Shown here: positions 1 through 42,546 of the stretch, piece after piece
Layout: each line of letters begins with the position of its first letter
How positions within the stretch are numbered: the stretch's first letter is position 1
IMG/VR virus record: IMGVR_UViG_3300031902_000020
Coordinates: 1-42,546 of that record
Source: a virus
Length of the DNA: 42,546 nt
Strand: one strand, 5' to 3'
Program-made: the position numbers and the translations under genes
The notes under the pieces: model-generated
The model's input: the letters and a program-made list of their open reading frames with translations, nothing else
Told to the model about the DNA's origin: nothing
Databases searched by the model: none

Positions 1-127
1 AGGGGCGACGATCTTCAGTTCCACCCAGCCGGTATTGCCGTGCTTGGCAACGAAGAGGTCAGGGACGCCTCGGTTGGTTGGCCCCGTCTCGATGGCCAGC
101 GCGAGACAGCTTCGTGCTTCCAGGGCC
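1..127. repeat. Terminal direct repeat, left copy (circular overlap)
   Basis: Bases 1-127 are identical to 42420-42546. An exact overlap of this length at both ends is what a short-read assembler leaves when it closes a circular or circularly permuted molecule. A reading frame passes through it unbroken, which supports joining the ends. It could also be a genuine short terminal repeat, but 127 is a common assembly k-mer, so the artefact explanation is more likely. Confidence 0.9.
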
Positions 128-165
128 TTTCTCAAGTCTTTGCTGAAGCGATGCTCGGGTTTCAT
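1..165 (-). CDS. VRR-NUC-type nuclease, N-terminal part (continues at 42419)
   Basis: This is the first 55 codons of a 126-residue protein that crosses the contig ends and continues at 42419-42204. The joined protein has the PD-(D/E)XK core of small VRR-NUC/Holliday-junction-resolvase-like phage nucleases: GVPDLFV (Asp36), then GWVELK (Glu49, Lys51), then a conserved Gln near residue 66. The family cuts structured or branched DNA and often sits next to an SNF2 helicase, as here. The ATG at 165-163 overlaps the stop of the helicase gene (ATGA) and is preceded by an AGGAGAAG ribosome site inside that gene. The split is an assembly break, not a mutation. The exact substrate is inferred. Confidence 0.85.
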   Translation of the reverse strand, partial: MKPEHRFSKDLRKALEARSCLALAIETGPTNRGVPDLFVAKHGNTGWVELKIVAP

Positions 166-1559
166 TCTTCTTCTCCTGTATAGGCCAGGAACGCTCCCAG
201 CGGGTCTTTGAGAAATTCGGCACTGACATCGTGCTTGGCTTTCAGATCCTTGATGATCTTGCGGTCCACCGGGCCGCATTCAAAATCAGTGTAGAAGCAA
301 GTCTTGGCTTGACCGATTCGGTGGATCCGATCCTCTTCCTGAAGCCGATGCTCCAGATTAAAACCGTTGCTGAAAAAGAACATCCGGCTTGTGACGGTGA
401 GCGTGATGCCCGTGCTTCCCGTCTGATTGGAAATCAGGTAACGTTTGCTTGGGTCTTCCATGAATTGTTTGATGACATCGGCCCGTGTGCGGGCATCCGT
501 TTTGCCGTAGTAGGTGAGCGCCGCGTCTCCAAGCGCCTTGGCGCAAGCCTCGATCTCATTGACGAACGCACAGAAAATCACGACTTTCTCGTCTCCCAGT
601 TCCTCAATCAGTTCCAGGATTCGATCTAGTTTGGGACTGCCTCCGGTCATGGTCTTTTGCGTATAGGGGTCGAAGCCCCCGCTGATCTGTCGCAGGCGAA
701 TGAGCCGCGTCACAGCCGCTTCAGCCGCCGCCGCAAGGCCTCCATCCACGCCCATGAGCCGGGTGAGTTCGTCAATGCTCTCTTTCCGAACGGCGTGATA
801 GAGCGCCTTCTGTTCGGGCGTCATCATGACGATTTCGTTGATATAGATTTTCTCAGGCAGATCCAAGCACTCTTCCTTGAGGTGCCGGATCATGTGAGGT
901 GCCAGGAGTTCCTGGAGCCAGTCCTGGTTTTGATAGCCTACGATTTTTCTTCCCTCGAACCCTCCCATTTTGCAGAAGGTCGAGCGGAATCCATAGAACG
1001 ATTTCCAGCGCGTGACGCCTACACCCAGGAAATTGAACTGAGAGTAGAGATCCTCAATCCCCTTCGTGATTGGCGTCCCCGTGAGGATGCGGCGATACTC
1101 AGCCTTGCGGCCCTGGACGATCAGATACCGGGTGCGAAGCGCCTGGCCGTTCTTGATTCGTTGACTCTCGTCCACCACCATCATCACTCGGCGCGTGTCG
1201 AGAATTTCGGTCATCAAGGCACGGGCCTTGGGACTCGTGAAGCCGTCCACGTTGAAGCAGAAGATTTGAAGTTTGGTAGCGTCATAAGCTGGAACCTTGA
1301 ATGGTTTCTCAGCGTAGTAAATTCGAGCATCCACCTCATGCTTCGGAAAAACATTTGGAACTTCGTTTCGCGCCCAGTTAGCGTGAACGCCATTGGGCGC
1401 GACCACGATCATCGCGTCTAGCTTGCCATCGTTGTAGAGTTTCTTGGCCTCAAAGAGCGTGGTGATTGTCTTACCTAGCCCTTGCTCGTCAAAATTACCG
1501 TAGGCTTCCTTGCCGTAGAAGCGCTTGATGATTTCCTTTTGGTGAGTCAGGAGTTTCAT
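162..1559 (-). CDS. SNF2-family DNA helicase/ATPase
   Basis: A 465-residue superfamily 2 ATPase with the motifs in order: Walker A DEQGLGKT at 24-31, a DESQ box (variant of DEAH) at 130-133, TGTP at 160-163, and DRIHRIGQ (motif VI with arginine finger) at 410-417. The HRIGQ signature is typical of SNF2/Rad54-like proteins. Phage members of about 450-500 residues are compact, with the two RecA lobes and little else, and are thought to remodel or unwind DNA during replication or recombination. It overlaps its neighbours by ATGA on both sides, between a small Cys-containing gene and the VRR-NUC nuclease, which points to joint work on DNA junctions. Confidence 0.93.
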   Translation of the reverse strand: MKLLTHQKEIIKRFYGKEAYGNFDEQGLGKTITTLFEAKKLYNDGKLDAMIVVAPNGVHANWARNEVPNVFPKHEVDARIYYAEKPFKVPAYDATKLQIFCFNVDGFTSPKARALMTEILDTRRVMMVVDESQRIKNGQALRTRYLIVQGRKAEYRRILTGTPITKGIEDLYSQFNFLGVGVTRWKSFYGFRSTFCKMGGFEGRKIVGYQNQDWLQELLAPHMIRHLKEECLDLPEKIYINEIVMMTPEQKALYHAVRKESIDELTRLMGVDGGLAAAAEAAVTRLIRLRQISGGFDPYTQKTMTGGSPKLDRILELIEELGDEKVVIFCAFVNEIEACAKALGDAALTYYGKTDARTRADVIKQFMEDPSKRYLISNQTGSTGITLTVTSRMFFFSNGFNLEHRLQEEDRIHRIGQAKTCFYTDFECGPVDRKIIKDLKAKHDVSAEFLKDPLGAFLAYTGEEE

Positions 1560-1798
1560 TCGACATCCGGATTCTGAAGCGGGAAATCAGTTCCGAGTAA
1601 ATGCGTTCGACCTTTCACTTGTCCACAGAGATCGCATTTGCGGCCCACGAAATAGCGGTCTTCATGATCCCAAACCCAACGTCCATCAAAAGGTCTCCAT
1701 TCAGCGCAACGTGGGCGAGTTTCAATCCACACAGAAAAGTGGCTTCGATTGATTCTGAACAGATGAGCGAAACGATGGCGAAGAGTAATTTTGTTCAT
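1556..1798 (-). CDS. Small hypothetical protein between polymerase and helicase
   Basis: An 80-residue, basic and aromatic-rich protein I do not recognise. The first 30 residues are rich in Arg and His; the C-terminal half has one CDLCG pair, which could be half of a zinc site. The start has a GGAG ribosome site 8 bases upstream and overlaps the DnaE stop by ATGA; its own stop overlaps the helicase start the same way. Tight coupling on both sides shows it is a real gene of the replication operon. Function is unknown. Confidence 0.75.
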   Translation of the reverse strand: MNKITLRHRFAHLFRINRSHFSVWIETRPRCAEWRPFDGRWVWDHEDRYFVGRKCDLCGQVKGRTHLLGTDFPLQNPDVE

Positions 1799-4266
1799 GA
1801 AATAACTCCGCGAAAATAGAACTTTCCGTTAGCAGCAAACAAACTAGCCTCGATGCAATACGCCTGCCCGACTTCCAACTTCTCAAGCTGAGCCCGATAT
1901 TGCTCAACCGTCTTGCCTGAGCAGAAAATTTCCAGCGATCCAGTCTCGTCCCCGATTCGCATGATCCAGCGAGCGCCAGTCTTACCGGCAAACTCGTGGA
2001 TGTAGTCCAGGACGCCCACAAAATGAACGGCTTGATTCTCCAGACCATGATTGATGTCGGGAAGATTGTGCTTCTTGCGGAGGTCGTCTACTTTGTCCAT
2101 CGTGTCGTAAACGGAAGGCAGAGCGATAGCTTTCTTGCAGCCTTCACTGATGTTGTTCCCTGCGATTTGCTTCATGTAGGTTTCTGCACGGCTGGGTCCG
2201 ATACCCGGCTTGTCGCACCAGCCCCCGTAGAGCTTTCCGTCCAAAACCCTCCAATCGGAATAAGAGAGAAACGTATCGAAGATGACAACTTCAAAACCTC
2301 GGTTGCGAGCCTCTCGGATCAATTCAATCCCCTGCTCCGTCCCGGTCGTGTGGTTCAGGCAAGTAGCATAGAACGCCAGCGGATCAACCCGCTTCGCTCG
2401 CAGACAGGCCCAGGAGAGCCACGCATAGGCTACAGCATGGCTCTTGTTGAACAGATAGGCTCCACAGCCTAGGATGAAGTCCCAAGCCTCCAAAAGGGCC
2501 TTCTTGGGATGGGACGACAGGCCCTGCTTCAGATACTCGGCCTTATAGACTTCCAATCCTGCGGCTCCCTGGGATTTGGCAATCGCCTTCCGGAGCTTCG
2601 TCACCGTGGTATCGGGCAGCCCGAGCCCTTTGAAGAAGGCCATGACCTGCTCCTGATAGATCATCAGGCCCTTGGTTTCTGTCAGATAGGGGGCGATCAA
2701 GGCTGGCGCGTGGGGCTTCTCGCCGTAGAGCATGAGCCGCTTGTAGGCTTCCGCCACGCCAGCCGCCAGCGGGCCGGGCCGGGCAATGGCACTGATGATC
2801 GCCAGATCATTGAATTCCTGGGGTGGAACTTGGTGGGCAATGGCTCGGAGTGCGCCGCCTTCAAACTGGAAGATCCCTTGCCAACGCCCCGCCTGGGCAT
2901 CCACAAAGTCTTCCGGTTCGGCCTTCATGTCCACTTTCTCTGTCCAGGGGAAGTCCCGGAGAATGGTTAGGGTCCGGAGGCCCAGGCAATCCAGCTTCAG
3001 GAGCCCCAGGGCCTCAGCATCCCGCATGTCGATCTGAGCCACGCCGTTTTCCACCCGGCAGTATTTCGAAAGGGATTCTCCAGGGGCAATCAAGACGCCC
3101 GCTGCGTGTTGCCCCAGGGCCTTTGTGGTGCCTTCCAGGGGCAGGAGGCTAGGGATGGAGGGGTGAATGTCCTTGAGGCCATCTAGCGCCTTTTGAAGCG
3201 TATCAGGCGGACCTTCTTCCCCCGCGAGGCGTGTCTGAATCCGATCCCTAACACAATCGCCCAATGACTGGGGCAACGCAAGCGCCCGTAGACCATCTTG
3301 GAGAGCGGCTTTACCCGCCCGTGTAAGAACGGTTCCAACTCTTGCCACGCTTGCTGAACCATAGAGATCCTCAAGGTGAGTGAATATTTCATCGCGGCGT
3401 TCATCCTCAAAGTCCAGATCAATGTCCGGCATGTCGGTTCGGGAAGGGTCAAGGAACCGTTCAAAGAGAAGGTCGTGCTTGATGGGGTCTACCTCGGTGA
3501 TGCCCAGCAGGTAGGCTACCAGGGAGCCCGAAGACGATCCCCGGCCAGGGCCTTGAGCGATGCCGACTGAATTCGCCCATTGACAGACCTCCGTTACGAT
3601 CCGGAAGTAGCCTTCGAATCCTTTGGAATGAATGACGGTCAATTCGTGGCAAAGGCGTTCTGAATAAGGACTTTTATTCAATCCGAGATTGATAAGAGTC
3701 CCGCTACACACTTGGGCGATATTGATGCCAGTAACTTGGGGAGGCTTGGCTTTTGGAATTCGCACCGATTCAAATTGATCCTCAAGCGGGCGTTCTCGAT
3801 TTGGAAAAACGTAGTAATCACACAAGTGCCTCGGATAAATGGCGTAGGCGTCATTGGGCCAGCGAAGTCCATGAAGGATTTCTTGATTCTCAAAAATATA
3901 AGCCGGACTCTGAAGAGAAGGCTCAAGCAAAACGATGTTGTCTGAGACTTGATCCCCGGCCTTCATACTATAGAGTTCCTGGAGTCCGTCCTGAGTGCGA
4001 GCCAGCGCTACACGGGGCAAGGTGCCTTCCCGGAATGGCCAAGCGAATTCCATCCCAAAGATCGGTTCAATCTTGGCCTCAAGGCAGGCGTCTTGGAATT
4101 CCCGATGACCGAAGCAATTCGTATCCGTCAGGGCGATCGCTTCCATCTTGTTCTGAACGGCGAAGGACACGAGATCCTTCACGGTGCCGGTGCCTTTCGG
4201 CTTGCCATTCTCGCAGGAATACTCGGTTCGGGTTCGGAGATGAAGCATCACAAGCCTCTCAGGCAT
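1795..4266 (-). CDS. DNA polymerase III alpha subunit-like (C-family DNA polymerase)
   Basis: An 823-residue C-family polymerase, short against roughly 1,160 for bacterial DnaE. An N-terminal PHP remnant is followed by the palm: GPGRGSSSGS at 239-248, PDIDLDF at 280-286 (two catalytic Asp) and the third Asp in KLDCLGLRTLT (Asp426). FNKSHAVAY marks the fingers region. The last ~80 residues resemble an OB fold (RWIMRIGDETGSLEIFCS). In the PHP part the usual HxH-type pair reads HLRTR, so the second His is Arg13 and the domain is shortened; metal-dependent activity is probably lost. Proofreading is likely supplied by the exonuclease gene at 5433-5945. The start could be ATG 4266 or ATG 4248, the latter having the better ribosome site (GAGAGG). 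Confidence 0.93.
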   Translation of the reverse strand: MPERLVMLHLRTRTEYSCENGKPKGTGTVKDLVSFAVQNKMEAIALTDTNCFGHREFQDACLEAKIEPIFGMEFAWPFREGTLPRVALARTQDGLQELYSMKAGDQVSDNIVLLEPSLQSPAYIFENQEILHGLRWPNDAYAIYPRHLCDYYVFPNRERPLEDQFESVRIPKAKPPQVTGINIAQVCSGTLINLGLNKSPYSERLCHELTVIHSKGFEGYFRIVTEVCQWANSVGIAQGPGRGSSSGSLVAYLLGITEVDPIKHDLLFERFLDPSRTDMPDIDLDFEDERRDEIFTHLEDLYGSASVARVGTVLTRAGKAALQDGLRALALPQSLGDCVRDRIQTRLAGEEGPPDTLQKALDGLKDIHPSIPSLLPLEGTTKALGQHAAGVLIAPGESLSKYCRVENGVAQIDMRDAEALGLLKLDCLGLRTLTILRDFPWTEKVDMKAEPEDFVDAQAGRWQGIFQFEGGALRAIAHQVPPQEFNDLAIISAIARPGPLAAGVAEAYKRLMLYGEKPHAPALIAPYLTETKGLMIYQEQVMAFFKGLGLPDTTVTKLRKAIAKSQGAAGLEVYKAEYLKQGLSSHPKKALLEAWDFILGCGAYLFNKSHAVAYAWLSWACLRAKRVDPLAFYATCLNHTTGTEQGIELIREARNRGFEVVIFDTFLSYSDWRVLDGKLYGGWCDKPGIGPSRAETYMKQIAGNNISEGCKKAIALPSVYDTMDKVDDLRKKHNLPDINHGLENQAVHFVGVLDYIHEFAGKTGARWIMRIGDETGSLEIFCSGKTVEQYRAQLEKLEVGQAYCIEASLFAANGKFYFRGVIS

Positions 4267-4330
4267 ACATATTGCCGCAGAACTAAAGCGCCACAGCGAT
4301 TTTCAAGTCTGGTGAAAACGCGAGTGATCA

Positions 4331-4768
4331 TCAGCGCACCTTGAATGATTCAACGCCCATGCCACAACTGGTGCAGAATCGAGAAGCAATCCTCACGGCT
4401 TCAATGGCATCGGCGCCTTTGGCGAGAGCCCCAAGCGCATAGTCGCGCCCGCTTCCCCACGCGGCGAATTTCTCTTCCACGATTTGCCGAAAAGGAAGCT
4501 GCTTGAAACAGAACGGCTTTCCTTTGGGCGGAACGACAATAAGGCGGACCCAGTTTTCCTTGTCAGCCTGAGACGCAGGCCACAAAGAAGGAGTGGCGCC
4601 ATTCTTATACCACTCGACAAGAGCCAGACCGCGCTCATATTCCCCTGTGAAAGCAAGCACCGTGCTGTCTTCCAGCATGAAGATTTTCTTGGACTTCATT
4701 CGGAGATCGCCCTGCTGACCTTGGAGATCCGACGCAACTCTCTTGCCGTCCCAAACGACTACGCTCAT
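4331..4768 (-). CDS. Proteasome/HslV-like Ntn hydrolase
   Basis: 145 residues resembling the phage family annotated as proteasome beta subunit or HslV-like Ntn hydrolase. It begins MSVVVWDGKRVASDLQ, with the buried strand, the Asp (residue 14) and a later SKKIF lysine (27/28) where proteasome-type enzymes have catalytic Asp and Lys. The conserved AAWGSGRDYALGAL segment and the Cys-rich end (FCTSCGMG) also fit. HslV uses an N-terminal Thr; here removal of Met would expose Ser2, which might act as nucleophile. No ATPase partner (HslU) is present. It starts just after the preceding gene with an AAAGGA ribosome site. The family call is fairly secure; protease activity and substrate are inference. 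Confidence 0.8.
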   Translation of the reverse strand: MSVVVWDGKRVASDLQGQQGDLRMKSKKIFMLEDSTVLAFTGEYERGLALVEWYKNGATPSLWPASQADKENWVRLIVVPPKGKPFCFKQLPFRQIVEEKFAAWGSGRDYALGALAKGADAIEAVRIASRFCTSCGMGVESFKVR

Positions 4769-4771
4769 GAG

Positions 4772-5077
4772 TCATCCTTTCTTGAGAGATTCAGCCACGA
4801 TATTGGCAATCTGGAGATTGGCGTCAGCCCGCTTGCCGTGATAAGCGGCACTCCGCTTCATCACGAGCAGAATGGCCTGAGCCTCTGGCAACTTGGCACA
4901 TTCCGAGAGCCACGCCAGCATCCCAATTATTTCGGAGTCCTTCGCACAGAGATAGGCGTGGAGCGAAGGCCGATCGGTGTTGAGTTGCATGCTTAGGTGT
5001 TTGACGAGTGCCGCCAGGTGATCGGCGGGAGCGTCGTCTTCACGGAGCTTGATGGGTTTGGGAGGAAAGAAGGCCAT
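4772..5077 (-). CDS. Hypothetical protein, replication operon
   Basis: About 101 residues, mostly predicted helix, with a hydrophobic GMLAWL stretch in the middle. No family recognised. A GTG at 5080 and an ATG at 5077 are both possible starts; I prefer the ATG because GAGGTGAA lies 7-8 bases upstream. It overlaps the stop of the gene before it (TGATG) and precedes the Ntn hydrolase by three bases, so it is translated as part of the same chain. Confidence 0.7.
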   Translation of the reverse strand: MAFFPPKPIKLREDDAPADHLAALVKHLSMQLNTDRPSLHAYLCAKDSEIIGMLAWLSECAKLPEAQAILLVMKRSAAYHGKRADANLQIANIVAESLKKG

Positions 5078-5436
5078 CACTTCACCTCAAATGTAAAATA
5101 TTCTCCAAATTTTTCAGGCTCAAATCCAGGTTGCAAAGCTTTATGAAGTGCAGATCGAGCGATGTTGAGCCTGCTTTCAAGATGACTGATGTGATGTCTC
5201 TTGCGCTGAACAAATGAAGCGACGGCTTCTTCTTTTGTAGGATAGGCCCACCGCTTTCTTGATGGAACGCCGCCCCAATGACTGCAAAGCACAAATTTCT
5301 TTTTGCCGTTATACATGATCCAGTCACCATGCGAAGTTTCTTTGATAACACGATGAGCCTCAATGAGAACATCTGCTCTTGGTTCATCTTCCGAAGCCCA
5401 CGCTCTCACTTCAAAAACACGATAAAGAACTTTCAT
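5077..5436 (-). CDS. Hypothetical protein, replication operon
   Basis: 119 residues, basic, with a beta-rich N-terminal half (HGDWIMYNGKKKFVLCSHWGG) and a helical C-terminal half. The middle segment of small residues, Trp and Lys resembles the start of many small phage cytoplasmic proteins, but I cannot name a family. The ATG overlaps the exonuclease stop by ATGA and has a GGGAGAAG ribosome site. Base use is more AT-rich than its neighbours. Confidence 0.7.
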   Translation of the reverse strand: MKVLYRVFEVRAWASEDEPRADVLIEAHRVIKETSHGDWIMYNGKKKFVLCSHWGGVPSRKRWAYPTKEEAVASFVQRKRHHISHLESRLNIARSALHKALQPGFEPEKFGEYFTFEVK

Positions 5437-5945
5437 CGCTTCTCCCTTCGCGCTTCCAGCGCCTCGCAGATCACCTTGAGAGCCCGGCAGTCAGCCAGAG
5501 CCGAGTGAGCGTTTACCATCTTGGCACCAGTCAGAGCGGCATATAAATCCGCCTGCTTCCACCTCTTTCCGCTGTCCATCTGAGCGTCGTGCATGGGGTC
5601 GTGCCAATGCGCGGGCGGAAGCACACGCCCCAGGCGCATGAATTCGTAGCGAAGCACGTTCTGATCAAACGAGCAGTTGTAGGCTGAGACTTTCTTGCTG
5701 ATCAGATACGAGGCTACAGCATCGGCAATTTCGGCAAAGGTCGGGGCGTTCGCCACCATGGCATCCGTGATTCCATGAATGCGCGTGACCTCTGGCGGAA
5801 TGGGGACGGGAGGCTTGACGTAGGAGTGATATTCGAATTCATCGGAGAGGATACAAATCTCAACAATGTAGGGTTGAGCTTCCAGTGGAGCGGCCTGGGG
5901 CAGAAGTAGGCCGGTCGTCTCGGTGTCAAGGAAGAGGGGGAGCAT
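5433..5945 (-). CDS. DnaQ-like 3'-5' exonuclease (DEDDh)
   Basis: A 170-residue DEDDh exonuclease of the DnaQ/epsilon type. Visible catalytic residues are Asp7 and Glu9 in FLDTETTG, Asp94 in YNCSFDQN, and His147 and Asp152 in NAHSALADCRA; the family's IHGITD segment is at 56-61. The open frame extends 25 codons upstream, but ATG 5945 has an AAGGA ribosome site and overlaps the stop of the small membrane gene (TGATG), and the longer form would run through that gene. In bacteria this activity proofreads for DnaE; here it sits in the operon of a DnaE-like polymerase, so the same pairing is likely. The length fits a bare exonuclease domain without the clamp-binding tail. Confidence 0.9.
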   Translation of the reverse strand: MLPLFLDTETTGLLLPQAAPLEAQPYIVEICILSDEFEYHSYVKPPVPIPPEVTRIHGITDAMVANAPTFAEIADAVASYLISKKVSAYNCSFDQNVLRYEFMRLGRVLPPAHWHDPMHDAQMDSGKRWKQADLYAALTGAKMVNAHSALADCRALKVICEALEARREKR

Positions 5946-6073
5946 CAGCAGTTCCTTATCAAAATGAGCAGCAACACGGCGGCCAAAAGCCCAAGGAAAA
6001 AGCCCCACGCCTGATTCCAAAAATCTCGCTTCGCAAGTTTCACGGCGTCAGGATCGCGGGGCCATTTGGGCAT
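5945..6073 (-). CDS. Small single-pass membrane protein (42 aa)
   Basis: A 42-residue gene starting at ATG 6073 with AGGAG nine bases upstream and ending in a TGATG overlap with the exonuclease start. The first 22 residues are charged (PKWPRDPDAVKLAKRDFWNQ) and the rest is one strongly hydrophobic segment (FFLGLLAAVLLLILI), so it should be a single-pass membrane protein with the N-terminus inside. Function unknown. Its ribosome site immediately follows the structured segment at 6093-6228, so its translation may be controlled by it. Confidence 0.65.
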   Translation of the reverse strand: MPKWPRDPDAVKLAKRDFWNQAWGFFLGLLAAVLLLILIRNC

Positions 6074-6092
6074 TGTCGGGTTCTCCTGAAAA

Positions 6093-6228
6093 GAATAGCG
6101 GCCCCTTGGTAGCCGTCCAGATTGGGATATTGATTTACTGGACCTGCGACCGTCCACGCGCCCCAAGGGTTCCCGGCCTCAGAGAAGATTCAGCTTATCT
6201 TGCCCAGCCTATTCTCTCGCCGCTATTC
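6093..6228 (-). ncRNA. Candidate structured RNA, three-way junction
   Basis: This fills most of the gap between the genes ending at 6241 and starting at 6073. Perfect complementary pairs by position: P1 6093-6102 with 6219-6228 (10 bp), P2 6103-6109 with 6163-6169 (7 bp, stacked directly on P1), P3 inside P2 6115-6120 with 6138-6143 (6 bp, 17-nt loop), P4 6181-6186 with 6212-6217 (6 bp). Only one base separates P4 from P1, so the arms form a compact junction. Read leftward, P1 is followed by UUUU and then the AGGAG of the 42-aa gene. It may be a cis-regulatory leader, an attenuator, or a free RNA. The stems are seen; the role is inferred. Confidence 0.5.
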
Positions 6229-6240
6229 AAAGATCAAATC

Positions 6241-7107
6241 CTATTCGTCAATGTCCTTCTCAGGCGCCGCATGAACCGCGCCACCGACCACGCTCTCACG
6301 GAACGCGGAGCATTCATCCAGGAGCTTCTCGCCGCCCAGGTCAAGCGCCCGCGCTTCGGACGCAAAGGCCCACAGGAGCCACGCGCCAAGCTCACCGCTG
6401 GTTTCCTCGCTGGTGAACCTGAAGGCCCGCCAGAACATCGGGAAGGCCCGCAGGCGACCGCTGGCATCCGTCTCGCGGAACATCTGGATATTGCTCGCCA
6501 GTTTCTTGGAGACTTTGAATTGGCTCTTGTTCAGGCCGAAGACGGCAGGCATCCAGGACTTGCCTTCATCCTGGGAGGCCATGCCATACCAGGCGCCAGA
6601 CATCACGACTTCATTGCCGCTGGGGAGAAGCTGATTCCCTTTGTCGTTCGGGGTGCATTTCAGGAGGATCGAGTCATCCGTCCCGTGGAACGCCGCCGGG
6701 GTGCGCTTGGGGGTCCACTCCACGTATTCGCGCCGATAGGCGCAAGGGATAAAGAGGAAACCCTTCTCGCGGTTGACGACGGAATTATCCATCGTGAAGA
6801 TAAAGTCGCCGGGATGAGCGCCCTTGATGTATTCCGGGCGGCTCTTGATGACACACGGGCTCGTTCCCTGCGCGAGCTTAATGCGCGGGATGGCCATGTC
6901 CTGCTGATCGAAGTCGCTTCCCGCCTCTTCCTTGTAGGAGGCCCACTTGCTCACGGCGCCGGGAGCAGGCGTGGCGACGGATGCTTTGGGCACCGTGGCG
7001 ACAGCCGTAGAGACTTCCGGGTGAGGCAGAAGCGGCACTTCGGCTTCCGGCTCCTTCTTGGGACGAGGCGTCTTCTTGACCGCCGCTTTGGTATTCGTAG
7101 CTCTCAT
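6241..7107 (-). CDS. Putative ssDNA-binding-like replication protein
   Basis: 288 residues. The first ~60 are Lys/Pro/Ala-rich and probably disordered; the core starts at DFDQQDMAIPRIKLAQGTSP and continues with alternating strands (GDFIFTMDNS, GFLFIPCAYRREYVEW); the last residues are acidic (PEKDIDE). The layout of a beta-rich core with a short acidic tail is that of many phage single-strand-binding proteins, and the gene lies among replication genes. The family itself is one I know only as conserved phage protein, so ssDNA binding is an inference. The ATG at 7107 has a GAGG ribosome site. A structured segment follows its stop. Confidence 0.5.
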   Translation of the reverse strand: MRATNTKAAVKKTPRPKKEPEAEVPLLPHPEVSTAVATVPKASVATPAPGAVSKWASYKEEAGSDFDQQDMAIPRIKLAQGTSPCVIKSRPEYIKGAHPGDFIFTMDNSVVNREKGFLFIPCAYRREYVEWTPKRTPAAFHGTDDSILLKCTPNDKGNQLLPSGNEVVMSGAWYGMASQDEGKSWMPAVFGLNKSQFKVSKKLASNIQMFRETDASGRLRAFPMFWRAFRFTSEETSGELGAWLLWAFASEARALDLGGEKLLDECSAFRESVVGGAVHAAPEKDIDE

Positions 7108-7125
7108 GGTGCAGTCCTCAATAGG

Positions 7126-7140
7126 GCGGGCACGGCCCGC
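7126..7140. other. Perfect hairpin before the ssDNA-binding-like gene
   Basis: GCGGGC at 7126-7131 pairs perfectly with GCCCGC at 7135-7140 around a 3-base loop. It lies in the 44-base gap just upstream of the start at 7107. No U tract follows in the leftward direction (CCTATTG), so it is a poor terminator; an RNA stability or processing hairpin, or an operator, is more plausible. Confidence 0.5.
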
Positions 7141-7151
7141 GTGGTGAATGA

Positions 7152-7346
7152 TTATTCGTTAAGATTGCGAATCACAAGATCCATGATTTTATAGGCCGTC
7201 TGGTAATCATCCCAAGCTTTCAAGACTTCAGGAAATTCAGCTTTGACTTTTTCTCGATCAAAACTGCACCAGCGAGTGATGTCGCCTTTTTCTTGCCAAA
7301 AATAAGCAAGCATCGCGGCCATATCCAATCGATCTTCCAGAGTCAT
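7152..7346 (-). CDS. Small hypothetical protein
   Basis: 64 residues, acidic and almost wholly helical by eye (EDRLDMAAMLAYFWQEKGDITRW). No family recognised. The ATG overlaps the stop of the upstream 183-aa gene by ATGA, so it is translated by coupling. The hairpin at 7126-7140 follows its stop. Confidence 0.65.
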   Translation of the reverse strand: MTLEDRLDMAAMLAYFWQEKGDITRWCSFDREKVKAEFPEVLKAWDDYQTAYKIMDLVIRNLNE

Positions 7347-7894
7347 GAAATCACCGCCTTCCGAATGAGTGTCGCGCTGAGCAAATCGAAATCGAGATCT
7401 ACGCCTTGCGAAGCCAGTTCCCGAAGCGCAGCACTGAGCGTTCCGGCATGGACCTCTTGGGTCATGACAGGTTCCAGATCATTCTGCTCCAGGAGATCCA
7501 TGGCCTTCTTCGCCAGGTCTTCCTGGCCTCGGCCAAGATGCACCTCAACATCCGTCTTGAGCAGCCCATCCAAGCCGTTCTCTCGGAGCCATTCAATGGC
7601 CCGCTGGCGCTTCGCCAGGGCCGCGCTACGCTCGGCGGCGTCCTTGATCTTCTGGATGGTCGCCAGGGTGCGAATGGAGGCCCGAAGGTCGTCTTTGATC
7701 ACCAGCGTCATGCCGTTGATCAACTTGACCTCGGAAAGCTGGGCTCCAAACATGAGGTCGGGAAGAATGCTTCCTACTAAGAGATCCCGGCGCTTATTCA
7801 GCGCCTTCAGAAGATTCTCTTCTGTCTCGATGCGAGCGTCGAGATCCAGAACCTCAGCCGCAGTGATGGTGATGTCTTGCAGGTCGCTACTCAT
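7343..7894 (-). CDS. Conserved hypothetical phage protein with coiled coil
   Basis: 183 residues. The N-terminal third is an amphipathic helix (ARIETEENLLKALNKRRDLL) likely to form a coiled coil, followed by a small beta section (LINGMTLVIKDDLRASI), a Lys/Arg-rich helix, and a C-terminal part of the form VHAGTLSAALRELASQGVDLDFDLL. Proteins ending in this VHPGTL-like segment are common in the replication regions of podoviruses, but I know of no function for them. It overlaps both neighbours by ATGA. A role in replication is suggested by position only. Confidence 0.7.
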   Translation of the reverse strand: MSSDLQDITITAAEVLDLDARIETEENLLKALNKRRDLLVGSILPDLMFGAQLSEVKLINGMTLVIKDDLRASIRTLATIQKIKDAAERSAALAKRQRAIEWLRENGLDGLLKTDVEVHLGRGQEDLAKKAMDLLEQNDLEPVMTQEVHAGTLSAALRELASQGVDLDFDLLSATLIRKAVIS

Positions 7895-8067
7895 TCTGGG
7901 ATTCCTCCTTCAATAAAACCGTTGGCAGAAGCCCAAGCATTGAGTCTGTCAAAGCCAAACACATCTTCGGGCTCTAAATTACTTTTAATCCATTCGATTG
8001 CTTCATCAAGCGGATATTGCGGAAGCAACATCTCCGAAAACTTTTTATTCTGAGTTACATTTGCCAT
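7891..8067 (-). CDS. Small hypothetical protein (58 aa)
   Basis: A 58-residue acidic protein (MANVTQNKKFSEMLLPQYPLD...). A TTG five codons further upstream would give 63 residues, but ATG 8067 has AAGGCGG eight bases before it. It overlaps the next gene by ATGA. This is the first gene downstream of the predicted leftward promoter at 8114-8143. Function unknown. Confidence 0.65.
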   Translation of the reverse strand: MANVTQNKKFSEMLLPQYPLDEAIEWIKSNLEPEDVFGFDRLNAWASANGFIEGGIPE

Positions 8068-8113
8068 ATTGTCCGCCTTCAAATAGGACGCCCCGGAAGT
8101 GTGGCGTGAGAGA

Positions 8114-8143
8114 AGTGTAGAGTCGAAGTCGGAAACCTGTCAA
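8114..8143 (-). promoter_or_regulatory. Sigma-70-like leftward promoter
   Basis: On the minus strand a perfect -35 box TTGACA (8143-8138) is followed after 18 bases by TACACT (8119-8114), four of six matches to TATAAT. It lies in the only gap between the primase-side genes and the 8067 gene, pointing into the replication operon, so it is a good candidate for an internal promoter. Confidence 0.6.
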
Positions 8144-8164
8144 GGGGAAGTTTTAACTTTTCTG
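8144..8164 (-). repeat. Repeated TTTTAACTTTTCTG element, copy 1
   Basis: The plus strand reads GGGAAGTTTTAACTTTTCTG here; nearly the same word with one extra A stands at 11147-11167 in the divergent region. The core AAGTT-TT-AACTT is a short inverted repeat, as expected for a protein-binding site. This copy directly abuts the -35 box of the promoter at 8114-8143 and overlaps the end of the 66-aa gene. Confidence 0.5.
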
Positions 8165-8353
8165 ACTGAGAACACGAAAAGCTCTTACTTGCGCTCCCTC
8201 CCAACGCTTTAAGCAAGGACAATCCTCATTGTGCTCATGTCGATCCTTCTTTACGTGGTGAAAATCACTGCATCGAGAAGTTAGGGGCTGTGCTGTCATC
8301 AACGCAATGAGAGCGTCTGCTAACAAAACTTCGTTCGGCGTTTTGCACTTCAT
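8153..8353 (-). CDS. Small Cys/His-rich protein (66 aa)
   Basis: 66 residues from ATG 8353, which overlaps the primase stop by ATGA and has an AAAAGGT ribosome site. It contains a cluster CSDFHHVKKDRHEHNEDCPCLKRW that could bind a metal ion, preceded by a helix (NEVLLADALIALMTAQ). The open frame extends upstream inside the primase but the overlap start is clearly preferred. No family recognised. Confidence 0.65.
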   Translation of the reverse strand: MKCKTPNEVLLADALIALMTAQPLTSRCSDFHHVKKDRHEHNEDCPCLKRWEGAQVRAFRVLSQKS

Positions 8354-10914
8354 ACCTTTTTCTCCATCGACAATTGAAACTCGTCCTGAGACTGCGGCCC
8401 TTCCTCCGGCCCGACAATCCCTAACCCCCTGGCAATCTCCCAAGTCTTATAGGTCACAAACTTCTGCATCGGGCCGCTGATCGTTTTCTTGCCGTCCCAG
8501 ACCACACTCCGTTTGGAAATCACGCCGAGAAACTTGAGGCAATTGCCGACGCTGTAGTCGCTGATCGTCACACCTGAGTCACCGACAAACCGGCCCTTGA
8601 TCTCTTCCAACAGTTCCATGTAGGCGAAGGGCACGTTCCATTCCGCTTTACCCGTAAGCAACCGCTTCGCCACCCAATGCACCAGGGAATCGCCGCCTAG
8701 CTTATGATTGCTGGTGGCGTCGATAAGGTCTTTCTTCTTCTCTTCAGCCTTGGTGAGCCACCAGTTATCCCCGGCCTTCCAAGCCGCCACAGCGGCACTC
8801 CAGAAGGCATTCCTTTGCTCTGCCGTGAATGGCTTGATGATGAAGTTGGTCGAGGTCGCACACCGGATGATGAACATGCGCCGGTTGCCTGTGGGGTCTT
8901 CCAGGATGGCGTCTCCGTTATCCGTGCCGATGAACGAACAACGCCGGGGAAACGCCACCGAACCGTTGAGGTATTTTAACTGAACGACATCAGACCGAGT
9001 AGAGAGGAACGCCTTGAATTCCGTGAAGCGTTTGAAAGCCCGTTCAACTTCCGGGATTTCGTTGATCCAGCCCCGTTGAATCATCGCCACGAATGACACG
9101 GTGTCATACCGTCCAGTTGCCGGGGGACTGATTTCCACGCTCATCCAGGAGCTAGGCACCATGGAACGAATGAGGGTTGACTTCTGGGAGCCCTGCTCGG
9201 CAAGCCAGATCATCATATCGTCCATCTTGGCTGTGTCATCAAACTCAGTGCGAGGAGTAAGAGCCCGAGCCACGGTGCCTACGGCAAAATGCTTGAGATA
9301 AAGCGCCGCCGTTTTAACAGTCGATGCCTCAACGCCTAGATGCTCGATCACCACGCGCTCAAACTCGATGTCATTTCGCTGGGGACTCGGCAGGCTCTCC
9401 AGGTATTCAGTCGGCAGGTAGCGCTTGTTCAATAGGGACGCCGTGCAGATCATCCGGTAGAGTTTCGTGTCGTCTGGCTTGGTGCTGAACTGATAGTCGG
9501 CGGAAAGCTGAATGAGGACACGCCCGATCATTTCATCCGTAAATGGCTTGTCATCCAGGAATGTAATGCCCCGCATTTCGCAGAACCAGAGATTCTGGAA
9601 GCGTTCGTCGTGCTGGACGATATACCAGAGGTTCGCCGCCGTGGCAGGAAACTTGATGATGATGCCGCCCGTCTTCTTATTATCTGTCACCACGGAATCA
9701 GGCAACGTGTCATCGCGCCGGATCATCTGCCAGGGCACCCAAGGCCCCAGGCCATTCTCAGACTCCTGCTGAATGGTGCGGATCTTCTGAGCCCGTTCCA
9801 CTGCTGCCTGGGGCATCTGAGGCGTCCACGCGGCGGCATATTTGCTCAGAATCTCCTGAGTCAGAACCGGATCGGCGCCGTCCATGGTGCCGAGGATCAG
9901 TTCCTTGAGGGTGATCTTATGAGAATGCTGACACTGGAACACCGGCCAAGCGCCATCGCCATTCTCATAGATCACCGCTTCATCTTTGTGCGATTTACCG
10001 TGAGTGTGTTCTTCAGCCAGCGGACAGGTGCATGGGTATTTCACCACACCGTCCGGTTGCTTCCGAGGCTTGCCAATCTTGCAGCCAATCTCAGCCAACG
10101 CGGCTCGAAGATCGAGGGTTTTAAAATCAATCATGAAGCGCTGATACCAGTCCTCCAGATCACCGGAATCAAAGTCAGAATTGATGCCTAACCGTTTCCG
10201 GTCTTTCTTCAGGAGCTTCCGGGCTTCCTTGATTCCCGTCGCCTCACGCGAAGGCATCGCCTCCATGTTCAAGTCAGGTGCGAAGGGGACACAATTGACT
10301 GTCTCCAGGACCGGCGCCCCCATGGGCATGTAAACGTGGCCCCCCACCCGCAGGCCTACCCCGATGTCGATGGCCTGCGCCAGAGGCTCCAGAAACGTCA
10401 CCAACTCCGTGAAAGCCTTGGGGGCGTCTTGCGGGTCGATCTCACGATCCAGGGGCACCAGCGCCCGCGCACGGAGGTTCTCCGGAGTGCTGCTGAGCGT
10501 CTCGTAAAGCGCCGCGAGAATCCCGGCCTGCTGGAAGATGTCCCGGATTTGAGTGATCTTCGTCACAGAGGTATTGACCCGAATCTTGGCTTTTACAATA
10601 TGACCGGGCTTGTGCTCATCCTCATTTGGCACGAAGGTTGCTACTTCTTCGTAGAAGTCCAGATCCACATGCAGGCATCTGACTTTTAAAACCGCCTCGC
10701 CATTCGCCGCCGGGGCGTCTGGGTTGAGGTAAGCACCGATGAAGCCTGGGGCTTGATCCTTGCGAGCATCGGCGGTCGAATTGACCGGCTTGGAACAGTA
10801 GCGATTGTTCTCGGGGTCAATGAGAAAGTCGACGAACTCCCGCCAGTTGGCCACTTCATGCGCGACGAAGGCCTCGGGCTTGGATGATCGCGGAATCGTT
10901 GTGAACCGCATCAT
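8350..10914 (-). CDS. Primase-helicase: AEP primase plus VapE-like P-loop ATPase
   Basis: An 854-residue protein (start ATG 10914, AGAAGGTG ribosome site, overlap with the upstream stop). The N-terminal part resembles archaeo-eukaryotic primases: LHVDLDFYEE (Asp84, Asp86), then SSTPENLRARALVPLDRE. A Cys/His group CTCPLAEEHTHG...FQCQHSH (about 295-332) may bind zinc. From about 560 the virulence-associated E (VapE/D5-like) ATPase follows: LAEQGSQKST (P loop, with Q where Gly is usual before Lys), WINEIPE (Walker B), LSTRSDVVQLKY and FPRRCSFIGTDNGDAILEDPTGNRR. Proteins of this layout prime and unwind DNA at phage origins. The order of domains is clear; polarity and loader needs cannot be read. 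Confidence 0.88.
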   Translation of the reverse strand: MMRFTTIPRSSKPEAFVAHEVANWREFVDFLIDPENNRYCSKPVNSTADARKDQAPGFIGAYLNPDAPAANGEAVLKVRCLHVDLDFYEEVATFVPNEDEHKPGHIVKAKIRVNTSVTKITQIRDIFQQAGILAALYETLSSTPENLRARALVPLDREIDPQDAPKAFTELVTFLEPLAQAIDIGVGLRVGGHVYMPMGAPVLETVNCVPFAPDLNMEAMPSREATGIKEARKLLKKDRKRLGINSDFDSGDLEDWYQRFMIDFKTLDLRAALAEIGCKIGKPRKQPDGVVKYPCTCPLAEEHTHGKSHKDEAVIYENGDGAWPVFQCQHSHKITLKELILGTMDGADPVLTQEILSKYAAAWTPQMPQAAVERAQKIRTIQQESENGLGPWVPWQMIRRDDTLPDSVVTDNKKTGGIIIKFPATAANLWYIVQHDERFQNLWFCEMRGITFLDDKPFTDEMIGRVLIQLSADYQFSTKPDDTKLYRMICTASLLNKRYLPTEYLESLPSPQRNDIEFERVVIEHLGVEASTVKTAALYLKHFAVGTVARALTPRTEFDDTAKMDDMMIWLAEQGSQKSTLIRSMVPSSWMSVEISPPATGRYDTVSFVAMIQRGWINEIPEVERAFKRFTEFKAFLSTRSDVVQLKYLNGSVAFPRRCSFIGTDNGDAILEDPTGNRRMFIIRCATSTNFIIKPFTAEQRNAFWSAAVAAWKAGDNWWLTKAEEKKKDLIDATSNHKLGGDSLVHWVAKRLLTGKAEWNVPFAYMELLEEIKGRFVGDSGVTISDYSVGNCLKFLGVISKRSVVWDGKKTISGPMQKFVTYKTWEIARGLGIVGPEEGPQSQDEFQLSMEKKV

Positions 10915-11096
10915 GCAGGCACCTTCTTTTTTGCCTCCCGCCGATGTCGGTTCCCTTCGACCTGGCACTCCTTACACCATACCTGAAGGTTATCTTTGGT
11001 GCGGGGATGACCGTAGAAGGCCGAGTAGTCCTTCCGCTTGTGGCATTTGAGACACTTCTTTCGCTTGCGCGGGGCGCGGGGCTTCTTTTCAGTCAT
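10911..11096 (-). CDS. Small zinc-ribbon protein (61 aa)
   Basis: 61 residues, very basic (N-terminus EKKPRAPRKRKK), with CLKCHKRKDYSAFYGHPRTKD...WCKECQ: two CxxC pairs 27 residues apart, typical of a zinc finger of the HNH-associated type. I see no catalytic HNH residues, so DNA or RNA binding is more likely than cutting. ATG 11096 has a GGAG ribosome site; the longer open frame reaching to 11321 would swallow the divergent control region. It is the first gene of the leftward block. Confidence 0.7.
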   Translation of the reverse strand: MTEKKPRAPRKRKKCLKCHKRKDYSAFYGHPRTKDNLQVWCKECQVEGNRHRREAKKKVPA

Positions 11097-11146
11097 TGGA
11101 GGCTCCAAGGACCACCAGCCTACGGCCAGCCACTCCCACAAGCAAG

Positions 11147-11167
11147 GGAAGATTTTAACTTTTCTGC
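11147..11167 (-). repeat. Repeated TTTTAACTTTTCTG element, copy 2
   Basis: The plus strand reads GGGAAGATTTTAACTTTTCT here, matching the element at 8144-8164 apart from one inserted base. It lies about 50 bases upstream of the leftward start at 11096, a suitable place for an operator or activator site. Confidence 0.5.
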
Positions 11168-11170
11168 TTC

Positions 11171-11185
11171 CCTCACGCCGTGAGG
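11171..11185. other. Perfect hairpin in the divergent region
   Basis: CCTCAC (11171-11176) pairs with GTGAGG (11180-11185) around a GCC loop. It sits between the repeated element at 11147-11167 and the sigma-54-like element at 11188-11203. It may be an operator dyad or an RNA hairpin; no U tract supports termination. Confidence 0.45.
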
Positions 11186-11187
11186 CT

Positions 11188-11203
11188 TGGCATTCATTTT
11201 GCG
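11188..11203 (+). promoter_or_regulatory. Sigma-54-like -24/-12 element before the lysis genes
   Basis: TGGCATTCATTTTGCG matches the sigma-54 pattern TGGCAY-N5-TTGC, with the GG and GC dinucleotides exactly 12 bases apart. It points at the lysis cassette, about 100 bases upstream of its first start codon. It matches the elements of the array at 19166-19310. Binding by sigma-54 is inferred. Confidence 0.5.
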
Positions 11204-11231
11204 TCCCCGAACCGTTCAGCGCGGAAAAACC

Positions 11232-11244
11232 ACCGCTCGGCGGT
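11232..11244. terminator. Small bidirectional hairpin with A and T runs
   Basis: ACCGC (11232-11236) pairs with GCGGT (11240-11244) around TCG; AAAAA stands just before and ATTTTT just after, so a U run follows the stem in either direction. The stem is only 5 bp, so termination may be weak. It would insulate the two divergent transcripts. Confidence 0.4.
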
Positions 11245-11259
11245 ATTTTTAACTGGCTC

Positions 11260-11288
11260 TTGACAACGGTTTTAAATGACTTGATCAT
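11260..11288 (+). promoter_or_regulatory. Possible sigma-70 promoter for the lysis cassette
   Basis: A perfect TTGACA (11260-11265) is followed after 17 bases by GATCAT (11283-11288), four of six matches to TATAAT. The start codon lies at 11304, so the leader would be only about 8-10 bases long. It competes as an explanation with the sigma-54-like element 70 bases upstream. Confidence 0.4.
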
Positions 11289-11303
11289 GCAGACGGGTGA
11301 CTT

Positions 11304-11780
11304 ATGCAGCTTTCGCCACACTTCAGCCTGGAGGAACTGAGTCTCAGTTCAACGGCTGCACGGCATGGCATCGACAATACCCCGCCTCCCGAGGCTGTGA
11401 CGGAACTCACAAGGCTCTGTGAGACCATCCTGGAACCGCTGCGAACGTTTCTGAATGCCCCGCTCCACATTGACTCGGCATTCCGATGTCTGGCAGTCAA
11501 TACCCTGGTGAAGGGCGCCAAGACCTCCCAGCATATGCTCGGGCAGGCTGCTGACGTTATTCCCGTGGGCTGGGATCTGAAGGTTGCGCTTGCCAAGATT
11601 CGCCTCAGTGATCTTCCTTTCGACCAATTGATCTTTGAATGCGGGGCCTGGATTCACATCTCCTGTGCTGCGCTCGGCGCCACGCCTCGCAGGATGGTGC
11701 TCATTGGCTCCCTGGTGGACGGGAAATGGGTTTACACGCCTTTCAAAGCGGGTTCGCCTGCGGATACAGCCCAATCATGA
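11304..11780 (+). CDS. Endolysin, peptidase M15 family
   Basis: 158 residues of the M15 (D-Ala-D-Ala carboxypeptidase-like) fold. SQHMLGQAAD gives His77 and Asp84, and FECGAWIHIS gives Glu112 and His118, the usual metal-binding and catalytic set. Such phage enzymes cut the peptide cross-links of peptidoglycan. There is no signal peptide, so release should depend on the holin in the same cassette. The first helix region (HFSLEELSLSSTAARHGIDNTPP) is typical of M15_3 endolysins. The next gene starts within its stop codon (ATGA). The ribosome site is weak (GGGTGAC). Confidence 0.9.
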   Translation: MQLSPHFSLEELSLSSTAARHGIDNTPPPEAVTELTRLCETILEPLRTFLNAPLHIDSAFRCLAVNTLVKGAKTSQHMLGQAADVIPVGWDLKVALAKIRLSDLPFDQLIFECGAWIHISCAALGATPRRMVLIGSLVDGKWVYTPFKAGSPADTAQS

Positions 11781-12136
11781 GCACGTCCCTTGAACAGGCC
11801 TTACCCATGTCAGGACCCAGCCCTACCTATCGCTCCGCCAATGGCATAGCAAAAATGGCTCAGGCCAAAGAGGAACGAGGCCTCTATCGTCTTGGCATGA
11901 TCGCTGCTTTCTGCACCCTAGCGCTCTCGTTACTCGGCTCAACGGCTGGGTTTTTTGTCTGGGCGCTCGGACAGGAACGCCGAATGACCATCGTCGAGCA
12001 GGGGATCAAACAAGAACACGACGCCAATGCCAAGCAGGATACCGATACCCAGCGAGAGAATGAACGGGCTGAGGCTTGGCGCATTCGGATGGAAAAGAAA
12101 ATGGACGATCTTCTTCAATCACAGCGGAGACGCTAA
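11777..12136 (+). CDS. Membrane protein of the lysis cassette (spanin- or holin-like)
   Basis: 119 residues from the ATG overlapping the endolysin stop. A polar N-terminus of about 37 residues is followed by one strong transmembrane segment (LGMIAAFCTLALSLLGSTAGFFVWAL, about 39-64) and then a highly charged helical tail (KQEHDANAKQDTDTQRENERAEAW...) suited to a coiled coil. One membrane anchor plus a long helix resembles an inner-membrane spanin, but an accessory holin is equally possible. Position between endolysin and holin supports a lysis role. Confidence 0.6.
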   Translation: MSTSLEQALPMSGPSPTYRSANGIAKMAQAKEERGLYRLGMIAAFCTLALSLLGSTAGFFVWALGQERRMTIVEQGIKQEHDANAKQDTDTQRENERAEAWRIRMEKKMDDLLQSQRRR

Positions 12137-12145
12137 GGAGGCAGT

Positions 12146-12559
12146 ATGGGACTTGATGCGCTCGGAATCGGAGCCATTGCGGATCTGGCCAAGGATCTAG
12201 TGGGGCGGTTCTTCCCGGACAAGACGGAGCAGGAAAAGGCTCAGATGAGTCTGATTCTCACCACTATGCAAAACCAGATGGCCATGAACCAGGGCCAGAT
12301 GGATATCAACAAGATCGAGGCTGCAAACCCGACCCTCTTTGTTTCCGGCTGGCGTCCTTTTGTGGGGTGGGTCTGCGGATCGGCTTGCGCTTGGAACTGG
12401 ATCGGATTGCCGGTTGCCAATTTCCTGGCAGCTGCTTTCAAACATCCCATCGGAATTGCTCCCGCCGATCTCACCCAAATGCTGCCTCTTCTGATGGGGC
12501 TTTTGGGGATGGGCGCCCTTCGCACTTATGAAAAGACGCAAGGCGTTGCCGCCAAGTAG
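12146..12559 (+). CDS. Holin, 3TM family
   Basis: 137 residues with the hallmark SGWRPFVGWVCG of the three-transmembrane phage holin family (3TM_Phage_holin). A charged N-terminal half (FFPDKTEQEKAQM, then a Met/Gln-rich helix) precedes hydrophobic segments at about 66-90 and 107-127. It starts nine bases after the previous gene with a consensus TAAGGAGG ribosome site. It should make the membrane lesion that lets the M15 endolysin out. Confidence 0.85.
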   Translation: MGLDALGIGAIADLAKDLVGRFFPDKTEQEKAQMSLILTTMQNQMAMNQGQMDINKIEAANPTLFVSGWRPFVGWVCGSACAWNWIGLPVANFLAAAFKHPIGIAPADLTQMLPLLMGLLGMGALRTYEKTQGVAAK

Positions 12560-12591
12560 TTTTGATTTTAATTTCGCGTCCTGAGAAAAAG

Positions 12592-12628
12592 TTCAGCCCC
12601 GATTCTCGGTTTGAGTTTCGGGGCTGAA
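12592..12628. terminator. Convergent terminator hairpin
   Basis: TTCAGCCCCGA (12592-12602) pairs perfectly with TCGGGGCTGAA (12618-12628), an 11-bp stem with a 15-base loop. In the leftward direction a CTTTTTCTC tail follows, a good intrinsic terminator for the accessory block; rightward the tail is ATCATTTGGGG. It lies in the 139-base gap between the convergent lysis and accessory genes, which holds no other gene I can see. Confidence 0.8.
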
Positions 12629-12698
12629 ATCATTTGGGGAATTGATTCTTGAATTCGGAGCATCAGTTACATTGCTGGATGCTACTGGACATATGCGC

Positions 12699-13478
12699 CT
12701 AAGCGAGGATGGTGAATCGTTTCGCGTTACGGTCAGCGGCTTCACGGAGCCACGCATAGACCATGGGTAGTTCGGATTCGGTGATCTCCAGGACTTCGAC
12801 GCCCCGGCTGCAACCTTTGCGGGGATGCAGCATCCAGATCATCAAGCCCAGCTTCGTCTGGTCGCTCGTGTAGACGGTGCCCTGGTCACAGTGGGGGCAA
12901 TGCCCGTAGACGCCCAGGCGCTTTGCTCTGGCTTCGATGAGAATCCAACGGTTGATACAGTCGTGTCCCATGCCGCGCCCACGCTGCCAAGCGTTGACTT
13001 CATCGGCGCTGGGGATATGACCATCTTCGCGGGGCTGCCATCCCTTGCCAGGGATGAAGGTCTTAGCGAGGTCGTGAAGCCTCCCAGAATCCAGGAGGGC
13101 TTGAACCTCATCCTGGATGATCTGGTCGTGCCAGCCCTTCCCGGTGGGGCTCTGATGATCGTAGAACGAATTGGCAATCTGCTCGGTTTCAGGATTGAGC
13201 CCCGAGCCGTGGCAGGCTTCGCAGTCCTTGGAGTCGCGCTCCAAGAAGAAGTAGAAGTTCGCGCATTCGTTCAGGGCGTCCAGCCCCCAGGGACCGAAGT
13301 CGCCCCAAGTGGTGTGGGACTGGGAGGACGACCATCCCCCATCCTCCCTGGGGCTGGGCATGTAGTCCTCGCCAACACCCCACGAAACGTAGCCGGGGTT
13401 CGCCTCCATCGCGGAAAGTTGCCACGGGGCAGGACTGTAATTTTTGAGTTCATCGTGGTCAAGGTGACGGGTTCGCAT
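12699..13478 (-). CDS. Conserved hypothetical protein with DnaJ-like zinc motif
   Basis: 259 residues from ATG 13478 (AAAGG ribosome site; a TTG two codons upstream is also open). It contains CEACHGSGLNPET and later GHCPHCDQGTVYT, two CxxC pairs spaced as in DnaJ-type zinc fingers, separated by a conserved block (QDEVQALLDSGRL...EVNAWQRGRGMGHDCINRWI). I know this layout from phage and proteobacterial genomes as a conserved protein of unknown role. It is the last gene of the leftward accessory block, followed by the terminator at 12592-12628. Its leader carries one copy of the repeated CAGATGGACA element. Confidence 0.75.
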   Translation of the reverse strand: MRTRHLDHDELKNYSPAPWQLSAMEANPGYVSWGVGEDYMPSPREDGGWSSSQSHTTWGDFGPWGLDALNECANFYFFLERDSKDCEACHGSGLNPETEQIANSFYDHQSPTGKGWHDQIIQDEVQALLDSGRLHDLAKTFIPGKGWQPREDGHIPSADEVNAWQRGRGMGHDCINRWILIEARAKRLGVYGHCPHCDQGTVYTSDQTKLGLMIWMLHPRKGCSRGVEVLEITESELPMVYAWLREAADRNAKRFTILA

Positions 13479-13501
13479 GAGCAAGCCTTTCGAGGGTCGT
13501 G

Positions 13502-13511
13502 CAGATGGACA
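13502..13511 (-). repeat. Repeated leader element, copy 1
   Basis: TGTCCATCTG on the minus strand. The same decamer lies at 14426-14435, 14796-14805 and 14985-14994, each shortly before the start of an accessory gene. Copies 1 and 2 share the longer plus-strand word GGGTCGTGCAGATGGACA. Confidence 0.7.
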
Positions 13512-13514
13512 TGC

Positions 13515-13886
13515 TCAGGCTTCCGCCCGAATGCCCTTGTAATCAGGGTTGGTGAGAAAATCGCGGAAGGTCAGATCGGGCAGGCAGTCCGACAGATCGA
13601 GGTAGCGGTGATAAACCCGCTTGGCCTTCGGGAATCGCTTCTCCAAGAAGCTGGCCTTGGCCGCCGCTTCACCCTTGGGGGTGCATTGGAACCAGTCAAA
13701 CTCGGTCTTGTCGCTGGCCCGGCGGTAGCACTCCACCAGGCCCAGGGCCTCCAATTCGACCATGCGGGTGTCGCCGGGGTTCATCGCGGCATAGTTCCGG
13801 TAGGGCTCGGGCTGGCGCTTCCAGAAACGGTCATTGATGCCCAGCATGTGCCGGAGCATGTCGAGGTGGCGTTCAGACAGTTCCAT
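13515..13886 (-). CDS. Conserved hypothetical phage protein
   Basis: 123 residues from ATG 13886 (GGAG ribosome site). The start MELSERHLDMLRHMLGIND with a following PYRNYAAMNPGD and LEALGLVE...FQCTPKGEAAA has the look of a winged-helix or MarR-like small protein and is frequent in phage accessory regions; the role is not known to me. The longer open frame up to 14069 runs antisense-free but inside the next gene and is rejected. Confidence 0.65.
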   Translation of the reverse strand: MELSERHLDMLRHMLGINDRFWKRQPEPYRNYAAMNPGDTRMVELEALGLVECYRRASDKTEFDWFQCTPKGEAAAKASFLEKRFPKAKRVYHRYLDLSDCLPDLTFRDFLTNPDYKGIRAEA

Positions 13887-13914
13887 CGGGGCTCCGATCT
13901 TGGACAGGATTAGA

Positions 13915-14400
13915 TCAGTAGAAACAGACCGCCCCGTTATCCGAGGCGAATTCAAAGGCGGCTCTCCATTCCTTGTATCGATCGGAGAAATACGCATCAC
14001 CCAGCGCGTCAGCCTTCTCTTGGAAGTCGGCAAAGTCCTTCGCCAACTTCTTGCTGGTGTCGGGACCAATCGTGCCCTCGCAATCGGAGAAGTTGATCAG
14101 TTCCACAAACGGTCCAGGCTTGGGCTCCGACCAAACTTCATCAGCGCTGTGGTAGCCCGCCAGAGATGCCAACTGATCGCGCCAGCGGTTGTAGCCACCA
14201 TACGACCCAGCCCGAAAGCCTTCCCCGGCTTCGCCACGATAGGCTTTGTGGTCCTCGATCTTGTCCGCCTGGGAAGGGAAGTCCGGGTTGACGAACATCT
14301 GGTGCCAGCCTTCATCGTATTTTAGTTCTCCGGTTTCATCGAAAGCCTCGTTCCCGTTTGCAAGGACCAAGTTTCGGTAAGGGGTGATGTCGAGTCCCAT
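13915..14400 (-). CDS. Conserved hypothetical protein
   Basis: 161 residues, acidic and Gly/Tyr/Trp-rich. It begins MGLDITPYRNL and has the central AYRGEAGEGFRAGSYGGYNRWRDQLA, a pattern seen in small phage and bacterial proteins of unknown function; it ends SDNGAVCFY. The start codon follows a leader containing copy 2 of the repeated element and a GGAG site. Nothing points to an enzyme. Confidence 0.7.
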   Translation of the reverse strand: MGLDITPYRNLVLANGNEAFDETGELKYDEGWHQMFVNPDFPSQADKIEDHKAYRGEAGEGFRAGSYGGYNRWRDQLASLAGYHSADEVWSEPKPGPFVELINFSDCEGTIGPDTSKKLAKDFADFQEKADALGDAYFSDRYKEWRAAFEFASDNGAVCFY

Positions 14401-14425
14401 GCTGGGCTCCTATGGATGGGTCGTG

Positions 14426-14435
14426 CAGATGGACA
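14426..14435 (-). repeat. Repeated leader element, copy 2
   Basis: TGTCCATCTG on the minus strand, 26 bases before the start at 14400. See copy 1 for the shared flank. Confidence 0.7.
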
Positions 14436-14439
14436 GGTG

Positions 14440-14787
14440 CTACTTGGGTTGAAGGGCGGCACGGATGCCCTGCTCGATGAGGTAGGGCGCCATGTTGATG
14501 GTTGGCGAGGGATGCTGGCCGCACCAGTTCAGGAAAGCGTGGATGCACCGTTCCTGTTCATCGTGGATCAGTCGTTCTGCCCGTTCTGGGAGATCGTGCC
14601 AGGACCATAAACCGCCTTTGGGGTGTGGTTCACCGTGTAGAGCGGTTGCGGTGCAGGTCAGAATGTTGGATAGGTTCGCTTGGAGGTGTTCCAGTTCCTC
14701 GACGCTGGCTTCAAGGGAATCCATCGCACAAAAGGGGCACCCGCTCTCTCCAGGTCCAGCATGTTTTGGGCAAAGATCGAAGTGCAT
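14440..14787 (-). CDS. Hypothetical protein with N-terminal Cys/His cluster
   Basis: 115 residues. The N-terminus MHFDLCPKHAGPGESGCPFC holds three Cys and two His in about 20 residues, likely a zinc site; a helix (SLEASVEELEHLQANL) and a Trp-rich part follow. The AGGAGG-like site GGAGGAACC is part of the repeated leader (copy 3). Family unknown. Confidence 0.65.
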   Translation of the reverse strand: MHFDLCPKHAGPGESGCPFCAMDSLEASVEELEHLQANLSNILTCTATALHGEPHPKGGLWSWHDLPERAERLIHDEQERCIHAFLNWCGQHPSPTINMAPYLIEQGIRAALQPK

Positions 14788-14795
14788 GGTTCCTC

Positions 14796-14805
14796 CAGAT
14801 GGACA
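14796..14805 (-). repeat. Repeated leader element, copy 3
   Basis: TGTCCATCTG on the minus strand, here followed by GAGGAACCATG so that it includes the ribosome site. Copies 3 and 4 are identical from the element through the start codon. Confidence 0.75.
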
Positions 14806-14808
14806 AGA

Positions 14809-14976
14809 TCAGTAAGGCCAGGAACGGATTTTCAACACATTCCCGGTTTCTGTTTCTTCAGCGACAACGCTAATTCGATCATCGCAAGTCGTGTCTTTAT
14901 CTTGGATTTCCACCTCGATGTCACCCTGTTCTCCAAGGTGGTCAGCGAGGCATTGGATGAGTTTCACGAGTTTCAT
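14809..14976 (-). CDS. Small hypothetical protein (55 aa)
   Basis: A 55-residue acidic protein starting at ATG 14976 (MKLVKLIQCLADHLGEQGD, then EVEIQDKDTT, ending KIRSWPY). The GGAGGAACC ribosome site is identical to that of the 14787 gene. A pattern of short strands with a leading helix suggests a compact fold; no function can be given. It is too short for many gene finders but the leader and coding pattern make it credible. Confidence 0.6.
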   Translation of the reverse strand: MKLVKLIQCLADHLGEQGDIEVEIQDKDTTCDDRISVVAEETETGNVLKIRSWPY

Positions 14977-14984
14977 GGTTCCTC

Positions 14985-14994
14985 CAGATGGACA
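14985..14994 (-). repeat. Repeated leader element, copy 4
   Basis: TGTCCATCTG on the minus strand, 9 bases before the start at 14976. It shares a 20-plus-base identical leader with copy 3. Confidence 0.75.
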
Positions 14995-15029
14995 AAAGAC
15001 GCGGGGCTGCGTCCCTCGTGGTTTGATGC

Positions 15030-15044
15030 TTCCGGCTCCCGGAA
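15030..15044. other. Perfect hairpin between accessory genes
   Basis: TTCCGG (15030-15035) pairs with CCGGAA (15039-15044) around CTC. A second small stem, GACCC (15053-15057) with GGGTC (15065-15069), lies next to it at the end of the 57-aa gene. They may terminate or stabilise the leftward transcript; no clear U tract is present. Confidence 0.4.
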
Positions 15045-15067
15045 TAAACTCAGACCCTAAGTATGGG

Positions 15068-15241
15068 TCATCGGTGAGATTTTAAAAGGGGCTCGCGCTG
15101 ACTGTCTGGAGGCCATCTAGGACGCTCGGGGGCCTTGGGGTAGTAGAGAGCCACCAATAGCAAAACGAGTGCCACAAAGGCCACCAGGAGGCAATCGGCG
15201 GCAAAGCGAGTGCCTCGGGAGGCATGACGGGGGAGGGTCAT
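15068..15241 (-). CDS. Small single-pass membrane protein (57 aa)
   Basis: 57 residues from ATG 15241, overlapping the upstream stop by ATGA. A short basic N-terminus (TLPRHASRGTRF) precedes a strong hydrophobic segment (CLLVAFVALVLLLVALYY), then a Pro/Arg-rich tail. Topology should be N-in, one pass. Function unknown. Confidence 0.6.
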   Translation of the reverse strand: MTLPRHASRGTRFAADCLLVAFVALVLLLVALYYPKAPERPRWPPDSQREPLLKSHR

Positions 15242-15462
15242 GGCTGAATCCCCGTCTGATGAAGAAACTCGCGGTCCCTGGGAGTGAGGGCAAAATTCCA
15301 CATCCAATCTTTCCACACGTCGGGCCCCGAGGGATTAGCCGTGAGCACCACTCGCGGCCTAGCTGGGATGAGCGTGGCTTGCCGCTCAGGCGTGTAGCCG
15401 CAGAATTCGCATTTATCCACCGGGTCCCGATGGGTTGCTTTACAGGACGGGCACCATCTCAT
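15238..15462 (-). CDS. Zinc-ribbon protein (74 aa)
   Basis: 74 residues beginning MRWCPSCKATHRDPVDKCEFCGY: two CxxC pairs 11 residues apart, a classic zinc ribbon. The rest is Trp/Pro-rich (DVWKDWMWNF). It overlaps both neighbours by ATGA. Zinc ribbons of this size in phages often bind nucleic acid or host transcription proteins; which applies here is unknown. Confidence 0.65.
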   Translation of the reverse strand: MRWCPSCKATHRDPVDKCEFCGYTPERQATLIPARPRVVLTANPSGPDVWKDWMWNFALTPRDREFLHQTGIQP

Positions 15463-15692
15463 GGAATCACCTCCGCTCTTACCGTGAACCCGTCGCTCAT
15501 GTCTACCGCCGGATGATCCACGGTAAGCTCATCCTGGTTTGCGTCCAGGTAGTCTGAGACAAACTCAGGGCGCTGCTCGACGGGAAGGCAGGCCTTGGCG
15601 ACGGCCTGAGCGGCTGTGTAGGCCTCTTGGGTCATGCTCCAGGCAATTCGGCCTGAGATTTTGTTGTAGCAGGCAACATCAAAGTGGCGCAT
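15459..15692 (-). CDS. Hypothetical protein (77 aa)
   Basis: 77 residues, acidic at the C-terminus, with a central helix (EAYTAAQAVAKACL). No known family. It is coupled to the zinc-ribbon gene by ATGA and starts four bases after the preceding gene, with only a modest ribosome site (GGAAGTGACC). Confidence 0.6.
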   Translation of the reverse strand: MRHFDVACYNKISGRIAWSMTQEAYTAAQAVAKACLPVEQRPEFVSDYLDANQDELTVDHPAVDMSDGFTVRAEVIP

Positions 15693-15696
15693 GGGG

Positions 15697-15891
15697 TCAC
15701 TTCCTGCATTCGGTGTAGCAATCGAACCAAGGCCCGCAGCGATAAGTGCGCTCCCGGTTCCTTCGGCCCTTGCAAGTAGAGGATGAGGTCTCAGGATCGG
15801 AACAATGGGCTTGAGCCTCTTCCACGGTTGCTACCGTCTTGATTGTCCGGCGACATCCGGAGCGATAGAAGATCCTTTGGATTTTATACAT
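15697..15891 (-). CDS. Conserved small phage protein with SSSTC motif (64 aa)
   Basis: 64 residues, basic. The form MYKIQRIFYRSGCRRTIKTVATVEEAQAHCSDPETSSSTC...GPWFDCY is one I know from many unrelated phages and some bacteria, always as a small protein of unknown role. I chose ATG 15891 because GGAGGTGAG lies five bases upstream; a GTG two codons earlier is possible. It overlaps the preceding gene by eight bases. Confidence 0.7.
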   Translation of the reverse strand: MYKIQRIFYRSGCRRTIKTVATVEEAQAHCSDPETSSSTCKGRRNRERTYRCGPWFDCYTECRK

Positions 15892-16348
15892 ACTCACCTC
15901 CGATCACTTCAAACGGACATCCTTGGGACTGCCAGGGCTTGGGCACGTAATCAAACCACGGGCCGGAAACAGAGCAGACACGATAAACGGGTGCCGAGTC
16001 CGTTCGATAGGTGGTGGAATCATCCTGGACATCCACGAAAAGAAAGTGTGAAAAGTCATCCAGGATAGCCTGCTGGCCTGCGGTCAATTGCTTTTTGATC
16101 TTGGGGAGCTTGAGCCAGTTGAGGCCTTGCTCGGTCTGCTCGGGTGTGATCTGCCAGGCAAACCGAGAATTTCCACGGTCGTCCCACAGCCCCACCACGC
16201 GGGCTTTTAACTCATCGGGAAGCGACGGAAGAAAACCGGGCCTACAAACCAGTTTCCTGAACGCTCCGATCTTTGATTTTTCGATTGGCGTCCCGGCATC
16301 GTAGGCTAGGATCCTCCGCTGCCAGATTCTTGTGAGGGATGAAGACAT
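15884..16348 (-). CDS. Hypothetical protein (154 aa)
   Basis: 154 residues, neutral, with the segment KIGAFRKLVCRPGFLPSLPDELKARVVGLWDDRG near the N-terminus and GPWFDYVPKPWQSQGCPFEV at the end. It is not a family I recognise. The GAGGTAG site precedes ATG 16348. It is the first gene after a 204-base leader with a hairpin, so it may be the head of a sub-operon. Confidence 0.65.
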   Translation of the reverse strand: MSSSLTRIWQRRILAYDAGTPIEKSKIGAFRKLVCRPGFLPSLPDELKARVVGLWDDRGNSRFAWQITPEQTEQGLNWLKLPKIKKQLTAGQQAILDDFSHFLFVDVQDDSTTYRTDSAPVYRVCSVSGPWFDYVPKPWQSQGCPFEVIGGEYV

Positions 16349-16387
16349 GGTTCTACCTCTACGGTGATGCCAGGATGATTCCTGGAG

Positions 16388-16413
16388 TCAGCCGAGGTTT
16401 TAAAATCGGCTGA
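16388..16413 (-). promoter_or_regulatory. Leader hairpin with AT-rich loop
   Basis: TCAGCCGA (16388-16395) pairs perfectly with TCGGCTGA (16406-16413); the loop is GGTTTTAAAA. It lies in the leader of the gene at 16348. Just upstream on the minus strand AAAGGAGGTGTCCC precedes a two-codon frame, ATG AAG TAG (16440-16432). The rest of the 16349-16552 gap has no gene that I can see. An attenuator or operator is possible. Confidence 0.45.
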
Positions 16414-16552
16414 GTTCAAGAGTCACGGTCTACTTCATGGGACACCTCCTTTTTGAGATTGATTGTCAGAAAGAACGGTTTTAAGTCTTGAGGTTACATA
16501 ATTCGGCTTGCTACAAGGCCTGCGAGTCTGCCGGATGGTGCATCAGCACGGC

Positions 16553-16969
16553 CTAACGGGTTCCATTGTCGCGGTAATGATCTTCAATGCTTCCCATGTC
16601 CGGGCGGCCCTCAAGGACATCCTCAGAAGGCTCCACATCCCAGCTACCCTCAAGGACATCCTCGGAGGGTTCCACATCCCAGCTACCCTCAAGCAGCATT
16701 CGGCCTTGATCTTCCCCAGCCATGACGATCATGGGTGTATAGCCTAGGGGGTCATCCAGGAGGCTCAGGGCGCATAGCTGGACTAGCTCATGAGGCGTGA
16801 GGGTCTGGCGCGTCACCGTGACCCTTCCAGCGCCCGGCGCGGGGGCAAAGCGAAAGTAGTCTTCTAGTGCTAGCTCTAGGCCGATGTCTATGATTTCTGA
16901 ATCAAAATCGAGGAACGTTTTTCCATCGACTTGCGGCATTCCGCGGTTGACTGAAAATCCGGTAATCAT
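16553..16969 (-). CDS. Hypothetical protein with duplicated acidic repeat
   Basis: 138 residues from ATG 16969, overlapping the upstream stop by ATGA. The N-terminal ~95 residues look folded (FSVNRGMPQVDGKTFLDFDSEIIDIGLELALEDYFRF, then VTVTRQTLTPHELVQL). The C-terminal part is a tandem repeat LEGSWDVEPSEDV x2 with a decayed third unit (LEGRPDMGSIED). The tail is acidic and probably extended. Function unknown. Confidence 0.65.
   Translation of the reverse strand: MITGFSVNRGMPQVDGKTFLDFDSEIIDIGLELALEDYFRFAPAPGAGRVTVTRQTLTPHELVQLCALSLLDDPLGYTPMIVMAGEDQGRMLLEGSWDVEPSEDVLEGSWDVEPSEDVLEGRPDMGSIEDHYRDNGTR
16580..16693 (-). repeat. 39-bp tandem repeat inside a coding region
   Basis: Two near-identical 39-bp units at 16616-16654 and 16655-16693 and a diverged third unit at 16580-16615. 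The unit is a whole number of codons, so copy number can change without breaking the frame. Few differences between units 1 and 2 suggest a recent duplication. Confidence 0.8.
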
Positions 16970-17520
16970 GACGGCTCCTGAATCTCGGGACATTCAGGCA
17001 AAAACTGATGAATGATATCGGAGTGGACGTCACTGGCGGCGGCCCAGGCGGCCCAGGCGTCACTGGCGGCCCTGGCGGCGGCCCAGGCGGCGTCACTGGC
17101 GGCCCTGGCGACGGCTCTGGCGGCCCTGGCGGCGGCCCAGGCGGCGTCACTGGCGGCGTCACTGGCGGCGTCACTGGCGGCGGCCCAGGCGGCGTCACTG
17201 GCGGCAATTAAATCTTGTTCGGTAGCATTACCGATGGCAAAACGCTCAGCTACCTCCACAGCATTGCGACTCCGAGGATCGGTCAGGAGATCCCAGACCT
17301 TCTGGCCATTGGCCAAAGGGGTTTCCCGGACAAAAGCACATGCGATGAGACGATAATTTTGGGGATCATCGTATTTCATCGTATCCAGGAGCCAGAGCAT
17401 CCAATCTGCTCGGCGACAGTTCCGCCAGGCAGTGGCAAGATCGGGCTGGGTTGCGGCCCATACCTTGGCCTCGTCACAAGCACCCAGGCGGATTAAAAGA
17501 TCGTTGAGGGGTTCTGACAT
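16966..17520 (-). CDS. Imm5-like protein with Ala/Trp repeat region
   Basis: 184 residues. Residues ~10-50 (RLGACDEAKVWAATQPDLATAWRNCRRADWMLWLLD) match the domain often annotated as Imm5-like putative immunity protein, found widely in bacteria and phages with a following stretch of AWAAA/SDAAWAAAR repeats. Here that stretch spans about 106-164 and is nearly pure Ala with Ser-Asp, Trp and Arg. Despite the label, a toxin partner is not visible nearby and the true role is not established. AGGAGGTATGAA precedes the start. Confidence 0.65.
   Translation of the reverse strand: MSEPLNDLLIRLGACDEAKVWAATQPDLATAWRNCRRADWMLWLLDTMKYDDPQNYRLIACAFVRETPLANGQKVWDLLTDPRSRNAVEVAERFAIGNATEQDLIAASDAAWAAASDAASDAASDAAWAAARAARAVARAASDAAWAAARAASDAWAAWAAASDVHSDIIHQFLPECPEIQEPS
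17029..17205. repeat. GC-rich low-complexity repeat coding AASDAAW units
   Basis: GGCGGC, GGCGTCACT and GGCCCAGGC units alternate over about 180 bases. All are multiples of three, so the region can expand or shrink in frame. The opposite strand reads as a collagen-like Gly-Pro/Gly-Val-Thr frame by coincidence of composition. Confidence 0.8.
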
Positions 17521-17536
17521 TTCATACCTCCTTGAG

Positions 17537-17553
17537 GCTGATCACGGATCAGC
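17537..17553. other. Perfect 7-bp hairpin
   Basis: GCTGATC (17537-17543) pairs with GATCAGC (17547-17553) around ACG, between the 30-aa gene and the Imm5-like gene. The ribosome site of the latter begins a few bases downstream in the leftward direction, so it could influence translation or mark an RNA end. Confidence 0.45.
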
Positions 17554-17556
17554 GGG

Positions 17557-17649
17557 TTAAAAGCAGGAGCGGAGCAGGACGAGCCAGGCGACTCCCAAGA
17601 GCAGGAGAATGGAGCGTTTGAAGAATTTGTCCCAGAAGGGTTCAGGCAT
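17557..17649 (-). CDS. Very small membrane protein (30 aa)
   Basis: MPEPFWDKFFKRSILLLLGVAWLVLLRSCF and nothing more: a short amphipathic start then one hydrophobic segment. An AGGA site lies 8 bases upstream of ATG 17649, and the frame begins right after the stop of the zinc-binding gene at 17660. Small single-pass proteins are common in phage early regions, often acting on host membrane proteins. The coding call rests on the ribosome site, spacing and hydrophobicity only. Confidence 0.45.
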   Translation of the reverse strand: MPEPFWDKFFKRSILLLLGVAWLVLLRSCF

Positions 17650-17659
17650 ATCAATCCTA

Positions 17660-17866
17660 TCAAGAGTGAAAATTTCGGAAACAGGACGCGGAACAGAAAA
17701 GCCCCTTCAAGACATTCGACCGACCGTTGATCGAATCAGGCCCAATCTGGTATTGCCAGAGCTTTTCAGTCTTTCGTCTCTGTCCGCACCAATCGCATAC
17801 CCCGTTGGTGCGAACCAATGAGCGATGAATCTCTTCTCTTGCGAAAGGATCACGAGAAACTAGCAT
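17660..17866 (-). CDS. Small zinc-binding protein (68 aa)
   Basis: 68 residues with CDWCGQRR and LFCSASCFRNFHS, the spacing of a C4 zinc finger of the FCS/MYM-like kind. ATG 17866 has AGGAGG upstream and directly follows the TAG of the preceding gene. No further domain. It may bind nucleic acid or protein; unknown. Confidence 0.6.
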   Translation of the reverse strand: MLVSRDPFAREEIHRSLVRTNGVCDWCGQRRKTEKLWQYQIGPDSINGRSNVLKGLFCSASCFRNFHS

Positions 17867-18127
17867 CTAGACCTCCTTCAGACAGGGAGCTTTCGCCCCA
17901 GTGTAGGCCTGCCAGGACGCATCCTGGGCGATAGGCCGGACGTTGCAGAGGCCGATTGAGGCCTCGTGAACCTCGGCGATGGTCATCCGACAGGCTGGAT
18001 TGAGGGTCAAAAGCTGATAAAACAGCACGGTTGCATCACTATAAGTTAGGGCGGTGAGGTCGTGACGGGGGCCAAAGTGACTATATTGTGGGTCGGATTC
18101 GGGAAAGTGAGAGTTTGAAAAACGCAT
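17867..18127 (-). CDS. Hypothetical protein (86 aa)
   Basis: 86 residues without recognised family: a His/Ser/Pro-rich N-terminus (SNSHFPESDPQYSHFGPRHD), then a helix-rich part (SDATVLFYQLLTLNPACRMTIAEVHEASIGL). GGAG precedes the ATG. The 159-base gap upstream of it (18128-18286) holds a GATTTTAA word at about 18270 but no gene or convincing promoter that I can see. Confidence 0.6.
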   Translation of the reverse strand: MRFSNSHFPESDPQYSHFGPRHDLTALTYSDATVLFYQLLTLNPACRMTIAEVHEASIGLCNVRPIAQDASWQAYTGAKAPCLKEV

Positions 18128-18286
18128 GGGTGGCTCCGGGGAAAAATGTTGTAGTTCACAAGCGCTTCGAGGTTCTGGAAAAAAGTCGATAATTTACTGC
18201 GACCTTGGCCATAAAAAAGATGCTAGTTGAGATTTTCGGAAGCGTATTGAGACTGGAAAGGTGGACATAGATTTTAAACGTTAACT

Positions 18287-18565
18287 TTAATCCGCATACA
18301 TACTAAGCATTTCCGCGACCGCTTCCTCTTCCGTCTCATACGGCCCGCTCCAATCAGTGCAATCCATATAGCCTGGTGCTGAGAGACGCGAGAAATAGCC
18401 CGCCTCGTTATCTTCATCATCTTCATTCTGGAATTCACCAGCCATGAAGCTTTGCACGTCTGGCAGCATGAATCCATCATTCAATTCAGCCAGACTATTT
18501 TCTACTTCTTCCACCGTCCAGCCAAGGATCTTGGCGATTGTTTCGAGCTGTTGATAGGTTAACAT
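18287..18565 (-). CDS. Acidic hypothetical protein, first of the accessory block
   Basis: 92 residues, strongly acidic (pI low: FQNEDDEDNEAG). It opens with a helix-turn-helix-like stretch (LTYQQLETIAKILGWTVEEVENSLAEL) and ends with DWSGPYETEEEAVAEMLSMYAD, a tail also found in other small phage and bacterial proteins. Acidic size and early position recall DNA-mimic or anti-host proteins, but this is speculation. A perfect CAGGAGG ribosome site is present. Confidence 0.65.
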   Translation of the reverse strand: MLTYQQLETIAKILGWTVEEVENSLAELNDGFMLPDVQSFMAGEFQNEDDEDNEAGYFSRLSAPGYMDCTDWSGPYETEEEAVAEMLSMYAD

Positions 18566-18589
18566 GGGATGCCTCCTGATTTAAAATCA

Positions 18590-18605
18590 TGCACCAAGTG
18601 TGCCA
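18590..18605 (-). promoter_or_regulatory. Sigma-54-like element driving the leftward accessory block
   Basis: On the minus strand TGGCACACTTGGTGCA has the TGGCAC -24 box and a GTGCA -12 box (one mismatch to TTGCA), with GG and GC exactly 12 apart. A start about 12 bases downstream would give a leader of roughly 15 bases containing the CAGGAGG site of the 18565 gene. The geometry is that of a real promoter. Confidence 0.5.
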
Positions 18606-18779
18606 TGTCGCAAGTCTAATGTAATCAATGGTGACGCAATGGGGCAGTGACGCAACGCGGCGTTGTGCAACGCTGGAAATATGACAAATGAAAAAATAAG
18701 TTAAAAGGGCACTGAGACTTAATAACTCGTGACGCATTACGGCATGAAGTGACGGAGCGCGGCTTTTGAGGGTTTGGAT

Positions 18780-19040
18780 GAAAAGTGATTTTAAGCTGAG
18801 AGTGTGTGAAAGGGGCTGAAAGACTAAGGATCAATGGGTGAAAGAAAGTTAAAAGCATACATCAAGCTGTGAGGTAGCCTTTCAGGCCTTTCACCCCTTT
18901 CACCCCTGAAAGGCCGACTTTCTAACTTTTCCTATATTTTATTTTTTCTCTCTATCTTGTATTATACAACATTATTATTTTCCCTAATGTATCCGTAAAG
19001 AATAAGTATATGAAAGGGATGAAAGGTCTAAGCTTTCATG
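18780..19040. other. Candidate replication origin or enhancer: TGAAAG boxes and AT-rich stretch
   Basis: Ten TGAAAG or CTTTCA boxes start at 18807, 18817, 18839, 18879, 18888, 18897, 18907, 19011, 19020 and 19033. Most neighbours within a cluster are 9-10 bp apart, about one helix turn. Between the second and third clusters lies a very AT-rich stretch (about 18915-19010) with the dyad TTGTAT-T-ATACAA at 18957-18969. Repeated boxes beside easily melted DNA is the classic plan of an iteron origin; the boxes could also be enhancer sites for the sigma-54-like promoters just downstream. No gene is present between 18566 and 19523. Confidence 0.5.
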
Positions 19041-19165
19041 GGATTTACAAACCATAATGAGTGCATGATATGGTCTGCAAGCCCCTGAATGTTGATATAC
19101 CGTGCTGTATAGCAGTATGCGGGGCGCTAGGCACGAGGCGAGGGACGAACGCTAATAAGCATGAA

Positions 19166-19310
19166 TGGCATGACGATTGCATGGCAAGACTTGGCACGAG
19201 CATTGCATCAAGCAACTTGGCACGTTATTCGCTAGACAAGAGTTTTGGCATTATCGTTGCTTATCGCCAAGCTCGATTCGGCTGACGAATGAATTGGCGC
19301 GATCTATGCT
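19166..19310 (+). promoter_or_regulatory. Tandem array of five sigma-54-like -24/-12 elements
   Basis: TGGCATGACGATTGCA (19166), TGGCACGAGCATTGCA (19192), TGGCACGTTATTCGCT (19218), TGGCATTATCGTTGCT (19246) and TGGCGCGATCTATGCT (19295). All keep GG and GC 12 bases apart, as the sigma-54 holoenzyme needs; elements 1 and 2 match the consensus TGGCAYG-N4-TTGCA fully. Repeat periods are 26, 26, 28 and 49. A CAAG or CAAA word follows most elements by 1-4 bases. All point at the packaging/virion operon. An initiator-binding iteron array would look similar. Confidence 0.55.
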
Positions 19311-19523
19311 TGACAAACGGGTCATGCACAAAATGAGCCAAGAGACCCTGGGGTGGTAGTTTTCGCCTGTGCCTGGTGGTGGGGTGAAGTGCTTGAATTT
19401 TACCGCCGTCGCGCATACCCCAGGCCCTACGCAATATACGAAGACTTTCGTAGCATTTCCTTTAAAATCCCCCTACCCCCCGCTGTAGTTTTGACTTACA
19501 CTCCAGACATTCGTGGAGGCCCC
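19311..19523 (+). promoter_or_regulatory. Untranslated leader of the virion operon
   Basis: About 210 bases between the last array element and the first start codon. It contains a hairpin TACGAA (19437-19442)/TTCGTA (19447-19452) with a 4-base loop, and a longer-range pair CCTGGGGT (19347-19354)/ACCCCAGG (19417-19424). A GTGGAGG ribosome site closes it. I see no gene in it. Confidence 0.4.
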
Positions 19524-19709
19524 ATGGCTGTGATCAAGAAGTCTGGAAGCTACAAGGGCAAGTCAAATGAGCTTGGACACGGTGGCCGCGCCGCTCAGAT
19601 GCGTGATGCAGGCGTCCCAGGAGGCGTGATCGGCGCCATTGCTCGGCGTGAGGGCGCCGCTCCTGGAGGCCCGAATTACCACGGGAAGAAGGCCAAGAAG
19701 GGGAAATAA
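19524..19709 (+). CDS. Small basic Gly-rich protein ahead of the terminase (61 aa)
   Basis: 61 residues: MAVIKKSGSYKGKSNELGHGGRAAQMRD, then GVPGGVIGAIARREGAAPGGPNYHGKKAKKGK. A lysine-rich, glycine-rich composition suggests nucleic acid binding. Similar short proteins occur just before terminase genes in other podoviruses; the role is not known to me. The frame is open upstream but ATG 19524 has the GGAG site. Its stop overlaps the next start (TAATG). Confidence 0.65.
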   Translation: MAVIKKSGSYKGKSNELGHGGRAAQMRDAGVPGGVIGAIARREGAAPGGPNYHGKKAKKGK

Positions 19710-20248
19710 TGCCGCGAGAGAAGCCCCTCCCGGACTTTTCTCCGGACTTCGAAGCCTCGTATCGTGAGGTCTTCACCACCCGCGACGGTTATTCTCTGAC
19801 GCCAGCGCAGCGAGCTAAAGCCAAGAAGGAAGCCTATACCGAGTGGCTTGAAGACTTAAAAGCAGACGAAATCCCCGAAGATCCCATCGCAGATCCAGCC
19901 GACTCACCTGCCGAGGCCCTGGAAAAAATCGTCTCGCATTCCCTAAAGTCCATGACCCCATCAGATGCCATCAAGCATCGTTCCCAGCTTTTACGGTTCG
20001 CTGGGGATACTGTCCTTCAGGATCGTAAGGCCAAGATTGAGAAGCAGTCTCAAGCCTCAGGTCTGGCGACGATCATGGAGCTTTTTCGGCAGGCGGCGTC
20101 CGGGGAAGGCAAGCGCGGGCCAGGATGGATCGACGCCGTGATGCTACCGGCCCTCAGCATGACGGAACAGGCCGAAGCGGCTGTAGATGTCATCGAAGGC
20201 CTTCAAATCGCTCCTGACCCCCTTTCCGCTCAACGGGAGGCCATGTGA
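19709..20248 (+). CDS. Putative small terminase subunit
   Basis: 179 residues, highly charged and helical. The segment SLTPAQRAKAKKEAYTEWLEDLK in the first third could hold a helix-turn-helix; the centre (SDAIKHRSQLLRFAGDTVLQDRKAKIEKQSQASG) resembles the phrase 'A...R...a...iL...gk...' found in small terminases. The call is based mainly on position: it overlaps the large terminase start by GTGA. If correct, it recognises phage DNA for packaging. Confidence 0.6.
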   Translation: MPREKPLPDFSPDFEASYREVFTTRDGYSLTPAQRAKAKKEAYTEWLEDLKADEIPEDPIADPADSPAEALEKIVSHSLKSMTPSDAIKHRSQLLRFAGDTVLQDRKAKIEKQSQASGLATIMELFRQAASGEGKRGPGWIDAVMLPALSMTEQAEAAVDVIEGLQIAPDPLSAQREAM

Positions 20249-21771
20249 GTGCCTACGTCGATCAAGACGACAAGGACTACTGGGAACGCTTTCAGAGCGC
20301 GACGGTGGTTCGGATGGCCCTTGACCCGGTGGAAACCGCCGCGAAACTCTTCGGAAGGCTCTCGGAGAAACAGAAGGAAATCGTTGGTTTTGAAGAGGAT
20401 GAAATTTTCCTCGGGGGTGGCGCCGGGTCGGGCAAGACCCGAGGCGTCATAATGGCGTGGGCGGCCCCGGCCTTTGAGTTCCAGGCCCGAGGGTTCAAAT
20501 ACGACGCCCTGGCCATCCGGCGCACGTTTCCGCAACTCAAGGAGATCATCGCACTGGGCAAGGAGATGCTCCTGCCCCTCGGAGCGACTTGGCACGAGGC
20601 CAGCAAGACATTTATTTTACCAGGCGGGTCGAGTCTGGAGTGTGGTTACTGTGAGCGTGATGATGATCGCTACCAGTATACGGGCCGTGCGTGGGCGCTG
20701 ATCTTCGTGGATGAAATCCAGCGTTATGCTACGCCGGTTTTTTACGATTGGATCTTCAGTCGTCTCCGGGCGCCTATCAAGGAAATCGCGGGGAAGCTGT
20801 GGCGGCTCCCGCTGCGCGTCTTCTCGACGGCCAATCCCAAAGGGCCAGGCAACCACTGGCTCAGGAAGCGGTTTATTGACACGACAGGCGTCAATGGGGG
20901 CGTGACCACGCGCACGGTGGACACTGTGACGCCAGAAGGCGACCCTATCACCGTGACTCGCCGCGTCCGGTTCCAGCACAGCACCGTATTGGATAATCCG
21001 TGGCTTAGAAACACGGATTACGTCCGAAACCTGATGCTCCTGCCTGAAGCGGATCGCCGGGCGCTCCTGGAAGGTGACTTCTACATCGTGGAAGGCGCCT
21101 TTTTCAGTGAGTTTAACCGTAAAATCCATATCGTGAAGACGTTCAAACCGCCTGCGGACCTATCTTTGATCAATGCGGGGGATTGGGGGACGGCGAAGCC
21201 CTCTCATTTTGGGTGGATGCAGGAGCTTTCCAACGGGGAATTCCACGTTTTCAGCGAGTATTCCACGCGGGACGCCGAAGACTGGAGCAAGGGAACCTGG
21301 CGAAATGCGACGGATGTCGCTGAAGACTTGATCCGCATCGAGCATCGGCAGGCCTACGACGTATCCGAGCGATGGTTGGACTCTGCCTGCTGGGCGGATG
21401 AGGGCACGGGAACCAACGTAGGCGAGATTTTCCAGATGAAAGGTTTGTTCTTCCAGAAGTCGGTGAAGGGCCGCAATCTCAAGGCCCGCAACCTGCGGGA
21501 ACTGATGAAAGTGACCAACGGAAGTTCGCGGCTGAAGATTCATGACCAATGCAAATACCTGATTTGGGAGATTGAAAACCTTTTGACGGATGAACAGGAC
21601 CCCAGCCGGTGGGACGAGCGCATGTCGGATCATGGCGTGGACATGCTCCAATACGGAACGGCGCGAAACATCATTGCCTTGGGCGGGGATGTTCTTCACC
21701 ATCAGAAACAAGAGGCTTACCAGGCGAATCGTGCCAAGATGGCAGCTATGCGAAAGCGAGGAACGGCATGA
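20245..21771 (+). CDS. terL: Terminase large subunit
   Basis: 508 residues, GTG start with GGGAGG upstream. The ATPase part has Walker A GGGAGSGKT at 57-65, Walker B LIFVDE at 152-157 and coupling motif FSTANP at 193-198. The RNase H-like nuclease part shows Asp313 (AGDWGTAKP), Asp379 (RWLDSACW) and the Asp pair near 462-466 (SDHGVDMLQYG). This is the packaging motor and DNA-cutting enzyme at the portal. Both halves look intact. The portal gene starts in its stop codon (ATGA). Confidence 0.95.
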   Translation: MSAYVDQDDKDYWERFQSATVVRMALDPVETAAKLFGRLSEKQKEIVGFEEDEIFLGGGAGSGKTRGVIMAWAAPAFEFQARGFKYDALAIRRTFPQLKEIIALGKEMLLPLGATWHEASKTFILPGGSSLECGYCERDDDRYQYTGRAWALIFVDEIQRYATPVFYDWIFSRLRAPIKEIAGKLWRLPLRVFSTANPKGPGNHWLRKRFIDTTGVNGGVTTRTVDTVTPEGDPITVTRRVRFQHSTVLDNPWLRNTDYVRNLMLLPEADRRALLEGDFYIVEGAFFSEFNRKIHIVKTFKPPADLSLINAGDWGTAKPSHFGWMQELSNGEFHVFSEYSTRDAEDWSKGTWRNATDVAEDLIRIEHRQAYDVSERWLDSACWADEGTGTNVGEIFQMKGLFFQKSVKGRNLKARNLRELMKVTNGSSRLKIHDQCKYLIWEIENLLTDEQDPSRWDERMSDHGVDMLQYGTARNIIALGGDVLHHQKQEAYQANRAKMAAMRKRGTA

Positions 21772-23714
21772 TAATCCCTGGCCTCGATCTTCAATACACG
21801 GTTGCATGGCTGATGGACACTTGGAAGCGTGAGAAGCAGCGGCGCCGGCTCATGGAGACGACGGTCTGGCGAGACTGCTTCCTCTTCGCGAAGTCCAAAT
21901 TTGGTGCGAATCCTGAAGAGGGCGTGAGCGGCGACGATCTCTCAACGCGCTTCGTTCCGGACTCGGAAAATGGCGTGGATACGGTGTCGGCCCAGTTGAT
22001 CCGGCTTACCATGCCAAACGCAGACTTCTTCATGGCCATTCCGATGCACCCTTCGGAGACGCAGAATGGCGCGGCGGCTATTACCTCTTTGTTAAAATAC
22101 TATCATCGCCGAAGCAAGTTCAGACTCAATGCACTTCAGATCGTGAAACAGGCGGCGACATGCGGGTCAGGCGCGTGGGCGATGGACTGGACGACTCAGG
22201 CGGGCATGGTGCCCGATATCGTTCGCATGAAGATGATGTATCAGCAGCAGCAGGCTCAGGCCGCGCTCACGGGCGAGAAACCCAAACGGCTTCCGGCGCT
22301 TCCGCCCATGAAGCGCGTGGTGAATTATCAAGGACCTACCATCGAGTCAGTGAATATTTTCGATATGGTGGTGCAGACCGACCGCTCCTATGAGAGCGCG
22401 GCTCGCCTCATGAAGTTCCGGCGTGATGATGCCTACCTGAAGGAACTGAGCAAGGAAGACGACTTCGGATACGCCCGTTATACGATTCCGAAGAACACGG
22501 AACCTAGCCTCGATCCGGATACGAGCGACTCCATCCGGATCGAGTTGAATCAAGCGTCAGGCCTGGCGATGCTTCCGATGGGGAGCGGCACGAATCAGAT
22601 GAATGAATTGATCCAGGTCATGGGTGATGTGCCGGTGAAGTTCAAGGACGGAGCCGAAGTCACTATCCCGTGCTGCGTGGCGACGCTGCTGAATCAGAAA
22701 GACATCATCCGGTTGGAGGTAATGCCTACCAGCACGAGCCGGATTCCCATGGGTATCTACTCATGGAACCCGAGGCCGAATGATCCGTATGCGGGAGGCG
22801 TCCTGGAGCGGAATATGGGACTTCAGGACGCGGTGAACACGCGCATGAACCAGTCGATCATGGCCAATGGCTTGGCAATCAATCCTATGTCATTCTACAA
22901 GCCTGACGGTCTCTTCGATCCGAGTGAATTTGTGTCATTCCCTGGCGCTTGCTATCCTTACATGACCACGAAGCCTGAGCCCTATGTCATTCCTGACCAA
23001 GCGATGCTCGGTTTCAATGAAGTTAAAATGCTTCAAGGCATGTTCTCAGACGGGATCGGGGCGCTGATTAACAATAGTCAGGGCGATCAGAGTGCGACGG
23101 AAGCAACTATTGTAGCGAGCCTCGGTCAGTCTCGCTTTGGGCTGATCGCTGAGAATTTCGAGCAGAGTTTCCTGGAAGAAGTGATCACTCAGGAATTGCT
23201 CATGGCTCAGATGTTCATGACCAAGGAAGAGATGATTCGTGTGGTCGATCCGATGGACCCGCAGGCGCTTCCTTCGGTGATGCCGGTTGATCAGACTGTG
23301 ATTCAAGGTGAGTATCAGGTCTTCATTGCCGGTATGCTCGACATGGCGCAGAACCAAGCGAAGATGGGCGAGTTGATTTCCTTAACCCAGGCGTTTGGAG
23401 CCATTCCCCCGTTGCAGCAAACCATGAACTGGCAAGCCTACGCTGCAATGATTCTCAGGATGAAGGGTTTCGGGGAATTCATTCCTTCCCTGTTCCCTCC
23501 CCAGCCCCAAGGAGGCATCAATGGAAACCCCGCAACTTCACCCCAAGTTTCCGCAGGGCCCGGAGGTCCGCCGTCTCCTGGCGGAACTCCAAACCCATCC
23601 GGGCTGGCCTCTGGTCCTGGCATGGTTGGAGGCGGCAGAAGCCCAGGCGAAGGTCCCGGTGCCGATAACCCCGGCGGACGGCCACCAATGGCCGTTCAAG
23701 CGGGCCTGGGCTGA
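21768..23714 (+). CDS. Portal (head-tail connector) protein
   Basis: 648 residues of the T7 gp8/N4 head-to-tail connector kind. Recognisable parts: the start with a long helix (YTVAWLMDTWKREKQRRRLMETTVWRDCFLFAKSKFG), DTVSAQLIRLTMPNADFF, AATCGSGAWAMDW, and GVLERNMGLQDAVNTRMNQSIMANGLAINP. The last ~80 residues are Gly/Pro-rich and overlap another gene in a second frame (23521-23714). The frame is open further upstream, but ATG 21768 overlaps the terminase stop and is the natural start. Confidence 0.9.
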   Translation: MIIPGLDLQYTVAWLMDTWKREKQRRRLMETTVWRDCFLFAKSKFGANPEEGVSGDDLSTRFVPDSENGVDTVSAQLIRLTMPNADFFMAIPMHPSETQNGAAAITSLLKYYHRRSKFRLNALQIVKQAATCGSGAWAMDWTTQAGMVPDIVRMKMMYQQQQAQAALTGEKPKRLPALPPMKRVVNYQGPTIESVNIFDMVVQTDRSYESAARLMKFRRDDAYLKELSKEDDFGYARYTIPKNTEPSLDPDTSDSIRIELNQASGLAMLPMGSGTNQMNELIQVMGDVPVKFKDGAEVTIPCCVATLLNQKDIIRLEVMPTSTSRIPMGIYSWNPRPNDPYAGGVLERNMGLQDAVNTRMNQSIMANGLAINPMSFYKPDGLFDPSEFVSFPGACYPYMTTKPEPYVIPDQAMLGFNEVKMLQGMFSDGIGALINNSQGDQSATEATIVASLGQSRFGLIAENFEQSFLEEVITQELLMAQMFMTKEEMIRVVDPMDPQALPSVMPVDQTVIQGEYQVFIAGMLDMAQNQAKMGELISLTQAFGAIPPLQQTMNWQAYAAMILRMKGFGEFIPSLFPPQPQGGINGNPATSPQVSAGPGGPPSPGGTPNPSGLASGPGMVGGGRSPGEGPGADNPGGRPPMAVQAGLG

Positions 23715-23853
23715 TGGCGAGGCCTATGCCTATGGCGAAATCCGGAAGATGCTGGCGATTGCAGTGGCGATCCCAGGGCGTATGGATGGTCACGGAAGGG
23801 TTAAACCGAGCGAATTTAACCCAGACGGGGAGGATGATGAAACACAGCTCTAA
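23521..23853 (+). CDS. Hypothetical protein overlapping the portal 3' end
   Basis: 110 residues in a different frame from the portal gene, sharing 194 bases with it. The start has the strongest kind of ribosome site (CCAAGGAGGCATCA ATG). The protein is well mixed in composition, with helices LRRLLAELQ-like and a conserved-looking WPFKRAWADGEAYAYGEIRKMLAIA, and ends acidic. The portal frame in the overlap is low-complexity Gly/Pro, so this frame may be the constrained one. Function unknown; a head-assembly role is possible from position. Confidence 0.7.
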   Translation: METPQLHPKFPQGPEVRRLLAELQTHPGWPLVLAWLEAAEAQAKVPVPITPADGHQWPFKRAWADGEAYAYGEIRKMLAIAVAIPGRMDGHGRVKPSEFNPDGEDDETQL

Positions 23854-23905
23854 TTCCTTGCTCGAATTGAAATAACGATTACTCTTAACCCATAGGAGCC
23901 CTTCA

Positions 23906-24817
23906 ATGGCCCAGCTATTCACACCTACCCCGATGGATTTGGATCTCGGCTTCAATGGCGAAGAAGACGAGTCGGATTTGAACGGTGCCGCCAGTGGCAC
24001 GGAAGACGACGCCCCTGAACCTATTTTGCCCCCTGCTCCTGAAGCCCCTGCCTCAACCCCTGCTCCTGAGCCCCAGACCCCTCCAGGAACGCCGGAAGCT
24101 CCTGCTCCGGTAGTCCAGACCCCCGCAACGCCTCAGACGCCTCCTGTGCCCCATGTCGAGCCATCCTTGGCCGACATTCTGCGGAACATGGAAGCGCAAG
24201 CCTCTCGCCAGACTCAGATCCTTGAACGCGCCATTCCCCATCCTGAAATCCCGGCACCCGGACCGAAGCCTCTTCCTCCCATTCCTGAAAAATACAAGGG
24301 CGTGTTGGACGAGGATACGCTGCGGGGTGCCCAAGTGGTCATGGATGCTTTGGGGATCACGGCTGATTTGGAGGAACTGAAGACCTTCCGCCAGGCTGCG
24401 ACTCAGAAAGACAATGCCACTTCCGCTCGGGACATGATTCTCGGGCAGGTTCCAGAAATGAGAGATCAAGCCTTCCAGGATGAGGTCGCCGCCGAGATGA
24501 CGCGCACCTTGGATGCCCTGGGAGTGCCTAACGAGATGCGGGGCCAGTTCCTGAACCCTGTTCTTGTCGTGCAAGCCGGGAATGCGGTCAAAGCCCGCCG
24601 AAGCCAGAATGCAACCGCTCCGCAAGGAGGCGCTGCACCCGTTCCTTCCATCACTCAGGCTCTTGCTTCCCGCGCAGGCGGAGAAACGCAGAGCGAGCCG
24701 GTGGCTGCGAGCGTAACTGATACTTCAGAGCAGCCAGTCGATTGGATGTCGATGTCCGAAGAGGACTACGCCAAGCGGCAAGCTGCCATTCTCCGGAAGC
24801 AAAACGGTTCCTGGTAA
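23906..24817 (+). CDS. Putative scaffold protein
   Basis: 303 residues. The first ~110 are acidic then Pro/Ala/Thr-rich (repeated PAPE, TPQTPP) and disordered; the middle is helical (LADILRNMEAQASRQTQILERAI; EDTLRGAQVVMDALGITADLEELKTFRQ); the end has DWMSMSEEDYAKRQAAIL. Acidic, helical proteins located directly before the major capsid gene are scaffolds in most podoviruses, which fits. TAGGAG precedes the start. The family is not identified by sequence alone. Confidence 0.7.
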   Translation: MAQLFTPTPMDLDLGFNGEEDESDLNGAASGTEDDAPEPILPPAPEAPASTPAPEPQTPPGTPEAPAPVVQTPATPQTPPVPHVEPSLADILRNMEAQASRQTQILERAIPHPEIPAPGPKPLPPIPEKYKGVLDEDTLRGAQVVMDALGITADLEELKTFRQAATQKDNATSARDMILGQVPEMRDQAFQDEVAAEMTRTLDALGVPNEMRGQFLNPVLVVQAGNAVKARRSQNATAPQGGAAPVPSITQALASRAGGETQSEPVAASVTDTSEQPVDWMSMSEEDYAKRQAAILRKQNGSW

Positions 24818-24844
24818 GCCAGGCCGTTCCCCAAGAGGTTCATC

Positions 24845-25921
24845 ATGGCTCGCACCACTTCAGTCACCACTGGCGCACTTCCTTCAATTGCCACCTACAT
24901 CTGGCGCACGGGCCTCGCCGTCGCCATGCCTCTGCTTTGCTTCGAAAAGTATGGGCAGAGTATCAATATGCCTGCGAATTCGGGCAAGACGATTACCTTC
25001 CGCCGTTTCGAGAAGCTGCCTCCCACGGGCGGCGCGGGCGATTACACGGCCACCACGCCGAGCCGTGTCCTGGTGGAAGGCACCACACCGGATAACGTGA
25101 CGCCGACCGTCACGGATATCGTGTTCACCCTCACTCAGCTTGGCGCTTACTACCAGTATTCGGATATCTCCGGCTGGGTGAACGAGGTGAGCGTCGATCA
25201 GAACCTGATGGCTCGCACGGGTGAGAACATGGCGGAAGTCGTGGATTACTACTACCGCGACACCATTCTCGGCGGCTCGCGCTACTACCGCATCCTCGAA
25301 TCCACCAACAACACGGCGACTCCCAGCCGCGTTTTGATCGCCGGGAAGATCGCCAAGGCCCTTCCCATCGCCGTCATTGGCCGCGATCTCTTTGCGGCTG
25401 ATGCCAAGGTGGTGAAGGCTATGAAGGGATCGAGCGATGGCTTCGGGACGAGCGCCGTTCGTGCGTCCTTCGTGGCCGTGGCTCATCCGGATCTCTGCGC
25501 GGATCTGGACTCCATCGTTCCCACGGTGGTCAATGGCTCCGATGGCTTCACGCCGGTCGCCAAATACGGTTCTCTCACAGATCTGCTGCCGGGTGAGTAT
25601 GGCACTTTGAAGAACGTCCGTTTCATTCAGTCCACCCACGGCAAGATTTGGGCTGGCGCCGGGGCGGCTGTGGCTTCCACGGGTGAGAAGTCCACGGGCG
25701 GTCAGATTGACGTTTACGGCGCCGTAGTCACGGGCCAGGATGCCTATTGCTGCGTGAAGTTCAGTAAGGACTCCGGCAAGGTGATTTACGTCAGTGCCGA
25801 CAGCAATTCGAAATACGATCCGCTGAATCAGTTCAGCGTCCTCGGGTGGAGGGCCACTGTAACGGGTGGCATCCTGAATGACGCTTGGCTGAAGCGCCTG
25901 GAGTGCGGCGTCACCGCCTAG
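24845..25921 (+). CDS. Major capsid protein, N4-gp56 family
   Basis: 358 residues. The opening (MARTTSVTTGALPSIATYIWRTGLAVAMPLLCFEKYG), the NSGKTITFRRFEKLPP strand, GTTPDNVTPTVTDIVFTLTQLGAYYQYSDISGW and a C-terminal YVSADSNSKYDPLNQFSVLGWRATVTGGILNDAWLKRLE are those of the N4-gp56 capsid family (HK97-like fold). An AAGAGG site precedes the start and a strong hairpin follows the stop, as expected for the most abundant virion protein. Confidence 0.92.
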   Translation: MARTTSVTTGALPSIATYIWRTGLAVAMPLLCFEKYGQSINMPANSGKTITFRRFEKLPPTGGAGDYTATTPSRVLVEGTTPDNVTPTVTDIVFTLTQLGAYYQYSDISGWVNEVSVDQNLMARTGENMAEVVDYYYRDTILGGSRYYRILESTNNTATPSRVLIAGKIAKALPIAVIGRDLFAADAKVVKAMKGSSDGFGTSAVRASFVAVAHPDLCADLDSIVPTVVNGSDGFTPVAKYGSLTDLLPGEYGTLKNVRFIQSTHGKIWAGAGAAVASTGEKSTGGQIDVYGAVVTGQDAYCCVKFSKDSGKVIYVSADSNSKYDPLNQFSVLGWRATVTGGILNDAWLKRLECGVTA

Positions 25922-25938
25922 CTCTGGAGTCTCTTTAC

Positions 25939-25969
25939 CGGCCCCTGAGCAATCTCTGTTCAGGGGCCG
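25939..25969 (+). terminator. Hairpin after the major capsid gene
   Basis: CGGCCCCTGA (25939-25948) pairs perfectly with TCAGGGGCCG (25960-25969), a 10-bp stem with an 11-base loop, followed by CTTTC. It lies 18 bases after the capsid stop. The short U run suggests partial termination, lowering downstream expression. Confidence 0.7.
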
Positions 25970-26021
25970 CTTTCAAACCTGCCCGACTCACCCAGAGCGG
26001 GCTGCTCAGAAGAGGTCCGAC

Positions 26022-26384
26022 ATGGCCGACACCGCCGTTCAAGCTCCCCCCAAGATGCGCTATTTCCGAGGCATCATCCATCGCAATTCTCAGCATGGAG
26101 CCGCGTGGTTCTTTGCCGATGACTCCGTGAACAAGAAACTTCAGATTGCTTGTGAAGTCGAAGTCATCGTTCCTGATTATGTTGTGGATAACGTAAAAGA
26201 AACAATCGTGGATCGGAATATCGTGCGTCCGGTTCCCGGCAAGAAGCGCGGTTTTAAAAATATCCGCGAGCGTTTTAACCGTTACACCTGGGAACAGTTT
26301 GGCGAAGTTTCCGAAGCTGAGTGGAAGAAATTTGAAGCGACTCAGCGCGAGCTTCCCATCCCGGATGGCGATAGCGAAGAATAA
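26022..26384 (+). CDS. Hypothetical virion-region protein (120 aa)
   Basis: 120 residues, charged, with an Ala/Pro start and a beta-rich first half (MRYFRGIIHRNSQHGAAWFFADD, QIACEVEVIVPDYVVDN) followed by a basic helix (KKRGFKNIRERFNRYTWEQFGEVSEAEWKKFE). It sits between capsid and tailspike genes, which suggests a minor head or head-completion protein, but I do not recognise it. AGAGG is upstream of the ATG. Confidence 0.65.
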   Translation: MADTAVQAPPKMRYFRGIIHRNSQHGAAWFFADDSVNKKLQIACEVEVIVPDYVVDNVKETIVDRNIVRPVPGKKRGFKNIRERFNRYTWEQFGEVSEAEWKKFEATQRELPIPDGDSEE

Positions 26385-26399
26385 CCTTGGAGGTTTTCC

Positions 26400-28814
26400 G
26401 TGGCCCTTTATCAGCGTGATGAAATCGTTCGAGATTTTAACGGTGTGGTAGTTTCACGAGCCTTTGTGAAAGTGGTCACGGGGCAAACCTATTCAGACAC
26501 AGCCCCGCTGGCAACGCTCTACGCGGATTCAGCGGGGCTCATTCCTTTGATCAATCCTTTTCAGGCTGATGCTGCGGGCCGGTATGTCTACTGGGTAGAT
26601 GCTGGTTACTATTCCGAACAGATCACGCGGCCTAACTATCTCTCCGAGACGAGCAGCGGATTCTTTGTAGGCGCTCAGCAAGGTGATCCTGGGCCTACAG
26701 GGCCTACAGGAGCAACGGGGCCGCAAGGAGCCACTGGAGCTACAGGTCCGGCTGGAACGCCGGGATTTGACCCTATGCCGTTTCTTGCTGATACGACTAA
26801 TCCGGCGAAAGGCGCGGCTCTCATCGGTTACAAATCATCGCTTGCTTATGCAGCCGGGACGGTAGGGAATAGATTGAATCAAATGTTGGTGGTTTCCGGC
26901 ATGGATGGGACTGGCGCAACTGATTCGACCTCGGTTCTCGCTGCTGCTATCGCAGCGCTTCCTGCTAGTGGCGGAACGCTTTATGTTCCTGAGCCTTCAT
27001 CGTTCTATGCGATGAATCTTGTGATCACTAAATCCGGGGTTCATATTAAATTCGGTGGAATGTCTACGACAGCCACGACGCCTACGGGCAATTTCCTACG
27101 CCCATTCGATACGGCGCTACCGGTTGTTCAGTTCGGCAACGACAGCGCACTGGTAACTGATTCGAGCGTGGACAACGTGACCCTAGACGGGAACACCACG
27201 GGTCAGTATGGGGTTCTCTTCGCTGGTGGCGCCTACCGCTGCCGGATGAACAATGCCGGATTTGCGCGGTTTGCCACTCGGTGCGTGGCCTTCGTCGCAG
27301 GGACGACCAACCCATGCTCTGAGAATTCGGTCAACGGATTCGCCGTCAACACGGCGGTAGCCGGGTGCATCGGGGTCCTTTTCAAGGCCTCCGCCACCAG
27401 CTACTGCACCGACAACAAGATGATTGATGGGCCCATTACTTCCAACGCGGGTGACTCCGTCGTAGTGGATGGTTGCACGACCAACAAGTTGATGAACACC
27501 TATATCACCCAACAATACTCTGGGCTCGGTATGAGATTCCTGAAGACTGTCGGGTCGATCTTACCGTCACTTTGGGTTAATGGAGTTATCGTCGATGATG
27601 GTGGAAACGTCAATGATGTAGCTGTGATCATCGATCATGGGGTTGAATACGACAGCACGTCGCCTTTCAATGCAAGTCCGTTTTATGGTCAGATCACCAA
27701 CACCAGCAAGACGATGAATATTGCAGGACATACGACCGGTTCGGTTGGCGCGGGTTCTCCGACTCTTACGGTGGCTTCGGCGACCGGGATTTATGGAGGC
27801 CGTGGGATCGTCGTGGCGGGTGCCGGAACCGCAGGCCGTCCTTTGGTGGCGAAGGCTATCAGCGTGAGTGGAACGACGGTTACGCTGGACACGAATGCGG
27901 TGACAGGAGTTTCGGGAGTCGATGTCGGCTACGGAACCATTTTCAACGACATGAACTTTATCGCACCCGGTCTTTCCAATTACCTGACAGGAATCGGGCT
28001 CTATATCGCGTCAATCTCCAAGCGAATTGGCATGATGCTCGGGTTCTCTGGCCAGATCTACGGCTCAGGTTCTGGTGGCACAACGTCTCCTTGGAGCACC
28101 TCAGACATCATCTGGGAGTTGAACCACAAGGGTCTCGACTTCCTGCTCGACGATGCCAGCGCGAACACGATTACTGGCGCGTCTCAAGCGACGAACCAGC
28201 TTTCCATTACGCTAGGAAGTGCTTCAAATGCCGGGATCGGCGACCTGGCCTTCATCATGGGCGCGAACGAACCTGGCGTGAATGGAACGTGGCCTATCAC
28301 GACCCGCACGGATTCCACGCACATCATCTGCACGACTCAAACGTCTCAAACTTTAGCGGGTCTTACCGGCTCCCCGGTCATCGGAATCATCAAGATCGCC
28401 AGCCTCAACCAGGGATTCCTCAATCTACCCAATCTTGGCCTGCGCCTGCGAAACCAGTTAGGTAGCTTAGCTCAAGTGCTTTCATGCAGCCCAGGCAACA
28501 CCCAGACCACACTTCAGACTGCCGATCCAACGAACGGACTACTCAACCTTTTTGGTGGAAGCGCGGCGACCACCGCGAACGTGGCACAGATGGGAGGTGG
28601 AGGCGTCACCGGTTTCGGCGTCAGCGGCTATGGGACCGGCAGAGCACTGAAAGGCGTGACAGGCGGCAGCTACACCACCACTCAGCGCAACGCTTTCACC
28701 AATCTGGCATCTACCGACGTTGGCGCCATGGTATGGGACTCCACCCTAGCGAAGCCGGTTTTCCTCAAAACAACTGCTCCAACTTGGGTGGACGCCACAG
28801 GCGCCACCGTTTAG
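26400..28814 (+). CDS. Tailspike/tail fibre with collagen-like segment
   Basis: 804 residues, GTG start with TTGGAGG. Order: an N-terminal virion-attachment part (1-90, ending NPFQADAAGRYVYWVDAGYYSEQ), a collagen-like Gly-X-Y run at about 95-122 (GPTGPTGATGPQGATGATGP), then DGTGATDSTSVLAAAIAALPASGGTLYVPE (about 169-198), the entry of a pectate-lyase-3-type beta helix, followed by long beta-rich sequence to the end. This is the usual plan of a receptor-binding tailspike, possibly with polysaccharide depolymerase activity. Only a few later blocks look like family signature, so the enzyme activity is inferred. Confidence 0.88.
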   Translation: MALYQRDEIVRDFNGVVVSRAFVKVVTGQTYSDTAPLATLYADSAGLIPLINPFQADAAGRYVYWVDAGYYSEQITRPNYLSETSSGFFVGAQQGDPGPTGPTGATGPQGATGATGPAGTPGFDPMPFLADTTNPAKGAALIGYKSSLAYAAGTVGNRLNQMLVVSGMDGTGATDSTSVLAAAIAALPASGGTLYVPEPSSFYAMNLVITKSGVHIKFGGMSTTATTPTGNFLRPFDTALPVVQFGNDSALVTDSSVDNVTLDGNTTGQYGVLFAGGAYRCRMNNAGFARFATRCVAFVAGTTNPCSENSVNGFAVNTAVAGCIGVLFKASATSYCTDNKMIDGPITSNAGDSVVVDGCTTNKLMNTYITQQYSGLGMRFLKTVGSILPSLWVNGVIVDDGGNVNDVAVIIDHGVEYDSTSPFNASPFYGQITNTSKTMNIAGHTTGSVGAGSPTLTVASATGIYGGRGIVVAGAGTAGRPLVAKAISVSGTTVTLDTNAVTGVSGVDVGYGTIFNDMNFIAPGLSNYLTGIGLYIASISKRIGMMLGFSGQIYGSGSGGTTSPWSTSDIIWELNHKGLDFLLDDASANTITGASQATNQLSITLGSASNAGIGDLAFIMGANEPGVNGTWPITTRTDSTHIICTTQTSQTLAGLTGSPVIGIIKIASLNQGFLNLPNLGLRLRNQLGSLAQVLSCSPGNTQTTLQTADPTNGLLNLFGGSAATTANVAQMGGGGVTGFGVSGYGTGRALKGVTGGSYTTTQRNAFTNLASTDVGAMVWDSTLAKPVFLKTTAPTWVDATGATV

Positions 28815-28822
28815 GAGTTAAA

Positions 28823-29572
28823 ATGCCTCTTCTCGCTCCGCCTGCTTTGATTCCCTCCAAACTCGCCTTGGTGAATGAGTCTCTGGCTCAGTTGAAGCAG
28901 CCTCAGATCACGACTTTGGCGAATGCGAAGCCGCTCGTCATCTTGCTCGGCAATTCAGTCGATGACTGCGTGAACGATATCTACAGCCGCGCAAATTGGC
29001 GCTTCCGACTGCGGACGTTTCCTTTTGACTTGGTGGCTGAGCAGCAGTTCTACTCGGTGCCTGCCGACTTTGGGAATCTCTATAGCAAGGGTATTACGGC
29101 AGCGAACCTGTTTATCCCCTATTTGAGTGCTGATGACTTTGATCAGGTCGCCTTGACCCCCTACGGCTCGCCTGTGGAGCAATCTGGAAGGCCTTTGGCT
29201 TTTACGCTCCACGATTTCATCAGTTTTAAATTTCACCCGAAGCCGAGCGCCGAATTCGTAGCGCTCTATCCGACACTTGAGCTTCAGTATTTTTGCAGCG
29301 CCCAGCCGATCCTGGACGAAAACCAGGCGCCGTTTCTTCCCTACGCTTTCAAACTCTGTGTCGTGAACTTCCTTAAGTATCGGTGGATGGCCAGCAACGA
29401 ATATGGCGTCACCGATATGCAGGAAGCCAAGGGCATGTATGAAGGTCAGCTTCAACTCCTGCTGGCTCGTAACGATCCGGCTCCGAACAGTCATCGGATG
29501 CAATCCGGTTTCCGGTTGGGCAAGCGCATGGACAATGCTTTCGATAAAACCAATCCTCTTGGCGGATTCTGA
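28823..29572 (+). CDS. Tail tubular protein A-like (adaptor)
   Basis: 249 residues from ATG 28823 (TTAGGAG). The opening SKLALVNESLAQLKQPQITTL...NSVDDCVNDIYSRANWRFRLRTFPFDL is typical of the T7 gp11-type adaptor, which caps the portal ring: a helix bundle, a beta insert, and a final helical LKYRWMASNEYGVTDMQEAKGMYEGQLQLLLARND. Its stop overlaps the next start by TGATG, as in other podoviruses where gp11 and gp12 are adjacent. Confidence 0.8.
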   Translation: MPLLAPPALIPSKLALVNESLAQLKQPQITTLANAKPLVILLGNSVDDCVNDIYSRANWRFRLRTFPFDLVAEQQFYSVPADFGNLYSKGITAANLFIPYLSADDFDQVALTPYGSPVEQSGRPLAFTLHDFISFKFHPKPSAEFVALYPTLELQYFCSAQPILDENQAPFLPYAFKLCVVNFLKYRWMASNEYGVTDMQEAKGMYEGQLQLLLARNDPAPNSHRMQSGFRLGKRMDNAFDKTNPLGGF

Positions 29573-31944
29573 TGACAAGGGACTATGTAGGCAGAGTGAA
29601 CGGCCCCGCGAAGATGAAAAACTTCCGGGGCATGAACCCTGCCTCGTCCGAAATCAATCAAGATCCGAATGGCGGCATTGATATTTTGAACTGTGATCTC
29701 AGCACGATCGGTTCCGTGAAGATGCGGAAGGGTTGGATTGCGGTTGATAGTGTGCCGTCGCTTCCTTTTTTCACTGTGGACGGTGTCATTGATCTGGCGA
29801 CTTCAGCCGGTGAAGCACTCATCATTTTTTGCAATGCGAAAGTGTTTAGGCTCATTGGCAACGTATTGACGGATATCACGGCGGCAAATTCCATCACGGC
29901 TGGTTTCCGCTGGCGGGGATGCCAGTCTCATGATCATGTTTTCATGGGCAACGGCAAGGACCAGCCATTGGTGATTGGGCTGACGGGTAATGCCGTTACC
30001 TATTCCGACTACTCGAAAGCCAACAGCTCGACGCCTGCGATTCCCGTGGGCGTGACAATTAACACGCCGCCTGATGTTCGATGGAACAAGACAGCGCACG
30101 GGCTTGTGAATGGTAATCAGATTAAACTCACGACGACTGGCACGATGCCTGCGCCTTTTGTGGCCGGGACGATCTACTTTGTCGTGGGTTCAGCACCGAA
30201 CGAGTTTCAGTTAGCTGCGACGCTTGGCGGCGGGGCGATCACCTACACGACAGCAGGTAGTGGGACGTTTGCCTATACACAGACGGGCGTCGATCAGACC
30301 CCCTCCTCCTGGGCCTCGGCGCCCCCGCTAGGCTTCGTGCTGCTCAATCAGCTTGGCGCCGATCGCATGTGGGCTTGGAACGCCGTCACGGTGTTCTATT
30401 CCGCGCTTTATGAGCCGTGGGATTATGTGGCCGCGAACAATGCGGGATTCATTGATATTCGCCCTGGTGATGGTGAAACGGTGAGTCTCGTGACGGGTTC
30501 CTATGGCTTTGTGGCCGTGATGACGACGGGAAATTCAGCCGGTCGCACGTTGGTTTATCTTGGAACCGGTCCTGCGGATTTGACGCTCAATCACGTTCTG
30601 CCGATGGGCTGTGTATCGCCTGATTCCAGCGTGACGATTGGAGACGATATCGTTTTCCTTTCACCCTATGGCCCGTCGAATTTAAAACGATTTATCAACG
30701 GAACGCAGTTGATCCAAAACATGATTGGCTTTTCGATTGCGCCTCTCATGCACGACACGGCTTCATTGGACGGTTGGGGCGATTGCGTGGCATATCACGA
30801 CATCGTGAATCGCCGTGCGATCTGGTGGCTTCCTCAAGGTGACGTTCCCAACCAAGGTTTCGTCTATCAGTATGACGTTCAATCATGGTCGCGCTTTAAT
30901 GGTTGGTCGATCAACTGTGTGACGCGAACGAGTGGCAATCAGTTGATCGCCGGAACGACGAATGGCAAACTCATGATCTTGAATCAAGGCGGTGATGATA
31001 ATGGGGTCGGAATCGACGCCCATTACACGACTGCATGGTTTGACAAAGGCGAGCCGGAACGAAATATGACCTGTCCTTTCATGGAACTTTGGGTCAGGGT
31101 ATCTGGAGTTAAAATTTCCATCACTTCCTCCTGGGATTATGGCGATCTGGTGGATAGTCACGATCTCGATTATGTGGCAACTGGAAGTGAATGGGGATTG
31201 AATGCCACGGATCAAAATCAGAATGTGAAATGGTGGGGACCTCTTCCCTCGATTTTAACAGAAGTGGTCAAGCCTTCTGCAAACGATATTTTGGTTTCGG
31301 CCTCCAATGGAACGGTGACTGATCCTACGCTCGCCTATGATTTTTTGACGCCTGACGATTTGACGACATGGGCTCAGTTGAATGCCTATTCAACAAACCC
31401 CGCGAATCAGAATTTTGCGAATCTCACAGTTAAAACTTTCCCTGCGCTTCCTGCCCATACTTATGTTTCAAAGACTTTAAAATTTAATGTGGCGTCTCGT
31501 AATTTCGCGGGAGTCAATAGCACGGCTGAATGCAATGTTGATTATTCGTTGGATGGTGGAAGCACTTGGACGACGGCGGTTTTGTTCACGTATGCTTCCA
31601 ATGTTCTTCAAACCTATAGCGTTCCTCTTTCTTTGTCTCAAAATCTCGCTCTTGTAAGAGTGAGAGCTGTGGTAGGAGTCATGACCGCAATCATTCCTGG
31701 AATGGGCGTTTATGATTCAGAAATGGAATGCATTCTTTCGGATGTCTGGATCGAAGGCGATTACCATTCTGATTCGTCTTCTTTGATCACAGAGGGTGTT
31801 TGGCAGAACAGTAGCTTCGCGCATGTGCGAACGGACATCTACGGCATTGGACGATCCGTGCAATTTACTTTCCAAATGAACGGCAGCGGTAGCTGTGAAA
31901 TTCTAGCCTACCGTCCTGACCTCAGATCCAAGGGGCTCCTATGA
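29572..31944 (+). CDS. Tail nozzle protein (tail tubular B-like)
   Basis: 790 residues in the place of T7 gp12. It opens FRGMNPASSEINQDPNGGIDILNCDLSTIGSVKMRKGWIAVD, a start shared by many podovirus tail-tube proteins (list of inputs, then a propeller). Beta-strand-rich all along with few helices; GDDIVFLSPYGPSNLKRF and AIWWLPQGDVPNQGFVYQYDVQSWSRFNG resemble propeller blades. It should form the tail nozzle. The second half is AT-richer than the first. Confidence 0.75.
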   Translation: MTRDYVGRVNGPAKMKNFRGMNPASSEINQDPNGGIDILNCDLSTIGSVKMRKGWIAVDSVPSLPFFTVDGVIDLATSAGEALIIFCNAKVFRLIGNVLTDITAANSITAGFRWRGCQSHDHVFMGNGKDQPLVIGLTGNAVTYSDYSKANSSTPAIPVGVTINTPPDVRWNKTAHGLVNGNQIKLTTTGTMPAPFVAGTIYFVVGSAPNEFQLAATLGGGAITYTTAGSGTFAYTQTGVDQTPSSWASAPPLGFVLLNQLGADRMWAWNAVTVFYSALYEPWDYVAANNAGFIDIRPGDGETVSLVTGSYGFVAVMTTGNSAGRTLVYLGTGPADLTLNHVLPMGCVSPDSSVTIGDDIVFLSPYGPSNLKRFINGTQLIQNMIGFSIAPLMHDTASLDGWGDCVAYHDIVNRRAIWWLPQGDVPNQGFVYQYDVQSWSRFNGWSINCVTRTSGNQLIAGTTNGKLMILNQGGDDNGVGIDAHYTTAWFDKGEPERNMTCPFMELWVRVSGVKISITSSWDYGDLVDSHDLDYVATGSEWGLNATDQNQNVKWWGPLPSILTEVVKPSANDILVSASNGTVTDPTLAYDFLTPDDLTTWAQLNAYSTNPANQNFANLTVKTFPALPAHTYVSKTLKFNVASRNFAGVNSTAECNVDYSLDGGSTWTTAVLFTYASNVLQTYSVPLSLSQNLALVRVRAVVGVMTAIIPGMGVYDSEMECILSDVWIEGDYHSDSSSLITEGVWQNSSFAHVRTDIYGIGRSVQFTFQMNGSGSCEILAYRPDLRSKGLL

Positions 31945-32498
31945 AACTCTGTGTCGAATCCATTAAACCTACGGCTCAGGAAGTTCTGGCCATTCACGAG
32001 CGGTTGGATATCGTGACTGGCTTCATGCGGGCGAACCCTGGCGTCTTCTTTGACCTCGCTGAGAAAGCCGTGTGGCTGGATTTCGTGGAATCAAAAACGA
32101 ACGAGAGTCAGTTCAAAGTCTGTATGATCTTTGGCCCTGAACCGATGACCGCACAGCTTTATGCCTTCCCTTCGCTGGCTGCGGATCAGGAAATGGACAC
32201 TCCCGCCATTTGTCGGGCAGCTCATTTCATGGGCAAGAATCTCATGGCTGATTTGAAAGCGAACGGTATTCACCGGGTTCATGCGGTGGTGCCGATGAAC
32301 TGCGTTCGCGGCCTTCGTTTTCTCAAGTCTCTTACTGGGATGGTAGAGACGAGTCCGATCAAGGGAATGCGGGATGTCTTTCACAACGGAACCCGGTGGC
32401 TGAACGCGGCGGCTTTGGAGTTGGTTTTGAAAGATCCTGCACAAATTGAGGAAACGCCTCACACTGAAGTCAAGGGGAATATTGCTGTAGGAGGGTGA
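31941..32498 (+). CDS. GNAT-like internal virion protein A-like
   Basis: 185 residues starting within the nozzle gene's stop (ATGA). Strands and helices alternate in the order of a GNAT fold (VWLDFVESK..., FKVCMIFGPEPMTAQLYAFPSLAAD, FMGKNLMADLKANGIHRVHAVVPMNCVRGLRFLKSLTGM). T7 gp13-like proteins, which lie at this point in T7-type genomes, show a similar fold. The acetyl-CoA loop is not clear, so a structural or assembly role is more likely than an enzyme. Confidence in the family is moderate. Confidence 0.55.
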   Translation: MKLCVESIKPTAQEVLAIHERLDIVTGFMRANPGVFFDLAEKAVWLDFVESKTNESQFKVCMIFGPEPMTAQLYAFPSLAADQEMDTPAICRAAHFMGKNLMADLKANGIHRVHAVVPMNCVRGLRFLKSLTGMVETSPIKGMRDVFHNGTRWLNAAALELVLKDPAQIEETPHTEVKGNIAVGG

Positions 32499-32499
32499 C

Positions 32500-33681
32500 A
32501 TGGGCTTTTCAGGGAGTGGAGCGGTATCAGGTGCGGCGGCTGGCGCTGCTCTTGGCCCTTGGGGCGCATTGGGGGGCGGTCTTCTAGGCGGCTTCTTTGG
32601 CGGCGGCTCTCAGGCTCAAAATACACCTGCGCCTATGCCCACCAACTATTACGGCATGAATGGAAGCGGAATGTTTTATAACCCCTCCACAGGGGGGTAT
32701 ACCAGTCTCGACCCGAGGATGACGGGCGCTGATCAAGGCGCTTTGATGAAGTATCAGCAGATGATGTCTTCATTGACTGGCGGTGGAGGCACTGTTTCTT
32801 CTGAAGCAGCAAGTCAAGCTCAGACTCTAAAAGATCAAATCAACGATCCTAAGACGCCTCCGGCCATGAAGCAAGAGCTTCAGAATCGGCTGAATACGCT
32901 GAATTCTGCTGCTCGAACGACAGGAAATTTCACCAATCCATTGGGCCAGATTGGCGTGACGGACCCGAATCGCCAGCTTGAATTTCAGAAGCAGACGGGA
33001 ACGGTTCAGGATTACCTGAAGAACACGCTCGACAATTCCATGAACCAGCGAACGCTCGGAGAGAACACGGCGCTCGCGTCTCGTGGTCTGTCGTCCAGTT
33101 CCAACTCTCAGTATGGCGCTGATCAGCGTGGACTCGATTATGGCGTGGCGAGTGGCCAGAATGCCATCACAGCCAATGACTATCTGCGCTCGCTTCAGAA
33201 TGCTGATGAGCAAAAGAAATATCAGATGTTCAACCTCGCGCAAGGCGGCGCTCAACAGATCAATGGAAACCAGCTTTCCCAGGAACAGCTTGCCTTGAAT
33301 CAGATGATGATGGGGATGCAAGCGGGCCAGGGATACAACAATTCCATGGATGCGTGGAACCGCCAGGGAGCAGCCATTGACGCTGCGAACAAGGGTCAGA
33401 CTGCTCAGGGATGGAACAGCGCTTTGAGTGGCATCATGGGTGGCGTGGCGAATGGCTCTCAGGGAAGCACCTTCGACTGGAAGAAATTTGGCCAGGGCGC
33501 GGCAGGCACGATGTCAGGCACGAGCCCAAATCTTTGGAACCTTGCGGCCCAGCCTTCGAATTCGGGCGGTTTCAATTGGGGCGGCTCAAGTTCTTCGATA
33601 CCTTATACGGGCGGCTGGAATTCAAATCAACCGGGTGCAACGCCTTCGACCAATTGGTCCTTCAGCACCAGTAATCATTAG
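32500..33681 (+). CDS. Internal virion (ejection) protein, gp14-like
   Basis: 393 residues. The N-terminus is a Gly/Ala-rich hydrophobic segment (SGSGAVSGAAAGAALGPWGALGGGLLGGFFGGG) as in T7 gp14-type proteins that insert into the outer membrane on infection. The rest is Gln/Asn/Ser-rich with a helical centre (LKDQINDPKTPPAMKQELQNRLN; QRTLGENTALASRGLSSSSNSQYGADQRG) and a Gly/Ser/Asn-rich end. It is the first of three ejection-type genes in order. The GGAGGG site lies just ahead. Confidence 0.75.
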   Translation: MGFSGSGAVSGAAAGAALGPWGALGGGLLGGFFGGGSQAQNTPAPMPTNYYGMNGSGMFYNPSTGGYTSLDPRMTGADQGALMKYQQMMSSLTGGGGTVSSEAASQAQTLKDQINDPKTPPAMKQELQNRLNTLNSAARTTGNFTNPLGQIGVTDPNRQLEFQKQTGTVQDYLKNTLDNSMNQRTLGENTALASRGLSSSSNSQYGADQRGLDYGVASGQNAITANDYLRSLQNADEQKKYQMFNLAQGGAQQINGNQLSQEQLALNQMMMGMQAGQGYNNSMDAWNRQGAAIDAANKGQTAQGWNSALSGIMGGVANGSQGSTFDWKKFGQGAAGTMSGTSPNLWNLAAQPSNSGGFNWGGSSSSIPYTGGWNSNQPGATPSTNWSFSTSNH

Positions 33682-33690
33682 GAGGAAGTC

Positions 33691-34686
33691 ATGGATTCCC
33701 CGACCATCTATCCCATGCGCTTTCCCAGCATTCCTGCTGAGCAACGCCCGAGTAGCATCAGTGATCTCTTGCCATCTACCTACATGGGCCAGCCGAGTCC
33801 CTTCAACGCTTCCATGCAGCAAGTGGGACAGATGCTCCAGGCCAAGCGAGCGGACGCTGATCAAGCGACTCAGGCGGCGTTGCATTTTGGCCCTTCAGTA
33901 GCACCCGGTCAGATCGCCGCCTTGAATGATTACTTATTCAAGCGCGGTGCCCAGCCTTATGGGGGCGTCATGGATACTCAGAATCCAGGTTCGACGCTTC
34001 AGGTTCCTGGTGGCGATACGGCAACTCCATTCAATACTGGTGGTCAGGTAGCTGATCAGACGGCGGCTGAGACGGCGGCGGCTCTTGCTGCAAAGCAGGA
34101 AGCGGCCAAGGCAGCTCAGAGAATTCAGCTTCAGCGATTGAACCAGCAGGCCTCTCAATTCGAGCAACGGACCAAGGATCGAGCGGCGGCGTTGCTCCAG
34201 TCGAAAGTCATTCAGGACCGGAACGATCAGCGAATGCGAATGTTGGCGCACGAGAAGCTGACTTTCCAGGGTCAGAAACTCCAGACGTTCAACGCGGCTC
34301 AGGGCATTCATTCTGCGGCTGCAACGGCGTTCGGGAACGCCAACAAAACTCAGAGTCTTATCTCTCAAAAAGAAAAGGAAATGGCCACGAATTATTCGAT
34401 GGGGCCTGATGAGAAACAGAAAGCGATGGATGAACTGGCGACGTTGCATTCGCAGGCGGAAGCTGAAAATGAGCGAGGCAAGGCGCTTAGCGCTCAGGCT
34501 GAAGGGCTTTTGAACGGCCTCTCAGGCACTCAACCTGGGCCTCCTGCTCCAAAACCGATTCCTTCGACTTTGTTCACGGATGCTGGGAAGAATCCTCGCT
34601 TCCCGAATGCGGCCTATGGCACGATGAACGGCCAGCCTGGATGGTATGTGAAGGATGCTCAAGGGAATAAAACTAAGGTGGAATGA
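33691..34686 (+). CDS. Internal virion (ejection) protein, gp15-like
   Basis: 331 residues, rich in Ala/Gln, with a long helix-forming centre (about 105-270) likely to be coiled coil (AAETAAALAAKQEAAKAAQRIQ, QRTKDRAAALLQSKVIQDRND). The end (PNAAYGTMNGQPGWYVKDAQGNKTKVE) is a small beta unit. Order and composition match the middle of the T7 ejection trio (periplasmic tube). TAGGAGG precedes ATG. Overlaps the next gene by ATGA. Confidence 0.65.
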   Translation: MDSPTIYPMRFPSIPAEQRPSSISDLLPSTYMGQPSPFNASMQQVGQMLQAKRADADQATQAALHFGPSVAPGQIAALNDYLFKRGAQPYGGVMDTQNPGSTLQVPGGDTATPFNTGGQVADQTAAETAAALAAKQEAAKAAQRIQLQRLNQQASQFEQRTKDRAAALLQSKVIQDRNDQRMRMLAHEKLTFQGQKLQTFNAAQGIHSAAATAFGNANKTQSLISQKEKEMATNYSMGPDEKQKAMDELATLHSQAEAENERGKALSAQAEGLLNGLSGTQPGPPAPKPIPSTLFTDAGKNPRFPNAAYGTMNGQPGWYVKDAQGNKTKVE

Positions 34687-37600
34687 TGCCCCTCAAGCTG
34701 GATGCTGAAGGATTTCCTATCGCGGAAGCCCCAAAGGTGGACGCGGAAGGATTTCCTATTGCTGCTCCGGCCTCAGTTGTTCCTCCTGATTTCGCAGCCT
34801 ACAAAGCCTCTCAACAGCCCGCGCCTTATGAAGAAGGCAATTCTGAATTCGCTCCCGTTGTCCCTGGTGAGCAGTCGAGTCCCTCCGTGGCTCCGAGTCT
34901 CCCATCTGCTGCTGGGCTTCTCACGAAGCTGAAGGCGATCCCTGGCCGCTTGGCTGCTTACGCCACCGAGAAGGGCCAGGAAACGGTGGCCGCTCAGCAA
35001 GCTCAGCTTCAGAAGATGGGGCCGCTGAACTATGCCTTTTTCCAGGGCGGTCCTGAATTGGCTCTGGAAGCCGGGAAGTCAGTGGTTGGGAAGGCTCACA
35101 AGCTTTTCACGGCGCTCTCCCCGAACCGCGCCAAGGAAAATGCCCAGTGGGCTGAGAGCGATATGCGGGATTTGCTCAAGGAAGTCGGGGACAAGGTTCC
35201 GACTCCGGAGCAGATGGATCGTTTCCGCCAGCGCCACGCCTACGCCGAGCAGATGTGGGGGCTCTCCGAGAAGGAGCGCGGGGCTCGCCAGCAAGCCGTC
35301 CAGGGCTTCCAGGAGCGCATGGACAAGGCGACCCTACCGGGAACCCCAGCCGCGAGGCTTGTAGGTGGCATGGCGCCTCTTGCGGCTCAGGCCGCACTGG
35401 CTCCTGGAACCATTCCGATAGAGGCAGGCATCAACGCTGTAGCGACCGGCGATTTGAACAATCCGACTTACGAGCAGACGACCGGCCAGCAGATCAAGGA
35501 AGGGCTCTCAGGGTATGGCTTCGGCAAACTGATGATGGCGGGCGTCCCTGGCGTTCCGATTGCCCGAGCCTTGCAAGGGGCAGGCGTGAGCCCGGTTCCT
35601 GCGAACCTTGCCGGGTTGGGGGCGACTTCGGTTGTCATGACCCAGGGAGGCCATCAGCTTGAGCGCTACCTGACTACGCCTCACGGAGATATCCCAGCGG
35701 CCCCAGGCGTGGAGGACTACGCCCGTGACTTTGCCACTCAGCTAGGACTCGGGGCTCATACCCTGGGCCAGCGCCTAGTGGCTCCTGCCGGGGCACCGGC
35801 TGTCGGTCAGCCTTCGGCGCCCGTGGATATGGGCGTGGTGCCTCGAGAAACGCCGCAAGCGCCCGGGAGCCTCAATGCCCCGCCTGTGGAGTCCAGGCCC
35901 CTTCCTGAGCCTCTGGCGGCTTCCCATGAGCCTGTCCGGAGTCTTGCCCAAGTAGGCGAGCGGCTGGGCTCCCTTAATCCCCTCGGTCCCGAGTCCCCAC
36001 CCTTCATCCAGCCTCAGACCTACACCCGGCCCCTCACGGCTGAAGCCGAGCCTTCCAAGGGCCTCGTAACGCGAGGCATTCGAGTTGAGCCTTCTCCCAC
36101 TGAGGGCTTGCCAGATGCCTACGGCCTCGCGCCTGTGGAGACGATTCCCAAGTCACCTACGGCCTACAAGACCCTCCACGAACACGAAGCCGAAATGTCT
36201 CATGTGAAGCAGCAGCGTCAAGCTGACCGTGAGGCTTTCGACTCAGGGCCCTTGGCAGCTACCGCCGATATCAGCCCTGAGCATCATGCCGAAGCGGATC
36301 GGATCATTGAGGCTCGACACATCGTTTCAACATCTGAACAGCGGGCGCTTGAGGCTGAACGACAGATCAACGAGATTCAATTTAAAAACGCAAAGACTCA
36401 AGCTGATCGCTTCAAGGAAGGCTTACCTCCACTTGAAGCCAAGGATCTGATTCAAACTCCTGATAAGTTGACCATTCAAGCCAAGAATCGCATGGCTCCA
36501 GACGATCCGCTTCGTGTCCTGGCGGCTTCAGAGCCCGAGCATCCCGATGCTCAGCGAGCGCTTCAGGTGGCTCAGGAGCAGCAGCAAGCTCTGGCGCCTG
36601 AGTATGCAGCCGGAACGCCCAAGGATGAAGGCGGCGACATCTTCCACGCGAGGCGCGTTGCCATCAAGAACGCGCCGGATGAGCCTAGCCTGTGGGCGAA
36701 GACCAAAGAGTTCTTTGGCGGTGAGCCTACGATGCCTCCTGAGACGGGTATCCCTGGATCGAGCAAGCGGCCCCTTCAGAAAGATCCTTCAGCCAAGAAG
36801 CGTCTCTACGAGACGGTGGATGGCCCTGTAGGTCCGACTGTGATCTACAAGGGCGAACCGGGTGATACGTCTTTCAAGATCGTAGGCCGGAGCGGGAAGA
36901 TCCAGGAAGCAGATATCACCAGCCGCAGGGAATCCACCAAGGATGAAATCACTCACGCCACTTCTCAGGTTGAAGTGCCCGGTGAGATTGATCCCGAGAC
37001 TGGCGTCCAGGCATCGCCCCACGTTGAGATTCATCCTGAAGAAGGGATTCAATTCTCCCGCAACGCTGTGGCTTCAGCTACGCAGGCACGAGAAACAGCG
37101 CGGGATGCCATTCGTGGGCGCCAGGTTTTGGATAATCTCAAGTCAAATCCCAAGATGTTCCTGGAAGGTTCGCGCCCGACTGATCCCAAGAAAAGCGACT
37201 GGCGTTCTGTTTCCGAGCTTCCAATTAGCAATCAAGCGAAGATGCGGTTAGCTCCAGGCGGCAAGGAAGCCTACGTTCGCTCGGATGTAGCAAATACGCT
37301 TGTTGAATACTTCGGGACTTCTGGCGCGAAGGAAGCGCACTTCTTCTCTGGCCTGGATCGGATGAGCCGCCAGTGGATTGAGCGTGGGTTCATGACGAAT
37401 CCCTTCATCCATTTCCCGAATCAGTTTGCCCATGGCCTTGGAGCGTTGGCTGGTGAAGGCCTGACGGGGAAGCAGGCTTCAGAGGCGCTGGCTCACGCTT
37501 ACCGTGAGGGTTCGAATCCGAATTCAGAATATGTGAATCGAGCCAAGGCCGCAGGCGTGAAGCAGATGTCAGAAGGCCGCGTGTTTGGCCAGGATGAAAA

Positions 37601-38966
37601 CATGACTGCTCACGAAGCGGCCACGCAGCGCCTTGAGAAAGCCTTGGGGCACGAGCCAGGAACGCTTGGAAAGGTGGAAGGGAATCAGATCAAGAATGGT
37701 TTCAAGGCAGTGAATCAGAAAGCAGTCTGGCAGGTTGACGATGCGATCCGGAACACCCTCTTCTACCAGAAGATCGCCAGCGGCATGACGCCTGCTGAGG
37801 CTGCGAAATATGCCAATGAAAACTATGTCGGATATCACACTGACACGAATCTCTTTGAATTGAACCCTGACCGCAGTCCGCGCGACTTCCGGGAGTATGG
37901 CAAGAAGGCTGCGAATTACCTCTACAGTGGCTTCGTGACGGGCAAGGGGCAGAGCAAGAATGATTTCCAGGCCGCAGGCGGGACGCTCGCTCGCACTCTC
38001 ATCGCGCCCCTCTTCCATACTTTCCGAACGAATTCAGCCATGCTCCTGGGTCACGAGATCAAAGGCGCGGGCGTAGATGCCGCTCAAGGAAGTCTGAAGG
38101 GCCTCGGCAAGCTGGCGAACACAGCGGCTGTGGGAACGGCTGTCGGGGGCATTGTCGGTCAGACCCTTTCGGATGCTCTGCTCTCCGAGAAGGAAAAGAA
38201 GCAAGGCAAGGAATACCAGATGCGAATGGGCGGTCCCTTCCATTGGTGGGATACCGCTCAGAAGGCCCTGGAAGGTCGTGCCAACAAGTTCCAGACCGCT
38301 GCTGCTATCGCCACGCCCAATCCTCTCTTCAAGCACTTGGTAGGCAAGGTAGGCTTTGGAACCGACGTTTCCACCGGGCGCCGCGCTCCGGCGACGAGCC
38401 TTTCCGAGCTAGGCGACACTGCCCTTTCCAGCGTTCTGCCTACCGGGGACATTGGCCGGAATGCCTTGCAAGGCCAGGGAAGCGCCAAGGACATGACGGC
38501 TTCGTTCCTGATGGGAAAGAATGTCCCCAATGCGGCTTTCCAGATGATGCTCGCTCATCCTGATACTCAGGCCGCAGGGACGCCAGACTATGAGCAGAGC
38601 AAAGCCAATTTTGCGCTGATCTCCAAGCTCCGCGAGTTGGAACCTGGAACCAAAGAGTATGCCGCCACGATCCAGGATGCCGTGAAAGAAGGTGTTCTTA
38701 CCAAGCGCCAGATTGAGAATGCCGCGAAGCGCTCAAATCAGTCTGAGCTTGAGCATGCCAGAGCGCTTGCCAAGTTTTCAACGCCTGAATGGGCTGTCAA
38801 GGCTGCTGATGAATATGCCGAGCGGAGTCCTGAGATTGCTCGGGCGCTCTATGCTGAGGCTGAAAAGAAACTCGGAGCGCAGTCCAAAAAATTCACGGGA
38901 GAGCGTAGTCTGAAGTTGCTCGGGCAGATTCAAGGGATCGAAAACAAAAAGCTTTTGCTTCGCTAG
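34683..38966 (+). CDS. Giant internal virion protein, gp16-like
   Basis: 1427 residues, the largest gene. It starts with two copies of an (L/V)DAEGFPIA unit (6-14 and 19-27), then a Pro/Ala-rich linker, a hydrophobic Gly/Ala region (about 225-260), long charged helical stretches, and a C-terminal third with GFMTNPFIHFPNQFAHGLGALAGEGL and AAVGTAVGGIVGQTLSDAL membrane-active-looking segments. I see no transglycosylase motif. Size and place match the last ejection protein of T7-like and N4-like phages, which crosses the inner membrane with the DNA. Some domains may be of the polyvalent-protein kind. Confidence 0.75.
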   Translation: MMPLKLDAEGFPIAEAPKVDAEGFPIAAPASVVPPDFAAYKASQQPAPYEEGNSEFAPVVPGEQSSPSVAPSLPSAAGLLTKLKAIPGRLAAYATEKGQETVAAQQAQLQKMGPLNYAFFQGGPELALEAGKSVVGKAHKLFTALSPNRAKENAQWAESDMRDLLKEVGDKVPTPEQMDRFRQRHAYAEQMWGLSEKERGARQQAVQGFQERMDKATLPGTPAARLVGGMAPLAAQAALAPGTIPIEAGINAVATGDLNNPTYEQTTGQQIKEGLSGYGFGKLMMAGVPGVPIARALQGAGVSPVPANLAGLGATSVVMTQGGHQLERYLTTPHGDIPAAPGVEDYARDFATQLGLGAHTLGQRLVAPAGAPAVGQPSAPVDMGVVPRETPQAPGSLNAPPVESRPLPEPLAASHEPVRSLAQVGERLGSLNPLGPESPPFIQPQTYTRPLTAEAEPSKGLVTRGIRVEPSPTEGLPDAYGLAPVETIPKSPTAYKTLHEHEAEMSHVKQQRQADREAFDSGPLAATADISPEHHAEADRIIEARHIVSTSEQRALEAERQINEIQFKNAKTQADRFKEGLPPLEAKDLIQTPDKLTIQAKNRMAPDDPLRVLAASEPEHPDAQRALQVAQEQQQALAPEYAAGTPKDEGGDIFHARRVAIKNAPDEPSLWAKTKEFFGGEPTMPPETGIPGSSKRPLQKDPSAKKRLYETVDGPVGPTVIYKGEPGDTSFKIVGRSGKIQEADITSRRESTKDEITHATSQVEVPGEIDPETGVQASPHVEIHPEEGIQFSRNAVASATQARETARDAIRGRQVLDNLKSNPKMFLEGSRPTDPKKSDWRSVSELPISNQAKMRLAPGGKEAYVRSDVANTLVEYFGTSGAKEAHFFSGLDRMSRQWIERGFMTNPFIHFPNQFAHGLGALAGEGLTGKQASEALAHAYREGSNPNSEYVNRAKAAGVKQMSEGRVFGQDENMTAHEAATQRLEKALGHEPGTLGKVEGNQIKNGFKAVNQKAVWQVDDAIRNTLFYQKIASGMTPAEAAKYANENYVGYHTDTNLFELNPDRSPRDFREYGKKAANYLYSGFVTGKGQSKNDFQAAGGTLARTLIAPLFHTFRTNSAMLLGHEIKGAGVDAAQGSLKGLGKLANTAAVGTAVGGIVGQTLSDALLSEKEKKQGKEYQMRMGGPFHWWDTAQKALEGRANKFQTAAAIATPNPLFKHLVGKVGFGTDVSTGRRAPATSLSELGDTALSSVLPTGDIGRNALQGQGSAKDMTASFLMGKNVPNAAFQMMLAHPDTQAAGTPDYEQSKANFALISKLRELEPGTKEYAATIQDAVKEGVLTKRQIENAAKRSNQSELEHARALAKFSTPEWAVKAADEYAERSPEIARALYAEAEKKLGAQSKKFTGERSLKLLGQIQGIENKKLLLR

Positions 38967-38974
38967 GGGGTGCC

Positions 38975-39643
38975 ATGTCCTACGCTCACATTGCCATCGT
39001 TCAAGTAGTTCCGGGCACCAAAACCCTGGCTCCGTTGATGAATTCAAACTACACGATCATCATTGATCGGATCAATGCGCTTTCCGATACGGCCAATTCT
39101 GACGATACGGCTATCGCGGCGAACACGGCGCTTAACGCGAATATCGCCGGTCGGCTTCAGCAAGTCACAGATCAGATGGGCGGCACCACGACAGGCACCG
39201 ATCCGAACAAGGTGCTTGCCTTCACGCCAGGGAGCCCTTCTAATCAGGTCGTGGGCCGCACGAGCTACTGGTTCTATGAATTCGCCGTGGATCTGAATTA
39301 CCCTCAGCCGATCTACAAGTGCGATGCTCCACGCTCCACGGTTCCGGCTGGCTGTGGATATATCAACATGGGCGGCGTCCCGACGAATAGCGCGGGGCAG
39401 ATCAAGCTTCAGCAGAAAATCAGCGGCGCGGGCGCCTGGGTCGATGTCGCTGGTTACGTTTGGAATTTCCTCAATAGCGACGCGACGGAAGTCTTGGTGC
39501 CTATTAGTCCGGTGCCTTCGGTTGCGACCTTCACGGCGGACACACTACTTCAGGCGGTGGTAGTCTCGGGCAGCACCGGGGCTGTGCTGCCGCACAACAT
39601 CACGCTCGTCTTGGGCATGACGGAAGCTGCGAGGAACCAGTAA
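38975..39643 (+). CDS. Hypothetical tail/virion protein (222 aa)
   Basis: 222 residues, neutral. An N-terminal part with helices (NYTIIIDRINALSDTANSDDTAIAANTALNANIAGRLQQ) is followed by beta-rich sequence (IKLQQKISGAGAWVDVAGYVWNFLNSD; VLLPHNITLVLG-type strands). The pattern suggests a short fibre or a cap with a helical bundle stem. GGGGGTG precedes the ATG. It ends in the start of the next gene (TAATG). No family recognised. Confidence 0.65.
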   Translation: MSYAHIAIVQVVPGTKTLAPLMNSNYTIIIDRINALSDTANSDDTAIAANTALNANIAGRLQQVTDQMGGTTTGTDPNKVLAFTPGSPSNQVVGRTSYWFYEFAVDLNYPQPIYKCDAPRSTVPAGCGYINMGGVPTNSAGQIKLQQKISGAGAWVDVAGYVWNFLNSDATEVLVPISPVPSVATFTADTLLQAVVVSGSTGAVLPHNITLVLGMTEAARNQ

Positions 39644-40467
39644 TGGGTGCCTATTTCTACCCCGCTACGGCTGAGTGCCTTCCTGTCTATTCTCATTACC
39701 CAATTTATCTGACTTATTTTTCACCTATCTCGCCTAATAATACAATGGGCGGATTTGGAGGATTACTTGATATCAGCGATTACAACGGTAGTCAGTCAGG
39801 TAGCGTAAATATTTTTATCGACCCCAGCAATGTCGGCAACACAGGGATCCAAGATTTAATGTCTGTGTTTTACTCACGCACTCAAATTCCGACGAATGAA
39901 TCTTGGTATCTGGTCAGACAAACAGATTTTAAAGATTGGAGCGGAGTGGCCGGTGTATTCTGGAAAACGACAGATTTCGTCATGGAAATAGATATAAAGA
40001 CGACTGTTCCAACACATGGTGGTTATCGTGACGAAGCTCCTAATGGATCGGCTCCGATTCTTGATCTTGCAGGTAACCCAAATTTGCAAACGCCTTATCT
40101 TGGTGCGGCACAAGGCGCTGGTGTTTGCTTAAGAGCTATCATCGTTGACCCCATTACTCATCTTGAAGTTGTGAAAGATACCCAATTTCTTCAAGGCGCG
40201 GTTGGAAACGATTTAATATTGAATCCTTTATTGTTTCCGAGACAGATTGTGAAACTTAATCTTTCAAGTGTAACGCCTGATGAAATGTTAACAATGGTTT
40301 TAAGAATTACAACTCAGCAATATTCAGGCTCTATGTTTTCGACTGTTGTGCCAACACTCTATCCGCACACGGATATGGATACGACGATCTTTCGCGTTGG
40401 TCTTACCGCCAATGTAACTTCGCTGCATTCGAGCGGCAAACAGAGTGCGGCGATGACGAGCAGATAA
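39643..40467 (+). CDS. Hypothetical virion protein, AT-rich (274 aa)
   Basis: 274 residues, Tyr/Ser/Thr-rich and beta-rich, with no known domain. Base composition is clearly more AT-rich than the rest of the virion block, with codons (TTA, ATA, AAT) that are rare elsewhere in the window, which points to recent transfer. It is the last gene before the convergent hairpin. Place and composition suggest a host-range or receptor-contact part. Confidence 0.65.
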   Translation: MGAYFYPATAECLPVYSHYPIYLTYFSPISPNNTMGGFGGLLDISDYNGSQSGSVNIFIDPSNVGNTGIQDLMSVFYSRTQIPTNESWYLVRQTDFKDWSGVAGVFWKTTDFVMEIDIKTTVPTHGGYRDEAPNGSAPILDLAGNPNLQTPYLGAAQGAGVCLRAIIVDPITHLEVVKDTQFLQGAVGNDLILNPLLFPRQIVKLNLSSVTPDEMLTMVLRITTQQYSGSMFSTVVPTLYPHTDMDTTIFRVGLTANVTSLHSSGKQSAAMTSR

Positions 40468-40472
40468 GGAAA

Positions 40473-40494
40473 GAGCCCAGTCGAAACCGGGCTC
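40473..40494. terminator. Hairpin between convergent operons
   Basis: GAGCCC (40473-40478) pairs with GGGCTC (40489-40494); the loop has 10 bases. Leftward it is followed by TTTCCTTAT, so it can end the leftward block; rightward no U run follows. It lies in the 59-base gap between the two convergent gene ends. Confidence 0.6.
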
Positions 40495-40526
40495 CCAAGT
40501 AGAGCGCAGGCCCGAGCCTGGAGGGA

Positions 40527-40667
40527 CTACTTCTTCCTGGAATCCTTGCGACCGCCCTTGGGCTTCGCCGGATATCCCTTCTTCGCTTCCTTGATGTCAG
40601 CTTGCTCTTCCTTGATGAAGCCTTTCTTGCCCTTCTGGCTGAGTTCTTTCTTGTCGCTGCTGTCCAT
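40527..40667 (-). CDS. Small Lys-rich protein (46 aa)
   Basis: 46 residues, MDSSDKKELSQKGKKGFIKEEQADIKEAKKGYPAKPKGGRKDSRKK: more than a third Lys or Arg, with no hydrophobic core, so disordered and nucleic-acid- or acidic-protein-binding by composition. ATG 40667 has a full AGGAGG site. It is the last gene of the leftward block. Confidence 0.65.
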   Translation of the reverse strand: MDSSDKKELSQKGKKGFIKEEQADIKEAKKGYPAKPKGGRKDSRKK

Positions 40668-40677
40668 GACGGACCTC

Positions 40678-41073
40678 CTATGCGTGGGGATCGAGTGTAA
40701 GAAGGAACCGCATGGCGTCAATCCATTCAACGTCCGTGGGAGTGATCATCTGCTGAACGAACGTCCCGGCTGCATCCGTGCCGGTGAAAAGCTGAAGCTC
40801 GGTGGTGCTGATGACGTAGCGCAGACAACTGATGCCCATGCTCTCGAAGTTCTGAGCAATGGCCAGGACGCCTGCCCCAGCAGAAGCGGTGGCCGCGCTG
40901 ATGAACATGGCGATATGAACGGCGCCGCTCTTGTCGGTGGCGAGCATCAGACAAGAGGCGTCATTGGTGGCGCCTACGATTTGCCCGAGGTCGAAGCCTC
41001 GGGCCTTGATCTTGCCAGTGGTGGCGACAAGCAATGCAAGAGCAGCAGCGGCACTTGCGGGAGCAGCGGCCAT
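40678..41073 (-). CDS. Ala-rich hypothetical protein (131 aa)
   Basis: 131 residues. An Ala-rich start (MAAAPASAAAALALLVATTGKIKARG) leads into a mixed domain (DASCLMLATDKSGAVHIAMFISAAT; GISCLRYVISTTELQLFTGTD). GGAGGA precedes the ATG. It is paired with another 131-residue Ala/Thr-rich gene at 41248 through a small gene. I know no family. The strong ribosome sites suggest abundant product. Confidence 0.65.
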   Translation of the reverse strand: MAAAPASAAAALALLVATTGKIKARGFDLGQIVGATNDASCLMLATDKSGAVHIAMFISAATASAGAGVLAIAQNFESMGISCLRYVISTTELQLFTGTDAAGTFVQQMITPTDVEWIDAMRFLLTLDPHA

Positions 41074-41247
41074 TTAATCCTCCGTCTTGGTGAGCGGTTC
41101 CATGGTTTCGGGGTTCACTTCGACCCCATCGACAATCAGTCTGCGTCCCCACGGCTTGCACTCGCGCTTCACTTCGGGGATAGCTTCGCCTTCTCCAGTC
41201 ACCTTGAGGGGCGGCTGAAGGAAGGCGTCTTTGCTGTCCTTGGTCAC
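41074..41247 (-). CDS. Small hypothetical protein (57 aa), GTG start
   Basis: A 57-residue frame (TKDSKDAFLQPPLKVTGEGEAIPEVKRE, then CKPWGRRLIVDGVEVNPETMEPLTKTED) that exactly fills the gap between two genes. The GTG at 41247 follows the TAA of the gene before it directly (TAAGTG), so translation is likely to be reinitiated. Its stop is one base from the next ATG. Composition is ordinary for a soluble protein. No function known. Confidence 0.6.
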   Translation of the reverse strand: MTKDSKDAFLQPPLKVTGEGEAIPEVKRECKPWGRRLIVDGVEVNPETMEPLTKTED

Positions 41248-41643
41248 TTAACCGACCATGGGGGGCTGAACGTAGTCGAGCAGGTTCAGGATCTCGGTGG
41301 CGAGGCCGATGTCATCCGTCGCCACGCGAACGCCGGGGGTGGCGACCACGAGAGGATAGACGCAATTCACATCGCCCTTCGCCAGGCAGATTTCCGTGGC
41401 GGTGAAGTTGGCATTCACCATGTTCATCCCGCCGTTGCCCAGGGCGTCTACGCCCGCCTTGACGATGGGAAGGGCCACGGTGCCCCACGCAATGCCAAAC
41501 TGACGGTTGCCGGGGTCCTTGCCCAGCACGAAGGGGCCTACGGTGCCACCAACGGTCGGAGCGATGTCCTGAGCCGTGCAGGTATAACCGCGAGCGTTCA
41601 GAAAGGTAGCGAGAGTAGTCGCTGTCGTGGGAGTGGCTGCCAA
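41248..41643 (-). CDS. Ala/Thr-rich hypothetical protein (131 aa), TTG start
   Basis: 131 residues beginning MAATPTTATTLATFLNARGYTCTAQDIAP, with Gly/Val-rich middle (GTVGPFVLGKDPGNRQFGIAWGTVALPIVKAG) and end (GLATEILNLLDYVQPPMVG). The start codon is TTG, seven bases after CCAGGAGG; no ATG is nearby. Three Cys are present. Not recognised; may be a small virion or early protein. Confidence 0.65.
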   Translation of the reverse strand: MAATPTTATTLATFLNARGYTCTAQDIAPTVGGTVGPFVLGKDPGNRQFGIAWGTVALPIVKAGVDALGNGGMNMVNANFTATEICLAKGDVNCVYPLVVATPGVRVATDDIGLATEILNLLDYVQPPMVG

Positions 41644-41694
41644 AGGAGCCTCCTGGATGATGTGGCGCGACGGCCAGATACCTAAAGGATGGGC

Positions 41695-42207
41695 CTAATT
41701 TCCCTTGGGTGCCAAGGAAATGTTGCCTTTGGACTGCTGAAATTCGACCCAAGCATCATTTTGAGCGGGCATCAGGTCAAAGAGGACAGGGTAGCGCTCT
41801 CGGAACATCCAGAGAACCCCCGTTTCGAAGCAGGCGTCCAGGATCAAAGTAGGTGCCGGGAGATCCCTGTAGTTCACCAGGACTGGGGAAGTCTTGGCCT
41901 CCGCGCTTTCTTCCTGGCCATAGCAGTAGCCTTGTGCCAGGAGGCTCTCGCAGTAGAGGTCATGGAATTCGGACATGGAAAGCCGTTCCTCAATGATCCG
42001 CTGGGCAAAGACCGTGAGGGGCATTTTGGCAGCCATCGGAAGCTCCATCCAGGAATCAGGCCCCGTGACGCCTAGCTGCTCGCCCACAGCTACGGCGAGG
42101 TCATGACCGGCTGCGGCAAGGGCGTGGTAGTCGGGTCGTTCCACGATGAAGCCTGCGGCCTTCCAGGCGTTGACGGTGACTTTGGGAATGATGAAGAGAT
42201 CGGTCAT
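41695..42207 (-). CDS. Hypothetical protein (170 aa)
   Basis: 170 residues, mainly helical and acidic. It opens MTDLFIIPKVTVNAWKAAGFIVERPDYHALAAAGHDLAVAVGEQLG and contains FAQRIIEERLSMSEFHDLYCESLLAQGYCYG. No family recognised. It overlaps the stop of the VRR-NUC gene by ATGA, so it belongs to the same leftward operon. Confidence 0.65.
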   Translation of the reverse strand: MTDLFIIPKVTVNAWKAAGFIVERPDYHALAAAGHDLAVAVGEQLGVTGPDSWMELPMAAKMPLTVFAQRIIEERLSMSEFHDLYCESLLAQGYCYGQEESAEAKTSPVLVNYRDLPAPTLILDACFETGVLWMFRERYPVLFDLMPAQNDAWVEFQQSKGNISLAPKGN

Positions 42208-42546
42208 GCGAATGCCTCTTTGAGAAGAAGATCGTGGATCTGCTCGGCCAGTTCATAGATCGTAATGACTGGCTTCACTCTCGGCCAGAGTAACCGATAT
42301 TCGACGTTTCGATCCTGAGCATCTCGGACATCATGGGCGTTCAGCACCAGAACACCAAAGGATTTCATTTGCTCCTGGCGCTTGATCTGGATCGCGGTGA
42401 GCGGTTCTTTCCGCTGATGAGGGGCGACGATCTTCAGTTCCACCCAGCCGGTATTGCCGTGCTTGGCAACGAAGAGGTCAGGGACGCCTCGGTTGGTTGG
42501 CCCCGTCTCGATGGCCAGCGCGAGACAGCTTCGTGCTTCCAGGGCC
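42204..42546 (-). CDS. VRR-NUC-type nuclease, C-terminal part (starts at 165 of the other end)
   Basis: The C-terminal part of the 126-residue nuclease that begins at 165-163. The segment seen here includes the VPDLFV and GWVELK catalytic motifs (repeated in the terminal overlap) and then HQRKEPLTAIQIKRQEQMKSFG, with the conserved Gln, and a helical end (ELAEQIHDLLLKEAFA). The open frame runs off the end of the window; joining 42419 to 1 restores the whole gene without a frame change. See the entry at 1-165. Confidence 0.85.
   Translation of the reverse strand, partial: ALEARSCLALAIETGPTNRGVPDLFVAKHGNTGWVELKIVAPHQRKEPLTAIQIKRQEQMKSFGVLVLNAHDVRDAQDRNVEYRLLWPRVKPVITIYELAEQIHDLLLKEAFA
42420..42546. 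repeat. Terminal direct repeat, right copy
   Basis: Exact copy of bases 1-127. Removing one copy gives a circle of about 42,419 bp. Confidence 0.9.

Follow-up and report, generated by a model that had tools for sequence, protein, structure and literature searches.

A Probable Terminator-like Hairpin with a Long Folded Loop among the Leftward Replication Genes of a Phage

The Intergenic Element and Its Gene Context

The window, by which we mean the whole stretch of DNA analysed (42,546 bases), is an IMG/VR virus record. It carries identical direct terminal repeats of 127 bp at 1–127 and 42420–42546, so the genome is probably complete. Replication genes form a leftward run from about 10,968 to 162, in the order VapE-like helicase/primase, small ORFs, a DUF7307 gene, a Pam3_gp34-like gene, a 42-aa ORF, an exonuclease, small ORFs, an HslV-like protein, a DNA polymerase III alpha-like polymerase, and a helicase. 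The DUF7307 gene is Pam3 gp33-like, and Pam3_33 is annotated as a host-nuclease inhibitor. The sole large gap of the run (6074–6240, 167 nt) lies between the Pam3_gp34-like gene and the 42-aa membrane ORF. The upstream gene (6241–7107, minus strand) encodes a protein of unknown function (PF23977/phrog_2402; Pfam E 1.1e-41, PHROGs E 5.2e-39), for which AlphaFold gave no usable structure (pLDDT 28.8). The 42-aa ORF (5945–6073, minus strand, with its ATG at 6073) has a hydrophobic stretch that, read by eye, resembles a membrane helix, and its stop codon runs into the probable ATG start of the gene for a DEDD/RNase_T exonuclease, a DNA polymerase exonuclease subunit (5433–5948, minus strand).

The element studied here (6093–6228) takes up 136 of the 167 nt of the gap, in agreement with the initial annotation, which had it filling the gap almost exactly. 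The four perfect stems proposed there (10, 7, 6, and 6 bp) are all present on the leftward strand, at the places given for them. P1 is a perfect 10-bp pairing of its 5' arm, GAAUAGCGGC (6219–6228), with its 3' arm, GCCGCUAUUC (6093–6102), at pair probabilities of 0.97–1.0, and it encloses a loop of 116 nt that is itself folded. P2 (7 bp, pair probability 0.98–0.99) joins CCCUUGG (6163–6169) to CCAAGGG (6103–6109); the latter directly adjoins P1, and the two stems could stack coaxially. P3 (6 bp, pair probability 0.68) is formed by GUCCAG (6138–6143) and CUGGAC (6115–6120). P4, between AGAGAA (6212–6217) and UUCUCU (6181–6186), is weak: its 6 bp have a pair probability of about 0.2 and are absent from both the minimum free energy (MFE) and centroid structures, the former giving the region other partners. 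Thus, of the single nested four-stem fold originally envisaged, P1 and P2 stand (about 0.99, also within a 431-nt context), but P3 is only partly supported and P4 hardly at all.

The 3' arm of P1 runs into a U-run. As had been noted, the fold is followed in the leftward transcript by UUUU (6092–6089) and then by AGGAG (6087–6083), the ribosome-binding site of the 42-aa ORF, which lies outside the fold. The 3' arm reads, as GCCGC-UAUUCUUUU, like the 3' half of a terminator. The string GGGGCCGCUAUUCUUUU found here also stands at the end of compact hairpins in L010 and L014, two viral contigs unrelated to the window, and so can act as the 3' half of an ordinary U-tailed hairpin.

Stability of the Fold and Searches for Relatives

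Folding with ViennaRNA gives the leftward 136-mer an energy of -51.4 kcal/mol, with a z of -2.29 (6/200 shuffles as good); a larger shuffle set gives a z of -2.15 (24/1028). Among windows of equal size across the genome, whose z values are noisy because each comes from only 20 shuffles, the mean is -0.29 and 42 of 624 reach -2.29. The entire 167-nt gap has a z of -0.50, with 84 of 300 shuffles as good. The folding with shuffled controls that the initial annotation had proposed thus returns only modest stability for the 136 nt (z about -2.1) and little for the gap as a whole (z -0.5), and, with 42/624 windows as extreme, the element does not stand clearly beyond dinucleotide shuffles in the manner of a riboswitch. 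The claim of much more structure than a terminator requires is correct as to size, but the statistics do not bear it out.

The inverted repeat gives a sharper result. The window has 14 perfect 10-bp inverted repeats within 200 nt, against 8.35 in shuffles, so that such a repeat by itself is no rarity here. When the gap was shuffled 20,000 times, however, only 9 shuffles had a P1-type 10-bp repeat with at least UUU after its 3' arm, which makes P1 plus the U-run the significant part. In the folding models, the robust portion of the element is P1, P2, and UUUU.

Other repeats and hairpins occur elsewhere in the window. The segment 18620–19030 lies in an ORF-poor region (no ORF of at least 100 aa between 17520 and 19353) and has three copies of GTGACGCA-like repeats together with dense direct and inverted TGAAAGG/CCTTTCA repeats; its fold has a z of about -5 (20 shuffles). 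It is a candidate replication origin or binding-site array, and is more striking than the 6093–6228 element. Tandem repeats rich in GGCGGC (13 registered copies, spaced 9 and 12 bases apart) overlap a minus-strand ORF at 17019–17205. A clear terminator hairpin, with a TTCAGCCCCGA stem and then a T-run on the minus strand, is found at 12592–12628, just past a rightward ORF that ends at 12559. At 25939–25969, right after the major head protein gene, a compact hairpin (CGGCCCCTGA..TCAGGGGCCG, then CTTTC) is probably also a terminator.

Rfam covariance models gave no match above the gathering score in the window (the one match, at 15.5 bits, is a chance one and lies outside the element), in line with the first impression that the element belongs to no recognised class. 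Three related viral contigs were found, and were found again by protein scans with several queries and a degenerate motif; the scans added only one distant exonuclease at 30% identity. The closest contig matches the window at 99.9% identity where the two overlap, with no differences within the element. The other two, L002 and L003, keep the gene order, with about 70–77% DNA identity in the flanking genes, but their gaps share no alignable sequence with the window gap and, at about 62–66 nt, are about 100 nt shorter. No homologue or copy of the element was found in bacterial genome contigs, nor was it found by blastn in phages and plasmids; no second copy lies within the window, and the sequence inside P1 is similar to nothing in the collections searched. 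When portions of P1 and P2 were used as DNA search patterns, the matches were mostly chance ones; one of the matched loci, L038, proved on examination not to be this element.

Hairpins after Pam3_gp34-like Genes

The short gaps of L002 and L003 are each spanned by a hairpin of their own. In L002 it is AAAUACCCCAGCCAGUAUUUACUGGCUGGGGUAUUUAUUU, a perfect 17-bp stem closed by a 4-nt loop, then UUU, whose z values are -6.2 and -8.1 (0/200 and 0/300 shuffles as good) and which, by its sequence, is a textbook terminator. In L003 a long stem ends in GAUGCUGGUUU and is followed by GGUUU (z -2.5 and -3.3; 3/200 and 0/300 shuffles as good). Both are unrelated in sequence to the window element. P1 nevertheless has the architecture of the L002 hairpin, with an AU-rich base that pairs into the U tract, and after each of the three gap hairpins the ribosome site and the start of the small ORF are similar: GGAGAACC-GACAAUG at the ribosome site is kept in L002, and L003 has GAGGACCUGACAAUG. 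The small ORFs of L002 and L003 also have a hydrophobic stretch like that of the 42-aa ORF.

The comparison was widened with 19 further phages that carry the gene family, taken from an annotated phage collection, for a total of 22 including the window, L002, and L003; a near-duplicate, phage NH-4, was excluded from the final counts. The homologues of 6241–7107 (loci L002, L003, and L022–L048) come from phages of Pseudomonas, Vibrio, Xanthomonas, Serratia, Bordetella, and others. The ends of 96 other genes at these loci served as controls. An initial loose terminator scan (17/23 versus 23/100) had many false positives among the controls, and stricter criteria were adopted instead. Of the 22 phages, 21 have a compact hairpin that reaches -12 kcal/mol and lies no more than 90 nt past the stop, versus 31 of the 96 controls (Fisher 3e-8), and when a U-run is also required the counts are 13/22 versus 8/96 (Fisher 7e-7). 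Both Fisher values assume more independence than the data have, because many of the control ends fall inside the following gene and there is relatedness among some of the 22 phages. In a shuffle test that is independent of the control gene ends, the 85 nt downstream of each stop were compared with 40 shuffles of themselves, and 15 of the 22 beat 38 or more. In DSL-LC04, BUCT555, PAKlein3, and K294, the hairpin at the site is strong and the U-run is not clear. A strong hairpin right after the stop thus recurs across the Pam3_gp34-like family, and its sequence is not conserved.

The lone phage of the 22 without a compact hairpin is that of the window, which has the P1/P2 fold in its place; its best short hairpin in the first 85–90 nt after the stop is only -8.3 kcal/mol, weaker than in shuffles. 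For two of the phages, Pseudomonas phage YuA (gp05) and Vibrio phage phiVC8 (p32), the deposited annotation places predicted rho-independent terminators at the end of the gene or beside it. These match the window element in gene family and location, but they are compact hairpins of unrelated sequence. A search of the available literature for mapped terminators in Pbunavirus or YuA yielded nothing usable.

A Probable Terminator-like Hairpin and Its Alternatives

These comparisons indicate that the element is most likely a larger version of the ordinary terminator-like hairpin of related phages, and not a new RNA class. Our preferred reading, to which we give a probability of about 0.6, is that on the leftward replication transcript the element acts as a leaky terminator within the operon, or as a hairpin at a 3' end, and that its structured loop is unusually long. 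The usual compact stem at this site would have been swapped for one with a folded 116-nt loop; the same role is proposed on four grounds, namely where the element lies, its U-run, the neighbour gene that it shares with the relatives, and the P1 architecture. As in intrinsic terminators of phage operons, the stem runs into a U-run right after a stop and before the next ribosome-binding site, and many phages have such a hairpin at this position after a gene of this family. A 10-bp stem stands directly before the U-rich tract, which is UUUU, or UAUUCUUUU if the AU-rich base of P1 is counted. Unlike such terminators, the window has only four Us after P1, with the AU-rich P1 base overlapping the U tract, and its loop measures 116 nt, with stems of its own, instead of the usual 3–9 nt. 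A compact GC-rich hairpin with a loop of about 3–10 nt and a U-run was sought and none qualifies, so the element is termed terminator-like and not a canonical terminator.

From the sequence, position, predicted fold, and recurrence in relatives we infer termination, leakiness, and a stoichiometric purpose, as follows. As RNA polymerase exits the Pam3_gp34-like gene, P1 would close while the UAUUCUUUU tract is synthesised, the adjoining P2 bringing the P1 arms together. A fraction of the transcripts would end at this tract, and the hairpin, capping the resulting 3' end, would slow decay from the 3' side. Other transcripts would read through into the membrane ORF and the exonuclease, polymerase, and helicase genes, so that the product of the first gene would be made in excess of the downstream enzymes. 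A simple sigma-70 scan of the gap found no promoter-like site for the downstream genes, which implies that the site leaks, and short U-runs fit a leaky site. Against the preferred reading stand the lack of a compact terminator in the window, the U-run of only four, the modest overall fold statistics, and the 116-nt loop, for which closure is expected to be slower than in a normal terminator.

A possible variant, less probable than the general reading of which it is a sub-case and not an exclusive rival, is that P1 and its U-run form a real terminator around ~116 nt of neutral filler, such as gene debris, in which the P2–P4 pairings are incidental. The whole-gap z of -0.50, the weak P4 and partial P3, the gaps of relatives shorter by about 100 nt, and an inner sequence that resembles nothing found would all agree with this, but P2 abuts P1 at a pair probability of about 0.99 and would aid its closure. 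It is rather unlikely that the hairpin instead processes or stabilises mRNA, separating the stability of two transcript parts without termination. Intergenic hairpins that protect or process phage mRNAs are known from the T7 RNase III sites and the 3' hairpins of T4 gene 32, which are likewise placed between a replication gene and downstream genes but bear no sequence relation to the window element. The strong hairpins without a clear U-run in the four relatives named above, the shortness of the U-runs, and the essential replication genes downstream favour such a role. It is harder to reconcile with a U-run directly after the stem in 13 of the 22 phages, and the 17 base pairs of P1 and P2, broken by the junction, are short for an RNase III substrate.

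The initial annotation had favoured a new structured RNA, possibly a riboregulator, an attenuator, or a stable phage RNA. Of these the attenuator comes near the preferred reading, a terminator-type hairpin being present here in nearly all relatives. The new class or riboregulator is not upheld: relatives with 70–77% flanking DNA identity have simple, unrelated hairpins at the site, and viral contigs, bacterial genomes, phages, and plasmids yielded no other copy. A regulated element specific to the phage lineage, whether riboswitch, protein-sensing attenuator, or free small RNA, is accordingly improbable. A junction-type fold beside a ribosome-binding site would suit it, as would an alternative pairing seen by eye between GGCC upstream of P2 and the GGCC that starts the 3' arm of P1, but there is no Rfam match, no conserved sequence in the 70% relatives, and no second copy anywhere searched, the fold stability is near that of shuffles, and AGGAG lies outside the fold. 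Equally doubtful is its more specific form, in which the multi-branched interior of P1 would respond to a ligand, or to the protein of the upstream gene, and so control how much transcription reaches the polymerase genes; such an attenuator would descend from the plain terminator that the relatives retain at this site. Two further readings were rejected. A coding gap, as an in-frame TTG extension of the 42-aa ORF, has no visible ribosome site, and the gaps of relatives are too short for it; a mobile element with P1 as terminal repeats would call for a second copy, and none occurs in the window or elsewhere.

If the terminator-like reading is right, the element adds one more mid-operon terminator to those of phages, and its long folded loop would offer a test case for the upper size of terminator loops. 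Of wider note is that the Pam3_gp34-like family has a 3'-end hairpin in phages of many proteobacterial hosts although the sequence of the hairpin has wholly changed, which suggests that the dosage of this gene relative to the downstream genes matters.

Follow-up and report, generated by a model that had tools for sequence, protein, structure and literature searches.

What is the function of five short repeated elements that stand in the non-coding stretch between the two arms of a virus genome? The window, by which we mean the whole stretch of DNA analysed, is a virus record of 42,546 bases with a 127-base direct terminal repeat. The left arm lies on the minus strand and includes genes for an SNF2-type helicase, DNA polymerase III alpha, an RNase T exonuclease and a VapE-like primase-helicase. 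The right arm lies on the plus strand and includes the terminase, portal and major capsid protein genes, among others. The array of elements is located between the two arms, ~215 bp ahead of the likely first start codon (19524), which leaves a long leader. A preliminary description proposed that the elements are sigma-54 promoters of the virion operon, with an iteron array as the alternative. Sigma-54 is the stress and nitrogen sigma factor of the host and works only with an ATP-driven activator. The usual view is that phages rely on the housekeeping sigma factor, on sigma factors of their own or on polymerases that they encode.

Several other features of the window are recorded here for completeness, with the gene calls on this and the other viral loci being simple calls made in this study. 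An HslV/proteasome-like peptidase (PHROG 1040; 4331-4768, minus strand) adjoins the DNA polymerase III alpha gene. In the protein encoded at 16966-17520 on the minus strand, the C-terminal half contains a long repeat rich in alanine (ASDAAWAAA...). Plus-strand ORFs of up to 373 aa at 6073-7194 and 12825-13913 lie opposite minus-strand left-arm genes and are probably shadow ORFs. Neither tRNAs nor Rfam features were found in the window.

A motif search recovered all five plus-strand elements at the starts given by the preliminary description, each with GG-N10-GC. The periods of 26, 26 and 28 bases were likewise confirmed and are followed by one of 49. The five elements and the single site at 11188 all share T-G-G-C and the final G-C without variation. 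The strict word TGGCAY-N5-TTGC occurs six times in the whole window (10627 +, 11188 +, 15160 -, 19166, 19192 and 19246). The earlier count of four, all between genes, therefore needs correction on both points, as the match at 10627 sits antisense inside the 872-aa VapE-like gene. According to the gene list made here, non-coding DNA makes up ~9% of the genome and contains five of the six matches. Positions of the sites and of the genes around them are collected in Table 1.

Table 1 Sigma-54-like sites and neighboring features of the window, with the repeated motif of a relative.
Feature	Position	Strand	Evidence or remark
Strict match, antisense within VapE-like gene	10627..10641	+	Probably not functional
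Single strict sigma-54-like site, divergent gap before lysis cassette	11188..11202	+	Score 10.4, lower than array
Endolysin (M15 peptidase), first gene of lysis cassette	11304..11780	+	PF08291, 2e-18; PHROG endolysin, 3e-33
One-mismatch sigma-54-like site within ORF 11639-12136, before holin	11893..11907	+	Score 19.9; coding, may be chance
Holin	12146..12559	+	PF11351, 1e-19; PHROG holin
Strict site TGGCACTCGTTTTGC	15160..15174	-	Non-coding by the gene list made here
Second copy AGGCACTCGCTTTGC, one mismatch	15201..15215	-	41 bp from the 15160 site
First left-arm gene, 92 aa, no assigned function	18287..18565	-	Start ~26 bases after the 18591 site
Single sigma-54-like site TGGCACACTTGGTGC before first left-arm gene	18591..18605	-	Score 17.9, third best of the window
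CTTTC/GAAAGG repeats, direct and inverted, around an AT-rich stretch, origin-like	18850..19050		Repeat inspection
Sigma-54-like element 1, TGGCATGACGATTGC	19166..19180	+	Strict; Salmonella-matrix score 20.2, top of the window
Sigma-54-like element 2, TGGCACGAGCATTGC	19192..19206	+	Strict; Salmonella-matrix score 15.3; top score with viral-array matrix
Sigma-54-like element 3, TGGCACGTTATTCGC	19218..19232	+	One mismatch (TCGC), GG-N10-GC intact; Salmonella-matrix score 15.2
Sigma-54-like element 4, TGGCATTATCGTTGC	19246..19260	+	Strict; Salmonella-matrix score 15.5
Sigma-54-like element 5, TGGCGCGATCTATGC	19295..19309	+	Two mismatches (GCGCG, ATGC), GG-N10-GC intact; Salmonella-matrix score 13.6
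Weak sigma-54-like site beside array, TGGCTCATTTTGTGC	19326..19340	-	Salmonella-matrix score 13.0; low confidence
First well-conserved virion-operon gene, 179 aa	19709..20248	+	Homologues 61-62% identical, same place in relatives
Terminase large subunit	20245..21771	+	PHROG 979, 2e-30
Portal / head-tail connector	21609..23714	+	PHROG 332, 3e-25
Major capsid protein	24845..25921	+	PHROG 1357, 6e-48
TAWWTAGG copies in a syntenic relative	L284 (G002) 2157-3360; L285 18572-18668	-	Before lysis genes; gap ahead of virion operon

The copy number had been held to exceed chance, and shuffling agrees with this claim. The six strict matches compare with a mean of 0.26 in dinucleotide shuffles of the window (maximum 3; n = 1000). 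Neither a pair of strict matches within 60 bp nor a triple within 100 bp on one strand occurred in any of these 1000 shuffles, and shuffling the local region 5000 times never gave three strict matches on one strand. Coincidence in a GC-rich, repetitive intergenic region could appeal to partly repetitive flanks and to the fact that only three of the five elements are strict, but it is refuted by these shuffles, and its probability is close to nil.

The elements also resemble sites defined by experiment in bacteria. Intergenic sigma-54 sites of the Salmonella Typhimurium RpoN regulon have been located by ChIP-chip (PMC3844500), and we built an independent matrix from 28 of these intergenic sites only. 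The matrix found 10 sites of at least 13 bits on the two strands of the window, compared with 1.2 ± 1.1 in shuffles. All five array elements are among these ten best sites, two of the ten lie inside genes, and the best sites score level with the median Salmonella site (19.6). The array thus combines the GG-N10-GC core with a fit to experimentally defined sites beyond the core word. In common with the -24/-12 promoters of S. Typhimurium (PMC3844500), it has GG-N10-GC, TGGCAY-N5-TTGC, G or A after CAY, A or T after TTGC, and a mostly non-coding location. Unlike them, it is arranged in tandem at 26-28 bp, belongs to a phage and has no recognizable enhancer, and such triples turned up just seven times in the 257 Gb of bacterial and archaeal sequence scanned. 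Judged by their sequence, the array elements are genuine, non-random sites of the sigma-54 type, mostly non-coding and placed at the heads of gene blocks, and their predicted specificity for sigma-54 binding is well supported.

Sites of this type are found at the head of the virion operon, as had been claimed, and matching ones stand ahead of the lysis cassette and of the first left-arm gene. The sites at 19166-19309, 11188 and 18591 are each upstream of and directed at these genes, so that both late plus-strand modules and the left arm are provided with one. The 18591 site scores higher than the weakest Salmonella training site (17.9 against 16.5) and is followed by about ten bases, an AGGAGG and the ATG at 18565, some 26 bases after the site. 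Judging by these distances, it is spaced where a sigma-54 promoter should be. There are also elements of another kind. A sigma-70-like TTGACA-N17-GATCAT, read by eye, stands directly before the endolysin gene, and the search for simple sigma-70 promoters at the inter-arm junction returned two, not above shuffles.

The preliminary description regarded a multi-copy sigma-54 block as unusual for a podovirus. This view needs correction, as comparable arrays are common in environmental phage contigs. We scanned IMG/VR for two copies of TGGCAY-N5-TTGC 5-35 bases apart and, in a further scan, for three copies 8-16 bases apart, and the counts are lower bounds. Tandem pairs were found in at least 120 contigs, compared with 19 for the reversed word, whose matches are nearly all coding repeats. 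After coding repeats were removed and array regions at least 75% identical were merged, at least 129 distinct non-coding arrays of 2 to 10 copies were obtained, nearly all of them viral and a handful from bacterial assemblies. The search word fixed the GG-GC spacing, so this spacing in other phages is given by construction. Positions outside the search word are therefore the informative ones: among the matches listed, the base after CAY in viral arrays is G or A at frequencies of 0.79 and 0.19 (0.68 and 0.32 in Salmonella), and the base after TTGC is A or T at 0.49 and 0.42 (0.50 and 0.43). One-mismatch copies within the arrays vary mostly at T-15, T-26 and C-23, while G-24 and G-13 are nearly fixed; this is consistent with sigma-54, on numbers too few to weigh.

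Podoviruses of the T7 and phiKMV groups possess a single-subunit RNA polymerase and regulate late genes from multiple promoters. The array resembles these systems in its repeated short promoter elements for late genes and differs from them in that its elements match a host sigma factor and the window has no phage RNA polymerase. Each large ORF scanned either belongs to some other family or has no match, in line with the earlier statement that no phage RNA polymerase or sigma factor is recognizable. Promoters of a phage single-subunit polymerase that resemble sigma-54 sites by accident would explain tandem non-coding elements directed at late genes, but no such polymerase gene was recognized among the window ORFs scanned, and the motif is common to several lineages and equal to the bacterial profile. 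We consider this explanation highly improbable.

The placement of the arrays is orderly, and their direction is mixed. Among the matches listed, the spacing between adjacent copies is phased, with 25-29 bases commonest, followed by 35-38 and 41; 35 of 70 arrays lie at junctions between divergent genes, compared with 61 of 344 for all gaps of at least 150 bases; and in 48 of the 49 cases with a terminase gene within reach, transcription of this gene leads away from the array, which places the array at the head of the terminase operon. Among the same listed matches, the arrays themselves point away from the terminase side in 36 cases and toward it in 12, and in same-direction gaps they run against the downstream gene in 24 cases and with it in 13 (ORFs of at least 100 aa), or in 19 and 9 with a coding-potential caller. 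The orientation counts (36 away, 12 toward) led us to reject the idea that the arrays always drive late genes.

Copies on the opposite strand occur near 25 of the 129 arrays, again among the matches listed, and some form dyads. In L038, L059, L067, L071, L092 and L112, forward sigma-54-like sites alternate with reverse ones, and the two face each other across short spacers (3-7 bp in some). These facing-site dyads could be two-way promoters or the binding site of a dimer. In bacteria, bidirectional promoters have overlapping elements on the two strands. The arrays of some other phages are similar in having forward and reverse sites face to face with a 3-7 bp spacer, and differ in having sigma-54 rather than sigma-70 elements; the window has only one weak minus-strand site beside its array.

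Neither RpoN nor an enhancer-binding protein is encoded in the window record, and no enhancer-binding protein was found in 48 other virus records. A phage-encoded RpoN or activator was therefore rejected for the virus records searched. Beside the arrays, no shared dyad or NtrC-like enhancer was found; GCAC-N-GTGC shows a small excess downstream of the arrays, which may derive from the sites themselves.

Bacterial and archaeal genomes (257 Gb) were also scanned in full, and only 20 triple-copy places were detected. The score at non-searched positions is positive for 7 of the 20, and the other 13 are mostly repeats within genes. RpoN is encoded in all seven assemblies with sigma-54-like triple arrays, compared with 6 of 13 contrast genomes (hypergeometric, ~0.02). 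At least two of the loci, L160 and L171, are phage- or prophage-like. L160 has a terminase related to those of HMO-2011-type phages. The terminase of phage HTVC115P is 67% identical to that of L160, and HTVC115P has no site; its host is Pelagibacter, which is not known to have RpoN. A Methylococcaceae assembly (L171, 164-5484) carries six sigma-54-like copies with a 40-41 bp period by an integrase and a phage-type primase, and is a prophage-like island with the same array device. As bacterial triple arrays are few and some of them are phage- or prophage-like, the tandem arrays are largely viral. Among named phages, a DNA similarity search with the array region gave no match, and none of 15 records related to the window or to the array phages has an array, the number of strict sites per record being 0 to 2. 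The search for a named phage with an array was thus negative, which leaves no cultured model at hand.

The lack of an activator gene or enhancer in the records searched, the orientation counts and the tandem spacing, which is probably too tight for simultaneous use of all copies, leave room for a decoy role. Instead of starting transcription, the arrays would then bind the sigma-54 polymerase of the host and keep it in closed complexes, so that host sigma-54 genes fall silent or the polymerase is parked on phage DNA. Many tandem copies whose orientation does not track the adjacent genes would suit such a trap, as would the rarity of comparable triple arrays in bacterial genomes, where single activated promoters are the rule. 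The arrays are placed at operon heads rather than anywhere, however, and in the window the lysis cassette and the first left-arm gene each have a single site ahead of them, well spaced in the latter case. Two to ten copies would also be few against the cellular sigma-54 pool until the phage genome multiplies. We therefore regard a decoy as unlikely.

The relatives of the window phage bear on both a promoter and a replication role. The same array is present in a near-identical contig (L007). Four contigs with terminases 84-86% identical (L010-L013) have no sigma-54-like array, and the two of them that are near full length and syntenic with the window (G002 and G005; TerL identity 84-85%) give 1 and 0 Salmonella-matrix hits, as chance predicts. 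Repeats kept with the GG/GC spacing lost, which would have spoken against promoters, were not seen in the relatives; the repeats are wholly absent, and other repeats occupy the same gap. In one relative (G002), TAWWTAGG occurs 11 times, compared with once for a reversed control, with four copies in the inter-arm gap and four directly before the lysis genes. By its position this may be a different, lineage-specific promoter-like element. The motif differs between relatives and yet stands in the same two late-gene places, and in this it resembles exchangeable promoter elements.

Replication origins with iterons are known from phages and plasmids, such as lambda ori, RK2 and pSC101. If the array were part of such an origin, its copies would be tandem sites for a phage initiator, or operators for a phage regulator, next to the CTTTC/GAAAGG repeats. 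This reading agrees with the position of the tandem repeats, which lie at a divergent junction and close to an AT-rich stretch, with the helical phasing of the copies (25-29, then 35-38 and 41), with other repeats at the same place in relatives, and with opposite-strand copies, some in dyads, near 25 of the 129 listed arrays. One feature of an iteron origin is present: tandem repeats by an AT-rich unwinding region are found at 18850-19050. Another, a repeat that is specific to the phage's own initiator and changes with it, is lacking, as the same motif is found in unrelated phages and no cognate initiator is suggested. The terminases of the array phages form at least 14 clusters at 30% identity, and the consensus recurs across them next to different genes, which makes one phage protein unlikely as the common factor. 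One shared gene for a cognate binding protein was sought and rejected; podovirus genes are common to many array phages, but at least a quarter of the array phages do not share them. In addition, VapE is 72-74% identical in relatives without the sigma-54-like motif. The recurrence in unrelated phages, together with non-searched positions that equal the sigma-54 profile, makes the iteron reading less likely; we hold it to be doubtful, if the best of the alternatives. The CTTTC/GAAAGG repeats are, by their arrangement, better iteron candidates than the sigma-54-like array. GAAAGG repeats are retained in the relatives L012 (490-780) and L013, and L010 (2770-3060) has TGGAAACA repeats instead, so this region is an origin candidate whose iterons may have changed between relatives.

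We therefore favor, as the more probable reading, that the array is a set of sites for the host sigma-54 (RpoN) holoenzyme and acts, in multiple copies, as the late promoter of the virion operon, a device gained separately by several lineages. Within the window, a promoter role would be the simplest reading of sites that precede the late modules and the left arm. After infection, host sigma-54 holoenzyme would form closed complexes at the array sites, to be opened by an enhancer-binding ATPase of the host, while the single site at 11188 would serve the lysis cassette and the one at 18591 the beginning of the left arm. Phage expression would thereby follow a host signal, for example nitrogen or envelope stress. 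The host activator must be assumed, as no virus-encoded enhancer-binding protein and no shared enhancer were found. We infer binding and initiation in vivo, the identity of the activator and the dependence on RpoN. Further observations count against promoters: the relatives of the window manage without the sites, the leader is long, a sigma-70-like word precedes the endolysin gene, and two of the ten matrix hits are inside genes. The arrays are frequent in environmental phages and absent from syntenic relatives, and the device was thus probably gained separately in several lineages; the at least 14 terminase clusters likewise argue against inheritance within a single family.

In the open-access literature, we found no report of tandem sigma-54 arrays in phages. 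Loss of rpoN has been reported to hinder lytic phages indirectly, via glutamine and RpoS (PMC8744999). Among viruses, tandem sigma-54 arrays may, with rather less confidence than for the window itself, represent a widespread and largely virus-specific control device. Many lineages would have placed several RpoN sites separately at the hub between early and late genes, coupling expression to host sigma-54 activators that respond to nutrient or envelope stress, and relatives would have changed to other motifs at this place. That viral arrays are numerous and hardly ever found in bacterial chromosomes suggests that viral gene expression is tied to the host sigma-54 switch. If the arrays are promoters, a particular state of the host would be awaited or exploited by many environmental phages, and the arrays would be a sequence mark from which this can be predicted. 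If they are traps, they would be a takeover device against the nitrogen and envelope regulon of the host.
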